From positions 1-64,000 of the forward strand of contig JAJSRW010002114.1 in NCBI GenBank assembly GCA_022414725.1: a DNA stretch of 64,000 nucleotides, in the 5' to 3' direction. The stretch's first letter is position 1, and each line of letters starts with the position of its first letter. This DNA comes from Microglena sp. YARC (taxonomy: Eukaryota; Chlorophyta; Chlorophyceae; Chlamydomonadales; Chlamydomonadaceae). The position numbers were made by a program, and so were the translations under genes. This document shows positions 1 through 64,000 of the stretch, in pieces. The notes under the pieces were generated by a model. The model saw nothing but the letters and a program-made list of their open reading frames with translations, had not been told where the DNA came from and did no database searches.

Positions 1-918
1 ATAATATAATACAGGGGCATCTGCACAGGTGTAATATCTGATCAACGATATCCAATTAAAGAAAATCTTTCCTTGAAGATCGCATCATGGCAACAGAGAG
101 AAGTTGGAAACCGTCAACGCACATTCTGTGCCTCCGCGGCCCCATTATATAAGGTCGCATAGATGAGCGCGAGAACGATCGCGGTAGCGGAGAGAGCATC
201 AGAGAGCATCCATCCGGACACAGGAAGAGACGGAATACCTGGTAGCGGATCCGACCAATCCGCGACTTCTATCACGAAGACGCCCCAGTTTCAGCCGGCG
301 CGAACGCTTGCGCGCCCTTGGACCCGCAGAGGTGGTGTGCACGATTAGGTCAAATTCGCAGTCCAATAGCCCGCTCGACCACTCCCGTTGCGATCCCTCG
401 CCATGCTTACATACGCTTATCCACATGCGAGTTCAGCTCGCGCACTCCTACTCCCGAGCGCGGGTTCGGTACGGCCCACCTGCCGCGACCCGCCGCGCAC
501 TCACACAACGCGGAAGACGCGGACAATGCATTTGCGAACGCCCCGCCTGCTGCACGCCGATTCGAGTAATCGCTTCAAGGGACCGTCGTTCTCAGTGCGA
601 AAAGGGTCAAACCTGGAAAGCGTACAGGGGGGCGTAGGCCGTGAACCGAGCTTTTAAGTGACTTGTTTGAGATCGCATCGCCTCGTTCGAAAGTACGCGT
701 AAAAACTCGGCGGTAAGGATTGTGGTATGATGCTTCAACTTGTGGCTCAAAAAACCAACATTGTCTTCCCGCTCTACGTGGTTTGAACAGTTTGCACCTG
801 GTAGTTTTTGTAGTATAACGGATTCGCCTCCCTCGCTCGCACTAGAGTGCTGTGCTGGGGAAGTCCGTGGTAATGAGCAGTGCTTCCCACGACCAACTCC
901 ACAATGGCCTATCAAGGT
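1..918. other. No convincing gene
   Basis: Moderately GC-rich sequence with only short overlapping reading frames on both strands. None shows a recognisable motif or a clean start. It flanks the decayed glycosyltransferase that ends at about 919 and may be more decayed viral or host sequence. Confidence 0.4.
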
Positions 919-1925
919 TAGAGTTCACGGTGGGATTCATGTTCAATCTCTTGCGTAGTACAAGCAGACTCGGGGTCGGGATCGTCGGCGACTTGATTCA
1001 ACTCGTCAGGGTCAACTGGGGGTTTCGCCCAAGCAAGTCTCTGAGACGCCCTAAGCGCAAGAAGGCGGCGGAAGGTACAATAAACGTCGTAGTACTCTAT
1101 CTTATGTCCGCACGACCCGAGCGTCTATGTACTTCTGGCACTCGGTGTGATTGCGACGCACTTCCTCGATGCTCTGTTCTTTGTTGATGTCGCGGATGTT
1201 GACGATATACGGGAAGGTTCGAAGGACGCGGACTGCGCTCTCGACCTTGGCGAGGAAACCGGTCTCGTGGAGTGAAGGAGTCCCTAGGAAATGGGACCGC
1301 ACTTGCATCCCGTCTTCACTGTGGCCCTGGGTGGCACCACATCTTCATGTGAATGGAATCCGGGGAAGCGCGCACGGATGAGTTTTGTCCCAGTTTCTGG
1401 TTCTTGAACCGCGTAATGTTGGTCGTAGGGCGCGGGTACATGCCTCGGGATAGGTCGTAAGGTATCGTCATTTGGTCGACAGAGGATCCCAGAACGGACA
1501 CCCAAGTAAGTTGACGATGGAGACGTCTTCCGGGAAAGAGACTCAAGAGGTACGCCGCGAACGTCGACCGGCCTCAGTCTGAAGAGGGGGTCGTTGGCGG
1601 ACCTCATGCTGAACAGAACTCGTCGGTCTCTAGAGGGAGGATCTCACACGCACGACGGTGCGACCTCGGCATGTGTCGCTCATGAACACATTGGCAGAGC
1701 TGAAGTCTCGCTTATCAAGCTTGATGTGGACACCGCGGGTTGAAGAGAAGTACCACTCGTACCATCCAGAATAGCTGGCACGTGCTCCGTTGTCTACCAC
1801 GATCACGTTTTCGTACCCGAACAACTCGCGTAGTACGTGATAAAGTCCTCTATCAAGAGCTTTCCATCTTTAGTGAGAAGCACAACCTTGGCGAGAGACT
1901 TGGTCGCAGAGAGACTTGTTTATAG
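919..1925 (-). pseudogene. Decayed family-2-like glycosyltransferase
   Basis: Protein-like segments follow one another on the minus strand but in different frames. Near 1905-1830 lies VVLLTKDGKLLIEDFITYY, followed at 1824 by FGYENVIVVDNGARASYSG. That resembles the Glyco_tranf_2_4 / GT92-type pattern of an E-[ED]-x-hydrophobic-x-x-Y/H helix followed by a DNG motif that helps bind the nucleotide-sugar. Further segments run to about 919 (for example HETGFLAKVESAVRVLRTF near 1260 and LALRASQRLAW near 1040). At least four frame changes separate them, so no full-length product is possible. Giant viruses often encode such enzymes to glycosylate virion proteins. The family call rests on the two N-terminal motifs and is an inference. 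Confidence 0.45.
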
Positions 1926-2635
1926 CGAATTTTGTCGAAGACGTTCGATGTGCGTTGTTGTGGGCTGCATTGTGATTGTGATACACACATTAAGATTTTG
2001 GAACAATTAAATGAGGTGTTTTTGAACGAACTTTTTTTATTTACAGAAACTCAGCTTCCGGCATTCGAACCTGGAAAATATCGCAATAGAAATGTCAATA
2101 GCACGAGGAAGCACACCAACACAATAATCCCAATGTCGCAATAAATTGCATTGGCTTTGTTCGTGTTTGTTGTTTTGCGTACTGATCACAAAAAAACACA
2201 GATGTTTGAAACAATTGTGTACAGATTGTCCCAAAATTAGTTGAGGACAAATGTATAATGTATTTTAAAGCCGCGCGACATGTAAGACATCCCTTGTGGA
2301 TGACGAAGAACATAGAAAAAACATTCATACAGGAAACGTGTGCATGATAGCATCTTACCGCATTCTTCTTTCGGTCGGATCAACGCAATTTCATGTCAAC
2401 CCGAAAAAACTTGTAAATGGACACTCGCTGAATGCATGAATATACCGGTGTCAAAGGATCACCTGCAGGTTTGGTACTCGGGGATAGCGACGTGATCATG
2501 ATCACACTGAACGAGTCCGGGAAGTTCAAGCGCGTGTACGCGGGACGCGAGCGCGTTGTTCTGTTGCGAAGATTGATTTGATTTGTCAAAAAAAGGTGTA
2601 AAGGAATAAGAGTTTATGTTTATTGAGTCGTAGAC
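1926..2635. other. Gene-poor stretch with a transposon-end fragment
   Basis: No confident gene. At 2228-2250 the sequence reads gtcccaaaattagttgagga, close to the ends of a small palindromic repeat seen again at 27748-27808 and 31912-31945. A 69-codon minus-strand frame at 2380-2589 is protein-like but unrecognised. Confidence 0.35.
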
Positions 2636-3528
2636 GTGCGGTTTGATCACAAGATTTGTACAATCTCGAATTTCACAATGGCCATTTCTGCATGTATCAT
2701 CTGGCGTAAACGTATGGACGAGTACGGATACTACAAGAGCAGTATCATGCGTCTGGATATGCTGACGGAACCTGCGGCCACCCGAGGATTGAGGCCATCC
2801 GACTTTTTCGATGAGAAGTTCAAGGTCAAGTTGATCCGCAGAACGGAGATCCAGATGCGAACAGTGTTCAAACGCATTGTGTGTGTTATCCGAGGACTGC
2901 AGCGTCACGGCTTTCTTCGCCGCACCCTCGATCGCCAACCCCCGTGCGCGCTGGCTCAGCCAAGGGTATCTCGGACTTTGATGACGACGAGTTTGAGATC
3001 CACGCAACATGAAAGACATGGAGGACTTCGAATCGAACATCCCACCCATACAACGAAAAGAAGCAAAGTCGTGACACCCATTTCGCCCACTTCCGTGAAG
3101 ATGCCGCCACCCCCCCCCAAAGAAGAATAATGCGGCGGTCTTCCAAAAGAAGAACGACACGGTCGTCCATGAGAAGAACGACACGGTCGTCCAAGAGAAG
3201 AACTCGGAGGTCGTCCCAGAGAAGAACGACACGGTCGTCCAAGAGAAGAACTCGGAGGTCGTCCCAGAGAAGAACGACACGGTCGTCCAAGAGAAGAACT
3301 CGGAGGTCGTCCCAGAGAAGAACGCGGTGGTCGTCGTTGACAAGTACAACACGCTGATGATGACAGCATGTCCATCATTCTTCCAAGTATTCGTGCATCG
3401 ATGTTGGCATGAGTAGCGCAGTTACATCCGCTCATGTTTGGAGCCGATAACAACCTGTTGCAGGAGATGAAGACAATCACGTCTTTGTTGCGCGCCATCG
3501 TGCTCAAGATGGGTGTAGACCCCTCGTA
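2636..3528 (+). pseudogene. Decayed charged, repeat-bearing protein
   Basis: Not recognised. The plus strand encodes a plausible segment (PSDFFDEKFKVKLIRRTEIQ near 2795), then fragments in other frames (KGISDFDDDEFEIHA, then MKDMEDFESNIPPIQRKE). A run of C at 3109-3118 is followed by eight-residue repeats alternating EKNDTVVQ and EKNSEVVP. The repeat frame joins the preceding proline-rich frame only if the C tract changes by one base. A last segment (LMFGADNNLLQEMKTITSLL, about 3435) ends at a TAG at 3526. Several frame changes make it a broken gene. A long minus-strand frame over the same region is an antisense product of the repeat. Confidence 0.45.
3147..3330 (+). repeat. 48-bp tandem repeat (two 24-bp half units)
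   Basis: About 3.3 copies of a 48-bp unit made of two related 24-bp halves, gagaagaacgacacggtcgt and gagaagaactcggaggtcgt plus four bases each. The length is a multiple of three, so copy-number change keeps the plus-strand frame (EKNDTVVQ/EKNSEVVP). Coding repeats of this sort recur in several genes of this window. Confidence 0.85.
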
Positions 3529-3600
3529 GAGTGTCTGTCCAACGGTCGCTGAGTGCGACGACTATGTACGTAAAAACGTACAAGAGAAGTGCGACACCAT

Positions 3601-3668
3601 TACAGTCAACGGAATACTAAAATGAAACCGCTTCGTGTACGGCACATTTTACTGTTCCGCCGACTGTA
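3601..3668. mobile_element. 68-bp miniature Tc1-type element with TA flanks
   Basis: TA, then CAGTCAACGGAATACTAAAA, then about 20 bp matching the inside of the right end of the 14.3-kb copy (gaaaccgcttcgtgtacggc), then ATTTTACTGTTCCGCCGACTG and TA. Both terminal inverted repeats of the Tc1/IS630-Fanzor family are present with almost nothing between them, in inverted order relative to the full copy. It can only be a passenger of a transposase in trans. Confidence 0.7.
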
Positions 3669-3671
3669 GTG

Positions 3672-3727
3672 GAAGTGTGGCCATACCACATGAGACGTCT
3701 CATTTTATATGTTCCGTCGAGTGTACA
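3672..3727. mobile_element. Solo right end of the same Tc1-type family
   Basis: gtgtggccataccacatgag followed by cattttatatgttccgtcga and gtgtac parallels the right end of the 36.7-kb copy (gtgtggccgtacactccaga ... catttatatgttccgccgag tgta). It lies directly next to the miniature element. Confidence 0.5.
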
Positions 3728-3944
3728 GTATCCTTTACTTGAATAGCATGGTGTATGGGATAGCTGTTGACACAACTGCAATGGACATCATCATGTTGCG
3801 ATATGCCTTTGAAACCGCAATCCCTCGTGTAGGGTACTCGAAGAACCTCTTTTTCATCATGATTTTAGCAATGACAAACCCTAAAACTGTCAAAGATGAG
3901 CGTTTGCATGCCGAAGTGATGATCATGTCGGTGATGAAGGCGCT

Positions 3945-4165
3945 GTCAATGACAACGTGGTTTTGATGACTTGGCATATGTGTACATGACAATCACCAGT
4001 GCTACAAAAATGATAACCTGGATGATAATGTCGAGTACCAAGAAATGAGGAGGAGCTGACTAAACTTGCCTCTGGGTGTTTCAAAGGCACATCGTCTAGG
4101 GCATTCGGGGTCTTTCAATGTGTTCACATGGACCTTGCGCATGTAGTGCTCCTGCAAATATGTAT
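3945..4165 (-). pseudogene. Possible small membrane protein, frameshifted
   Basis: Minus-strand frames give RKVHVNTLKDPECPRRCAFE (about 4140-4080), then in another frame a hydrophobic segment DIIIQVIIFVALVIVMYTYA (about 4030-3970) followed by a basic tail and a stop. The soluble head plus one membrane anchor is typical of small giant-virus virion proteins. The frame change lies near 4055. No family is recognised. Confidence 0.3.
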
Positions 4166-4192
4166 TCAGTGACGTACAATATCAAAGCTGTG

Positions 4193-4615
4193 TTATTTGT
4201 TCGTATAAGCTTGATCATGTAAATGATGTGAACCTGAACTGATGGATGCACGATTCGCCAGTATTGTCAAGAATCCTTGGGACGAAAGACGCGTCGACCC
4301 ACGTTTGCTATACAAAGCAGAGCGACCAGCTTCGTCATCGTCCTCGTCCACACATTTGACGCTCAGTAATTGTCCATTATGCGTTCCACCATACGCTGAA
4401 AAGTCAGAAAAATCTTTCCAAGATATTTGAGTAAAGTCCAATCGTAGGGTAAGAAATCGTTATCAAATTCTTGCGAACGTCTTTCAGAGATCCGCAGAAG
4501 TTTCATACGAGCGACCGATAAGTTGTCACGAACTTTATTGAGCTCTTCTCAAGTTGGGTCTTCAACAATTTCGAAAACGCTTCACCACCACCTTTTTGAA
4601 GACTATATTCTACAT
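4193..4615 (-). pseudogene. Decayed gene of unknown function
   Basis: Protein-like minus-strand segments in shifting frames: GGGEAFSKLLKTQLEKSS (about 4590), RDNLSVARMKLLRISERRSQ (about 4530-4460), and a frame running to 4193 with VDEDDDEAGRSALYSKRGS. The middle segment is helical and charged. No family is recognised, and at least two frame changes break it. Confidence 0.35.
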
Positions 4616-4649
4616 ACGGACCACTCCCTTTTTGACCCTTTCTGATCGG

Positions 4650-4909
4650 TCCAAAAAAACTTTTTTTATGGGGCTTTGTGCCTTCTATGAGGGGTTGTCT
4701 ATAAGGGTTACTAAGATAGTCACCCGTCGCCTTCCATTCTGGACTTTTTTTAGAAATTTTATAGCAGCTTTTTTTTCTTTGCTTTTTTTTTTTTTTTTTA
4801 TGTTGTTAGCTTTTCTTTTTTCTTTTTTATCTTTTTTTTTTGTTTTTTATATTTTTCTTTTTCTTCATCTGTTTTCTTTGTAAAATGCCTCCAAAAAAAC
4901 TTTTTTTTT
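4650..4909. repeat. T-rich low-complexity tract
   Basis: Long runs of T and TTTTC/TTTTA on the plus strand (notably 4769-4800 and 4815-4860). The sequence ccaaaaaaactttttt occurs at both borders (about 4650 and 4891), suggesting a local duplication. No gene is supported. Confidence 0.6.
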
Positions 4910-7227
4910 TCAATATTCTCCGTCTTTATTTACTCCACCAACTCCACCTGCTATGTTGGCTCCATCGACTACAGGGGATCCATCTCCTTCAGCGGCTCCA
5001 AGTGCTCCATCGACTACAGGGGCTCCATCTCCTTCAGCGGCTCCATCGGCTCCAGGGTCTCCAGGGGCTTCATCGGCTCCAGGGGTTTTAGTGTCTACAA
5101 CCGGCTCCACCACTGATCCACGCACCTGATCCACCACCTGCTCCACACCTGCCTCCACCATCTGCTCCACCACCTGATCCACCACCTGCTCCACCACCTG
5201 CTCCACCACCTGCTCTACCACCTGATCCACCACCTGATCCACCACCTGATCCACCCTGATCCACACTGATCCACCACCTGATCCACCACCTGATCCACCA
5301 CCTGATCCACCACCTGATCCACCACCTGATCCACCACCTGATCCACCACCTGATCCACCACCTGATCCACCCACCCTGATCCACCACCTGATCCACCACC
5401 TGATCCACCACCTGATCCACCACCTGATCCACCACCTGATCCACCACCTGATCCATCACCTGATCCACCACCTGATCAACCACCTGATCCACCACCTGAT
5501 CCACCACCTGATCCATCACCTGATCCATCACCTGATCCACCACCTGATCCATCACCTGATCCACCATTGCCTTTAAAACTATATCCAATGGAGCTTCCTA
5601 ATCCAATTTTTGTTGTAGTAACTTCGGGACCTCCTGGATATTGTGCAGTTTGAGAAGACGGTATCTCTTCTCTCAAAGTTACCTTATTGACAACTTCCTT
5701 CACAATACGTTCTTTTCCACCTTCGACCACTATGGTGTTGTTGGACATATCATAAGACCACGGAATGAAGGTTTTGTCATCCTTGCCTCCACTGATGTTC
5801 TTGAAACGTCGAAGGTTGATAATCATGTTGTACACCTGATCCACTTTGTCTTGGTTTACTGTGTATTTCTTAAATCCTTCAAAAATATCCAAAGGTGTAT
5901 CGACAAAAGGCCGCTACGTTTTTGCAATTTCGAGCAAAATGATATTGGGATCGCTGATATTCATAGCATTTACTCTCTCTTTGATACCATCGTCAGTCAG
6001 CTTGAGGTTATGAATTAGCGGAATCACTGTATACCCAAATATTTTGGTTACACTTAATATGCGTTCTATATTGCTGGACACGTTCGTGATAGCCTTGGTT
6101 AGTTCGAGCAGAGAATGGTAATGAAATTTGTACTTGATTTCATTAAATCGATCTAACCTTTCGTGTTCAGGGAGTGTCTTAAAATTCTCGACTGACATGG
6201 CAAGGGCTTTGAACGTCTCGGAAGAAAAAGCATGGTGGGGGAATGCATGCAAAGATATTTGTTCTCCACCAAGCAAGTATGATATGTCTGACTCAAGTTG
6301 AGTTCGTTGCAATCGCAGGTTATCATACAACACAGACGATACCAGCGTAGATTGGTATTGTTTGAATACACCGTCATATCTCTGGATTTTCAAGTCACCT
6401 TTATCAATAACGAAAGCGATCAAATCTTCGTCCGTATTGATTGTAGTCCAATCAATGCTACTGACGAGTTCTAGTGAATGTTCTAGTGTGTCGAATTTGT
6501 CTATGAAATCTCTTAGGAATACGATGATACTGCTGATTGTGTCTACGATTATATTTTGATCGCCGTTGTCAGTTGCCCGCAACCGGTATAACATCAGTCG
6601 TCGCAGCACCCGGAACCAAATATAGTTTACAAAGTACCCCAACTTATGTGAATCATTCCCTATGCCATCCAAGAAGGTTGTCCAAGCCCCAAAGGTTTCT
6701 TCAGATATCGGAATTGAGAACTTCGCCTCATTCAAGATGGACGAAACACTTTCAATACTCTTGTCCGTTATACCTGTACCCATATATAGATCATGAGAAG
6801 CAATACGTTCCAATATATCATTCGGTGAGTATGAATCCAACACGCGCTTAAAACGCAATATCATTACAGGGTCGATCTTATCAACAACAACCGGTTTGAG
6901 GTTGTTAACACCACCACTCGATGACGGGTGTTGCTGACTTTGTCGATTCTGAAGATCGGAATGATCATCGTTAGAGGTAGATGTAGAAGCATCAGTCGTG
7001 TTCGAAACAACAGCTTCGCCAGGGCCAAGTCTAGGGTCACCTCCAGGTTCAGTGACAACGGAATGGTCAAAAAAAGTGCTGGTAACAGAGCCAACAACCG
7101 CTCCAGTGTCAGGGGCAGTGTTAGTAACAGCGCCAGCAGCCGCTCCAGGGTCAGCAACAGCGCCAGTGAAAACTCTAGAGGTTACTTCTCCTATCTTTTT
7201 GCGTTGTTTCGCATCTAATTTACTCAT
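4910..7227 (-). pseudogene. Large viral protein with Gly/Ser-repeat tail, broken
   Basis: The start is taken at the second Met (MSKLDAKQRKKIGEV, 7227) because the first 19 codons are AT-rich and the basic N-terminus fits it better. Residues 1-120 are low-complexity (Ala/Gly/Thr, then Ser/Asn). From about 130 to 430 the protein is globular and helical. An in-frame TAG at 5914-5916 interrupts it, and the same frame continues immediately (RPFVDTPLDIFEGFKKYTV). It then enters a GGSG/DGSG repeat made by a 12-bp unit, where a G-to-T change creates a TGA at 5476. Coding resumes through the repeat to a Pro/Asp/Ala-rich end at 4910. The family is not recognised. A matching membrane-protein gene is divergent from it at 7372. 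Confidence 0.55.
5100..5565. repeat. 12-bp tandem repeat (ctgatccaccac)
   Basis: About 35 near-perfect units. On the minus strand one frame reads Gly-Gly-Ser-Gly and the others read Asp-Gln-Val-Val or Trp-Ile-Arg-Trp. The Gly/Ser frame continues the upstream viral protein. The other two frames are open but are repeat artefacts. Confidence 0.9.
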
Positions 7228-7371
7228 GTCCCTGATGGAAAAATGCCTGAACACGATACTGTAACATGATACACATTTTTTCAAATGAAAGCGACGATAA
7301 CATAAATGGTTGCACGCTTCAATGCATACAAAAAAAAAGTTTCGTGTAAGTATTCAATCTGTACTCTGTAA

Positions 7372-7881
7372 ATGATGATTTGTGAATTTGGCGGCAACGT
7401 GATTGCCCCTTTGGTTGTAGGAGCCATGACTGCGGTCTCGTACGCGCTCGTCACTACTAGCAATTCTATGGCAAAAGTGTCGAACACTAGGGATGACATC
7501 AATCTTCAGCATAATACCGCCACTAGCCATTCGGGGTCGAACAACAACGTTAACACTTATAACGTTAACGGTGGGACAAAAAACACGCGTTCGGGAAGAG
7601 CTTCAATAGTACTTAGTACTATTGCAATATTCATCCTTTCCGCGGGACTGACGTACGGGTTAATGGTGTATCGGCAAATAATCGGTGACGATGGATCTGC
7701 AGTAACATCTACGACACACGATAGTGATGCCTATAATTGACCTAAATCTGTTGTTGACTCTACTATCTTTGAGGCTGCTGATGATCGAATTAGTTTTGTA
7801 GCCAATGATGGAGGTGTTTGTTGCAAGTCCGTTCTTGATGAAATGATGAAGTTCGCGGATACGAGTGGGTCGGTTCCTTTC
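7372..7881 (+). pseudogene. Two-TM viral membrane protein with in-frame stop
   Basis: A 123-codon frame has a hydrophobic N-terminal segment (about residues 10-28), an Asn/Ser/Thr-rich loop that could be glycosylated, and a second membrane segment (VLSTIAIFILSAGLTYGLMV). It stops at a TGA at 7738-7740, but the same frame continues without another stop for 46 codons to a TGA at 7879 (SVVDSTIFEAADDRISFVAN follows the first stop). The simplest reading is a nonsense mutation in a protein of about 169 residues. Programmed readthrough is possible but unsupported. It lies divergent from the Gly/Ser-tail gene and 68 bp upstream of the next small gene. Confidence 0.5.
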
Positions 7882-7948
7882 TGAGAACATTTTCTGTACA
7901 TTCGTCTCAAAAAAATATGGAACATGACAGTACGATGTACGCAGTGTC

Positions 7949-8182
7949 ATGATTACCAAAGCATTCGATACAAAGACGGGGTCAACAATCATTTATATCA
8001 TATTCGGTCTAGGGTTGGCTGCACTGTTCAGACAAAGTTGCAAGGGGGACCGTTGTATCGTGATAAAATCACCGAACGTTCAGGAGGTTGAGAAGAACAT
8101 ATACCGTTACAACCAGCACTGCTACCGGTACAATGCTAACATAGTTCCGTGTGACACAAAGAATTCGAGCGCGAGTCAATGA
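7949..8182 (+). CDS. Small conserved virion-type membrane protein
   Basis: 77 residues. One membrane segment (about residues 12-28, IIYIIFGLGLAALF) is followed by a Cys-containing ectodomain with CKGDRCIVIKSPN and NIYRYNQHCYRYN. Short proteins with a CKGxxCIV block, an N-x-Y block and a single anchor are common in Nucleocytoviricota, and I recognise this pattern without being able to name a family. Cys at CKGDRC and the later HCY and PCD could form disulfides. The gene is intact and ends 41 bp before the left end of the Tc1-Fanzor transposon. Confidence 0.6.
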   Translation: MITKAFDTKTGSTIIYIIFGLGLAALFRQSCKGDRCIVIKSPNVQEVEKNIYRYNQHCYRYNANIVPCDTKNSSASQ

Positions 8183-8270
8183 AATATTCAATGCATCCAC
8201 CACATGTGGGGCAACCGCTGATCTACCGACGGCGGAACAGTAAAATGAAACATATATCAGATGGAAATAA

Positions 8271-9186
8271 ATGTACGACATCGCCGTTAGAAAATTGGCT
8301 TTAAGAATGGTTTCTGACTTGGGTGTGTTAAAAATTTCTGTGTTTACGAACATCAGTCGCTCTACTCTGTGGAGGTGGAAACGCTTTGGTGTGAATCGAA
8401 AACGACGTGAATTTGTAAGCAAACTTTTTGAGACGAACAAGGATTTGTTAAAATCGTTTTTATTGTCAACTAAATGCACAACCGCAAGAGGTGTTGTTGC
8501 ATTTTTCAAAAGCACTCACAATTTACGATTATCAACTAAAACAGTGTATCGTTTCATTAAACTCATTGGTTTTACAAGAAAAAGGAGCAAACTCCGTGGA
8601 CAGTGTAAAGGGGACTTAGTTCCACTTGTCAATGAATTTTGTAGTAGATACAAGGAGACAATCAATGCTGGGAAAAATTTTAGTATCAGTTGACGAATGT
8701 GGGTTTAGTGAGCGTCTCAAGCCACATTATGGGTATTCCCCTGTAGGCAAACCGGTTATCGTTAAAACTACTGGTGGGTGGGTACACCATAGTTTGTTGA
8801 TGGCAGTTTTTTCAGATGGTCGGAAGGAATTCGTTGTGAAGAAAGGATCTGTGAAGAAAACAGATTTCGCTGCATTTATTGACTCGTTGAGTTTGTGCAA
8901 TAATCCAGTAGTAATAATGGACAATGCCAGTATCCATAAGAGATTGGTCCTCAGGCACCCCGTCAATATTTTTTACACACCCCCTTACAGTCCAGAATTC
9001 AATGCTATTGAGCTGTGCTTCGCTAAGGTGAAGAAGGACTTTCGTCGATTGAAATACATACCAAATGATGCAAAGACGCATGTGTCTGATATGATTTCAT
9101 TAGCATTAAGCAACCTCACTGATAAAATAATGATGGGTTGTTTCGAACACGTTTGGAACATTTATGTGTATAAAAGGATTAGGTGA
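8271..9186 (+). pseudogene. IS630/Tc1-type DDE transposase, one frameshift
   Basis: The first frame (8271-8693) carries an N-terminal helix-turn-helix, ISRSTLWRWKRFGVNRKRR. The second frame (from about 8667) carries the catalytic core: D in SVDECGFSERL, D in VVIMDNASIHK and E in YSPEFNAIELCF, the DDE triad that cuts and joins transposon ends. Between the last two acidic residues I count 29 residues, where Tc1/mariner/IS630 enzymes usually have about 34. The frame changes by +1 in gggaaaaattttagt (8667-8682), so no single protein is made. A canonical programmed -1 shift would land in the wrong frame. The combined length of about 304 residues is normal for the family. Confidence 0.8.
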
Positions 9187-9203
9187 CGTATTTATTATGG
9201 AAG

Positions 9204-11543
9204 ATGGAAACGAAACCCCAAACAATAGCGCATTTGAAGGATCTACTGAAATTGGCTGATGTACCATACACTTCAAAGTCCAAGAAGGACGACCTTGTCC
9301 GTTTATGCGAAGACAATGGTCTCATCCCTACAGAGTACAAGGCGGTGGAAAAGATGTGCGTCGTGAAATGCGCTCTGAAGAAGGCAATGAATCTCGACGA
9401 GGAGGAATTCGGTGGATTCAGGGGGCATGTTGATCAGCTCGTCAATGTTGTGAGCCGCATGTTTCGGCGTTCGAGTCTGGTATTGGCGTTTCATGTCACG
9501 AGGCTCATGGAGGGCGACCTGCCGATTCCAGATATGTACGAGATGAAGGATACCTACTGGAAGAATTGGCTAAGGATCGGAGTTGACGGCGTCTTTCCAG
9601 ATGAAGAGAGTAGAATTTCATACGAATCCGTAAAAGACGTAATCGGGAAGGTACTTGATAACGACGACTCTGAATACATCAAATCCTACCCTCTCTATTT
9701 CGACCAGGTTTTGAACTATGCCGGCCACACATTGAGCACTGTCGTGTCGAACAACGCATGGGTTCCTTTGGTACCTCGTCTGATCCGCCTCACTAAGGCT
9801 ACTTTGAAGGCACTGGAAGCTCCGAATACCATCCGTGTGTACGACGTGATGCGGGTAATACGGCAAGAAGTGCAGGAGATGGAATCTTGGCCAGATTCTG
9901 TTCAAAAGTACGTCCGTGAGGTTCGGGCCAGGCTGAAAGTTCCGGATGGAGATCGACTTTATGATGACTACGGAAAATGTGTGGACTTCCAGACTATGGT
10001 ACGGTTCAATTACTGGATGCAGACCCGATTGGAAACTATGGGGGAACGTCGTATTCGGTTGATGCCCATCTTCAGCGTCCATCGTGTGCATGTTCGACTT
10101 GACTTGAAGACCCTCGTGAAACTGTTCAAGCACAATTTCCCTAAGGACCCTAACATCGTCGAGCTTTCCAAGTGGGAACATGTAAAGAATCCCGGCGACT
10201 TCATGTTGCCCCAGAGGCCTGCACAGAAGAAGAAAAGATCATGTGGTCCGGGTGAATGGGAGGCATACAAGTCGGCCCTGAAGCAGTACGATGATGACGT
10301 TAAGGATATCAAGGCTACTGACGAGTACAGACATGCAAAGGGTTTGTATGACACGCTTGTGAACGCCCGAAAAACAGTCGCAGGTTCCTTCTTCAGAAAA
10401 CCACCTGTCAAGAATGGGTGGGTATTCGACTGTAGCATCTGTACTGACGGAGTCTCCTTGAGCATGCAGTACAGCAAGAAAGTACAAGTTCGTGTGTCAG
10501 ATCTTAAGAAGACCAGTATGAGGTCTCGTGACAATGAAGGTTTGAGCGTCGCAGAACAGTATGACCGTAAACTCGAAACGACATTGACCGAGATGGGTAT
10601 CGTCGTTTTGGGCGTGGACCCAGGAAGGAGCAACATCGCGACAGTCACGTATCTTGCAAAGGGGAAAAGCAAGACATGGAAGCTTACACGCGGAGCTTTT
10701 TACCACAAGTCTGGTATCAAGAAACAGAAAAAACAGCAAGGAAAACGTTTCTCAGACAAGATTCCTAGATGGGAGTCTCTGCGTGAAAATGGAGCAGCGT
10801 TGAGTACATCCAGGAAGGATGATATCTCGGCTTACTTGAAAAATTACGCTACGTTTTCCGACGCGTGGTGGAGGATGGCACTCCGTCGCAGAGAGTCCCG
10901 AGACAACTTTCAGAGGTACATTGGCAAGCGCAAGGCTATGGACTCATTTTGGGCAGAGATCAAGCGCAACATGAAGTTGGATCATCCTGACCTGAGGGTT
11001 CGCATCGCATATGGTTCTGCAATCAAGACGATGAAGGCTACCGGACCAGGAGAGGTAGCTGTGCCTACGGGATCTATGTTCGCTTCCTGCAAGCGCCTCT
11101 TCAAAGAGGAGGTTCATGTGACAGATGAGTTCAAGACGACTCTCATGTCTTGGGAAACCGGTGCCAAGAAGGAATGTGTTTACAAGATTCCAAGTGTCCA
11201 AATAACCACGTAAGGTCAGATTCGTCTAGGTTACGAGTTGTTGGGTCACACCCCATTGAAGGAGACTCCAAAGGTCTCTTATCGCGACCAGTTGGCGGTG
11301 AGGGTGTACTGCACACGTAAAAAAATCCAAGAAAAACACAGGAGGGGTGGCTTAGCCCCCTCTCTTATCGACAACAAATCGATCAAGCGGTACCCAGAGG
11401 TACGAGGACTGCGATTCTCTCCAGAAACCAGCACTTACTCGGACTGGGACCGCTCCTCTGCTCTCACAATCGCAAGGCTGCACTGCATGGAACTGTTGGG
11501 TCAAGTGAGACCGCTTCCATTTTGCAGGGATGCGTGTTGTTGA
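9204..11543 (+). pseudogene. Fanzor (TnpB-like RNA-guided RuvC nuclease), nonsense-interrupted
   Basis: The start is the ATG at 9204; an upstream GTG at 9183 is less likely. The N-terminus resembles a SAP-type DNA-binding helix pair (HLKDLLKLADV...SKKDDLVRLC). The RuvC-like nuclease core follows: motif I VVLGVDPGRSNIATV with catalytic D at about residue 472, and motif II VHVTDEFKTT with E at about 642. An in-frame TAA at 11211 then ends the frame, and the same frame continues to 11543 with motif III SDWDRSSALTIARLHCMEL (D at codon 749). Fanzors are eukaryotic relatives of TnpB that cut DNA guided by an RNA from the transposon end. The CxxC zinc-finger cysteines common in TnpB are absent before motif III (RGLRFSPETSTY). 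Without readthrough the product lacks the third catalytic acid. Confidence 0.85.
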
Positions 11544-11560
11544 TGGGCTACAAAAAAACA

Positions 11561-11665
11561 TGATGGTGTTCCACTGCAATGTGGGTTTCTACACCATAAG
11601 GTTACACCATAAGGTGTACCGTACACTCCAGAAAGCGGTTTCATTTTAGTATTCCGTCGAGTGTA
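11561..11665 (+). ncRNA. Candidate omega-RNA scaffold at the Fanzor 3' end
   Basis: Between the Fanzor stop and the right transposon end. Hairpin 1 nests GGTGT(11565-69)/ACACC(11591-95) around CCAC(11571-74)/GTGG(11581-84). Hairpin 2 is TACACC(11603-08)-ATAA-GGTGTA(11613-18). Both stems recur in the same place in the copies at 14658-14710 and 36662-36717. Loops differ and hairpin 2 of the third copy has a changed but still pairing stem (CACAC/GTGTG). In known Fanzor and TnpB systems the guide RNA scaffold derives from exactly this 3' region, with the guide reading into flanking DNA past the end. Transcription is not shown by sequence alone. Confidence 0.5.
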
Positions 11666-11728
11666 CCGACGACACGACACCACATTGAGATGTGACCTGA
11701 CCGTATCATTTACAGTCGGAGTCGAGTG

Positions 11729-11730
<2 letters not shown>

Positions 11731-11760
<30 letters not shown>
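11731..11760. repeat. (GT)n microsatellite
   Basis: About 14 GT units just downstream of the transposon's right flank. No coding role is apparent. Confidence 0.9.
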
Positions 11761-11763
<3 letters not shown>

Positions 11764-11765
11764 AT

Positions 11766-11870
11766 TCATGGTTGTGCACTGCATGTGGAGCCAACCTTAG
11801 CAACACGTGTTGTTGTAGCTTAATGGTCAAATCACCGCCCTTACAGACACAAAATATGGGACGCCTTGAA
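11766..11870 (+). pseudogene. tRNA-like remnant with duplicated leader
   Basis: gttgttgtagcttaatggtc followed by aaatcaccgcccttacagac looks like the acceptor, D-arm and anticodon-loop part of a tRNA with anticodon TAC, but no matching 3' acceptor or T-arm follows. It is preceded by tgcactgcatgtggagccaa cctt, nearly the same leader (tgcactgcatgtgaaatcaa cctt) that precedes the intact tRNA at 12112. That suggests a duplicated and decayed tRNA unit. Confidence 0.3.
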
Positions 11871-12111
11871 CCCAATGGACGTCGTCAGAAGCAAAAGAAG
11901 GTTCTTGGCAGCGTCCACGTCTTGGTTCCTTGTTGCACCACAGCGCACATTTGATACACGACAGTGCAGTACTTTGTGGACCTTGACGTTCTTCACAACC
12001 GTCTTCTTGTATTGGCGCGTTCAAATTATCAAAATATTTTAGTTACCTATTATTGTAGAGGTTGGTTTCACTTCACGTGGTTTTGCACTGCATGTGAAAT
12101 CAACCTTTACA

Positions 12112-12184
12112 GTTTCAGTAGCTTAATTGGTTAAAGCACTGGTCTTATAAGCCAGGGATTGCGGATTCGAGTTCCGCCTGAAAC
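12112..12184 (+). tRNA. tRNA-Ile (anticodon UAU)
   Basis: A complete cloverleaf can be read: acceptor GTTTCAG/CTGAAAC (12112-18 with 12178-84), D-stem GCTT/AAGC, anticodon stem CTGGT/GCCAG with loop CTTATAA (anticodon TAT at 12146-48), and T-stem GCGGA/TCCGC around TTCGAGT. There is no intron and no encoded CCA. The UAU anticodon decodes the rare AUA isoleucine codon. Giant viruses often carry such tRNAs, but a host origin cannot be excluded. Confidence 0.92.
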
Positions 12185-12194
12185 ATAAAAACAG

Positions 12195-12413
12195 TTACTT
12201 CCACGGAGAGTCTTCCTGGAACATATTCTTAAACTTCGCCGTGAGAGCTGGGTCTTGCTTGCTCAATTGCTCTTTGTACAATGTCCTTGGGAGGAATCTA
12301 TACTCTACCCTGACGTTCTTGTTCATTTCTAGGAACTTCTCTTCGTAAATTCCGTGGATGATGAGCGCCATTCCCAAGAACAATGTGAGAACTACGAATA
12401 CCTTCATGTTCAT
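12195..12413 (-). CDS. Conserved small viral membrane protein
   Basis: 73 residues from the Met at 12413 (MNMKVFVVLTLFLGMALII), chosen over an upstream frame start because the membrane segment then begins at the N-terminus. After the anchor come YRFLPRTLYKEQLSKQDP and a C-terminal KNMFQEDSPWK. A YRxLPRTxxxEQ block followed by an F-x(n)-SPW end after one N-terminal anchor is a pattern I associate with a widespread Nucleocytoviricota protein of unknown function. Intact, and 10 bp beyond the 3' end of the tRNA on the opposite strand. Confidence 0.65.
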   Translation of the reverse strand: MNMKVFVVLTLFLGMALIIHGIYEEKFLEMNKNVRVEYRFLPRTLYKEQLSKQDPALTAKFKNMFQEDSPWK

Positions 12414-12462
12414 GTATTGAAACCCGAAAAGAATCGCGAAACGATAGCCACACACCCATCAA

Positions 12463-12609
12463 AATGGGCGTTCATTTTTTAAATTTCTACTCAGAATTTA
12501 GAGCCTTCCGGAACGACTCGCTAGCTTGAGATATCAGCACCGAGGAATCACAAATCCGCTCCATGTTTCGCAACCAGTAAAAATCGGCCGGGAGGCAGGA
12601 ACGCCCATT
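12463..12609. mobile_element. MITE, 147 bp, AATGGGCGTTC ends
   Basis: Starts AATGGGCGTTC and ends GAACGCCCATT, with inner inverted sequence rich in gattt/aaatc. The interior (tctactcagaatttagagcc, cgactcgctagc, gatatcagcaccgaggaatc) is shared with copies at 29491, 31437 and 63546. Only the outer tips match the large elements at 37436 and 47294. No clear 4-bp target duplication remains. Confidence 0.8.
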
Positions 12610-12640
12610 ATTTCACAGCGAAAAGCTTTCACAAACATTG

Positions 12641-14107
12641 TTACAGTTTTTGCACACACGTTCGTTTGTGTAAGGATACACCACGCGAAGAACTGAAAAA
12701 ACGCCCACACCCCTCACAAACATGACCCTCGCTCACATGATGAACAGCAGCAGACATGGGAGATTCATTCGCGCCAATATCGTCGTCCATCTCCCTGCAC
12801 ACGTCGGTTAGGTTCGAGAACAGCTCACGCAACTCATCATCTGCCTTAGACGTAAGATTGAGTGCCGCTGCGAGGTGTGTAGTACGCACGTTGTGCACAA
12901 AAGATCGAATACGACCGACATGCTCTACCATTTGCGATAGCTTTGCAAACACCACTTGTCGTTTGATTTTGTTGCGATCTTCAACGTCTGAAATACTACT
13001 CGTGGATGAATCTTTGTTTTGTTCATATTGCGCCACCGTCATGAAAACATGAAGGACTCCTTTGAGCCACACCAAATCCTCATCCTTGCAATCAGTGAAT
13101 CCTGCGAAAATAATCGGTATTGATACGCCTCCCCGCCCCGGCATCATCACGAGTTTGAGAGGACCCTTGTCAGGGATGTTCTCTGATCGACAACTCATGA
13201 ACACACCCCCTATGAAAGCGCGACCATTTCGCTCTGATATGGTAGCCACATCAGACTCAAAACGCTCTACGTCCGAACGTGTGACAACACCTTTATTCTT
13301 TACCTCCACCGCGATGAAAGATGAAGGACTCGCGAACCACCATATATCACACGTGTGGTCAGATTTCGACATGTCGCGCACCTCCGATGTAGGCCACTCT
13401 CGTCCAAGGAAACTCGCAATACGCTCCTCGTCTACAGCTCCCCGGGCACTGTTCGAGCGACGCAAGATATCCATCTCTCTTTCGAGATCCGCTAGCTGCA
13501 TCCTCAACGCCTTTGTGTCGTCAGTCTTTCGCGCAACCTCCTTTTCGATTTCCCGGTCACGCAAGGAAGCAAGATTCGCCTCTACATTTCGCAACTCCAC
13601 GCGTTCTTCCGCGCATCCCTCTGCAATTCCTGCACGCACGCGCATCTCCAACACACTGGATAATTCAGAACGCTCCCTCTGCACAGCAACCACAGAATCT
13701 CTTCGTTCCTTCTCAAGAGCATCTGCGAACCTTGCCTTTTCAAGCTGAAGATCATCGGCTAACCTTGCCTTTTCAAGCTGAAGATCATCGGCTGACCTTG
13801 CCTTTTCCAACTTCAAAGCATCGGCTAACCTTACCTTTTCCAACTCCAAAGCATCGGCTAACCTTACCTTTTCCAACTTCAAAGAATATGCTACCGCAGA
13901 TAGTTCCTTGTTTAAAGTCGCGAGAATAGGTGATGCTGGTAAGATAGTTTTTGCAGCGTGTAAGCCGTGGACAAGTAAGGTTTGTATTGCTTGGTCTCTT
14001 GGGCGTGGTTGCAAAACTAGCCATTCTTCGAGGTTGAAGAAAAGATCAGCATTCGAAGACGTATCAATGATCAGGACCTTGACGCTACCGGAACTTGACA
14101 CTTGCAT
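12641..14107 (-). CDS. Coiled-coil / PD-(D/E)xK nuclease-like / zinc-finger protein
   Basis: 488 residues, intact. Residues about 75-145 are an 11-residue repeat (KLEKARLADDL and variants, six copies), and coiled coil extends to about 220. At about 250-275 the segment DHTCDIWWFASPSSFIAVEVKNKG carries a D then E-x-K, the signature of a PD-(D/E)xK nuclease core, which uses these acids to bind the metal that cuts DNA. The C-terminus has CEGCGRFF...GVSLHKRTC, a C2HC zinc finger. The combination suggests a DNA-binding nuclease, possibly for repair, resolution or attack on foreign DNA. The nuclease call rests on motif and context, not on an alignment. Confidence 0.7.
   Translation of the reverse strand: MQVSSSGSVKVLIIDTSSNADLFFNLEEWLVLQPRPRDQAIQTLLVHGLHAAKTILPASPILATLNKELSAVAYSLKLEKVRLADALELEKVRLADALKLEKARSADDLQLEKARLADDLQLEKARFADALEKERRDSVVAVQRERSELSSVLEMRVRAGIAEGCAEERVELRNVEANLASLRDREIEKEVARKTDDTKALRMQLADLEREMDILRRSNSARGAVDEERIASFLGREWPTSEVRDMSKSDHTCDIWWFASPSSFIAVEVKNKGVVTRSDVERFESDVATISERNGRAFIGGVFMSCRSENIPDKGPLKLVMMPGRGGVSIPIIFAGFTDCKDEDLVWLKGVLHVFMTVAQYEQNKDSSTSSISDVEDRNKIKRQVVFAKLSQMVEHVGRIRSFVHNVRTTHLAAALNLTSKADDELRELFSNLTDVCREMDDDIGANESPMSAAVHHVSEGHVCEGCGRFFSSSRGVSLHKRTCVQKL
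13735..13890. repeat. 33-bp coding repeat in the coiled coil
   Basis: About five to six units (ttttcaagctgaagatcatc ggctaaccttgcc on the plus strand) encode 11-residue coiled-coil repeats in the nuclease-like protein on the minus strand. Eleven-residue periodicity gives a slightly right-handed coil. Confidence 0.85.
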
Positions 14108-14322
14108 GTAGTGTACAGTGAATTTACTTTAATTCAATTTAATCCCCCATGTTTTTATGCTCAAAATAGCTATCGATTTCACAGAGATTTACAACACACA
14201 TATATTTTATCAAAAACCGGAGAGATGCCTTTTCGAGAGTTCGACGTAATAATTCCTGTGAATTCGCGCGCCCCACAATGATGACTGACTTCTTGTGTAC
14301 TCCGATACATTCCGATACATTC

Positions 14323-14753
14323 TACAGTCGGCGGAACAGTAAAATAAAAATCCCAATAAACGGTATAAGGCGTCGACAGACGTTATAGTGTATGAGTGGA
14401 TGGTCCTACAAAATGGCCCGTCCAGCAAAGAAACCTCCTTTCATGACGCATTGCACATCAACAAAGACCCCGTGTTCTTTTGGGCCACGGTACCGGGGAA
14501 GAGGCGATCGCTTAAGTGCGGCTGGTCCTTCAATGGACACTCTCGAAAGTACAGACAAAAGAACGATACGGAGTCTGCAGGATGGAGAGCCGTGATCTAA
14601 AAAAGAACCACGATATTCTCGTTAACATCTTGCAATTTGTTGATTCAAAATCATATTGGTGTTCCACTGCCCCGTGGATTTCTACACCATTAGGTTACAC
14701 CGTAAGGTGTGCCGTACACGAAGCGGTTTCATTTTAGTATTCCGTTGACTGTA
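14323..14753. mobile_element. Non-autonomous Tc1-Fanzor family element (copy B)
   Basis: TA then CAGTCGGCGGAACAGTAAAA at the left, TTTCATTTTAGTATTCCGTT GACTG then TA at the right. The 3' 110 bp (14650-14753) match the structured end of the Fanzor element. The interior 14398-14600 is not Fanzor. It holds a segment (about 14440-14560) that recurs inverted at 36165-36270, carried by copy C. It encodes no recognisable protein. Confidence 0.7.
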
Positions 14754-15456
14754 CCGTGTTCCGCCGTTTGCGTGTGGACGTACTTGAAGTGGAAGTTCGG
14801 AGTGGGGCAGTGGAATTGAGCTGATGACTCACTCAGATTAAAGGGGTCCTGAATACCACGTTGTCTCAAGCAGACTCCTTCTCGACAACTGTATTGGGAT
14901 TGTGAAGGGGAAATCGCGGGCCCCACGGAGTGGGGCACTGGAATTGAACTGCGGACTCGCAACGTGATCAGATGGGATCCCGCCGACACTCAGATTAAGC
15001 GTGGGGCAAGTTCGGAGTGTGTCTGATGCATGTGAACTGTGGGCTCCCCTCCGGTCGCTCCGCTGGGGGGAGGTGAAAGGGGCTCCGCCGCTTGTTTAAT
15101 AATAAATCATCAGCCGAGAATGCAGACGCCTCATCGAGGATGCGGAAGCTCTTCACAACACCCACCCACCACCCTCCATGCATTCAAACACCATCGTATT
15201 ACTCATTGCACTCCCATGCACGCTTGTATGACCCCAGCACGCCCCATGCACACCCCAGCGTGCCCGATGCACGGCGCAAGTCGGCAGCTCAATTCCACTA
15301 CCTTGCTCCGCGGGCACGCGATCCCCCCTTCATAATCCCTGTGCAGAGCATCATAAAAAAACGGTGGTACAGTGTTCAACTGCGGTACAGTGTTCAAATT
15401 AAAGTCTATATAAATAATTTGTGACATTCCCAGACACAACACGTTTTACTGTAACC
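14754..15456. other. Gene-poor, with short repeats bearing a tRNA B-box-like motif
   Basis: Two segments begin agtggggca-tggaattga-ctg (14797 and 14932) and both later contain ctcagattaa. Their complement carries GTTCAATTCC or GCTCAATTCC, close to the Pol III B box. A third agctcaattccacta lies at 15286. They may be tRNA-derived repeat fragments. No tRNA folds and no gene is supported. Confidence 0.35.
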
Positions 15457-16074
15457 ATGGGTATCAAGAGGTACTCAATTCGCCAAACTGTATCGATGAA
15501 GCTCAAAGTAAATGATATGCGTTCTGCTGCAAAATCCCTTTGCGACATGCACAAGAGTGAAGTTCTTCATCAAGATCAAACCACCCCCCATCGCAAGCGC
15601 ATGATGTTCTCGCTTAATACTTCGACTTTGGTGGCTGTTTACAGCACTCAATCAATTCCCCCACCGTTTGTACGCGATGAACTCCAGGATGCATGTAAAT
15701 TGTTCATCCATTTCTTGACATCGTGCACTAAGACCCCTACATCGCATGTGGTCGCCGAATTGCCCACCAGAAGCCCCCTTCACGAGGCTTTCTTGACATC
15801 GTGCAATAAGACCCCTCCATCGCATGTGGTCGCCGAATTGCCCACCAGAAGCCCCCTTCCCGAGGCTTTCTTGACATCGTGCAATAAGACCCCTCCATCG
15901 CATGTGGTCGCCAAATTGCCCACCAGAAGCCCCCTTCACGAGGCTTTCTTGACATCGTGCAATAAGACCCCTTCATCGCATGTGGTCACAGAATTACCCA
16001 CCAGGAGGCGCCTTCACACGGCAGACAGTGTAGCGCCGCCTTATAGTAGCATACAGTGTAGCGCCGCCTTATAG
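15457..16074 (+). CDS. Protein with 26-residue tandem repeats
   Basis: The ATG at 15457 is preferred because the basic segment MGIKRYSIRQTV follows. Residues 1-85 are non-repetitive. Then come about 3.7 copies of a 26-residue unit (FLTSCNKTPPSHVVAELPTR SPLHEA) made by a 78-bp repeat, and the frame ends in a different repeat. No domain is recognised. Copies of the repeat differ by few bases, so expansion is recent. Confidence 0.4.
   Translation: MGIKRYSIRQTVSMKLKVNDMRSAAKSLCDMHKSEVLHQDQTTPHRKRMMFSLNTSTLVAVYSTQSIPPPFVRDELQDACKLFIHFLTSCTKTPTSHVVAELPTRSPLHEAFLTSCNKTPPSHVVAELPTRSPLPEAFLTSCNKTPPSHVVAKLPTRSPLHEAFLTSCNKTPSSHVVTELPTRRRLHTADSVAPPYSSIQCSAAL
15713..16015. repeat. 78-bp tandem repeat
   Basis: Units begin ttcttgacatcgtgcaataa and end with cttcacgaggc. 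There are three nearly identical units plus a diverged fourth. All three frames stay open on the minus strand, which is an artefact of the repeat. Confidence 0.9.
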
Positions 16075-16165
16075 TAGCATACAGTGTAGCGCCGCCTTCA
16101 TGGCATGTACAGTGTAGCGCCGCATTCATGGCATGTACATTGTAGCGCCGCCTTCATGGCATTTT
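16025..16165. repeat. Short repeat of tgtagcgccgcctt
   Basis: Five units of acagtgtagcgccgcctt followed by either atagtagcat or catggcatgt. It overlaps the end of the repeat protein. The stretch from here to 16315 holds nothing else I can support. Confidence 0.8.
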
Positions 16166-16315
16166 TGTAACAATTGAAGTTCCCCATTCCTTGTCCCATT
16201 GTCTCGTTTCTCATCATGTGAATTGCTGCTCTGAAAGAAAAATCAATCATGTAGTCGGGTTTTTTTACATTTTTACAAGAGAAAATGAGAAAACCTTGTT
16301 GCATTGAAAAAACGT

Positions 16316-16579
16316 TTATGTAAGATACTCGACAGATGCGACTGTAGCCCACGCCTTTCTCCGCGTCTCTTCTACACGCTCTTCTGGAATACTTATGGTG
16401 GTAGAATCGCGCTTGGGTCCTCCCCTCCTCAGAACACTGCTCCCAACAGGACACCTCGATATCTCCTGTGCGAGAAGTTTAGTGCGTTCAGCAAGGACTA
16501 ATGGAGGCTCTCGAAAACCTGCAGAAGCCACAACCAATACTCCATCGCTCTCAATTGCTGATAGAGAAAGTGACGCCAT
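16316..16579 (-). CDS. Small conserved-looking viral protein
   Basis: 87 residues starting MASLSLSAIESDGVLVVASA and ending RVEETRRKAWATVASVEYLT. It has no membrane segment, and its helical C-terminus is rich in Arg and Glu. It lies head-to-head with helicase 1, with about 80 bp between the starts, so the two may share an AT-rich promoter region. The family is not recognised. It is one of the few unbroken genes nearby. Confidence 0.5.
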   Translation of the reverse strand: MASLSLSAIESDGVLVVASAGFREPPLVLAERTKLLAQEISRCPVGSSVLRRGGPKRDSTTISIPEERVEETRRKAWATVASVEYLT

Positions 16580-16659
16580 GATGACTCTATCTCTACGATT
16601 TTTTTAACGCACCATTTTTATACTCGTTTTCTTCAGGGCCTGATTGAATTTTGTAGAGA

Positions 16660-19036
16660 ATGTCTAAAATGGATGTGTTAATGAGTCGCATACACAATTT
16701 CCGTGAAAATAACAAGGTGAAACATCTTGCAAAACAAAATGCACCTACTACTGAAACTACGAACATTATTGAAGAACGTGGATGGCCTCTTCTTAGTTCC
16801 GACAGATTCGACTCTATCATCCGTTCTCGCATGCACTTGAATAATCTGAACATGCATCTGGAAACTGGGAATCGGAAATTGAAACCTCACCAAGCCTTTG
16901 TGCGCACGTTCCTAGGAAAGGATACGCCATACCGAGGTCTGATCTTGTACCACGGTCTTGGTAGTGGCAAAACATGCGCCGCCATCGCAGCGGGCGCTGA
17001 AGAAGCCACTACCAAGAAGATGGTGGTCCTTCTGCCTGCATCCCTTGAGGCTAACTTCAAAGCTGAAGTGGAACCGTGTGGAGGAGAGTCCTCAACATCA
17101 GGTACATCAGGTACAACGGTCTCTCCGACACTTCCGTGGACAAGCTCCTTCGTGAGCACCCCCCCATATTCGACGATGCAGTGATCGCGATTGACGAGGC
17201 ACACAACTTCGTGCAGACTGCATCGAACGGCGGCGTAGTACAGCGTGTGTACGAGGCGATCCTTAAAGCCCGTCGATGCAGGGTAATGCTTCTTTCCGGA
17301 ACCCCGTTGGTAAACTCGGCACATGAGGTAGCTCTCCTACTGAACCTCGTTGACGGGTACAAAAGAGAGTACACCGTCCCGCTCTCACGCCCGTTAAATC
17401 AGAACCAGATATCTGCACTCTCATCGAGCCCCGTTGTGCAGTCCTTTACTCCATCCGTAGTGGGACGCCTTCTGCGCCCTGCCGTGCGCATCACTTTAGT
17501 ACCTGAGGGCTTCCGCATCCCTGATACAGACACCAAAAGAGACCTAGTCGTTCGCAGTGACGACGGCGCCGATCGTGATGCTACAGATTTGGTTGCAACA
17601 GCCCTAGAGCTTCCTCCTGATCGTGTAACGGCTGCCATGACCAGACCTGTGCAATTGAAACCGGTATCGGATGATCGCGATGAGTTCGAAGCTGTGTATC
17701 TGGTTGATGACGGACGACATGGTCAAAAAGAAGATCCTTAGGAATTTGGACATGTTAGAGAATCACTTGCGAGGTAGAGTGTCTTTTTTCGAGGGACACG
17801 ATGCATCCGTATACCCGACGTTGCATAAGTTTGCTATAGTGCGCACGCATCTCAGCTCCTACCAGTTTGCAGAGTACGGGTACCAGCGCGCAATAGAGGT
17901 GCGTCGCGAAAAAAATGCTAGGCTGAGGAAGGGTGACGAAGACAGCGGCATGGGATACCGTCCTTTCACACGCGCCGTGTGCAACTTCGCCTTCCCACAC
18001 GATATGCAACGCCCCTACCGGACAACGGTGTCCACCAACTATGAGAAAGCACTTGAGACCGCAGTGCAACGTCTGATAGAGAGTCCTGAATAGCTGCAAC
18101 CCAAGGAACGCGTGAAACCAGGCGATTCTGTTAATGGAATAATTTCTTCTGGGGGTAGGGAGTACACATTGGAGGTTTTATCTTCAAAATTCGCTCGTGT
18201 ATTAGAGTACATTCTTTCTGGTAGAGCTGAGCAGAGGAGAAAGGCGTGTCAACTCACTTGATCCTGGGTACCCGATGTTGTTGTCTACACCAACAGGGAT
18301 TGAAAAACATACAACAAAATCCAAACCCGGTGCCGATGCCAAAACAGGTGGCGGCTTCCCTGCGATTGTATACTCCCAGTTTAGGGCTGCTGAAGGCATT
18401 GCTATCTTCGGAGAGGTTTTGCGCGCGAACGGTTTCGGGGAAATTCAATGCTTTCCTCACGGATCGCAATTGCGCTTGCGACGCGTCCCCCCACCTTCGG
18501 GTACAAAAGACATTGGTCTATCGTTCATCACGTTCTCGTCGGATCAATCGTCGGACCGCATGGAGCTCTTATTGTCTCTCTTCAACAACCCTATTAGTGA
18601 GCTCCCTCTTTTAGCGCGCGAGGACTTGGGGACGATGCTCATCGGCATTGGACTTAAAAACGCGACTAACGCTAGAGGAGAAATAGCGGCGGTGCTTCTG
18701 ATTTCAAAGTCGGGTTCAGAGGGAATCTCTACGCGAAACGTGCGGGCAGTTCACGTTCTCGAGCCTTTCTGGCACGCCAACCGCATAGAGCAGGTGGTGG
18801 GGCGAGCCCGACGCGCGTACTCACACGACGACCTCCTACCAAAAGAGCGCACAGTGGACGTCTACGTGCACATGTCCACATTCAGTCGCGACCAGATGCT
18901 GGCACAGCAGGGGAATGAAGAGGGTACAGCAGACGAGTTCGTGCATGCTGTTGCTCAGCGTAAGCGCCAGCTCCTCAAAGACGTTCGGGAAGCAATGCGT
19001 CGCTCTTCCATCGACGTTCTTGAAGACGACATCTGA
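16660..19036 (+). pseudogene. SF2 helicase, D6/D11 (early transcription factor) type, broken
   Basis: Helicase motifs occur in order but in three frames: motif I LYHGLGSGKTCAAIA (about 16950), motif II AIDEAHNF (about 17190), motif III LLSGTPLVNS, motif V SGSEGISTRNVRAVHVLEPF and motif VI QVVGRARR (about 18790). The HGLGSGKT and GTPLxNS blocks are typical of the Nucleocytoviricota D6/D11 NTPases, which act in early transcription initiation or transcript release. Breaks: a frameshift at 17067-17076, another near 17715, an in-frame TAG at 18091 with coding continuing behind it, and a frameshift near 18240. Total length of about 790 residues suits the family. Confidence 0.8.
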
Positions 19037-19047
19037 ATGTCATCATC

Positions 19048-19893
19048 TCATGCAGGCGCGGGTTTATTCGGTCTCCGGATGAGGATGTACTCGTACGCGA
19101 CGTACATGAACTGTTCGTTTTCAGCGGACTCTTCCATAAGCTCTGTTAGAGCTGCATAGAAATTGTTAACTGCATAGGTCACAAAGTCCTTGGTCGTGCG
19201 GAGAAGCAAATCTCTTGTATGGAAAATTTTTTTTTTTTTTTCATGGCTTTGCGCAATTCGAACGCCTGGTGTAGCGTATTTTCCACCGCTATCAGCGACA
19301 ACGTCATTTGTGTGCTATAATCGATCTCTCCCAACTTGATGGCTTCATCTGCGATTGTTTCCAACGGTGTATGCTGCTCGCGTTTTTCCTTCAGAGCACT
19401 GGTGTATGCTTTGAGCGCGACCCTAGTTTTTTTTCCAGGTGAGACTGCTTACGGGTATCTTCTTCGGCTTGGCGACCAAGGTTCGTATTTTCATACCCGT
19501 AATTGACACAAATATATCCATCACGACATTTTTCCTTAGCTGCGAGAAATCGTCGGCGTTAGATGATGTTTCGTTCACAATCGACGTGTTAGGGGGCGCC
19601 CAAGAGGACGACGACAGACCGAACCCTTCCTTGGAATTCGGATCCACGTGTACGTGTCTCGCGAAGATGACCAGCAGGTCCACGTGCCATTCGGAAATGA
19701 TTGTTGAACCCGTCCCGTCGCCACTTAGTTTCAGAAGCCGGAACGTTTGGAAACTCTCGGCGTGATCGCGCAACAAATTGGCGCGTATCTCTCTTCTTAC
19801 AAGCCTGAGAAAGATAAACCCATCTTTAATAAAACCGCAAGTACAAAACCAGCAGCAGGTACAAAACGCAACAAGTACAAACCGCAAGTACAA
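19048..19893 (-). pseudogene. Decayed viral gene of unknown function
   Basis: Three minus-strand segments read well: one through VHVDPNSKEGFGLSSSSWAP to LVAKPKKIPVSSLTW (19890-19435), one with ADEAIKLGEIDYSTQMTLSL (about 19345-19245), and a last with YAVNNFYAALTELMEESAEN ending RRPNKPAPA (19230-19048). The frame changes at poly-T tracts at 19425-19432 and 19228-19241. No family is recognised. A plus-strand frame at 19747-19986 overlaps the start region and may be the true coding strand there. Confidence 0.4.
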
Positions 19894-20027
19894 ACCGCAA
19901 GTACTGCCGATGCCACTTCTTATGAATACTTAAACAGCGCACGTCCTTCCTACGTGCATCACATATATCCCCTCATTTACAGATAGTTCTTATGCGTCCT
20001 TCATCAAACCAACAAATGCCCTCCTCC

Positions 20028-21116
20028 TTCTAAGCGCCCTGACAAGACGGTTATTTCTAAGAATCATGTTTTGAAGACAATGGACATCGCTGGGAGACTC
20101 GAAAGGATTCTCCCATGGATACCGAGCTGGACCAATTTGCTCGTCGGCGCGATTCGCGAGATGGTCGCTGCCAAGATGATACATATGTATCACACTAAGG
20201 AGGGGCTCACGTCTGCTGACACGAGGCTTTGCTCACCAGTTAAAATGACGATCAAGAAGTGGAAGGATAGCGTCAAGGTGCACATAAAGTACCCCAAGCT
20301 TGACGTACCTGAGACAGACGAAACACCTTTGGACGATACTACCCGAACTGGTATCGAGATTGCCCTATGCCACCTCTGGACCATGGGAGCCGTCCACTCC
20401 GACATCCGCGCTATCAACATGGGCTATGCCAAAGGGAACATTATCATGTTCGACTATGACAGCATTGACTTTGTTCGCATCATCAGCTCCACAAGACCCC
20501 CCCTTTCAGCTCTGTGGGAACGAGGCACTCGTGAGAATGCACCGTCAGAGAAGGAAGGATGTGATGGTGAGCCGCGCAAACATATTGTGGCCAGTCCACT
20601 TGGCAGACAAATGCATGCTTGACAAGATCTTTGATAACGATAAAAGGGGATTCTCCGCAGAGTACATCGCCGAGACAATGGCGTCTGAGATGGAAGATGG
20701 GGAGATGTATGACGCTCCAGTGGATACATCCTCCTGGAAAACGAACAGCTGGTTGTTCGAGGGGTGCAAGGTGACGAGCAAGGACTATATATATGAGCCT
20801 TGTTGGGAGAAAGAAACCGGCGAGATCAAGAGGAACTTGCACAATATTGAGTGCATCATGAAAAACATGTTGCAGATGTGCAGTACACTAACATTCAGCG
20901 GCCCCTACGACTACAGCACTGACATCGTCATCATCCTCACATTGTCGATCGTCAACAGGAACCGGGCTGCGAAGTTCATCAAAGATATGCAGAAATCCTA
21001 GATGATGATGAGAAGGGTGGTGATGGGTTCCAAACGTTCTTGGACCAGTTCGTATCCATCGCGTCGCACTTGTTCAACGTGGGTGACCTAGCGTCTGCTA
21101 CAGATGCTGAGCGATA
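20028..21116 (+). pseudogene. Protein-kinase-like gene, frameshifted
   Basis: A catalytic-loop-like motif, GAVHSDIRAINMGYAKGNII, is followed by MFDYDS in place of the usual DFG. The HxD aspartate would be the proton acceptor in phosphotransfer. The ATP-binding lobe is short and has no clear glycine loop. The frame changes in a C7 tract at 20489-20496 and again near 20995, after which EILDDDEKGGDGFQTFLDQF runs to TAG at 21114. Giant viruses encode many divergent kinases of this sort, some virion-packaged. The start is unclear. Coding may begin near 20028 with PPPSKRPDKTVIS. Confidence 0.55.
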
Positions 21117-21235
21117 GACATAATGACAATATCCAGTTGTCTTTGAAGGAATGATAATTACACAATAACCAAGCTAAGTCTGGTTCAGTAGATTCGCAAT
21201 GGCATATGATATGAATTCTGGACTGTAAGGATGTG

Positions 21236-21338
21236 TGTACACCCAAGTCAGCGACCATTCTTAACGCCTATTTTCTAACGGCGATGTCGTACATTTATTT
21301 CCATCTGATATATGTTTCATTTTACTGACTGTAGGGAC
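21236..21338 (-). mobile_element. Solo left end of the Tc1-Fanzor family
   Basis: The complement matches 8240-8335: cagtaaaatgaaacatatat cagatggaaataaatgtacg acatcgccgttagaaaa, then the first codons of the transposase. Identity is high over about 75 bp and falls beyond. The right flank keeps gactgtag, the family tip. Confidence 0.8.
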
Positions 21339-21495
21339 ACCTTGTATTTTTGGGCTTCTGAAAAGTCGAATATACTACAAATATTTTGAGAACATGTGTA
21401 TTTTTCTTGTAATAAACATCCATTACCTGTGTGTCTGTCTCGTCAAGCTAAAGGGAGAGCTGTCCCACAATTTGTGTCTCCGACTGTATGATCGA

Positions 21496-22539
21496 TCATA
21501 TGTGTGTGTTTTGACCAAGTATCACGAGTTCCTCTACAATGGGATCCAGTACGACGTTCACGCAACGGTTTACGTTTCTTAAATTGTGGGTATTAACTCC
21601 TGAAGGGGTCGATGGGGTGTCTGACACAATGGCTGCGCCTATGTTGTGCACTAGAAATGATGTAACATTGGAAGTGTGCATAGCCCCTGCGTACAACACA
21701 ATGCGGTGGTGCAATTGCTTTGTGTCTCGAATCATGTAGTAAAGCATGCGCCCCAAGAGGTACGTGTCCATCACTAGCACGCGTACCTTGTAAAAGAAGA
21801 TGTTGTTAAAGGATGATTCTTTCTTCGCAGGAGTATTGTACGTGTACGATTTGCGGATGTCATTCATGATGTGCTCCACTGAAGTCTTTATGTGCTCTGC
21901 CAATCGCAATTGGTAGGGTGATCCCTTGAGTTTGTGGAACTGCTTGGCAACCTTGCTTCGCACCGGGTCGTCCATGAGAATCCGGTACATGAGTTTGTAA
22001 GCATCTGCCACCGTAGGTGCGGAGCGAAGGAAGTCCGTTGTTGTCGAAGGCATCCCCGTGGATCCCGTGTTGGTACGCACATCCACGAAGTGGAAGCGGC
22101 CTAGGCGCGTGGAGGAACGACCGTGCGCGTACAAGCGGTTGCTGAAGTGCTTATACATCCAACCGAGAATACCTGCGCGTTCACCGAAATCCTTTATGTG
22201 AGGGTCTGAGCTGTCTCCTTTAGTCTGATTCTTCTTCTTCTTCATAATATCTCCAAACGGCACCTCCATGAACACGTCAGTCTCGAGGGAGATCGCGCGC
22301 AACGCGGGCTCCGATGTCACGTTGTGAAGGAACCTTCCGATGTCCACACACCCCTTTTTCGGAACGCACTTGGAGGGAGGGCACATGTTGTCGAATGAGA
22401 AGTGGATGTCCCCCATGAGGTACATAATACATAAACGCGGACGCGCCCCTGGCGAGACAGGTATCTGGACGTGAAGAACAGTCACGCTTGCCGGACCACT
22501 CATCTTGTGAATTCGAGAGCCCGATTCGATTATAGACAT
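21496..22539 (-). CDS. Conserved-looking viral protein, MGDIHFSFD / YAGAMHTSN
   Basis: 347 residues, intact. Notable blocks: MGDIHFSFDNMCPPSKCVPK with two or three Cys (residues about 42-68), FMEVPF, KKKKNQ, and near the C-terminus VLYAGAMHTSNVTSFLVHN. The pairing of an early GD-x-H and a late GA-x-H suggests a metal- or substrate-binding enzyme, loosely like TraB/EreA-type proteins of giant viruses. That is inference from motif shape. Divergent from the small membrane-protein gene at 22616. Confidence 0.65.
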   Translation of the reverse strand: MSIIESGSRIHKMSGPASVTVLHVQIPVSPGARPRLCIMYLMGDIHFSFDNMCPPSKCVPKKGCVDIGRFLHNVTSEPALRAISLETDVFMEVPFGDIMKKKKNQTKGDSSDPHIKDFGERAGILGWMYKHFSNRLYAHGRSSTRLGRFHFVDVRTNTGSTGMPSTTTDFLRSAPTVADAYKLMYRILMDDPVRSKVAKQFHKLKGSPYQLRLAEHIKTSVEHIMNDIRKSYTYNTPAKKESSFNNIFFYKVRVLVMDTYLLGRMLYYMIRDTKQLHHRIVLYAGAMHTSNVTSFLVHNIGAAIVSDTPSTPSGVNTHNLRNVNRCVNVVLDPIVEELVILGQNTHI

Positions 22540-22615
22540 TGAGTGTTTGGTGAACAGTTACATTTTTTTAATGTAGATAACAAAGGATATCATTGTACAG
22601 AACAACTCGTAAATA

Positions 22616-22930
22616 ATGAAAGGAGGAAAGAAAACATTCATCGGTTCGGCTATATTTTTATCATTGCTAGCTGTGTTCATGATCATCATGGCGTTTACTG
22701 TGCGGCACACGGATTTCGTGAATAATCACCCATTCAAGTTCTTAGTTGAAACGATGACCCTGTCCATATTCACATCCGCCCCTGTGTTCATCATTATTTG
22801 GAGCAGAAAGATACGCAACAAAGCCGTCGTCAAGGACTTTTTGCTCTTGTTCATTCAGACCTTCATCTTCTGGCTGCTGAGCGAATTCAGTGGCCTGACA
22901 GACTACGTTTTCAGAAAGCACGCAAGGTGA
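22616..22930 (+). CDS. Three-TM viral membrane protein
   Basis: 104 residues. Hydrophobic segments at about 10-28 (AIFLSLLAVFMIIMAF), 47-62 (TMTLSIFTSAPVFIIIW) and 72-92 (FLLLFIQTFIFWLLSEFSGL). The basic N-terminus MKGGKK suggests it stays on the cytosolic side. The C-terminal SEFSGLTDYVF resembles conserved small membrane proteins of giant virus virions, a similarity I cannot confirm. Intact and 33 bp upstream of helicase 2 on the same strand. Confidence 0.65.
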   Translation: MKGGKKTFIGSAIFLSLLAVFMIIMAFTVRHTDFVNNHPFKFLVETMTLSIFTSAPVFIIIWSRKIRNKAVVKDFLLLFIQTFIFWLLSEFSGLTDYVFRKHAR

Positions 22931-22963
22931 TTTTTTTTTCTTTTTCCAAAAATGTAGAGAGTG

Positions 22964-25900
22964 ATGAAAAATAACAAAAGCAAAAGCAAAGAAGTAGTGT
23001 TCGTACCCCTGCCCTCGGTGGTGATCAGTTCTTCTTCTCAGGGGAAACATACTCACCCCGACTATTCATTCAGGGACGCCCTGTCACGGAAGAGGGAGTT
23101 TTTTTGTGGTGATGTTGGTTTTCCAGACGTAGTGTCGACCGGGACGCAGACGAAGCCGAAGTCGAAGTCGAAGTCGAAGCCGGGGTCTGAAGATTACTTC
23201 CAGGAGCAATGGAATGCGGAATGCACCAAGGAGACGTTCTCTTTGGCCCCACACCAGAGATTCCTTTGTAATTTCATGGCACCAGGAACCCCCTACAACG
23301 GCTTGCTCCTGTTCCACGGGACCGGAGGCATGAAGACATGCACGGCGGTTTCCATATGTGAAGGGTTCGACGATCGACAAGTGTTCTTGATAGCTCGTCC
23401 AACGCTACACGATAACTTCTTGCGAACAGTGTACGATAGCGCTGCATCAGCATCTCGTAAACACCAATGCGGGGGATCAAGATATCACCAATCGAATAAT
23501 AGAGGTGACATTCTAGTGCGTGAAAAGTACACGTGTTTCGGCATAATTTCATTCGCAAATTTAGTATCCGCTGCGACCGATCGCGATCTAGATAATCAGT
23601 TCTCTGGGAGCATCATCGTTGTTGATGAGGCGCACCATCTTCGGAATTCACAAATGGAATCGGCGTTCGGCTCATTGCAACGCGTGCTCCGAGTAGCATC
23701 CAACATAAAGTTGCTTCTCCTCACGGCCACACCCATGTTCAATTCGAACACCGACGTTCTCCCCCTTCTTAACCTCCTCCACACAAATGATCGAGCAACT
23801 ATAAATGACATGTCCGACCTAGCATCCGCCGCAAGGGGGTACGTCTCGTACTTCCCCGGACGGTCCCCGTTCAGCTTCCCGAAGATCCTCACGCCCTCAG
23901 TGGCGACGCACATTCCCTCACCGTTCGGGATCATCTCAGCTCGTTCAAAAAAGCATGCGCAAACCAAACCGCGATATCGTGACGTTGGACGCGCATGGCA
24001 CCCGCATCCCTAAATCTGACCGATTGGAGACGCTCATGTATCGTCTTAAAGCAACAGGGGTCACACGGAAGCGTCGCAGAGGTAGACGAAATTTGCACGA
24101 GCGAGATGAGCGGCCTGCAGTTGGAGACGTACGAGGCACACCGCCGGGATTTTAAGGCGGATGAGTCGGATGATGAGGTGGATGATGAGGTGGATGATGT
24201 GGATCATGGTGACATGCGTGTCCGTCAAATGTGCAATGTGATTTTCCCTGCTCCTCTTAACGGCGGCGGAGACTCCTCGTCATCTGGCAAGTCGGGTTTC
24301 CGTCGTTGCATGGAGTTCGATTCGCAACGTGGCGCGTGGAAGTACCGTCCGGGGGTACCGGCATTCCTCTCCCCTGAGTTGGCGCCCGGCTACGCATGCA
24401 AAATCAACAATGTCGCCGACTGCATAGCGGCAACGGGACGATCGGCGATCTCGATGGTGTACTCCCGCTGGATTTGGAGCGGGGTGCTTCCTGTGGCAGT
24501 CGCACTTGAGCACAGAGGGTACCGCTCGTTTTCGGACACGGGCCACCGGGGTGGAATCGGGACCTACGCGATCATATCGGGGCTGCGCGAGCACGGGTTC
24601 CAGAGTCTGGAGCGTATCTTGGAGGTCGCTCGATCGCCTGAGAACAAACATGGAGAGCTGATAAGCGTTTTATTGATCACTGACCGCGGCACGGAAGGCT
24701 TGGATTTCCGCTTCGTTCGAGAGCTGCACATTCTAGAACCTTGGTTTCACATGAAGAAGATCGAGCAAATCGTGGGTCGCGCGGTACGTCACTGCTCACA
24801 CGCCCTTCTCCAGTCACCAGAACGCAACGTGACCGTGTACATGCACGCATCTGTCTACCCCCGTGGTGGTGGTGAGATGGAGACCGCGGATCTTCAGGCG
24901 TACCGCATCGCCCTCAAAAAAGAAATCGACATCTCGAAGGCGGAGAGCGCTCTGATATCCGCGGCAATCGACTTTAGGCATGACAACAACGATCCTCGAG
25001 GAGAACGGGAGAAGCGCACCTTTGTCGTCGACATGGTGAGCGCTAGCGGGCGCACCGTGAAAACAACCTTCCTATCAAGGAAAGAAGAGGACGACACATG
25101 CGATACCCTTGCGGCTGACGATTCGACGTTCGACGCTGTGAGACATGTAGACCTCTCACGAGTGGCGGATGTCATTTTGGCCACGTTGCGATCTGCTGAC
25201 GCGACACACGGTTGCACCATCGAGGACTTTGCTACCGCACTCACTAAGAAGGATCAGATGCAGCCGTGGGTGGCCCAATGCATTCTCGAGGCGGTGGATC
25301 GCCTTCTTTCACATAGGGTATTTCGTCGTACCGACAAGTACTTCCTAGGAAACGAGGCGCATAACGATGACGACGACTCAAACACGAACAAATGGATGCC
25401 TCTTAATATTTTAGAACACGCAACCAAGGCGGAGGGGGCTATGGACATGGTAGCAAGACGGGTCGTTGCTTTAGAGAGCGCGTTGCCGTCGAAGGTCGCG
25501 GATCGATTCCGGTCGGAGCTATTGGACTATGTTGTGGATCGACTTCCTAGAACGCAACTGGAGGAACTTGCGGTTGTGGTGGCATCATCATCATCATCAT
25601 CATCATACCAAGAGTCATAAAAATACAACAAAACATAATGGACTCGCGCAACATGTTAGGGATAGTTTGAGACGCGCTGGTGTGCTTGAGAATTATATAG
25701 ACAAGAAGAGCCTTACGATCGTGTTCCGAAACCCTTACGACATTGTGTCCCCAACCAAGGTGCGCCGACCCATGTGTTTCGTCCCCTCTGATGAAAAGAA
25801 CACTGAGGCCCCGATATTCCGTCCTTGTATTGTCGGAGAGATCGTGTCCCCTACGACTCCAGAATCGTCAACTGTATCTGTGATGGACGATCCGTATGTC

Positions 25901-26212
25901 AAGTTGGGGTTCATGGACAGGGTCGCTAGCAAGGATGCGTTCACGTTCAAGTTGGCAACGACATCTAACGTGCGTGGGAGCGTCTGTGGGAGCACGTCGT
26001 CCTTGAGAACCGGCGCATTGTGGCCCGCAGTATTGCGTATCGTCTCGAGCGACGCGACACTCCGTGTGCTCCTCGAGAAGGAGGAGGGTGCCTTGACCCG
26101 GAAGAAAGCGAATATGTGCCTGCTCATTGAACTTGCGATGCGAAAATTCGGGGGGTTCATGCGCCCTGTCCAGGCGCACATGAGCAGCAACCTGCTTACC
26201 CCCCCAAATTAA
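22964..26212 (+). pseudogene. Second D6/D11-type SF2 helicase, frameshifted
   Basis: The start is the ATG at 22964. Motif I reads LLFHGTGGMKTCTAV: the Gly before the catalytic Lys is Met, unlike the usual G-K-T/S. Motif II is VVDEAHHLRN, motif III LLTATPMFN, and motifs V-VI TDRGTEGLDFRFVRELHILE ... QIVGRAVRHCSH. Frames change in an A6 run at 23946-23952, near the G4 at 24054 and again after a CAT/TCA microsatellite at about 25600. A C-terminal region of about 190 residues (HVRDSLRRAGVLENYIDKKS onward) then continues to 26212. Together with helicase 1 the virus would have had a D6/D11 pair. Length about 1080 residues. Confidence 0.75.
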
Positions 26213-26274
26213 CACTTCAATGAAACGTATTGTGTACGGCCACATCGGATTGTGTGCCTAATGCAGTGATGAAG

Positions 26275-26298
26275 TCCTGAGCCTGAGCCTGAGCCTGA

Positions 26299-26395
<97 letters not shown>

Positions 26396-26430
26396 TGAGC
26401 CTGAGCCTGAGCCTGAGCCTGAGCTGTGAG
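26275..26430. repeat. Hexanucleotide repeat (gagcct)n
   Basis: About 25 units, with interruptions such as gatgag and ccttgag. In the minus strand it translates as alternating Ser-Gly, Arg-Leu or Ala-Gln. It abuts helicase 3 exactly where motif VI should follow and has replaced or displaced its C-terminus. Confidence 0.95.
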
Positions 26431-26435
26431 CCTGC

Positions 26436-27622
26436 CTGAGCCGGGCAACGTCGTGACCTCGACCGCATCCGTCCGCTGAGTTGAGCAAGAGTACGCGAAC
26501 TGCGGGGTCGTTCCTGTACGCGTAGACGGCCTGTTCGTTTTTTAGGACGGTGCCCCCTTGCAGGGTCACATATCCGATCTCTGCTCGGTCCAGCCTAGGC
26601 TCGACGACTTTGTAGAAGATTGCATCGGCGTCGCTGAATATGATGCACTTCTTGACGGCATCCCCGTCCCAATCACCGTCTTTCTCAGAGCGCCTGAAGA
26701 ACGCGTCGAAGGCGTCTAGTTTGCCGCTGTCCCCGGAGGGGCCGGGAGGCGCTGAGAGTCGTTTGCGAAGAACTTTCGCCCTCATTCGTAGCGACTTGTA
26801 TGTGTGGCGGCGCACGCCTGGGATGCATGCGAGGCGATCTAGATTTGTGAGGTACAAGATGGCGAGCTCCCTGACAGAGGCTGCCCTGTCGGATTTGTAC
26901 AAGCCGAGGACTCGGGCCTTGGCTCCGTCGAGGTCAAGGGCGTTCATCAATGTTATTGTGTGCGCGTCGTGCAGGCCGAGGAAGAGGCTTATGTCTCCGT
27001 CCGGGACGCGGATCAATGTCGTCTCGGGTGGTACATCGAGACCCTGGCACTTGGTCATGAAGGAGTGCTCGCAGCGACACACCAGACCGCCGATATCGAC
27101 TCCAGAGATGCTGAAGTTGAGATGTAGGAGTTGGGACGGCTTGAAAGAAGCAGACAAAAACCACATTCGGCGACATGGGGGGATGTGGCGGAAGCAGTAG
27201 ATAGCTGTGTCGACCTCGTCCACGATGACACGGTCCAGAGGTGTGTGATTGGCCAGCGCACTTGATATCGAGTCGACGAACGTGGTCGTGGTGATGATCA
27301 ACCGGTTCTTCTTGAAGACTTTTTCTGCATCCGTGTACAGCATGATCGTCTGGCTGTACTCCACGATCGTCGTCCGTGGAAATGACTGTGGCAAGTAGCG
27401 TTCAGCGGCCTCAACCCATTGGTGGTCAAATTTGGTGGAACGACCACCAAGTTGACAGAGTCGGGTTCGAGGCCAAGAGCATGACGAATGTCTTGCCACA
27501 TCCTGGAGGGTCGTTCATGATCCCCACCGCATTTCTACGGACTTGTCATTCTTTTCGCGTTGCGTAATTATCCGAAGCTTGCGACCGTAAGCCTCGAGCA
27601 ACGACAACGCCTTAACATTTCA
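26436..27622 (-). pseudogene. Third SF2 helicase, N-terminal frameshifts and lost C-terminus
   Basis: Motif I GIMNDPPGCGKTF lies at about 27525-27490 in a different frame from the body. The body (27440 downward) has motif II VIVDEVDTA, motif III WFLSASF and motif [22 protein letters not shown]-x-x-PPG-x-GKT also occurs in the intact helicase at 31995, so the two may be related. Coding then runs straight into the hexanucleotide repeat and motif VI is not found. At least two frame changes lie between 27600 and 27440. Likely role as family: ATP-driven remodelling of DNA or RNA. Confidence 0.65.
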
Positions 27623-27747
27623 CTTTGATGCTTCCACAGAGCCACTCGACCGCACTTGGGTGGGTCGTCTGTCGGCGAGGCGTCTGTCAGCACCTCGCAA
27701 CTAGGTTGGGGTGGGCGCCGGAACAATGAATCGAACATACCTTGCAG

Positions 27748-27808
27748 TTGTTTTCAAATAAAGTGGGACACACACCTTATAATCAAAATTATTTGAGAAC
27801 AACAGGCT
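27748..27808. mobile_element. 61-bp palindromic repeat unit
   Basis: Starts gttgttttcaaataaagtgg gacac and ends caaaattatttgagaacaac, so the outer 14 bp are inverted repeats. Fragments recur at 2228, 29367-29440 (aaataaagtgggacacacct), 31912-31945 and 35460-35485. Probably a tiny non-autonomous DNA transposon separate from the Fanzor family. Confidence 0.55.
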
Positions 27809-27814
27809 CGTTTT

Positions 27815-28105
27815 TCATACATTTGTGTCATTCATTTTTTGGTACAATAACGGAGAGCGAAGTTGTAGAGCGGTCGTAAGTGTTCTGGAAGTGTCCTTAT
27901 TATTATCTTTGTCGCTTTTCAGCTTGTCCCAGGAAAGGAAAATCACGTAGAACAGAATGATGTACATCAAGACCGAGCCGATAGCCGAGATCAAGCCTGA
28001 GAAGAAATTCTTTCCCACAAAACTCATTACAGGGTTTCTGTGTTTCCACACGCTCCAAGAGTCCCAGTGGGGGAACAAAGGCGTTTCCTGAGAACTTTTC
28101 TTCAT
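27815..28105 (-). CDS. Single-TM viral protein
   Basis: 96 residues. One strong membrane segment at about 33-57 (SGLISAIGSVLMYIILFYVI) lies between an N-terminal Trp/His-containing head and a Lys/Asp/Asn-rich tail. Intact. It lies just downstream of the 28141 gene on the same strand, as part of a minus-strand cluster (27815, 28141, 28851). No family is recognised. Confidence 0.6.
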   Translation of the reverse strand: MKKSSQETPLFPHWDSWSVWKHRNPVMSFVGKNFFSGLISAIGSVLMYIILFYVIFLSWDKLKSDKDNNKDTSRTLTTALQLRSPLLYQKMNDTNV

Positions 28106-28140
28106 TTCGTAAAAGCGTGTTTAAAATGCATATCCCATTT

Positions 28141-28767
28141 TTATTCAAAGCTTACCACACAATCTCCCTTCACCCGACTCATCCTACACAGGTTGGGTTT
28201 AGAAGGGGTGGTGGTGGTGCACGCTGCTTGCGATGAAGGAGAAGGACAGGAAACTCTTTTGGGGAAATATTCTAGTGAGGGGAGGTCGTCGTTGCAGGTG
28301 CGGTGTTGCGTGCTAGAGATCATGTCTGCCTCGATCTCATCCACATGCTCTTCTACGTACTCCAGGATGCGGTTCTCGATCATCCACCGGAAGAAGTTCA
28401 GTTGCCCGACCGTCGTCTCTATGTTTTCCGATCCGTAGTGGAACAGTATTCGGTCGCGGCGGCGGAAAGGGTCGAATTGCTGTTTGGAGTAAGCCTTAAG
28501 CTGCATACGGTATTGTCGGTACACATTAAGAGGAAGCGATGCTATTGGGCTGTGTATCACCACGTTGTGCGTTTTGGCATAGTTCGTCACAAACCAGTCA
28601 ATCAACCGAAGAGATATCTTGGAGGATATCTTTGAAACGTCAGTAGAAGAAGCCCACGCTGTTGCTGCAGAAGACGGTTCAACCAGATAGACCAGGCGCA
28701 TGATGTGCGTCCGTGTGCTAAAAAACTGGGACAACGATAGCATCAGTATATCTGCCCTAGACATCAT
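28141..28767 (-). CDS. Conserved giant-virus core protein of unknown function
   Basis: 208 residues, intact. Central blocks LRLIDWFVTNYAKTHN, YRMQLKAYSKQQFDPFRRRD and TTVGQLNFFRWMIENRILEY follow an order I recognise from hypothetical proteins shared by many Nucleocytoviricota. The tail (150-208) is Ser/Cys-rich and variable. The basic, aromatic centre suggests nucleic-acid binding, but no catalytic motif is visible. Confidence 0.7.
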   Translation of the reverse strand: MMSRADILMLSLSQFFSTRTHIMRLVYLVEPSSAATAWASSTDVSKISSKISLRLIDWFVTNYAKTHNVVIHSPIASLPLNVYRQYRMQLKAYSKQQFDPFRRRDRILFHYGSENIETTVGQLNFFRWMIENRILEYVEEHVDEIEADMISSTQHRTCNDDLPSLEYFPKRVSCPSPSSQAACTTTTPSKPNLCRMSRVKGDCVVSFE

Positions 28768-28850
28768 GGTGGCTTCGTCTCGACTTAGTTACAAAAAACG
28801 GAGGTTGCAACTTGTTTTTATGACAACTCATTCTTTACCCTTATGCACAT

Positions 28851-29330
28851 TCACCGGTACTTGATTATTTCAGTCGCAGCAAGAGACCCACCAATGGCCA
28901 TGGGACGGAGTCCTGCATCTTGTCCATTGAAGTTCTTCCACACCTCCTCGAAGTGCCTCTGGGGATGCGATGGAGACTTCATAGCAGCGTACGTGTCATG
29001 GTAGAACGAACTGCAAGACGAGGGTTGGGATGTCGAGACAGGGACCCCTCCTCCTCCACAGGAGGAGACCGCATCGCCCCCAAATGACGTACGAGAGCCG
29101 TCGCCCCCGAATGACGTACGAGAGCCGTCGCCACCACCACCACATACGTATTCCCCGCTAGCGGTGTACACACACGAAGGGGACATAGTGTAAGGCGCAC
29201 CCACCAATTTATTAGGGGGGCACCTACCACCGCCATTATTGGCAGCGCCTCCACAGCTTCCGGCACTACCAGATGTTATGCGGCTGCTGATTGCTCCATC
29301 GTACATTTGGTGTTGTGGCTGTTGATTCAT
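28851..29330 (-). CDS. Gly/Cys-rich small viral protein
   Basis: The start is taken at MNQQPQHQMYDGAISSR (29330). An upstream frame start adds 11 AT-encoded residues. A central CVYTASGEYVCG block is typical of short, often abundant giant-virus proteins. It is followed by repeated DGSRTSFGG (27-bp repeat, two copies) and a C-terminal segment HFEEVWKNFNGQDAGLRPMA. Intact. Function unknown, and structural or virion-associated is a guess. Confidence 0.6.
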   Translation of the reverse strand: MNQQPQHQMYDGAISSRITSGSAGSCGGAANNGGGRCPPNKLVGAPYTMSPSCVYTASGEYVCGGGGDGSRTSFGGDGSRTSFGGDAVSSCGGGGVPVSTSQPSSCSSFYHDTYAAMKSPSHPQRHFEEVWKNFNGQDAGLRPMAIGGSLAATEIIKYR

Positions 29331-29376
29331 TTTGTACAATCGTTTGTATACACTTGTTCTCAAATTTTATTATTCC

Positions 29377-29450
29377 TACAGTCGGTGGAACAGTAAAATG
29401 AAACATACAATATTTCTTAAATAAAGTGGGACACACCTTATAATCCTGCT
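29377..29450. repeat. Fanzor-family left tip fused to the palindromic repeat
   Basis: tacagtcggtggaacagtaa aatgaaacata is the left tip of the Tc1-Fanzor family. It runs directly into aaataaagtgggacacacct tata, the second small repeat. Neither has a matching partner end here. Confidence 0.6.
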
Positions 29451-29490
29451 TCGTCGAAGCAAACAATGTTAAAGCTTTCTTTGTACCTGT

Positions 29491-29635
29491 AATGGGCGTT
29501 CCTGCATCCCGGCGGATTTTTTTGAAATTTCTACTCAGAATTTAGAGTCTCCGGAACGACTCGCTAGCCTGATATATCAGCACCGAGGAATCCCAAATCC
29601 GCTCCAGACCATGTTTCGCACCCACTATTTCATGG
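29491..29635. mobile_element. MITE of the AATGGGCGTTCC family, right end lost
   Basis: Starts aatgggcgttcctgcatccc ggcgg, with the shared interior (tctactcagaatttagag ... gatatatcagcaccgaggaa) and tgtttcgcaccca. The terminal gaacgcccatt is missing. It lies in the gap between the 28851 gene and the fibre gene. Confidence 0.75.
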
Positions 29636-29703
29636 GGGGACCAGATGCCCGGTCCGTTGAACTGTCGCATTTAATTTGAAAATATGTGTAATAGAAAACA
29701 TAT

Positions 29704-31378
29704 ATGTCTGGGTATGCAGCAGCGCCCTTGTCCGATGTCCAAGATATAAACACTCTGCTCTACCTAAATCCGGAGCTAACCGCGTACAGCAACGTGCGCA
29801 CTATCGAGGATGCCCTGGTTCACTTCGACGCCTACTCGAACCTACCCAATGTCATGCCCACGCTACCGGTGGGTTTCGACGCCAAAGTCTACATAGGCGC
29901 GCAGTCGAACGTGAGCATAATAAACCGCGTCATCCGCGACGCGATCGCGGGGGTAGACGGCGTGGACCCGTCCTCGCCGTCTATAGACCGAAGGGGAGTG
30001 TTCGTAGCGACGCTCATGTGCGGAGCCAAGGTTCGCACGCTATACCAGGCCGGATCGAACTTCCCGTACTCGATCAACCTGGTAGCCGACTTCACATCGA
30101 ACGACCTGCAATTGGACGACCGCATCCGTCTAGTCCAGCACGACAACGGGTTCATAGTGGAGGCTGCAGTCCTAGAGGTATCCTACGAGAGATCCCGCAT
30201 ACTGCTCGCCCCCTCGACCAACCCCCGCGTGAGGGCTGCTCTCGCAAGCACATCTGGTAGCTTCGAGGCGTTCGGTATAAGGATATACGATCCACTGCGC
30301 CAGGCGCGCGTGTCCTTTGCTAGGACGGCCATGCAGTCCGGTGGCGTCTTCCCGTCCGGACCAGACGCGGTACCTGCCAAGGAGTTCGTGTACGACATGT
30401 ACCAGCTGATGTATCCCGAGACGCGGGGCCTTGGGTTCTCCGACACCTACCTCGACTACCGCCGTAAGTGGGAGCGCGTGGACGCCTACCGCATACGCGG
30501 CCCGTCTGATCTCCTGAACATCCAGAACCCTAACGCGTCTGGTTTGATTGCTGGGGGGGGGCAGTGATGTGGTACAGTCATCCGGGAACATCTCTGTGTT
30601 GGACACGCTGACGGTAGGGTACGGTGACTTTTCATGGATGTTGCCATCGAACGTCTCTCTCGCTGAAGGGTACGTGCGCATCTCTACGGACTCATTCGCG
30701 GCAGGGTTTGAGTCCAGTAACAACCTGTACGCCACCGGCCAGTACTCGTCGCTGTGCAGCAACCTCGTCGTGGGGTTTGACTCCGCCACCGTGAGGTTCG
30801 ACATGGAGTGCATGGGCGCTCTTACCATAGGGGCGACCTCCTTCAACGGGGGCGTCGCCACCATCGGTGGTGGGGCGCTCGTCGTGGAGGAGGGTGACGC
30901 CGGGTACGGGAGTTCGGAGCTCAAGGTAACGGTGCAAGTGCGGGACATGATGCATATCGGAGAGACTCTCGGGATAGGAACATCCAACCCCGACCTGACA
31001 TTATCGAACGTGCGTCTCGCAGTGGGAGGCGACATATTCGCCACTGGTACCGTTGTCACTCGATCTGACAGAGACACCAAGACGGATGTGGTCGTAATCG
31101 AGGACCCGCTTCACCGCGTCAGAGGGATGCGCGGGTGCACTTTCTTCATGAAAGATTCCATAAGCGATGATGGTTCGGATAAGAGGCGACGACACACCGG
31201 TCTCATAGCGCAAGAGGTTCAGGAAATCCTACCCGAGGCAGTGTACCGCAACCCATGCGGGTCGCTTAGCGTTGCCTACGGCAATCTTGCGGGATTGCTT
31301 GTAGAGAGCATCAAGGAGCTAGTAGACAGACTCGAACACGTGGAAGACAAGCTGATTATCACACGGAAAAAAACCTGA
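29704..31378 (+). pseudogene. Fibre-like protein with S74-type chaperone domain, frameshifted in poly-G
   Basis: The N-terminal part (29704-30567) has no catalytic motif and may be a particle-attachment or structural head. The C-terminal part (from about 30551) ends in an intramolecular-chaperone (peptidase S74-like) domain: SDRDTKTDVVVIEDPL, then HTGLIAQEVQEILPEAV and VAYGNLAGLLVESIKELVDR. In phage tail spikes and some giant-virus fibres this domain trimerises the protein and cleaves itself off. The conserved S-D-x-x-x-K start is present. The two halves are in different frames across a run of nine or ten G at 30551-30559, so one base changes everything. Without that the protein would be about 558 residues. 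Confidence 0.7.
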
Positions 31379-31436
31379 TTATTGTTGAATTTTAGTTTCC
31401 CGTATATCCTCGAACTTACGAATTCCTTATTACACA

Positions 31437-31575
31437 TCCGGGATCCCGGCCGATTTTTACTGGTTGCGAAACATGGTCAGGAGAGGATGTGTGATTCCTC
31501 TGTGCTGATATCTCAGGCTAGCGAGTCGTTCCGGAGGCTCTAAATTCTGAGTAGAAATTACAAAAAAATCCGCCG
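31437..31575. mobile_element. Diverged MITE, inverted
   Basis: Reads ggatcccggccgatttttac tggttgcgaaacatg ... gatatctcaggctagcgagt ... tctgagtagaaatt ... aatccgccgggt, the reverse orientation of the 12463 copy. The terminal aacgcccatt tips are gone. It cuts off the 3' end of the gene at 31600-31873. Confidence 0.7.
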
Positions 31576-31599
31576 GGTTTCAAAAGTCCAAAAGTCCAA

Positions 31600-31873
31600 A
31601 AGTCCAAAGTCCAAACGTCCTGCAACTTGTTCATGTCCAGTACCAGTGTGTCTATCTTTCTACGGAGCCAATCATGGGGAATAAAGGTACTCAATTTCAT
31701 CTTGACCACACAAATCGCTCGCCCAGGTGCACACTCCTCATCCTCATCCCCTTCATAATCTACAAGTTCTGCAACGTCATCATTTTGGTCAGCCTCATGT
31801 ACCAACATGACCCCATGCTCCATCACAAATTGTACCCCGAAAACGTTTTTATGTAATCTGGATCTGCAGACAT
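31600..31873 (-). pseudogene. Truncated small viral gene
   Basis: Starts MSADPDYIKTFSGYNL at 31873, then changes frame to VFGVQFVMEHGVMLVHEADQ and an acidic YEGDEDEECAPGRAIC, ending near MNKLQDV where the MITE begins. No family is recognised. The order head, acidic loop and helix suggests a small soluble protein. Confidence 0.4.
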
Positions 31874-31994
31874 CTGTATCTGGTTTCAGGGGATATCATT
31901 CAAATTATACTGAGTGTCCCAAAATTATTTGAGAACAACTGTATGAAGAAGAATGGCGAAACCGAATCCATGACGATTGTGGTGTTCAGCTTTA

Positions 31995-33599
31995 TTAATC
32001 ATAATTGAATCCACAAAGTTGCATGTGGAACACCTTCACCAACTTCGTTCGTGGTGGCCTCCGTGCTCGTGCGACCAGCTGCTTGAACTTCGATGGAGCG
32101 AGGGTGTGCGTCACGATAATGACATCAGCTTGGGAAATGTTCAGTCCTTGTGCAGACCCTGTGTTCATTATGAGGACCGTCTTCTCCTTTCCAAACTTCA
32201 ACAGTTGCTTCTCCCGTGTCAGGTAGGTCCCAATCAGCTGCGTCGTGTATCCAAACCTAGACACACACTTCTCTACCAATTCCTGCATATCTTCGCCCAT
32301 AGTGGTGTCCCTAAAAACGATGATGTTGACGTGATCGCGTCTCTGCTCCGCATCCTGTAGAATCGTGTGCACAAGGTCGATGGTCGACCGCACGGTTCGC
32401 ATGCGATCAAAGTTGTCCAAGAACTCCTCTTCGCTTACAGGGTCTGGCAACTGTGTCGTGAAGTCTAGAGGAAGCAGTGCGTCGCAACCTCTGCAAACAG
32501 GGATGCACAGCTTTCCATCCTTTCTTCGCTGTTCAAAGCAAATATCATAAAACTTTGCAAGGAACGCTGCGTCAGCCCTCCTGCTGCAGCATGGCATGCG
32601 GACAGTGTTGTTGCACTTGTCTATTTCTCTTAGAGACACAAAACAGTACTTCTGACAGGTCAGCTCCATGAAAGAATCTTGGTAGGTGACATTTTTCATC
32701 AGCTTTCCGAGCTGTATCGTATCCGTAGGTAGCAACTTCTGGATATCATTGTTGCTTTGAATGTCCAGCTTCCGTACCGCATGGAGGGTGTCCAACGTTT
32801 TAGTGAACTCGTTCAGGTGATTGAACACGACAGGAGGGTACCTTGTCATGTCCACATGCACCGACACCACGTATTTGTCGCATTTGATGGGTGGCATAGT
32901 GATCAAGTGCCTCATGTACTTGGGGTAGTTGTACGTACTTGAAGAGTGTGTGCCGGTGACCAGCCAAATGAAGATGTTTGGGATCAATGTACCACTAGGA
33001 ACCAATAACGAGTCGGCTTCGTCGATGATCAACCTCCGCACACATCTGTGCATGTTTGAAGAGTTGAGCCTTTTCATAAGACGACTGTAGGAAGCAGGAG
33101 AAAATATGACCACTTTCGCGTTTGAAATGTTGTCTACCAGCGTCTCAGTGCACATCTTGACGTGCGATGGGACAGATATGATGCGACTTTCCGGTACACC
33201 CATCTTATGCATGGTGTCATACCAGTAGGAGACAAGGTTTGCAATTGCGATGACGAATGTCACGTTTCCCCATACGCGCATATCCTCTTTGCTCATCATG
33301 GGGATGCTGGCGTAGCAACGTGTGGAGGAGGAGGATGTAGCCCTGACCGTGTCGTATGGGTTAACTCCATGAGTGTCCGCGTTGCACTCTGATGTGTTGA
33401 GCACCAAAGACGCAGTGATCGCTGTCTTGCCGCTTCCTGGTGGCAGACCCATTATCCCCATCCTCGGGCGCTCGTTGGTGTTTCTCCACCGCTTCATGTA
33501 CTGAGATTCCACGTCGTAGGCCTCCATGCTTTGGCACCACTTCAGGCATTCGTTCTGATGAGTCCACGGATCGTACCAATCGCCCCACACGGTGGTCAT
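31995..33599 (-). CDS. SF2 helicase with inserted zinc-binding segment, intact
   Basis: 534 residues. Motif I GIMGLPPGSGKTAITASL (51-59), motif II LIIDEADSLLVP (about 190), motif III WLVTGTHSS, motif V NTGSAQGLNISQADVIIVTH and motif VI KFKQLVARARRP. Between the two RecA-like halves is PCCSRRADAAF...CFEQ...CIPVCRGCDALL, a Cys cluster placed like the RING insert of Rad5/SNF2-type helicases and probably Zn-binding. Such proteins are common in Mimivirus-like and phycodna-like viruses, with presumed roles in DNA repair, replication or transcription. It is the only complete helicase here. A Met-Thr-Thr start is at 33599. Confidence 0.85.
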   Translation of the reverse strand: MTTVWGDWYDPWTHQNECLKWCQSMEAYDVESQYMKRWRNTNERPRMGIMGLPPGSGKTAITASLVLNTSECNADTHGVNPYDTVRATSSSSTRCYASIPMMSKEDMRVWGNVTFVIAIANLVSYWYDTMHKMGVPESRIISVPSHVKMCTETLVDNISNAKVVIFSPASYSRLMKRLNSSNMHRCVRRLIIDEADSLLVPSGTLIPNIFIWLVTGTHSSSTYNYPKYMRHLITMPPIKCDKYVVSVHVDMTRYPPVVFNHLNEFTKTLDTLHAVRKLDIQSNNDIQKLLPTDTIQLGKLMKNVTYQDSFMELTCQKYCFVSLREIDKCNNTVRMPCCSRRADAAFLAKFYDICFEQRRKDGKLCIPVCRGCDALLPLDFTTQLPDPVSEEEFLDNFDRMRTVRSTIDLVHTILQDAEQRRDHVNIIVFRDTTMGEDMQELVEKCVSRFGYTTQLIGTYLTREKQLLKFGKEKTVLIMNTGSAQGLNISQADVIIVTHTLAPSKFKQLVARARRPPRTKLVKVFHMQLCGFNYD

Positions 33600-33701
33600 T
33601 GTGGTTATTTTTGTCAGGTAAAGCGAAGCTCCGTTAAGAGAAAGCGAGTCGAAAATGAATACGATAGTGGTTCGGTAATGTGTTGGAAAGAGCGTCTTCG
33701 A

Positions 33702-35122
33702 TTAAATATAGGTATTGTCAAGGGTTTGGGTTTTGGAGTACGAGAGTACTTGTGGTTTTGCGGGGTTTGACTGTAGCTGACTTGCGGTTTTGTGGTTTGG
33801 CTCAAGCAGACTTGCGGTTTCCGTGGATAAATTGTGCGGGATGTTGTACTTGGCGCACCATTTGATTGATTGTTCTAGAGATGATTCGATGAGTGATGCG
33901 GTTGTTTTCATTTGTTGGGTTTGGTCGCACTTGTTTCCGTTTTTGCCGATAAGCGTTATGACATTCTCGATGGCGCATATTTGGTTTTCAACAAAGCAGG
34001 TGTTCTGTGGACACAACCATTCGAGAAACGATACGAACGTGGGTTTTCTTTGAAGGGTGGTGAAAACATGCCTTAGCGAGATTACGATGATGTTTTCGTG
34101 TTCTTCAAACGGAGCAAGGACAAGCTCCTCGCATATTTTTCATATCGCTGTAAGAGTACAATCATCAGTATCGTTGTCTTGAGGTCGGTTCATATTATAC
34201 CCGGAACAGACGACGTATTTCTCTGAGTTTGCCGGTCTACTTGTGAATGGCTTCACGATCCTCACCGTGTTGTATGCGCAACGAACGATATATAGGAGTT
34301 GTACGATCGCGATCGTGTGTATGTCGTATATTTTTATGACTAGCACCCCGTTATGTTTTTGCAGACACATAGCTGTATACAGCTGTGCCACCACGAGTTG
34401 CATGGCTCTTTCTTCTTGGTGGTTGAAGTTTCCACTGAAGTCGAAGCCTCCATCTGCTGTCACGAAGTCTACGGTGCCTTTCCCACCTACGGCATCAACG
34501 AAATTATCGACGTTGCAAATGTTGTATAGGTTGCCTGTTCCTCCCCGTTGTGCAGCCATACTCCGCATGCGTTGCCTGACCTTGCCAACCGGCGAATAGG
34601 TGCGATTCTCCATCCTGGGATGTGGTGACTTGACCGGTCTACGAGTGTTATCCCATGGTACTCGTCACCTTCGCATGTTCCGTAATCGTAGCGATACTTG
34701 GTGAACGCCTCCATGAAGCCTCCTGGGCCCTCAGCAAGAAATGCGGCGCGCACCGGTTGTTGTTTACATTGAGCCATTCTCCCGAACCTGAGGTCTGGTT
34801 CAAAGTCGTGCAAAATCTCCCAGAGCTTGAAGACAGACCGACTTATCGGTCAGTAGAGGGAAACGCCGTAGCTGCTCCCGTGGAACGTGGGAGAATAGAT
34901 GTTCTCGTAGGCATTTGCAAACTTTTTGAACATATCCCATTTGTGGGACAGGAAATATGAGGATATGTTATTTTCGCATGCCATGAGATGTGTGTGCGAC
35001 GAGCAAAGGGTTTTCATGTGTTGGGAAACGTTGGTTACACATGACTCGTCATCGCCTTCCCAATAACATCCCGAAACATCTGTCTTGTCGATGCAATTTG
35101 TGAAATCAAGCTGATGTTCCAT
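33702..35122 (-). pseudogene. FtsJ-like mRNA cap 2'-O-methyltransferase, broken three times
   Basis: The SAM-binding motif AAFLAEGPGGFMEAF (about 34745), then VDFVTADGGFDFSGNFNHQE (about 34450) and GVLVIKIYD (about 34335) form the FtsJ/RrmJ core, with catalytic D and K near those positions. Nucleocytoviricota use such enzymes to methylate the first cap-proximal ribose of their mRNA. An in-frame TGA at 34850 lies upstream of the SAM motif with the same frame on both sides. A frameshift near 34620 follows, and another in-frame TGA at 34140 is followed by KICEELVLAPFEEHENIIVI in frame to 33702. Total length would be about 473 residues. Confidence 0.8.
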
Positions 35123-35247
35123 GTGCCTGCCTGCGCCTTGACCTGTTGCGACTTTCTTCTGATTGCGAACCTTTTTTTACGTGTCTGGAATGCGCAGATA
35201 CCTGAGGATTGCGATTCGAAATTAAATGTTTAGATGATGTCAAAAAG

Positions 35248-35400
35248 ATGCACCTGGTTGGAAACATCGTGCTATTCATCGTAGCGATATCGATACTCGC
35301 GGCCATTGGAATCTCATTAGTATCGTTGAGCTCAAGAGTGAACGATCATGAGGAAATGCTCATATGCCTTGGAGATATAGAATGTGGCAAAAAAAAATAG
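35248..35400 (+). CDS. Very small single-TM protein
   Basis: 50 residues from the Met at 35248 (MHLVGNIVLFIVAISILAAI). The membrane segment is at the N-terminus, then a short helix and CLGDIECGKKK. An upstream in-frame Met at 35209 would add 13 charged residues. Intact; probably virion or cell membrane. Confidence 0.5.
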   Translation: MHLVGNIVLFIVAISILAAIGISLVSLSSRVNDHEEMLICLGDIECGKKK

Positions 35401-35523
35401 CTCCACCACCACCTGATTCTTATTTGTGGGAGTTTAAGAGGTTCTCGATACTCCCGAGTATAAGGTGTGTCCCACTTTATTTGATACCACAGTAAAGGGT
35501 GCCCACTTTACCTGTAACGAACG

Positions 35524-36047
35524 ATGAGGTTGCATTCCGGTACAAAACAAATGGTTGGTACAGATTCTGATAGCGATGACGTTGATGTTACTCTCTCTCT
35601 CATACAAAGGAAGATCCATCTGGTATCACTGACCCATCTGGTATCACTGACCCATCTGGTATCACTGACCCATCTGGTATCACCAACCCATCTGGTATCA
35701 CTGAACCATCTGGTATCACTGACCCATCTGGTATCACTGACCCATCTGACGATCCTGTTGTATCCCATCCTGTTGTATCTGAAGATGAAGGAGAAGCTGG
35801 TGTGCTATTGGGTAAGAGAATGGGTATCCACAAAAATCGCAAACGCCGGCGGGTGTCAGCAATGAAAAGCGAGAGCGACGACGTCGAAGACATTATCATG
35901 ATATTGTACAACATTGAAGATTCGATTCACCTCTCTCATAAATCGACTGAGTCGTACTTGAGCATAATGGGCTTACTCATCATTTTCATGTTGACAGGAA
36001 TCATTTCATTGAACTTTGCGTTTGTGAATGTCAGAACAAGCGTATAA
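35524..36047 (+). pseudogene. Membrane protein with GITDPS hexapeptide repeats, one frameshift
   Basis: The N-terminal frame (acidic, TDSDSDDVDVTLSLIQRK) joins, after a frame change at about 35610, a frame with eight copies of GITDPS (18-bp repeat, 35615-35755). A basic cluster KRMGIHKNRKRRR, an acidic helix and a C-terminal membrane segment SIMGLLIIFMLTGIISLNFA follow. The stop is TAA at 36045. The start frame reads through the repeat as HLVSLT, an artefact. No family is recognised; a type II or tail-anchored protein. Confidence 0.5.
35628..35755. repeat. 18-bp tandem repeat (catctggtatcactgacc)
   Basis: About seven units with single-base variants (accaac, actgaa). The unit length is a multiple of three, so copy number can change without a frameshift. 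Confidence 0.9.
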
Positions 36048-36149
36048 TACACAACATGACGATCGAGAAAGATATCCGGTTCGATAAACAAATGAGCGAG
36101 AAATAAGATAAACTGCAAGGGTGCATCGACCGCAAGTGCAGTGGGGCAT

Positions 36150-36763
36150 CTCCGGGAAACAATTCGGTACGTTCGAGAGTGCCCATTGAAGGACCAATCG
36201 CACTTAAGCGATCGCCGGTACCGTGGCCCAAAATAACACGGGGGCTTTGTGCAATGCGTCATGTAAGGAGGTACACTCGGGGCACAAACCCTCAAACGTA
36301 CTACGAGTTCTGTTTGGGGGTCATGGACACATGGATTAGCTTGGGAGCCGCCCAAGTCTTCATCGCACCACCGGTACCAGTCGGTGGTGAGGGTGTACTG
36401 CACCCGTAAAAAAATCCAAGAAAAACACCGGAGGGGTGGCTTAGCCGCCTCTCTTGTCGATGTCAACCAATCGATCAAGCGATACCCTGAGGTAAGAGGA
36501 CTGCGATTCTCTCCAGAAACCATCACTTACTCGGACCGGGACCGCTCCTCTGCTCTCACAATCGCAAGGCTGCACTGCATGGAACTGTTGGGTCTAGGGA
36601 GACCGCTTCCATTTTCCCGGTGCAAGACTGCGTGTTGTTGACGGGCTACAACAAACATGATGGTGTTCCACTGCCCCGTGGATTTCTACACCATAAGGCA
36701 CACACTCCGGTGTGGCCGTACACTCCAGAAAGCGGTTTCATTTATATGTTCCGCCGAGTGTAG
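36150..36763 (+). mobile_element. Partial Tc1-Fanzor element (copy C)
   Basis: From 36388 to 36763 it matches the Fanzor C-terminal coding and 3' end at 11290-11664, including motif III as YSDRDRSSALTIARLHCMEL with both Asp and the Arg intact. The frame is open 36384-36641. The structured end is at 36662-36717 and the right tip ends at about 36763. The left part (36165-36270) is an inverted copy of sequence inside copy B, and no left tip is found. It keeps a DRD motif where the long copy has DWD, so the two copies have diverged separately. Confidence 0.75.
36662..36717 (+). ncRNA. Candidate omega-RNA fold, copy C
   Basis: GGTGT-CCAC-loop-GTGG-ACACC is preserved (36662-36692). The second stem reads CACAC-actccg-GTGTG (36699-36714), different in sequence from the other copies but still pairing. 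No promoter evidence. Confidence 0.4.
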
Positions 36764-36778
36764 CCTGATATACAGAAA

Positions 36779-36853
36779 GCGGCTTTGCCAAAAGCCGCAT
36801 GATATCATTGCCCTAACCCTAATTTGTGTAGTATAATACACTCGCTTCGAAGC
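36779..36853. terminator. Two perfect hairpins between genes
   Basis: GCGGCTTT-gcca-AAAGCCGC (36779-36798) and tcgcttcgaagcga followed by T5 (36840-36858) stand between the transposon end and the next viral gene. In Mimivirus-like viruses transcripts often end at such hairpins. A transposon tail is the alternative. ccctaaccctaa at 36811-36822 is only two telomere-like units. Confidence 0.35.
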
Positions 36854-38118
36854 GATTTTTGTTATTCTGGAACGATAAACTACTGATTTCACGCATTGAA
36901 CCACACTCCTCCCTATGTCGATACCCGACGCTTTAGCGACCAGCCTTAACCGGTTGAAGGAGGTGCTAGCCTCTGAAAACTCTTCGTCAAACGATGACTC
37001 GATTAATGCACACGTATTGTCTGTCCTAGTCGAAGGATCGGAGGTGATGTCTGTACGTATAGGAGAACTCCCGTTGTCGAGAGCAGAGATGCATTCGCGG
37101 TTACGCAATGGTTTTGCTACCAGCGCCATGGATGGACAAGCAACAAGTGTGTCGGTGTTTTGCATCAAGCTTGATGATGTACCCATTCTACAGATACTCT
37201 CTGGAGGCGAGCGCCCCATTCTGCCATCAGAACACGGAGGGATGCGCAAGTTTAGAGCCACAATTGCGGCGATAGAAGGCCAACTAGAAGACACCGATAG
37301 TAGCAGTTCTGAGGATGATGATGAGCTCGTGATTGAGCTAGCAGGACAACAACCATCCAATGTTGTGGTAGGAGGAGACAACACTACATCGTCGTCATCG
37401 CCTTTGGTAGTACCATCTGTGGTAGTATCACCTATAATGGGCGTTCCTGCTTCCGAACGGATTTTTTATTTTACTGAAATCTTACGATAAATATTGTAAG
37501 ATCGTTTTCGCAAATTAATTGATTTTGCTTTTTTGGTGGCTTTTACGAAAATATCTTACAATTTATTTTGTAAGATTGTTTTGTTGTATTCCTGAGAAAG
37601 AGACTATTCCCTTCAATTTCAATTGTAACATTGATTTGCTCGTTTGGAGAGAGAGAAAGTATTGGAATACAAAATCAATTGTAGAGGACAGTCAAGAGGA
37701 AGGTGAAAGCTGTTTACAAAGTCTTGAACGCATTGCTCATAATTATTTATCTCACAACTCACAACTCAACAGTTCAAAATTACAACTTAGTACTTACGAC
37801 TCCGAAATCTGTACTTATGTGTACCTCATAATTTATAACTCACAACTCAGAACTTATATGTACCTTATACAAGTCAGAACTAATAACTCCTAACTCAGGA
37901 TTTATTATTCATAATTTCATACCTCATAAGCTCATTATGTACATAACACAAATTTAAATCCTGAAATCTGCAACCTGCCATCCTAGAAACCTGAAATCAC
38001 TCAAAATGGGTGTTGGATGGTGCAAACAATTACACTCGTGAAACTTGTGCACAATGCTAATGTTGCACTGCTGCCAACAAGTCCATTGGTGCTAACTTCT
38101 GCACTTAGTGCTGACAGA

Positions 38119-39150
38119 TCATGTGCTAACTGACTCGTCTTGCTCTGGGAACAAGTTGGCACGCAACCCAACGAGGGCTAAATCTAACTTCTTGGTCCTC
38201 ATCAGCCCTTTTACTGTTCCTGCACTGATGCAGCTTTCCAGAACCTTCTCCTTGCAGGCCTCGAACTCGTCCTCAGGCCAATCTGCGGCTTTCTTCTCGC
38301 GATATGTCTGGAGACACGTCTCTAGCTTTTGCATCATTTCCTCACTGGGCTCAGCAGGGTTGTCGCGAAACTCTGCGTCAATGTCTTCCTGAACCAGTAC
38401 CGCCGTCCTCACCCTTGTTTCATCATCTGCATCAGTACAGGCTTCGAGACGTGATAGAATAGCCTGCTCCGTTTTTGCAAACGTGTTCAAACGCCATGCA
38501 GCAGCCCAAGCTTCTGAGTGATACAGTCCAAGCCAATGGCGTTCCTCCTCTCTAGCAAAGCCGCTAGCATGCCCGAGGCATCGCCAGCTTGCATGCACAT
38601 CACATAGTTGCCAACGGAGCTAAGCTCCCGCACAAAGTGACGGAATTCGGCGACACTTCTCCTGCGGTATCCAACTTGTTTGGGACTCATCGAGCAGCCG
38701 CTAATGTCGGGGCGTCCAATGGCACTTTTCTGTGCGTCAATAGGCGGTAGGAAGACCGTGATGGCAGCGGCAAGACCAGAAGAAGAACTGGAAGCTTTCG
38801 AGGACGGGCCCGCTTGTCCCGCACCTTGATGCAAGATCCCAGAGATGGCGATGCTGGTGGAATGTGTCTTGAAGTCTGCCCCCATGCGTGTAATGTGGGT
38901 AAGGCGAATGTCAGCCACGCCAGCTTCTCTGAAAGCCACAAGGAACCTGCTGCCTTCCTCTTGGTTGGTGTACACGACCACATGGCACACTGAGGCAAAC
39001 TTCCGATTCTGGCCTGCTAAGTTCCGCAGCATGTCGATCACATCAGTCGAACTCCAAGAGTCTTCATCGACGAGCCACAACGGTCCCTTTTCATCGCCAG
39101 TGAGACAGGGGTCGATGATCACCAAGTCGATCAGTTTGCCAGGCACCTGC
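38119..39150 (-). pseudogene. Transposon accessory protein, one frameshift
   Basis: Coding begins after a splice-acceptor-like tttactcttgcag (39152 region) with VPGKLIDLVIIDPCLTGDEK and continues through RMGADFKTHSTSIAISG and SPKQVGYRRRSVAEFRHFVR. Near 38508 one G is missing compared with copy 3 (58520, QKLGAAAWRLN), so the frame changes before ILSRLEACTDADD and a Lys/Glu-rich helical C-terminus ending QDESVST. No family is recognised. It could be a second transposition protein or a cargo regulator. Upstream exons are not identified. Confidence 0.55.
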
Positions 39151-39341
39151 AAGAGTAAACGAAATATGTACAAGTCACTTAGATTATGGGTTGGAAGACA
39201 AGTTGAACAACGTGATGCTCCCGACTGTGATCGGAAGGATAATAATGATCCATTCTACCCTCCCGATTATAATCGGGAGCATCCATAACAATAAGTGACC
39301 TAACCTCGTTCCATTGGACCCTGTCTAGGTTTGAACCTGCT

Positions 39342-41851
39342 GTGAAGGTGAGGAGGAAGAGGGGTGCACCCGCAGTGTTGAGGGACAATTTCAACGCTGC
39401 GATGAAATCTCTCGTAGATGAGTATGGGGAGTCAATGCCGCACCAGACTTCATATGCTCCAGGATCTAGAGGAAGGAAAAAATCGAAGGTCATGCGCCCT
39501 TTGATTTTTTTACATTGCGGCATATTTCCAAGCAAGCAAGCTGTCTTTAGGGACATGAAGAAGAACGGCATGGTTCCTCCCAGAACATTATACAGCAGTT
39601 TGCGTAAACTATGGCATGCACATTGGTGGAACGTGAAGATAAAGACTTGGAAGCCTTTTGCCAAGTGCGACGACTGCGTCAAGTACCGAGCCAGACTCCT
39701 GACCACTACGTTTCAGCCAGCAGTTGATGAACTTCGTCAGAGTCAGGCTGTGCACCGTAATCAGATTTCCATTGGTCGGCGTAGGTATGACATCCGTGAA
39801 AAACTGTCTGAACAGTATCCGAAGCTCTTCTTGCACGCATCCGCTGATTGGTTATTGAGCTTTGCCATTCTACTCGCAGTCCATCAATCTGACTATATCA
39901 TGCTTCCAACATTTCTTCATCCGGGTCCTTGAAGAAGAGGGGCAGCTTCCACCGTATTGCTTCTTGCAAATGGACAACGCGGCAAAGAACAACAAGAACG
40001 CTTTCATGTTCGCATACTTGTCCTTGTTGGTTGAGATGAACTGGTTTAAGGAAGTGTACGTCCATTTCCTCCCTCCCGGACACACACATAGCAATCTTGA
40101 CCAAAAGTACTCTGTGATCTCGCAAGGGTTAAAGAACATGGAAGTGTACACCCTGGACCATCTGATGGGCATTGTTGGTAACTTATTCAAGAGAATGGGC
40201 CCTTACACAAGGCAAGACGTCGTGACCTCTATAGGGGACTTCTCCGCTGTCCTCCTAGACAACGTTTACAAGTTGTTCGGTCATGGCACTAGCACCGTCA
40301 AAGGAGTTAATTGCCGTTTACACGCATTCAAGATAACGAAAGGTCCCAACGGGAGAGTCGGTAAGAATACTTGATATACTGATATTTACAAATTAAATGC
40401 TACCGTGCGTGTATGTACTGTCTGCACAATGCTCCCGATTATGCTCGGGAGGAATATGGGTGTGCCATGTCCTCATTGATTTACATGTGCAGTCTTCAAT
40501 ATAAATTAAATGATACAAAGGAAGTTGTACCTAGGACCTAGGATGTATTATCCAAGGGATGCTCCCGAGTATAGTCGGGAGGAATATGGGTGTCCTAAAT
40601 GATTCACTAATATACAATACATGTTTGCACACCAACAATTGCAGGGGTCTATTACAAGGAGTATGACGAGTCAGGATCTTGGAGAGGACAGTGGGACAAT
40701 GAAAGCTGAACCTATTTACGTCCTCCAAGGCTTCCCACTGGTGGACACCAGAACAGTATTTAAGGAAGCCCCCAAGATCAAGATTGAAGAGCTCGAGAAT
40801 ATCGAGGCAAACTGGGCGGCTGTCTGGAAGACTATTCATAACGAGAAGCCCGGAGGTGACGTCCTTGCAGGCCACATGGCCGATGGTCCTGTACAAACCG
40901 CCGGTGACGACCGTGCAGGACCCGTAGCTGATGTCCGTGTACGACACGCAGCGGAGGACCTTCTAGAACCAGCAGCCGATGACCAGCAGCCGATGGATGA
41001 ACCAGCAGCCGATGGCCCATCCCATGCCCAGTCCTTCAAACATATTGCCGAGAAGCTTCGTGAAACTTGGGAAGCCAGCAATAAGTGGTGGACTGATTTC
41101 TTCAACGTTGAGAAGAGTTATTGGAGCACTCAACCAGATAATGCTGTGACTGGGGAGTACCCGAAAGACCAACATTTTGTCGACTTCCCATCGGAGTTGT
41201 CAGCAACCAGTCGTGTTCTGACACAGTCTGAGAAATCAATGGCCAAGCGCTTGATAGCAGCATTGGATGACTTGTCCATGGATGTGTCAGACATTTTACC
41301 TGCAAGTAACGAGATTGCCAAGACTATGAACGTCGCACACACTTTGGAGACTAATATGGAAAGGCCAGAGGAGGAGGATGTGTTGTACTTATATTCTTCA
41401 CAAGGGACGAAGCCGGATAGAAGAATAGCCTACGAGCCCACTACTGATTTGGTTGTTGGTCATGTCGCTGTGGTCAAGGTACTAATGGATGACTCTAGCG
41501 GAATGAGAGGATGGGACGTGGTGGAGGTCAAATCACTACCAGTGAATGGAGAAGTGAAATTGTGTGTATTTAAAGCCCTTGTACTCTGGGGCTCAGAAGT
41601 TGGTGTACACTGAAACACAATACCCAACTTGGCCAGAAGATTGGATGGACCACAAGCTTGTGCCTATTACCGTGGGGGTTAGGAGAAAAGCAACATGGAC
41701 GGGCGATATTCCCATTGACGCATTTCAATTTAGCTGCGAACCCACCAAGGGTATGAAGATCCAGAGAAAGTACCACACAAGCATGCTCCTAGCTTGTCAA
41801 TCCATTGAGAAGGACACCAGGGCAGAGGCTGTGCAATCGGATGGAGACTAG
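39342..41851 (+). pseudogene. Transposase-type gene with intron (copy 1)
   Basis: The core reads CFLQMDNAAKNNKNAFMFAY and VHFLPPGHTHSNLDQKYSVI, a D-N...DNKN...GHTHxxxD pattern shared by a large group of eukaryotic transposon proteins I would place near DUF7869-type sequences. An intron of 284 nt is predicted at 40361-40644 (gtaaga ... ttgcag): it joins NGRVG to VYYKEYDESGSWRGQW in frame. Compared with copy 2, about 280 bp are deleted at 39848, one base is inserted at about 40703, and a frameshift occurs at about 41555. The 3' exon encodes an acidic region ending in TAG at 41849. Not functional as it stands. Confidence 0.65.
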
Positions 41852-43543
41852 GCAGACATTGCTGAGGAGGAGGAGATGGAGGAGGAGGAAGATGGGGATG
41901 GGGACATGGAGGAGGAGAAGGAGGAGGAAGAGGAGGGCGAGGAGGGGGGGGAGGAGGAGGAGTAAGATGTTTGACACATAGCCGTTTTTTACTAATGAAT
42001 TATACTTACGATTTTTATTGTAAGATGTAAAAGCTGAATTCTGCCTGCCGACTTATAACCGTCCGCTTTCCCTTTATTTCTTACAATTATAATTGTAAGA
42101 CACGAATTGATGTTAACACCTTTTGTTACAAAATATGGCATTTCAACGTTGTAACATTCGCAATCTGTACGTTTCTCCGTTTTTCAAGCTCATTTCAAGC
42201 ATATTTTGTCAAAATTGACTACAATCTTACGATTTTTATCGTAAGATTGCATTTGGAAAGCATCAAAAGACCCCCAAAAAGTGATCGTAAGATTGGAAAT
42301 CCGTTGGGAAGCAGGAACGCCCATTCTATAACAACAGATGTCCCGTACACTCCAGAGTCTTTCTCCATGGAGCTGGACACTGCGGATGCTGTAGACGTGG
42401 ATGTACATGAGAGGGTCTCGGCGGAATTTTTCTTCCCAGACGAAATCTTGGAAAAGATCGTGTTATCATGGTCCACCTGCAAGGGTGATGAGATGTACAT
42501 GGGGTACCTGGTGCGCCTGATGTGCGTGAGCAAGCAGTTCAAGGCAGTGGTGTCAAACATGTCGGAGCTATCGGTGAAGATACCTTCGTTTCCAGCCGGC
42601 ACCCAGTGGAGTCTTGCCCATATCTCCTTTGCGAATTTGGTGCATGTGTCCTGCTCTAATAGCAATTATGTTGAGGACATCGAGATGTTCGCCGCACTCC
42701 CCAATCTGAAGAGGTTAAACATATCGGGGACGTCAGTCGATTCCCTCGTTCCGTTTAGGACCGGTGTGTGCAGGAACACGCGTCAGGATCTGTACTGCGC
42801 AGACATGCATTTGATGTCCATTGCAGGGATAGAGAGCCTAAGCCAGCTGCGTTTTCTGGACATACACAACACAGATTACTCCACATCCGTAGGAGAGTTC
42901 CATATGCCATTGCTGACCGTGCTGAACACCCGTTCATCTCGTAGAGTTTTCGATTCGGATTTCCCATACCACACATGCTTCCCATCGCTTGTAGCATTCA
43001 TGCAAATTTCAAATACTTGGGGGAATTTGTTAACAGACATTCAGTCTCCTGAGCAGTCCGATGTTCGCATCGAGTGTACCACATCCTTCACATTTGTTTC
43101 CAAAAAATGGTGTAAAGACATTCCAAGTCATACAGGTTGTGGATAGAGTGAGTGATCGGGACTTCCGTTTTTGGTTTTATGGCAACATGGATGATGATGA
43201 TGATGATGGCGGTTACGACTCATATAATGTTGAGTTGAGTTTGATGCGGCTCTACACTGAGATGTGTGACCGATCCTTGTTTCGGACATACGATAGCCTG
43301 GGCAAGTTATTTGAAATGTCCCAAGATACCCTTGTATACGGCACGCCGTGCAGATTGATTGTGAATGATATCATGAAATGTGCCTACATGGAGGGTGGAC
43401 GTGCGCGGTTGCTGAAGGTGGTAGTGTTCCTGTTCGGAGTTGATGCATTGAAGAACAACAGGATCTACAACTTTTTATCGGTTAAAGAATTCGCAACATG
43501 ATTTCTTAAGTTTGTTTGTGTAAAAAGCACCTCTGACCCAACG

Positions 43544-45499
43544 ATGCCCATTGAGGATGTTGACTACCTTGTGCAGAATTCTGTGTCCGACGCGCTCACG
43601 TTGTTCATAGATTCAAGCAAACGCAACCGTCTGTACAATCGCACACCGTCGGATTATGTTGTGAAGTTTAAGGAACCCGTCAAGTATGTATTCGGACTGG
43701 ACATACTCGATGCTGCTATTCCAAGCACGATGTACAATGTAGATTCGCACAACAATGAGTTGAGGCTTGTCACGGTCGATGTGTTACCGGGATCGTTGAA
43801 AAAGCACGACGATATACGTAAGGAGCTTGAGACCTTATCACAGCATCCCCTATTCGATAAAGCCGTGCAAGACGAGTACCCCTCTCATTATTTAGCTACA
43901 GTAGATGGCAACAATCTATCTGCGCATCCTTTGCTGCAACATAAGGTTGATGAACAACAAGGTGTCGCCGCTGATTACACAGTTCAGTTCGCACCCACAC
44001 ACGCCGTGTTTGTTAGGTACTCCTTCTCAGGCGTCCCGTTTAGGCCCAGTCGCGAGACAGTGAATAACACGAACGTGTTCAACGTAGCAAACGTGGGAGG
44101 CGCGGTCACGGACGATGTCGTCGAGTTGGTGAATCCATCGGGCTTGCCCGCCAACCGAGAACTAGCAGAGTGGCTTGCGACGCACTCCACGTCACTGAAC
44201 TTCTCCATCATCCCGTCGAGTACCATATGGATGCAGTCGGTATTCAGTGGAGTAGGACCGGACACGCCTCTGTACGACATTGTGTATAACGTCTGTCTGC
44301 ATGTGACGTCGTCCGAATTCGATAGCATCATTTCCAATGGGGCGGCGCGCATGTCTTGTGGTGTTCACTTCTTCAATATGATCGTCGGAAATTATACCAT
44401 TTCATCCCTCATCACGTACATGCAAGAGTTGCTCGCACCAATCTCAATTGACGTGGTGGCCAGCAACAGGGCGGCTGTGGAGAGACAAAACAAGATCATA
44501 TTTAAAGCGTCGAATAATATAATTTTCGTTACATGCACAAACTACGACCCGTCAACGGAGGCGTTCATCTCTTCCGCCTCGTCACTTTTAGGCTTTGACG
44601 ACACACGCCCAGTCCCATGCATACACGAATGCACATTTCAGCCCATATTCCTAGGGAGTGGGGTGAGCGGGGGGCTTCCGTGCTGCATGAGCATCCTCAC
44701 GCTAGACAAGGACACGCAGGCGTACATGAACACACTTGGTCCCCCCGGCATCGTCAACCTCGCAGGGCCTCGCTTCATCACCCTTAGATGCCCCGAGATA
44801 GAGGAGCACATGTGCAGCTCCGGAATATCAAGTCGCTATTCGACCGGGTTGGGAGTGTTCAAACTCGCGAGCGGGAGCGAACTCGCGCACCTTCGTTTCG
44901 ACTTTGTGTCGCTCGTGAGGAAGCCATTCCACCCGATAGGGAAACTGAGTCGACTCAGCTTCCGTTTTGAGTTGTTCGACGGGGTGCTCTATAACTTCAA
45001 GGGTGTAAATCACCAGATTCTGATAAACATCAAGTACTACGTCCCCTCGAAACGCGACACGGGGGTCCGGTTCCGAACCGAACTCAATCCAGATTACGAC
45101 CCTAAGTTTCTCGCGTTCACTCTCAGGAACGAAGCCGACCTCGACAACGGGGACGACGACGATGGTGATAATGAGGACGACGACAACGACGATGATGATG
45201 ATGAGAATGAGGACGACGAAGACAACGATGATGGGGGTGGTGATTCCCGTGCCAACATGGTATTGAACCATTACTTGCACGACCATTTTTCAGCTTCCGT
45301 TTTTCCACGACTTTCGAATACATTACATTACATTACATTACATGTTAAAGTCTACTTGACACCGCGAGGGTGTATGAGACTCTGTGCTTTAAACAAAAAT
45401 AAAAAGCACCCACAAAGCAAAAAACCCCATTACATCAGGGGTGTGTCGAGGACAAACAAACCAAACTCCCAACCACCGTTTTGGTGGCGTAGGTATTAA
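43544..45499 (+). CDS. Large virion-type protein with acidic tail
   Basis: The N-terminus has ALTLFIDSSKRNRLYNRTPS DYVVKF and YVFGLDILDAAIPSTMYNVD, blocks of a kind found in large structural proteins of Mimivirus-like viruses (FIDS..RN, PSxYxV, IxDAxIPxTMYNV). About 540 residues of beta-rich sequence follow, then a run of Asp/Glu (45145-45235). The real end was probably NTNFF-stop: a LINE-type insertion at 45322 replaces the last five codons with about 58 foreign ones up to 45499. Otherwise unbroken, one of the best-preserved viral genes here. Assignment to capsid or membrane is not possible from sequence alone. Confidence 0.65.
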   Translation: MPIEDVDYLVQNSVSDALTLFIDSSKRNRLYNRTPSDYVVKFKEPVKYVFGLDILDAAIPSTMYNVDSHNNELRLVTVDVLPGSLKKHDDIRKELETLSQHPLFDKAVQDEYPSHYLATVDGNNLSAHPLLQHKVDEQQGVAADYTVQFAPTHAVFVRYSFSGVPFRPSRETVNNTNVFNVANVGGAVTDDVVELVNPSGLPANRELAEWLATHSTSLNFSIIPSSTIWMQSVFSGVGPDTPLYDIVYNVCLHVTSSEFDSIISNGAARMSCGVHFFNMIVGNYTISSLITYMQELLAPISIDVVASNRAAVERQNKIIFKASNNIIFVTCTNYDPSTEAFISSASSLLGFDDTRPVPCIHECTFQPIFLGSGVSGGLPCCMSILTLDKDTQAYMNTLGPPGIVNLAGPRFITLRCPEIEEHMCSSGISSRYSTGLGVFKLASGSELAHLRFDFVSLVRKPFHPIGKLSRLSFRFELFDGVLYNFKGVNHQILINIKYYVPSKRDTGVRFRTELNPDYDPKFLAFTLRNEADLDNGDDDDGDNEDDDNDDDDDENEDDEDNDDGGGDSRANMVLNHYLHDHFSASVFPRLSNTLHYITLHVKVYLTPRGCMRLCALNKNKKHPQSKKPHYIRGVSRTNKPNSQPPFWWRRY

Positions 45500-47009
45500 A
45501 CCCCTTAGAGCAGGACCCAGATCTCAACCACTTACAGTGGCGGAGGTAAGAAGCTAACAAATGAGAAGTCTCAAGAACAAAAAAAAGGGATAATAAATTA
45601 CGGTGCCACTAAGCAGTCCAGGGCTTCCTGTCTTGCTCTTCTACAAGTAGAAAGATAGTTGGCTAGGTTGCTCCAAAAAGACTTAGTGCCATTTCCATTC
45701 ATAAAGGTTCTGACTGTGGAATCGCAGAATTCCACATTCCATACGGTTAAGTCGGTATCCTCATGGACATGCCTATAAATATCTGTAAACAGATTCTGGT
45801 AGCGGAGGCGAATATCATTATAAAAAGGGCAATCAAACGTATGCATTTCATCCTCAGTTTTTTGGAACCCACACATTTGACAGTGTCTCATTGAGCGAGG
45901 GATGTGTGCTCTATCCACCACCCTCATTCTTTCTGTGTTCAGCCAATGGTAACCCATTATAAACTGTGCTATAGAACGAATCTGATCCTGCTTATGTAAG
46001 GCGGATGTAAAGGGAATCAAGCCATTCTCATCATTGCTGTTGGCTGCGAACCATTTTTGGTATCGGAGGCGTTTAAAGCCAACCCTTCTCTCATCAGGGA
46101 TGTCTCTAACTGCATTGGTGTCACTTGGGTACTTCATGACTCAAAAACTTCAGACATAATACCTTCGACATCGACAGCCTCCAAAATGTTGATGTTTTTA
46201 CTGGATCCTAGCTTGTGGAGAGCACAACGCAAGTCATGAACCCAGCCAGTGTTGGAGTCAAAAGATTCCTCAAGAGCCATTCTAATGAGATCCTCAGGTT
46301 CTTTATGTATGGTCTTGTTCCAGAAGCGCAAAGCTTGTTTAAGCCAAGCAAAACACAACGGGGTTCTACCCAGCTCTTCCATGATAATATTAGATGTAGT
46401 AGATTGGCAAACACCCAACATTTGTTTAAGTATACCTCTATGCCATTTCTCACAAGCATGGTCATTTGAGATAAGTGTGTTGTTCAGAATAGAAGGAGCC
46501 CACACCTCACAGCCAAAATTCAGGATAGGTTGTACAAGAGAATCAAACAGGTGGGTGAGAATATCAATATTGTATATCTCCATAGTATGGCATCGCCTAC
46601 GAAGCATGTGGTGTGCCTTTTGGGCCTTAGTGAGCATCCTAGAAAAAACAGCTTTTGCACGATTGCTTGAGTCACCATCCACAAAGAGGGATCCCAAGTA
46701 GATAAAAGATAACTTTGTAGAAAGTTGTGCTCCATCATAGACAAATTTGTAATCAGGATCCATGCGGGCCTCATCACAGAATTGTTTGTTGAAAACGACA
46801 ATCTCAGTTTTCTTTATATTCACAGCCATCTTAGTAGCCTCGCAGAAATCGCTCGGGCAGTCAAGCATCGCTTGCATATCTGCCGGGGATTCTGCCATTA
46901 TAGCTAGGTCATCAGCATAAAGTAACAGTTGCAGAATCTTTCCCCTAAGCTCAGCCCCTACATTTGGGAGCTGGGATTGGAGGAACGATTCAATTCTATC
47001 AATGAACAG
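45322..47009 (-). mobile_element. LINE-type retroelement, copy 1, about 1.69 kb
   Basis: Minus-strand element. The 3' end carries a (TTACA)n tail at 45322-45342, and the 5' end is at ctgttcattgatag (47009). CGAATAC flanks it (45315-45321 and 47012-47018), a probable target duplication. It encodes the C-terminal part of a reverse transcriptase and a zinc knuckle. Its sequence is nearly identical to copy 2. It sits at the very end of the virion-type gene. Confidence 0.8.
45598..47009 (-). pseudogene. Reverse transcriptase fragment (LINE type), copy 1
   Basis: LLLYADDLAIM (catalytic YADD motif, about 46920), then KMAVNIKKTEIVVFN and a long thumb/connection region, ending with CQMCGFQKTEDEMHTFDCPF, a CxxC-H-C zinc-binding motif of zf-RVT type, and a stop at about 45598. 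The fingers and early palm (upstream motifs 0-A) are missing: coding starts at LFIDRIESFL. A deletion near 46130 (tacttcatgact, versus tacttaaacctccatgact in copy 2) shifts the frame. Confidence 0.75.
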
Positions 47010-48853
47010 ACCGAATACGAATTTTTTTTAGGTACTACGAAGTAAAGAGAACAATGGTTGGGTGTGGGCGACAGAGTACCATCCACATGAACATGACGTT
47101 AACTTGTTCTCGTATTGCCGAGCTAGTGTTTCAAGAGAACAACCATGAATCGCCTTCATTGCGTATCACGCTTTGCGACCTCGCAATTGACGGGCAAGAG
47201 TGTTTCTTGACTTGTCTGGACGTTCTCCTCAAAGGGTTGTTGCGTGTCTTCGGTGGTGGAGCATCTGCGGTGAACATTAGCGATATAGAAGATAATGGGC
47301 GTTCCTGCTTCCGAACGGATTTCCAATCTTACAATCACTTTTGGGGGGTCTTTTGATGCTTTTCAAATGCAATCTTACAATAAAAAACGTAAGATTGTAG
47401 TCAATTTTGACAAAATATGCTTGAAATGAGCTTGAAAGACGGAGAAACGTACAGATTGCGAATGTTACAACGTTGAAATGCCATATTTTGTAACAAAAGG
47501 TGTTAACATCAATTCGTGTCTTACAATTATAATTGTAAGAAATAAAGGGAAAGCGGACGGTTATAAGGCGGCAGGCAGAATTCAGCTTTTACATCTTACA
47601 ATACAAATCGTAAGTATAATTCATTTAATTTTTCAAATTTAGTAAAAAACGGCTATGTGTCGAACATCTTACTCCTCCTCCTCCCCCCCCTCCTCGTCCT
47701 CCTCTTCCTCCTCCTTCTCCTCCTCCATGTCCCCATCCCCATCTTCCTCCTCCTCCATCTCCTCCTCCTCAGCAATGTCTGCCTAGTCTCCATCCGATTG
47801 CACAGCCTCTGCCATGGTGTCCTTCTCAATGGATTGACAAGCTAGGAGCATGCTTGTGTGGTACTTTCTCTGGATCTTCATACCCTTGGTGGGTTCGCAG
47901 CTAAATTGAAATGCGTCAATGGGAATATCGCCCGTCCATGTTGCTTTTCTCCTAACCCCCACGGTAATAGGCACAAGCTTGTGGTCCATCCAATCTTCTG
48001 GCCAAGTTGGGTATCGTGTTTCAGTGTACACCAACTTCTGACCCCCAAAGTACAAGGGCTTTAAATACACACATTCCACTTCTCCATTCACTGGTAGTGA
48101 TTTGACCTCCACCACGTCCCATCCTCTCAATCCGCTAGAGTCATCCATTTGTACCTTGACCACAGCGACATGACCAACAACCAAATCAGTAGTGGGCTCG
48201 TAGGCTATTCTTCTATCCGGCTTCGTCCCTTGTGAAGAATATAAGTACAACACATCCTCCTCCTCTGGCCTTTCCATATTAGTCTCCAAAGTGTGTGCAA
48301 CCTTCATAGTCTTGACAATCTCGTTACTTGCAGGTAAAATGTCTGACACATCCATGGACAAGTCATCCAATGCTGCTATCAAGCGCTTGGCCATTGATTT
48401 CTCAGACTGTGTCAGAACACGACTGGTTGCTGACAACTCCGATGGGAAGTCGACAAAATGTTGGTCTTTCGGGTACTCCCCAGTCACAGCATCATCTGGT
48501 TGAGTGCTCCAATAACTCTTCTCAACTTTGAAGAAATCAGTCCACCACTTATTGCTGGCTTCCCAAGTTTCACGAAGCATCTCGGCAATATGTTTGAAGG
48601 ACTGGGCATGGGATGGGCCATCGGCTGCTGGTTCATCCATCGGCTGCTGGTCATCGGCTGCTGGTTCTAGAACCAGAAGGTCCTCCACTGCGTGTCGTAC
48701 ACGGACATCAGCTACGGGTCGTGCACGGTCATCACCGGCGGTTTGTACAGGACCATCGGCCATGTGGCCTGCAAGGACGTCACCTCCGGGCTTCTCGTTA
48801 TGAATAGTCTTCCAGACAGCCGCCCAGTTTGCCTCGATATTCTCAAGCTCTTC

Positions 48854-50551
48854 ATTACATTACATTACATTACATGTTAAAGTCTACTTGACACCGCGAG
48901 GGTGTATGAGACTCTGTGCTTTAAACAAAAAGAAAAAGCACCCACAAAGCAAAAAACCCCATTACATTAGGGGTGTGTCGAGGACAAACAAACCAAACTC
49001 CCAACCACCGTTTTGGTGGCGTAGGTATTAAACCCCTTAGAGCCGGACCCAGATCTCAACCACTTACAGTGGCGGAGGTAAGAAGCTAACAAATGAGAAG
49101 TCACAAGAAGAAGAAAAAAAGGGATGATAAATTACGGTGCCACTAAGCAGTCCAGGGCTTCCTGTCTTGCTCTTCTACAAGTAGAAAGATAGTTGGCTAG
49201 GTTGCTCCAAAAAGACTTAGTGCCATTTCCATTCATAAAGGTTCTGACTGTGGAATCGCAGAATTCCACATTCCATACGGTTAAGTTGGTATCCTCATGG
49301 ACATGCCTATAAATATCTGTAAACAGATTCTGGTAGAGGAGGCGAATATCATTATAAAAAGGGCACTCAAACATATGCATTTCATCCTCAGGTTTTTTGG
49401 AACCCACACATTTGACAGTGTCTCATTGAGCGAGGGATGTGTGCTCTATCCACCACCCTCATTCTTTCTGTGTTCAGCCAATGGGAACCCATTCTAAACT
49501 GTGCTATAGAACGAATCTGATCCTGCTTATGTAAGGCGGATGTAAAGGGAATCAAGCCATTCTCATCATTGCTGTTGGCTGCGAACCATTTTTGGTATCG
49601 GAGGCGTTTAAAGCCAACCCTTCTCTCATCAGGGATGTCTCTAACTGCATTGGTGTCACTTGGGTACTTAAACCTCCATGACTCAAAAACTTCAGACATA
49701 ATACCTTTGACATCGACAGCCTCCAAAATGTTGATGTTTTTACTGGATCCTAGCTTGTGGAGAGCACAACGCAAGTCATGAACCCAGCCAGTGTTGGAGT
49801 CAAAAGATTCCTCAAGAGCCATTCTAATGAGATCCTCAGGTTCTTTATGTATGGTCTTGTTGCAGAAGCGCAAAGCTTGTTTAAGCCAAGCAAAACACAA
49901 CGGGGTTCTACCCAGCTCTTCCATGATAATATTAGATGTAGTAGATTGGCAAACACCCAACATTTGTTTAAGTATACCTCTATGCCATTTCTCACAAGCA
50001 TGGTCATTTGAGATAAGTGTGTTGTTCAGAATAGAAGGATCCCACACCTCACAGCCAAAATTCAGGATAGGTTGTACAAGAGAATCAAACAGGTGGGTGA
50101 GAATATCAATATTGTATATCTCCATAGTATGGCATCGCCTACGGAGCATGTGGTGTGCCTTTTGGGCCTTAGTGAGCAACCTAGAAAAAGCAGCTTTTGC
50201 ACGATTGCTTGAGTCACCATCCACAAAGAGGGATCCCAAGTAGATAAAAGATAACTTTGTAGAAAGTTGTGCTCCATCATAGACAAATTTGTAATCAGGA
50301 TCCATGCGGGCCTCATCACAGAATTGCTTGTTGAAAACGACAATCTCAGTTTTCTTTATATTCACAGCCATCTTAGTAGCCTCACAGAAATCTCTCAGAC
50401 AGTCAAGCATCGCTTGCATATCTGCCGGGGATTCTACCATTATAGCTAGGTCATCAGCATAAAGTAACAGTTGCAGAATCTTTCCCCTAAGCTCAGCCCC
50501 TACATTTGGGAGCTTGGATTGGAGGAACGATTCAATTCTATCAATGAACAG
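48854..50551 (-). mobile_element. LINE-type retroelement, copy 2, about 1.70 kb
   Basis: Starts (5') at ctgttcattgatag, exactly as copy 1, and ends with the same (TTACA)n tail at 48854-48878. It lies within the transposase gene of the large transposon: ctcttc on one side and caatcttg on the other rejoin the copy-1 sequence, so any duplication is at most 1-2 bp. The RT frame (49388-50551) is continuous here. Confidence 0.85.
49132..50551 (-). pseudogene. Reverse transcriptase fragment (LINE type), copy 2
   Basis: Same protein as copy 1 with YADD at about 50455. The frame runs 50551-49388 and then changes by one base into the last 90 codons (DEMHMFECPFYNDIRLLYQN ...), near the zinc knuckle at 49400. 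The N-terminal RT half and any endonuclease are absent, so it would need a helper for retrotransposition. Confidence 0.75.
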
Positions 50552-52079
50552 CAATCTTGATCTTGGGGGCTTCCTTAAATACTGTTATGGTGTCCACCAG
50601 TGGGAAGCCTTGGAGGACGTAAATAGGTTCAGCGTCATTGTCCCACTGTCCTCTCCAAGATCCTGACTCGTCATACTCCTTGTAATAGACCCCTGCAATT
50701 GTTGGTGTGCAAACATGTATTGTATATTAGTGAATCATTTAGGACACCCATATTCCTCCCGACTATACTCGGGAGCATCCCTTGGATAATACATCCTAGG
50801 TCCTAGGTACAACTTCCTTTGTATCATTTAGTTTCTATTGAAGACTGCACATGTAAATCAATGAGGACATGGCACACCCATATTCCTCCCGAGCATAATC
50901 GGGAGCATTGTGCAGACAGTACATACACGCACGGTAGCATTTAATTTGTAAATATCAGTATATCAAGTATTCTTACCGACTCTCCCGTTGGGACCTTTTT
51001 TTATCTTGAATGCGTGTAGACGGCGATTAACTCCTTTGACGGTGCTAGTGCCATGACCGAACAACTTGTAAACGTTGTCTAGGAGGACAGCGGAGAAGTC
51101 CCCTATAGAGGTCACGACGTCTTGCCTTGTGTAAGGGCCCATTCTCTTGAATAAGTTACCAACAATGCCCATCAGATGGTCCAGGGTGTACACTTCCATG
51201 TTCTTTAACCCTTGCGAGATCACAGAGTACTTTTGGTCAAGATTGCTATGTGTGTGTCCGGGAGGGAGGAAATGGACGTACACCTCCTCAAACCAGTTCA
51301 TCTCAACCAGCAAGGACAAGTATGCGAACATGAAAGCGTTCTTGTTGTCCTTTGCCGCGTTGTCCATTTGCAAGAAGCAATACGGTGGAAGCTGCCCCTC
51401 TTCTTCAAGGACCCGGTTGAAGAAATGTTGGAAGCATGATATAGTCAGATTGATGGACTGCGAGTAGAATGGCAAAGCCCAATAACCAATGAAGCCTCTT
51501 CCCTGGGAGAATAGTCCTGAGTTAACATAGAAGGAAACATGAAGTCAGAATATTAGCATTATTTTGTTACGTAATCATTTCAAGTTTTAAATACTGTGTA
51601 TGCTCCCGATTATGATCAGGAGGACATGTCCTACGTGCGCTGTATTTGTACTCACACATGATGCGTGTCTTTAGAAGATCACCTCCTGCAGTCTTCTTTG
51701 TATGTGAGAAGTGGCGTGACTGAGGAAGATTAGTCTTCTTGTTGTCCATTGCATCAGCGGATACGTGCAAGAAGAGCTTCGGATACTGTTCAGACAGTTT
51801 TTCACAGATGTCATACCTACGCCTTGACTGGTTTTAGGATTGCTTTCCCCCTACTTTTCTTCTCCACGGGAATATTTGTCTGGCTTACTCCTTATGACTT
51901 GTGTTGTGGAATCCCAGGAATTCTGGGTACCAGAATACCAGGGATTGGGGGGAATGTTATGATACAGCCTATAGCTGTATCAGTAACGGTGCGGGGCTTA
52001 GGTCCGACACCCACTCTAGCAGCTGGTGACCAGGCATCTGCCTGGCAGCTAGCAGTGTAGTAGGTGACTTCAAGCGAAT

Positions 52080-53075
52080 AGGGTCGTTGGGTTTGTCAAT
52101 GCTCCCGATTATTATTGGGAGAATTGTGTGTATTCCGAGTTTGGTTTTCTCAATCATTCGCTCGTTGGGTTTGACAATGCTCCCGATTATGATCGGAGGA
52201 CTGTGGGTATTCTGAGTTTGGTTTTTCTCAATCATTCGCTCGTTGGGTTTGACAATGCTCCCGATTATGATCAAGAGAACTGTGGGTATTCTGAGTTTGG
52301 TTTTTCTCAATCATTCGTTCGTTGGGTTTGACAATGCTCCCGATTATGATAGGGAGGACTATGGGTATGCCGAGTACAAAAAACAACAAAAAAAAAAATG
52401 CTGAGTACATGTTTTCTGAATCTTTCGCTCGTTGGGTTTGTCACTGCTCCCGATTATGATCGGGAGGAATGTGTGTATTCCGAATTTGGTTTTCTCAATC
52501 ATTCGCTCGTTGGGTTTGACAATGCTCCCGATTATGATCTGGAGGACTCTGTGTATTCCGAATTTGGTTTTCTCAATCATTCGCTCGTTGGGTTTGTCAA
52601 TGCTCCCGATTATGATCGGGAGGACCGTGGGTATTCTGAGTTTGGTTTTTCTCAATCATTCGTTCGTTGGGTTTGACAATGCTCCCGATTATGATCGGGA
52701 GGACTATGGGTATGCCGAGTACAAAAAAAAAAAAAAAAAAAATGCCGAGTACATGTTTCCTGAATCATTCGCTCGTTGGGTTTGTCACTGCTCCCGATTA
52801 TGATCGGGAGGACTGTGTGTATTCCGAGTTTTGTTTTCTCAATCATTCGCTCGTTGGGTTTGTCACTGCTCCCGATTATGATCGGGAGGAATGTGTGTAT
52901 TCCGAATTTGGTTTTCTCAATCATTCGCTCGTTGGGTTTGACAATGCTCCCGATTATGATCGGGAGGACTCAGTGTATTCCGAATTTTGTTTTCTCAATC
53001 ATTCGCTCGTTGGGTTTGACAATGCTCCCGATTATGATCGGGAGGACCGTGGGTATTCTGAGTATGGTTTTTTCT
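52080..53075. repeat. About 78-bp tandem array around a palindrome
   Basis: Twelve units, each containing gctcccgattatgatcggga ggac, a near-perfect palindrome, then gtgtattccgagtttggttt and tctcaatcattcgctcgttg ggttt. Two units carry an A-rich insertion (52377-52410, 52718-52745). The same palindrome stands singly at 39216, 40430, 40560, 50760, 50886, 51600 and 58220 in the other parts of this transposon family. All three plus-strand frames are long but are repeat artefacts. Confidence 0.9.
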
Positions 53076-53079
53076 ATAT

Positions 53080-54560
53080 CTGAATCTGATTTTGAATCTG
53101 AATCTGAATCTCAATCATTTGCTTTAATTTGCTTTGTCAAAGAAAACTTGATCCACCGAATGCCTAGACGGAACAGGCAAAAGGGCTAAATTCTTCTGGG
53201 CTGTGACATTTCATCAGTCATGCTATGCAAGTCAAGCAGGCCTCAACTACACATCTTTGCTTTACCTATTGCAGTACTGGGCCACTAAAACAAACCTAGT
53301 AAATAGGCAGGTGGCCGAGGTGGGCAAGAACACAGTAAAATAGAAGAACTGCAGGTGTACATGATCCATATGTCAGTGTCATGTAAAGTACCAATCACAA
53401 CATAAACACCCAACCACACTCCCGGCAAAGATTAACCAATAAACAAGGCAACCTGTTGGCAAGCAGTAACTTGGTCAACACAGGCACAAGGCAGCTAAGT
53501 CTGGGCTACAATTGCAGTCTACCACTACAATGCAATTCATAACCAAACCAGACGCTATGGAAATCTTGGAACGGTAGCTAAGGATGCATGCCATATGGGT
53601 ATGCAGTACTGTCCGCCATTACTCTGACGCAGGTGCAAGCGGGTAACCATCATGCAGGTAGGCAGACCTCAGGAAGGTGCAGGCGGGTGCAGAGCTGTTC
53701 GCCAGTACTCCGGCGCAGGTGCTGGCCCAGCGCGTGTCCTGGTCTGGTCTGGCAGGTGCAGGCGGGTAACCGCCATGCAGGTAGGCAGACCTATCCAGTG
53801 CTCCGAGCGCCAGTGCTCCTGGCTATCTGCCCAGCATCCACCAGAGAAGGTGCTAGGCAGGACAGTGACAGTGAAATGCATTGCGCAAAGGGTGCGAGAA
53901 TTAGAAGCAACTCGGGGGTTATTCACAACCACCCGGTGCTAATGCAGATGCGCAGCAAGGCGATGCAGAAAGCGAAAGGCAAAGCAGCAGATCATGAGAA
54001 CAGAGCTGAAGTGAATTCCCATAGCAGTGAAATGCATTGCGCAAAAGGTGCGAGAATTAGGTGCAACTCGGGACCATGCAGGGCCACCCGGTGCTAATGC
54101 GGATGCGCAGCAAAGCAATGCAGGATGCGCAAGGCAATTTGCGCAAGGCATGAAAGGAGGTGAAAGCGCAAGGCATGAAAAGAGGTGAAAGCGCAAGGCA
54201 TGAAGCAAAGCCTTACCGACTTATCAAAACAGTCTTTCATGCATGCGCAGCAAGGGGGGGCCCGGCAAGGGGGGTCAATCAATGCACATCAAGGGGTCAT
54301 GCAAAGGGTCAAGCTGCCAGGTCATGCAAAGGGGTCAAGCTGCCAGAGAAGGTGCTGGGCATGGCAATCAATGCACAGCAAGGAGTCATGCAAAGGGGTC
54401 AAGCTGCCAATCCATTGAGAAGGACACCAAGGCAGAGGCTGTGCAATCGGATGGAGACAATGTAGACATTGCTAAGGAGGAGGAGATGGAGGAGGAGGAA
54501 GATGGGGATGGGGGCATGGAGGAGGAGATTCTAGTGCAGCGATTGTACAGGCGCTGTTGT
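53080..54560. other. Transposon interior without supported genes
   Basis: Contains duplicated purine/GC-rich segments (gtgcaggcgggt, ccatgcaggtaggcagacct) at 53640-53780, and repeated gtgaaatgcattgcgcaaa plus gcgaaggcatgaa blocks at 53870-54200. At 54410-54530 a second copy of the acidic 3' exon (tccattgagaaggacaccaa ... ggaggaggaag) reappears inverted. No gene is supported. Confidence 0.5.
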
Positions 54561-55302
54561 TACCCAACAAGTTAGCATTGGCCCTCTTTATACAACGTGA
54601 TAGCCTGTCATAAGTACTAAGTTGTACTTTCGAACTGTTGAGTTGTGAGTTGTGAGATAAAATAATTATGAGCAATGCGTTCAAGACTTTGTAAACAGCT
54701 TTCACCTTCCTCTTGACTGTCCTCTACAATTGATTTTGTATTGGAATACTTCGAAGGAACTTTCTCTCTCTCCAAACGAGCAAATCAATGTTACAATTGA
54801 AATTGAAGGGAAAAGTCTCTTTCTCCGGAATGCAACAAAACAATCTTACATAATAAATTGTAAGATATTTTCGTAAAATACACCAAAAAGCAAAATCAAT
54901 CAATTTGCGAAAACGATCTTACAAAATAAATTGTAAGATATTTTCGTAAAATACACCAAAAAAGCAAAACCAATTAATTTGCGAAAACGATCTTACAATA
55001 TTTATCGTAAGATTTCAGTAAAATAAAAAATCCGTTCGGAAGCAGGAACGCCCATTAGATGCGGAGTTTGAACCCTGCATCACAAATCGCATGCGCGCAA
55101 TGTTGGACGTCTACCCTGAGATCGAGAGTTGTTGCGTCACATCATCCCTCCTCCCTACACAATCGATTTACGTCGCACCTCTGGACTCCATTAAGGTTAC
55201 CAATGTGTTGCGAGTGGGCGGCGACATGGAAGACTACGGGGTGACCTTTTGCATCCGTGGAATATGGTTGATGCTTCGTTTCAAGCGTTGTCAGATACTT
55301 AA

Positions 55303-55641
55303 TTAATAAGAAGCAAACTCCTCAGAGATGTATGCCTGTGGGGCTACAAATTCGGGGGAATCCTCTTCTTCGTTATTCTCCATACCCTCGACGGTTGCAT
55401 CCATTTGTACTTCCATGGGGTCTCCTCCACCCGTAAGCATATCTTCATTGTTGGGATTTTCCTCTTCGTAGACCTCCTCCTCTTCGTCGAACTGCTCCAT
55501 GGGCAATCCAAAGCTGCCGCCCATATTGGTGGGGGGGTACTGGGAAACAACGACCGGTGTTTGGCGCATTGACCCTCCAAAAATGCAGGTGATTATTAGA
55601 AGTAGCAATAATGTGATAAACACGATAGCAGTCTCTTGCAT
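55303..55641 (-). CDS. Acidic viral protein with N-terminal membrane anchor
   Basis: 112 residues. Hydrophobic N-terminus (AIVFITLLLLLIITCIFGG), then a Pro/Gln stretch (VVVSQYPPTNMGG) and an acidic tail (DEEEEVYEEENP, NNEEEDSPEF). Intact. It converges with the small split gene at 55306, overlapping by four bases. No family; likely a membrane-anchored virion protein. Confidence 0.6.
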   Translation of the reverse strand: MQETAIVFITLLLLLIITCIFGGSMRQTPVVVSQYPPTNMGGSFGLPMEQFDEEEEVYEEENPNNEDMLTGGGDPMEVQMDATVEGMENNEEEDSPEFVAPQAYISEEFASY

Positions 55642-55664
55642 TTTTTTTGGCTCGTCACGATGTT

Positions 55665-55858
55665 ATAATACAGTTGTTATTAAATAAATTGAGCCACATT
55701 GTAATCGAACTTGAAGGTCAGATCTTGACGAAAGTACTTTAATGTCCAAGGTCTTGAGACGAAAAGCTTTGACAACCGAATCCTTAGAGACGGTAAATGG
55801 GTCTCCGTCCAAATGAAGCAAAATGGGGGAGAAGATGTCGTTGAATTGTTTGTTTACA
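55665..55858 (-). pseudogene. Viral gene fragment cut by a MITE
   Basis: The minus frame reads NKQFNDIFSPILLHLDGDPF and then VKAFRLKTLDIKVLSSRSDL before ending near 55665. It starts directly at the MITE border (55858), so the N-terminus is lost. No family is recognised. Confidence 0.35.
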
Positions 55859-55860
55859 GA

Positions 55861-55908
55861 AATGGGCGTTCCTGCCTCCCGGCGGATGTTTTTGAATTTC
55901 TACTACAT
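55861..55908. mobile_element. MITE fragment
   Basis: aatgggcgttcctgcctccc ggcggatgtt then tttgaatttctact. Only the left arm of the 147-bp family remains. Confidence 0.7.
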
Positions 55909-55966
55909 TCATGCATAAAAACACGTCATGTATTTCTGTACTGCACTTGGTAAGAGTAAGAGAAAC

Positions 55967-57229
55967 ATGGGGTGCTGCCTGGTCAAGATTTGGAATTCCC
56001 ATCCAAGCGATTACACATCATGCACCGATGAGCCGCCTTGTCCTCATGAGGAATGCATGGAGTGCATCGATTGCATGGAGTGCATCGATTGCATGGAGTG
56101 CATCGATTGCATGGAGTGCATCGATTGCATGGAGTGCATCGATTGCATGGACTGCACGACCGTTTCTTTGCGAGACGTCGCAATCACGAAGCTCCCGCCA
56201 GATGCCCTTCAGAGCAACGTGACGGAGATTCGGGTGGTACACTGCACCATCCGCACCGTGTGTGACTTATTGCCGCCATGCCTTGTGCATCTGGTCATTT
56301 TGTACAGTTGCCTTGAGCACTTCGAGCCATGCGGGGGTCTGCCGCTGTGTCTGGGATATGTTGATCTTTCGTTCAACAGACTCAGGGAGATCCCACACAG
56401 CGTCTACAATCTTTACGATTCCCGTGCTTCACAAGGGTGGTCAACCGGCATCATCCTTAGGAACAACAACCTCTGGTTCGCGGACTTATCGAACATCCCC
56501 GTGAGCATGGTCAACAAGGACACCATCCATGAGCTGCTTCGAGCGCACCGACTCAACCTGGTGAGCACCACCAAGCTGAACTCGGCCATCTCAGAGTTGA
56601 ATAAACGCGGGCATAATTACGACTCCGATGCAGTTGAGAAGCAGCTCTCGTTGCGCACACAAGATGGAGGATATACGTGGAAAAACAACGAGAATGCGCA
56701 CGGCCATGGGGTGACGCAAACGACCGACGCCGCGGTCGCTCTCATCCTCAGTATTGGGGGGGGCTCCTTGGGTCTCACGCGTTTAACACCCGAGGCCACT
56801 GGCAGGGAATATGCAACGTTTCTCAATTCGCATGAATATGAGGAAGCCATGACCCGCCATTTTCAAGAGGATGAACAATACCACATGCTCGCCAGATGCG
56901 TCTTGGCAATCGTGCTAAACCACATGTTCCGAGATGCGATTCGTGATATTTTGCATGAGGAAATCAAGGATGGCTTGTGCACCTGCAGGGCCGGGCGCGT
57001 GTCTTGCATGGTCAACGCCCTTAACGGATTCGTGGAAGGCGTGCACGTAGGGCTAAGCAAGAACGAGGAGTTGTCCAACACCATTTTGGTATTGCATAAC
57101 CGAAACGCGTCCGTTTACGGCAATGACACCGATACGTACCTTGCAGAGACGGTGCCGCTTATGTGGCAAGCCCTCGAAGACGCATGTGTCCCTGAGGTGG
57201 AGCACAAAGCGTGGCTCAAGTACATTTGA
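55967..57229 (+). CDS. Cys-repeat plus leucine-rich-repeat viral protein
   Basis: The start is the ATG at 55967 (MGCCLVKIW, a Gly-2/Cys N-terminus suited to lipidation) rather than 55928. Residues 25-60 hold six copies of a six-residue unit (ECIDCM, 18-bp repeat at 56056-56151), giving a dense row of Cys. Leucine-rich-repeat-like segments follow ([40 protein letters not shown]), then a helical C-terminal domain of about 250 residues without known motif. Giant viruses encode many LRR proteins, and a Cys-rich prefix of this sort is unusual. The Cys could bind metal or cross-link. Intact over 421 codons. Confidence 0.65.
56056..56151. repeat. 18-bp repeat coding for ECIDCM
   Basis: gagtgcatcgattgcatg repeated six times with almost no variation, which implies very recent expansion. 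The palindromic atcgat occurs in every unit. Confidence 0.9.
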
Positions 57230-57356
57230 TTCTTACACAAAGACATCATTGGTCTGAAGTTTAGGGGGTTATTTCGGTTTGTTTGTTGTACAGACTGCGG
57301 AGGAAACAAAGATATTTGTTTGTTGGGCATTTACAACAACAACAACGCACCTAAAG

Positions 57357-58023
57357 ATGAAGGTAGTCATCTTCGGAACCCATCCGAATCAGTTCAACGG
57401 ATACAGCAAGGTCGTCTATGAGATTAGCAAGGTGTGGAATGCTCCGGATATGGAGCTTCACATCTTCGGGTTCCAGAACATGCACAACCACCCAGGCCAT
57501 CGGAAGGACGTGCCTGCGAACGTGATCGTGTTCGATGCATTAGCAAACAAAACCCCACGAGCGCAAGGGTTCGGGGTCAATTGCGCACGCGATTATGTAA
57601 CACGCATCCGCCCGGACGTTTTCATCATTTTTAACGACCTCATTGTCCTGACCACCATATTGAGAGAGGTGTGCGCCGCACCCAACCGCTCCGAGTTCAA
57701 AGTGATCGCGTATATAGACCAGGTGTACCTATCACAGCGCCGCGATCTCCTCGCATACGTGAATGATAACGCGAATGCGGTGCTAGCCTTCACTCTAGGA
57801 TGGCGAGACTGCATCATCGGACAGGGGATGCGGCTTCCATGCTTCTCCCTACCCCACGGCTTCAACCCCAATACATACTTTCCCGTACCCAACGACCTCG
57901 CGCGCCGTTTTTTCGGACTGCCAGGGGCCTCATTCCTCATCCTGAACCTTAACCGCAATCAGCCGCGGAAGCGGTGGGACATATGTCTCCAGGCGTTCGC
58001 TGAGGTCGTCGCCCGCCTCCCCT
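57357..58023 (+). pseudogene. Group-1 (GT-B-like) glycosyltransferase, truncated
   Basis: Starts MKVVIFGTHPNQFNGYSKVV (57357), the N-terminal Rossmann half with G-x(n)-GYSKV for acceptor or UDP binding. A helix-loop rich region follows, then PHGFNPNTYFPVPNDLARR and LNLNRNQPRKRWDICLQAFA, the start of the C-terminal nucleotide-sugar domain. It stops at about residue 222 where transposon copy 3 begins, so the E-x7-E sugar-donor motif is missing. The family normally has 350-400 residues. Confidence 0.7.
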
Positions 58024-59565
58024 GGTCCTAGGTACAACTTCCTTTGTATCATTTAATTTATATTGAAGACTGTACATGTAAATCAATGAGGACATGGTGA
58101 CTACAGCTAGCTTCTGCGTACGCTGTGGTGTCCTTAATCTCACGTCCCTAGAGTATTTATATTTCTTGGATGTAACAATTTCAATTTCAATTTCAATGAG
58201 GACATGGCACACCCATATTCCTCCCGAGCATAATCGGGAGCATTGTGCAGACAGTACATACACGCACGGTAGCATTTAATTTGTAAATATCAGTATATCA
58301 AGTATTCTTACCGACTCTCCCGTTGGGACCCGATGAGTCCCAAACAAGTTGGATACCGCAGGAGAAGTGTCGCCGAATTCCGTCACTTTGTGCGGGAGCT
58401 TAGCTCCGTTGGCAACTATGTGATGTGCATGCAAGCTGGCGATGCCTCGGGCATGCTAGCGGCTTTGCTAGAGAGGAGGAACGCCATTGGCTTGGACTGT
58501 ATCACTCAGAAGCTTGGGGCTGCTGCATGGCGTTTGAACATGTTTGCAAAAACGGAGCAGGCTATTCTATCACGTCTCGAAGCCTGTACTGATGCAGATG
58601 ATGCTGGTTCAGTAAGACATTGACTCAGAGTTTCGCGACAACCCTGCTGAGCCCAGTGAGGAAATGATGCAAAAGCTAGAGACGTGTCTCCAGACATATC
58701 GCGAGAAGAAAGCCACAGATTGGCCTGAGGACGAGTTCGAGGCCTGCAAGGAGAAGGTTCTGGAAAGCTGCATCAGTGCAGGAACAGTAAAAGGGCTGAT
58801 GAGGACCAAAAAGTTAGATTTAGCCCTCGTTGGGTTGCGTGCCAACTTGTTCCCAGAGCAAGACGAGTCAGTTAGCACATGATCTGTCAGCACTAAGTGC
58901 AGAAGTTAGCACCAATGGACTTGTTGGCAGCAGTTCAACATTAGCATTGTGCACAAGTTTCACGAGTGTACTTGTTTGCACCATCCAACACACATTTTGA
59001 GTGATTTCAGGATTCCAGGATGGCAGGTTGCAGATTTCAGGATTTAAATTAGTGTTATGTACATAATGCGCTTATGAGGTATGAAATTATGAATAATAAG
59101 TCCTGAGTTAGGAGTTATTAGTTCTGACTTGTATAAGGTACATATAAGTTCTGAGTTGTGAGTTATAAATTATGAGGTACACATAAGTACAGATTTCGGA
59201 GTCGTAAGTACTAAGTTGTAATTTTGAACTGTTGAGTTGTGAGTTGTGAGATAAATAATTATGATCAATGCGTTCAAGACTTTGTAAACAGCTTTCACCT
59301 TCCTCTTGACTGTCCTCTACAATTGATTTTGTATTCCAATACTTTCTCTCTCTCCAAACGAGCAAATCAATGTTACAATTGAAATTGAAGGGAATAGTCT
59401 CTTTCTCAGGAATACAACAAAACAATCTTACAAAATAAATTGTAAGATATTTTCGTAAAAGCCACCAAAAAAGCAAAATCAATTAATTTGCGAAAACGAT
59501 CTTACAATATTTATCGTAAGATTTCAGTAAAATAAAAAATCCGTTCGGAAGCAGGAACGCCCATT
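58024..59565 (-). mobile_element. Large DNA transposon, copy 3, deletion remnant
   Basis: Begins inside the element (cctaggtacaacttcctttg as at 40525) and has an internal deletion join at 58331 (gttgggacc|cgatgagtccc). It ends with ggaagcaggaacgcccatt at 59565. Only one terminal repeat is left. It removed the 3' end of the glycosyltransferase. Confidence 0.8.
58333..58882 (+). pseudogene. Transposon accessory protein, copy 3
   Basis: SPKQVGYRRRSVAEFRHFVR, QKLGAAAWRLN and ILSRLEACTDADDA as in the 38119 gene, here on the plus strand and continuous across the site where copy 1 lost a G. A deletion at 58600-58622 (ATGCTGGTTCAGTAAGACAT) breaks the frame before the tail MMQKLETCLQTYREKK. Confidence 0.6.
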
Positions 59566-59757
59566 TGGTGCTAATAGTAGTAACATTATAAATAGTAACA
59601 TTAGTAGTATTAGTATTAGCGATGACAAAACGTACTTATGCGCCAGAAGAAGTCACATCGCGGCACTCATCCAAACTAAGAAGAATGCGAGGAAGTCGAG
59701 GTTACAGGTGATACAACCATGAAGTACTTGAACAACTGTTTAAGGACTTCATTTGAT

Positions 59758-60258
59758 TTAATTCAGAGGAGCGAACAATGCGTCTAGTGATGCGGTCGCG
59801 TTATCTTTACATGGGGTGGAAGACACTGATGCCAAGATTCCATCGTCGAAGAAACCTTCAAACGCATTAACATGCCCTAGTGGAGAAGAAGATGCTTTTG
59901 AGTCCGCTTTTGTTGTGGCAGACAGTGTTTTGGAAGGTATTTGTGTTGTTGTTTCATGTGATGAGGGTGTGGTCGATTCCATGAATTGTTCTTTGTTGTC
60001 ACCGTATATGTAATTTATCATGTCCACGTCCTCCTCATCTGACCTTTCTCCAATGTCGCTGTTGTAATTGGTGATGTAGCTTCTATTGTAATTGGTGTCG
60101 TCGCGTTCGGGATAGTAGTGTTGCGGAATGATGAGGCGTTGTTGTTCTGACGAACGGGAAGTCGCGATGTTCTTAAAAACAAAGTGAATGATGACGACAG
60201 ATAGTCCAGCGAGGATTGAATTTTTGAGCGCGGTGCCAGCAGTTGATGTTATAAACAT
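59758..60258 (-). CDS. Single-TM viral protein with Ser/Thr-rich tail
   Basis: 166 residues. One N-terminal membrane segment (ALKNSILAGLSVVIIHFVF), then a Tyr/Asn/Asp-rich stretch and a Ser/Thr-rich tail (ESTTPSSHETTTQIPSKT). It ends with ASLDALFAPLN. Intact. No family; typical of giant-virus surface or membrane proteins. Confidence 0.55.
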   Translation of the reverse strand: MFITSTAGTALKNSILAGLSVVIIHFVFKNIATSRSSEQQRLIIPQHYYPERDDTNYNRSYITNYNSDIGERSDEEDVDMINYIYGDNKEQFMESTTPSSHETTTQIPSKTLSATTKADSKASSSPLGHVNAFEGFFDDGILASVSSTPCKDNATASLDALFAPLN

Positions 60259-60551
60259 GATATAGAGTGCTGCCTAAACTGCGGCTCCAAGTAGTTTAAA
60301 ATGAATCACGATTTTTTTACAAGCAATGGAAGCCACGCGTTCTGTGCATCGTGAATTCGTTAATAATAAAAAAAAGTGTTTCAATGTATTGTTCCATAAA
60401 AATAAAGCGGAATGCAGGATATCATTGTAATGAACCAAGGGATTTGAGCACCATTAGCAAGGAGCGTGAACGGAAAACAAACGTGAAGTCTTCATGGTAG
60501 TTCTAGAAACGTGTTTTCCATTCCCGGATCAAGCGGTGCGCATCTGTAGGA

Positions 60552-60953
60552 ATGTATACGTGTCACTTCGAAATTCCAGAAGTTGTTTTTGGTTACCCGA
60601 TGTTTGACATCGAGAGATGCATCCGATTTTCTATGAGGCACCTCGTGATGAACGGTTTCGAAGTTGTCACGCCGTCAACGCCACGAAAACAATGGACATC
60701 AGTTGGCTACCACATGACAAGTCGAAGGCCTCTTTCCGGCCACGAGATCCGACCAACCACAGTTAATCTTCCATCGTCTACTACCCAGAAACAATTCAGA
60801 GACACTTCATCGAGGGATGTCCGTCCCATTCCATCTGTTGTGCATGGAGATAACGATTTGATATTGTCTATTCAAACGGCGTCCAATCGAGTCGCAACAA
60901 CCTTTCAGGTGCATTCGACTCTTCGTCCCTCACAACATTTCCCCTCACGGTGA
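60552..60953 (+). CDS. Small conserved-looking viral protein (IPEVVFGYPMFD)
   Basis: 133 residues. The N-terminus CHFEIPEVVFGYPMFDIERC and RHLVMNGFEVVTPSTP fit a pattern (EIPxVxFGxPxYD ... xxNGFxVxxxxP) I recall from hypothetical proteins of Mimivirus-like viruses. The remainder is Ser/Thr/Arg-rich and unstructured. Intact, with a good ATG context. Function unknown. Confidence 0.6.
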   Translation: MYTCHFEIPEVVFGYPMFDIERCIRFSMRHLVMNGFEVVTPSTPRKQWTSVGYHMTSRRPLSGHEIRPTTVNLPSSTTQKQFRDTSSRDVRPIPSVVHGDNDLILSIQTASNRVATTFQVHSTLRPSQHFPSR

Positions 60954-62115
60954 TCTCAAAAAAAATATGAAACAACTGTAATGGGAACTTCGTCCTTGTA
61001 AGATGAACAAAAAGTTGAAAGATGCGTTACAGATTGTTGCAGGAAGCATTTGTAGTGTACTTCATATACCTGAAATTTCGTTGGTGGCAACGAACAGGGA
61101 CGGGTTGATTACCGAAACAAAAGAAGGTTGACCACAAATAGAAGTGTTGATGATTAACGGCTGGATCTCGATGGCAGAGCTTCACAAACCGTTTACTTCA
61201 CGACAATTAACGAATATACGCCAGTCCAAATTACATGCCTATTCGTCCTTCCTACAACCGCAAGGGCGGCTATCCCAGTTCAACGCGTACCAATTTTGGA
61301 TCAACATGCGCAACACCGATTCCCATAAACGTCAAGTTCAGACATTATTTTGAAGGGGGAACCCTACCGTCTTCGATTACAGAATGGTTCGCTTTACCGA
61401 CCAAGATTTCAGTGTAGCCACCGGTGTGAAAGAGCGTGTAGAGAATAAAAGGACGGTAACTACGAAGTGTCCACGTATTCTTTTGCGCGACCAACCTACG
61501 ATTCTTTCCAGGTCGAGTTGAACACAATTCATGACCCAGACGCGCGCTTCGTTAATCCGGTCCGTATCAAACACGTTCTAAACAAGCAGCCTAATCCGCA
61601 AAACGTCATGAAACTGGGACAGGACAAGTGGTATGCTTGTGACGTTTTACATTCGATAGACCACGTCGCTATCAGCACCAACGAGAGGGCATCACATCCG
61701 TGCATACATCAACGACCGTTGTATGCGACAAAGAAAGATCGCCAGTGCCATGCGACCTAACAAGAACCGACTACACCTCTTCCCAGAAGCATTCTATCTT
61801 CGAACAACCGCATCGAAACATGATTTACTACAACCCGCGCTCTCAATCAAGAGGAGTAAAAGTCTCAGCAGTATTCTCGATAAGCGACGACCGACTAAGT
61901 ATGCCAACATTAACGGTGTAATTGGGGAACAAACTCATCCTGTCAGAGCACAACAAGGCCGATTCTTACAATACATAAAACGGGTACACTAAAAATTCAA
62001 CCGGCATTTCAAGAGTGTGTATGAGCCCTGAACGCGACCACAATGTACACACACCCGCATTCACAGCACTACAATGTGAAGTACATGCAAAAATATATAT
62101 AAATGAATTGAACCT
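60954..62115. other. Decayed coding-like sequence, no assignable gene
   Basis: Short plus-strand frames read as protein (RRPTKYANINGVIGEQ near 61890; VELNTIHDPDARFVNPVRIK near 61510), but they shift often and have no motifs. Probably one or two viral genes broken beyond recognition. Confidence 0.4.
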
Positions 62116-62406
62116 ATGCAAAATATAGACAACGAATCCTCAATCAAGAGCTTACAACATGCGATTCAACTGCAAACTAGTAGTCCTTCGAAGCCGGGTC
62201 TCGGCTCCCATTCGGTCCCATGTACAGAGCGCGCTGACGTAAATAGAGTGGGCAGCATCCCTATGAAACTCTATCCAAACCTACCGGGTGGGGTACCTAA
62301 GAGCGTAGATTGTTCCAAAGAGCTGATGAATCCCTGTAATATCTCCCACCACAACTTTTGTTTGTATTGCGCAGATTCCCGGTGGTCACCGAAGCAGCAC
62401 TACTAG
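62116..62406 (+). CDS. Hypothetical small protein
   Basis: 96 residues, Ser/Pro-rich, with Cys at SVPCTE, SVDCSK, NPCN and CLYCAD. An ATG follows an AT-rich leader. No family is recognised and no ordered domain is obvious. Retained because the composition differs from shadow frames nearby. Confidence 0.3.
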   Translation: MQNIDNESSIKSLQHAIQLQTSSPSKPGLGSHSVPCTERADVNRVGSIPMKLYPNLPGGVPKSVDCSKELMNPCNISHHNFCLYCADSRWSPKQHY

Positions 62407-62509
62407 CACCAGACGACAAGAATCAAACTAGGTTCTAGTAGGAGGCGTGAACGTTCGCATTACTCATCATAAGTTCGCAGAGAACGAGCACCTAAACGAT
62501 CGCGTACCA

Positions 62510-63150
62510 TTACCACAGGAGCGGTTGCCATGACCAGGAGCGGATCATGCCATGACAGGAGCGGTGCCATGACCAGGAGCGGGCCATGACCAGGAGCTGG
62601 TACCCCAGGTGGGGGGGGGAAACCACGCATGTGCCAAAATTGACCAGATCGGTGCCATGACCAGGGATCGGTGCCATGACCAGATTGTGCCATGACCAGG
62701 AGCGGCCATGACCGGCAGAAGCGGTACCATGACCAGGAGCGGTGCATGACCGCGGAGGAGCGCTACCAAGACCGGGAGAGCGGTACCATGACCAGGTTTG
62801 GTGCCCATGACCAGGAGGAGCGGTACCATGACCGGGCAGAGCGGTGCCATGACCGGGAGGCAAGCGACCATGAAAAACCAGATCGGTGTCATGACCAGGA
62901 GAGCGGTACCCCCTAAATGACCATGACGGGAGAGCGCGTGCCATGACCGGGAGGAGCGGTACCATGACCGGGAGGAGCGGTACCATGACCAGATCGCGTT
63001 GCCATGACCGGGAGAGTCGGTACATGACGGAGGAGCGATACCATGACCGGGAGGAGCATACCATGACCAGGATCGTGCCCATGACCAGGATTCAGAGCGG
63101 TACCATGACCGGAGGACGGTGCCCGATGACCGGAGGAGCGGTACCATGAC
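62510..63150. repeat. Minisatellite, ccatgaccagga / ggagcggtac units
   Basis: About 30 irregular units of 18-24 bp built on gcggtaccatgaccgggagg. Unit length and sequence vary. Frames on both strands translate to His/Gly/Trp or Met/Thr/Arg repeats and are not genes. Confidence 0.9.
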
Positions 63151-63229
63151 ACTGATCTAGGAATGTCGCCATCATCGCGCGAAACTACTCGATGTCCTTA
63201 TCAACGTTGAAAACCGAAGCGAGATATGT

Positions 63230-63520
63230 GCGCTTACCTGTCCATATGGCCGATTCCCAGAGCTTGGTCACACCGTTGCAGATTATGTGGTGGAAGTACT
63301 GGTTGTGTCCAGAGGCCCGCCATAATTTGAGGGAGTGATCATGGACTCGCCGAGACATCATGCGCGTGATCGTTCACATCCACCCTGACAAGCGTGAGAC
63401 CATGCGCGGAGATGACATGGACTATGAGGAGCACTTGTGGATGGACGAGCTCTCCAGAAGAATATTAAAATGTGAGACACTGCATCTTTCCGTGTTGCCA
63501 GCATGGTTCGAAAAGTTATG
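63230..63520 (+). other. Possible decayed gene fragment
   Basis: MADSQSLVTPLQIMWWKYWL (63248) and, in another frame, DIMRVIVHIHPDKRETMRGD ... LWMDELSRRILKC (about 63355-63470) look protein-like. There is no confirmed family. It stops at the MITE at 63546. Confidence 0.3.
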
Positions 63521-63545
63521 AAGGAGCTGTATGAAACACAATCGT

Positions 63546-63680
63546 AATGGGCGTTCCAGCCTTCCGGAGCGATTTTACTGGTGCCGAAAAATGGTCAGGA
63601 GCGGAAATTGTGATCCTCGTGCTATATCTCAGGCATTAGCGAGTTCGTTCCGGAGGCTCTAAATCTGAGTAGAAATCCTG
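63546..63680. mobile_element. MITE, right half inverted onto a left tip
   Basis: Begins aatgggcgttccagccttcc and then reads ttttactggtgccgaaaaat ggtcagga ... tatctcaggcattagcgagt ... ctgagtagaaat, the reverse interior order of the 12463 copy. The far tip is missing. Confidence 0.65.
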
Positions 63681-63700
63681 ATCGTTTCGAATATCTGTGT

Positions 63701-63997
63701 TCAGAATACATTCCAGTGGCGAGTAATACAAATACGACACCATTCATCAGTACACGCGTCTCCAGACGAGCCTTTTAAATTAACAATGAACGCTGAGATT
63801 ATGTACACCAATAAGTGATGATCCAAAACATGTAATACGATATACTTGCACTGGTTCTCTTCTTGCTCAATTCCATGTTGCGATACAGTTGTCCATCGTC
63901 CTCCTTGCAAACCATTTAGTTCATTGTTGCGCGCGCAAGTACAATAACTTCTAAGTTTCTCGTTTGTTTTTGGAGATATTGACAACTTTTTGTACAT
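63701..63997 (-). CDS. Possible small protein, unrecognised
   Basis: 98 codons, with MYKKLSISPKTNEKLRSYCT at the start and a hydrophobic segment HLLVYIISAFIVNL. No family and no conserved neighbour. The start lies at the window edge and the product may be larger. Confidence 0.25.
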   Translation of the reverse strand: MYKKLSISPKTNEKLRSYCTCARNNELNGLQGGRWTTVSQHGIEQEENQCKYIVLHVLDHHLLVYIISAFIVNLKGSSGDACTDEWCRICITRHWNVF

Positions 63998-64000
63998 CCC

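Follow-up and report, generated by a model that had tools for sequence, protein, structure and literature searches.

A decayed IS630/Tc1-type transposon with a Fanzor1-type nuclease in giant-virus-like DNA of Microglena sp. YARC

Genes and ends of the element

The window, that is, the whole stretch of 64,000 nucleotides analysed here, is part of contig C695 (69,674 bases) of Microglena sp. YARC, whose assembly comprises 568 Mb in 2,390 contigs. The element at positions 8224–11665 is genuine. It is bounded by 28-bp inverted repeats at TA, encodes a transposase of the IS630/Tc1 type and a nuclease of the Fanzor1 type, and has an RNA-like sequence at its right end. We are highly confident that it belongs to an IS630/Tc1-type DNA transposon present in many copies in a eukaryotic genome, and that this copy has decayed. 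Its ends and genes are the following.

8224..8251, plus strand: left terminal inverted repeat, starting with the TA target duplication; the collinear copy on contig C1 stops at the same point
8271..8693, plus strand: N-terminal part of the transposase (HTH), in the first frame; HTH_23 at 2.9e-5; aligns with the first half of intact relatives
8626..9186, plus strand: catalytic part of the transposase (DDE), in a shifted frame; PF13358 at 1.4e-25; NF033545 at 86.6 bits
9183..11213, plus strand: Fanzor1 nuclease up to an in-frame stop; likely start ATG at 9204
10617–10619, plus strand: RuvC-I D, in DPG
11127–11129, plus strand: alternative RuvC-II E
11211..11213, plus strand: in-frame stop splitting the Fanzor frame; the same frame continues to 11543
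11214..11543, plus strand: C-terminal part of Fanzor beyond the stop; aligns with the C-terminus of relatives; RuvC-III D at 11448–11450
11638..11665, minus strand: right terminal inverted repeat, with TA at its end

Both termini described in the original prediction were recovered as inverted repeats at TA, with an end shared by the C1 copy, and insertion at TA with TA duplication is that of the IS630/Tc1-mariner group. The predicted DDE transposase was likewise confirmed, by the PF13358 match and by two intact relatives. On the IS630 profile NF033545, with which the prediction was to be checked, these relatives score 102.4 and 122.4 bits, above the cut-off of 100; that cut-off is meant for a whole protein, and the 86.6 bits belong to the broken DDE piece. 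The transposase is of the IS630 type with a D-D-E triad, in which 29 residues separate the second and third catalytic acids (alignment, counted by eye). The usual spacing of the last two acids is 34. No mention of DD29E was found in the literature searched, and a PDB sequence search with a transposase relative gave no match. The frame change that breaks the window's transposase into two frames lies in an A/T run. A programmed frameshift was ruled out, as the intact relatives of about 300 amino acids are single frames.

The window Fanzor has D and E at the RuvC-I and RuvC-II columns, where 75 of 78 relatives carry DPG and 74 of 78 carry E; in the portion of PMC10711439 available, DPG at RuvC-I together with the alternative E at RuvC-II is the fingerprint of Fanzor1. 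The TDG motif of the WED domain is also present, and the Fanzor1 fold was seen on a relative rather than on the window protein itself. All three RuvC acids foreseen by the original prediction are there, but not in one coding string, because a stop falls between the RuvC-II E and the RuvC-III D.

The C4 zinc finger expected before RuvC-III was not found. There is no CxxC in the window Fanzor pieces, and none between the RuvC-II E and the RuvC-III D in 73 of the 74 relatives spanning both columns, the exception being P0078. The controls, P0078 and L002 (a Fanzor of the same genome), hold two CxxC each, so the test works. In the parts of the papers at hand, this finger is called strictly conserved in Fanzor1 (Bao and Jurka 2013, PMC3627910) and is reported in many TnpBs and Fanzors (Yoon et al. 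2023, PMC10711439); the literature searched, itself partially covered, yielded no report of a finger-less Fanzor clade. Judged by these alignments, the window Fanzor belongs to a Fanzor1 clade without the usual zinc finger. A domain held typical of TnpB/Fanzor proteins can thus vanish across a clade while the catalytic residues persist.

Several smaller observations concern the nuclease. The Fanzor N-terminus (9204–9320) has a weak HeH/LEM match (8.6e-4, below the Pfam cut-off), PF12949 stands in the precomputed list of the relative P0017, and this region is possibly a DNA-binding extra. A PDB sequence search with the Fanzor C-terminal piece gave no match. In the same genome, the zinc-finger domain of Fanzor/TnpB proteins has at least 150 matches (of 1,259 candidates, 150 were scored), and some of these lie in frames of more than 600 amino acids. 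L002 looks like Fanzor2; two Fanzor types, both numerous, occur within one genome.

At the edges of the element, the eight bases TACCGACG are present twice, at the left start (8224–8231) and spanning the right edge (11664–11671). Sibling left ends read TACAGTCG where the window copy has TACCGACG, and two changes bring the end into agreement with the flank; the match may be due to chance, repair or another duplication. Farther to the right, two 30-mers (11769–11798 and 12078–12107, TGGTT..AACCTT) are 87% identical, the first preceding a stretch that is tRNA-like by eye and the second a good tRNA-Ile(TAT) gene at 12112–12185. At the gathering score, tRNA was the sole Rfam match.

Copies, linkage and decay

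The search for further copies in the same genome, proposed with the original prediction, gave at least 66 Fanzor matches, of which one is that of the window and the remaining 65 are at 79–97%; the count is a lower bound, as 66 of 1,569 candidates were scored. Of the 66 listed, 61 fall on C1–C5, which are 46–195 Mb long and are taken as chromosomes. The C1 copy is collinear over the entire element (91.6%), and a sibling copy on C3 is 98.3% identical to the window element. No element copy was found in 20 unplaced contigs sampled at 10 kb each.

Transposase matches number at least 150 (150 of 1,465 candidates scored). For 31 of the 66 Fanzor matches listed, including the window's own, a same-strand transposase match among those listed ends 0–43 bp upstream, and the gap is 21 bp in 18 of these 31; for the other 35, a transposase partner is not readable from the listed matches. 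The two genes therefore belong to one element. From the window copy, whose frames are both broken, linkage could not be judged, and it might be supposed that transposase and Fanzor are adjacent by chance. The near-constant spacing in 31 of the 66 matches listed, the collinearity of full copies and a junction conserved in an outside relative reduce the probability of this to almost nothing. In that relative, the transposase fragment P0079 matches at 87% over 68% of the query, and the next frame at its end can encode 17 of the 17 N-terminal residues of P0001 (best shuffle, 0.56). The separation of the two genes named beforehand as a refutation was looked for and its opposite was found; other copies hold both genes within the same ends, as expected of a Tc1/IS630 element with its own Fanzor. 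A third gene, for a GIY-YIG nuclease, is absent; the Fanzor frame directly follows the transposase, and in the 31 linked matches the two genes' matches are 43 bp or less apart.

The supposition that the window copy is an intact unit did not hold. Its transposase is broken by a frame change and its Fanzor by an in-frame stop, so this copy could be mobile only with proteins from other copies. The C3 sibling is likewise broken, at different places; the C1 copy has a broken transposase and a Fanzor frame open over 801 codons. Intact-looking Fanzors exist, since in 33 of the 66 matches listed a stop-free frame of 780 amino acids or more is open (counted by eye). Sequencing errors in an intact copy are an improbable cause of the breaks. 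The A/T run at the transposase frame change is where such an error might be suspected, but Fanzor is interrupted by a stop codon before and after which the frame is the same, the 98.3% sibling is broken elsewhere, and TAA terminates the full-length DUF5901 frame and others. A reassigned TAA was ruled out on the last of these grounds, as TAA ends 5 of 12 frames examined, including the DUF5901 frame, and is therefore not read as an amino acid here.

Contig C695 carries eight copies, deletion derivatives or relics, the window's full element included. Among them are the following.

3601..3668, minus strand: 68-bp deletion derivative consisting of both ends only
3690..3725, plus strand: right-end remnant
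14323..14753, plus strand: 431-bp non-autonomous copy, with a left end of 27 nt, a foreign middle and a right end of about 107 nt
21212..21333, minus strand: relic in which the left end abuts an internal fragment of the transposase
29377..29404, plus strand: relic, left end only
36376..36762, plus strand: relic (88%), from the Fanzor C-terminus (RuvC-III part) into the right end

The matching non-autonomous copies that had been predicted close by are thus present, in the 431-bp copy and the 68-bp derivative. The 431-bp copy is without Fanzor, yet retains the entire RNA scaffold described below. In the relic at 36 kb, the three codon positions carry 8, 6 and 3 substitutions, in an alignment too short for a test of constraint; 36272 may be a further left end and was left out of the counts. 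The foreign middle of the 431-bp copy (14433–14555) recurs reversed beside another relic (36164–36272, 82%) and is a second repeat family accompanying the transposon.

Giant-virus-like setting and an empty site

The contig encodes DUF5901, DUF7197, several SNF2/ResIII-type helicase frames, FtsJ and an S74 chaperone domain, which we take to be a giant-virus-like gene set. Among eukaryote proteins, a relative at 96% covers 79% of the length of the DUF5901 protein (EukProt label, 16 members). In the same genome the DUF5901 protein has long matches of 83–97% on C1, C3, C6 and unplaced contigs, and shorter ones on C5. A stretch of C3 matches window positions 1338–7622 in pieces (91.5–94.4%), with an RT-element insert. 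Unless misjoins in the large contigs mislead, this recurrence of viral-like DNA on them indicates that the genome most likely carries several endogenous copies of it. The viral setting read from the window thus applies as giant-virus-like gene content; given the counterparts on large contigs of a 568-Mb assembly, it does not appear to be a free virus genome.

The homologous C3 stretch also supplies an empty and a filled version of one site.

3563..3564, unstranded: empty TA target preceded by C, a single TA in the window; filled by the 98.3% identical element in the homologous C3 stretch

The elements (98.3%) are more alike than the surrounding DNA (91.5–97%), which makes it probable that the transposition is more recent than the split between the viral copies.

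Viruses as vehicles for host entry, as the original prediction had it, are one possibility only; a host transposon jumping into endogenous viral DNA fits equally. That the element is viral, was brought to the host by giant viruses and spread thereafter, is in our view unlikely. The giant-virus-like genes beside eight element copies or relics, one relative on a 148-kb contig and the Fanzor1 genes described in Mariner elements of algal viruses (PMC3627910, in the part available) speak for it. Against it stand the location of 61 of the 66 Fanzor matches listed on C1–C5 and the sequence beside the C1 copy, 195 bases on one side and 153 on the other, whose only matches to the viral contig are short repeats. 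A viral contig collection yielded no relatives when searched by Fanzor, by transposase, by Fanzor alignment and by the DUF5901 protein, and none by TIR pattern; the transposase alignment found one remote locus there, L010, at 35%.

Two other features of the contig were noted. The region 38119–51475 is an inverted duplication with DUF7869-type frames, one frame without a Pfam match and reverse transcriptase frames, and its RT element is found again on L017, an unplaced contig, and within the viral stretch of C3. Long low-complexity frames with Gly/Ser and VDQ repeats lie on the minus strand at 4910–5588.

The right-end scaffold, the left junction and related systems

The right end has guide-RNA-like features, and its flank is a candidate for the guide.

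11560..11665, plus strand: predicted right-end scaffold (reRNA/omega RNA) of three stems; the third is paired with the terminus of the element itself, TA included
11666..11685, plus strand: right flank, candidate guide part of the RNA, assigned from its position and from the portion of PMC10711439 available

The terminal 106 nt fold into three stems, and stem 3 forms between TACACTC and GAGTGTA at the terminus, which brings the target duplication into the scaffold. In Fanzor1 reRNAs, too, the target duplication enters the scaffold, according to the sections of PMC10711439 to hand. When copies are folded singly, the z-scores lie between -2.2 and -3.4; if the window piece is lengthened (11538–11665) or extended by 20 nt of flank, part of the fold changes. 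The consensus fold of three copies reached -34.5 compared to -12.3 (sd 2.8) for shuffles, 0 of 1000 of which were as good, with both-side changes in 5 of 31 pairs, all in stem 2. Among 15 distinct right ends, from 17 taken, 254 of 255 cells are paired, the sequences being related and the cells not independent events; both-side changes occur in 7 of 17 pairs, five of these in stem 2, and 0 of 500 shuffles were as good. RNAalifold on the 15 sequences kept stem 2 and the inner portions of stems 1 and 3. It dropped the outer pairs of stems 1 and 3, because a 79% subfamily differs in stem 1 letters and because the end of some copies is CTGTA, whose pairing partner has changed too. Only for the main form is there support for pairing of the terminus; apart from these outer pairs in the 15-sequence consensus, the right-end scaffold is conserved as structure, as in OMEGA and reRNA systems. 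The structured 3' end noted originally thus proved to be a three-stem fold with covariation in related right ends. The first 12 nt of four right flanks have no second exact match within the window.

The base preceding TA is C at all 22 readable left ends (six on C695, the C1 copy, 12 of 12 in the main batch, two of a later batch and the C3 sibling), compared to a background of 18% among 6,594 TAs on the contig. In the C3 sibling the left TA is now AA, and its empty counterpart site is CTA. Right ends are variable, with G after TA in 11 of 25 (main batch alone, 10 of 18). A Fisher test of left C (20 of 20: six on C695, the C1 copy, 12 of the main batch and the C3 sibling) against right G (11 of 25, by eye: 18 of the main batch, five on C695, the C1 copy and the C3 sibling) gave 3.9e-5. 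Outside this test, the later batch showed C at its two left ends and 3 G, 2 C, 2 A and 5 T at 12 right ends (by eye). Windows dropped for want of a readable end were 7 of 19 left and 1 of 19 right in the main batch and 2 of 5 left and 2 of 14 right in the later one, together with the left window L090, which reads as a right-type end. The rule was spotted post hoc, in the part of the copies that was read at the ends. The printed flanks differ, so these are separate insertions.

These observations suggest that the left C-TA may be the predicted TAM 5'-CTA, with TA being the target duplication. Our preferred explanation, which we consider probable as a whole, is a decayed multi-copy IS630/Tc1 element with a Fanzor guided to 5'-CTA empty sites. 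First, the transposase would bind the 28-bp ends, excise the element and insert it at TA, duplicating the TA. Second, transcription across the Fanzor 3' end and the right terminus, which we infer from the arrangement, would yield the scaffold RNA, its last stem formed by the transposon's own end and TA and the guide after it copied from the right flank. Third, the loaded Fanzor would most likely recognise 5'-CTA plus right-flank sequence, as at the empty donor or a sister site. It would presumably cut the empty site, and repair would copy the element back or into the empty allele. For guided retention taken by itself, read as it is from sequence, the chances are about even. A further reading, somewhat less likely than not, is that the finger-less Fanzor1 clade has shaped where its transposon is found, copies persisting only at a left 5'-CTA, where the nuclease can cut the empty site and restore the element.

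Alternatively, this may be an ordinary host IS630 transposon in which Fanzor is a passenger and C-TA reflects the target preference of the transposase, which we regard as somewhat unlikely. Among the 150 transposase matches listed, 31 precede a listed Fanzor, and transposase-only copies may be common; the G at some right ends (those of the main batch included) is expected under a CTAG preference, and a lopsided transposase preference would also yield C-TA. However, the left C is fixed and the right G is not, so a symmetric CTAG preference is no explanation, and the passenger role sits poorly with long stop-free frames in half of the Fanzor matches listed and with the covarying scaffold. If copies do persist only at a left 5'-CTA, the left junctions would record, across a whole eukaryotic genome, retention driven by Fanzor or homing between alleles and between endogenous viral copies, and short non-autonomous copies with the entire RNA scaffold would be extra guide sources. 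The retention idea is testable within one genome, which has at least 66 Fanzor matches of one family (half of those listed are open over a long frame), a scaffold that covaries and, in the copies read, a CTA mark on the left side alone.

Compared to known systems, which are described here from the available parts of the papers, the element has both shared and distinct features. Fanzor1 in Mariner elements, also in giant viruses, has been known since 2013 (PMC3627910). PGv-1 and PUl-1 likewise unite a transposase of the Mariner/Tc1 type with Fanzor1 between TIRs flanked by duplicated TA, and PGv-1 is located in a giant virus genome. PGv-1, however, is single-copy and has an extra GIY-YIG nuclease, whereas the window element has many copies and no third gene; the zinc finger strictly conserved in that paper is absent from the window element's clade (PMC3627910). 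The Fanzor1 proteins of Spizellomyces punctatus, Parasitella parasitica and Guillardia theta are 14–16% identical in structural alignments, and SpuFz1 has a CCCC zinc finger where the window clade has none (PMC10432273, PMC11423790); the window protein has the weak N-terminal HeH/LEM match.

The Fanzor1 reRNA of an ascovirus or other insect virus is, as here, a three-stem RNA with TIR and target duplication in the scaffold; those elements are of a different transposon type, and the window RNA is known by prediction and covariation (PMC10711439). Within the literature searched, in the parts available, what is new is the finger-less Fanzor1 clade, a family that is numerous within one genome and bears the CTA mark on the left alone, and the covariation of the scaffold in this family. 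The Fanzor transposon of an Ectocarpus endogenous giant virus shows insertions that differ between endogenous viral copies, as does the window element; it is an IS4 element with 8-nt duplications confined to viral DNA, whereas the window element is of the IS630 type, sits at TA and occurs across large contigs (PMC13236599).
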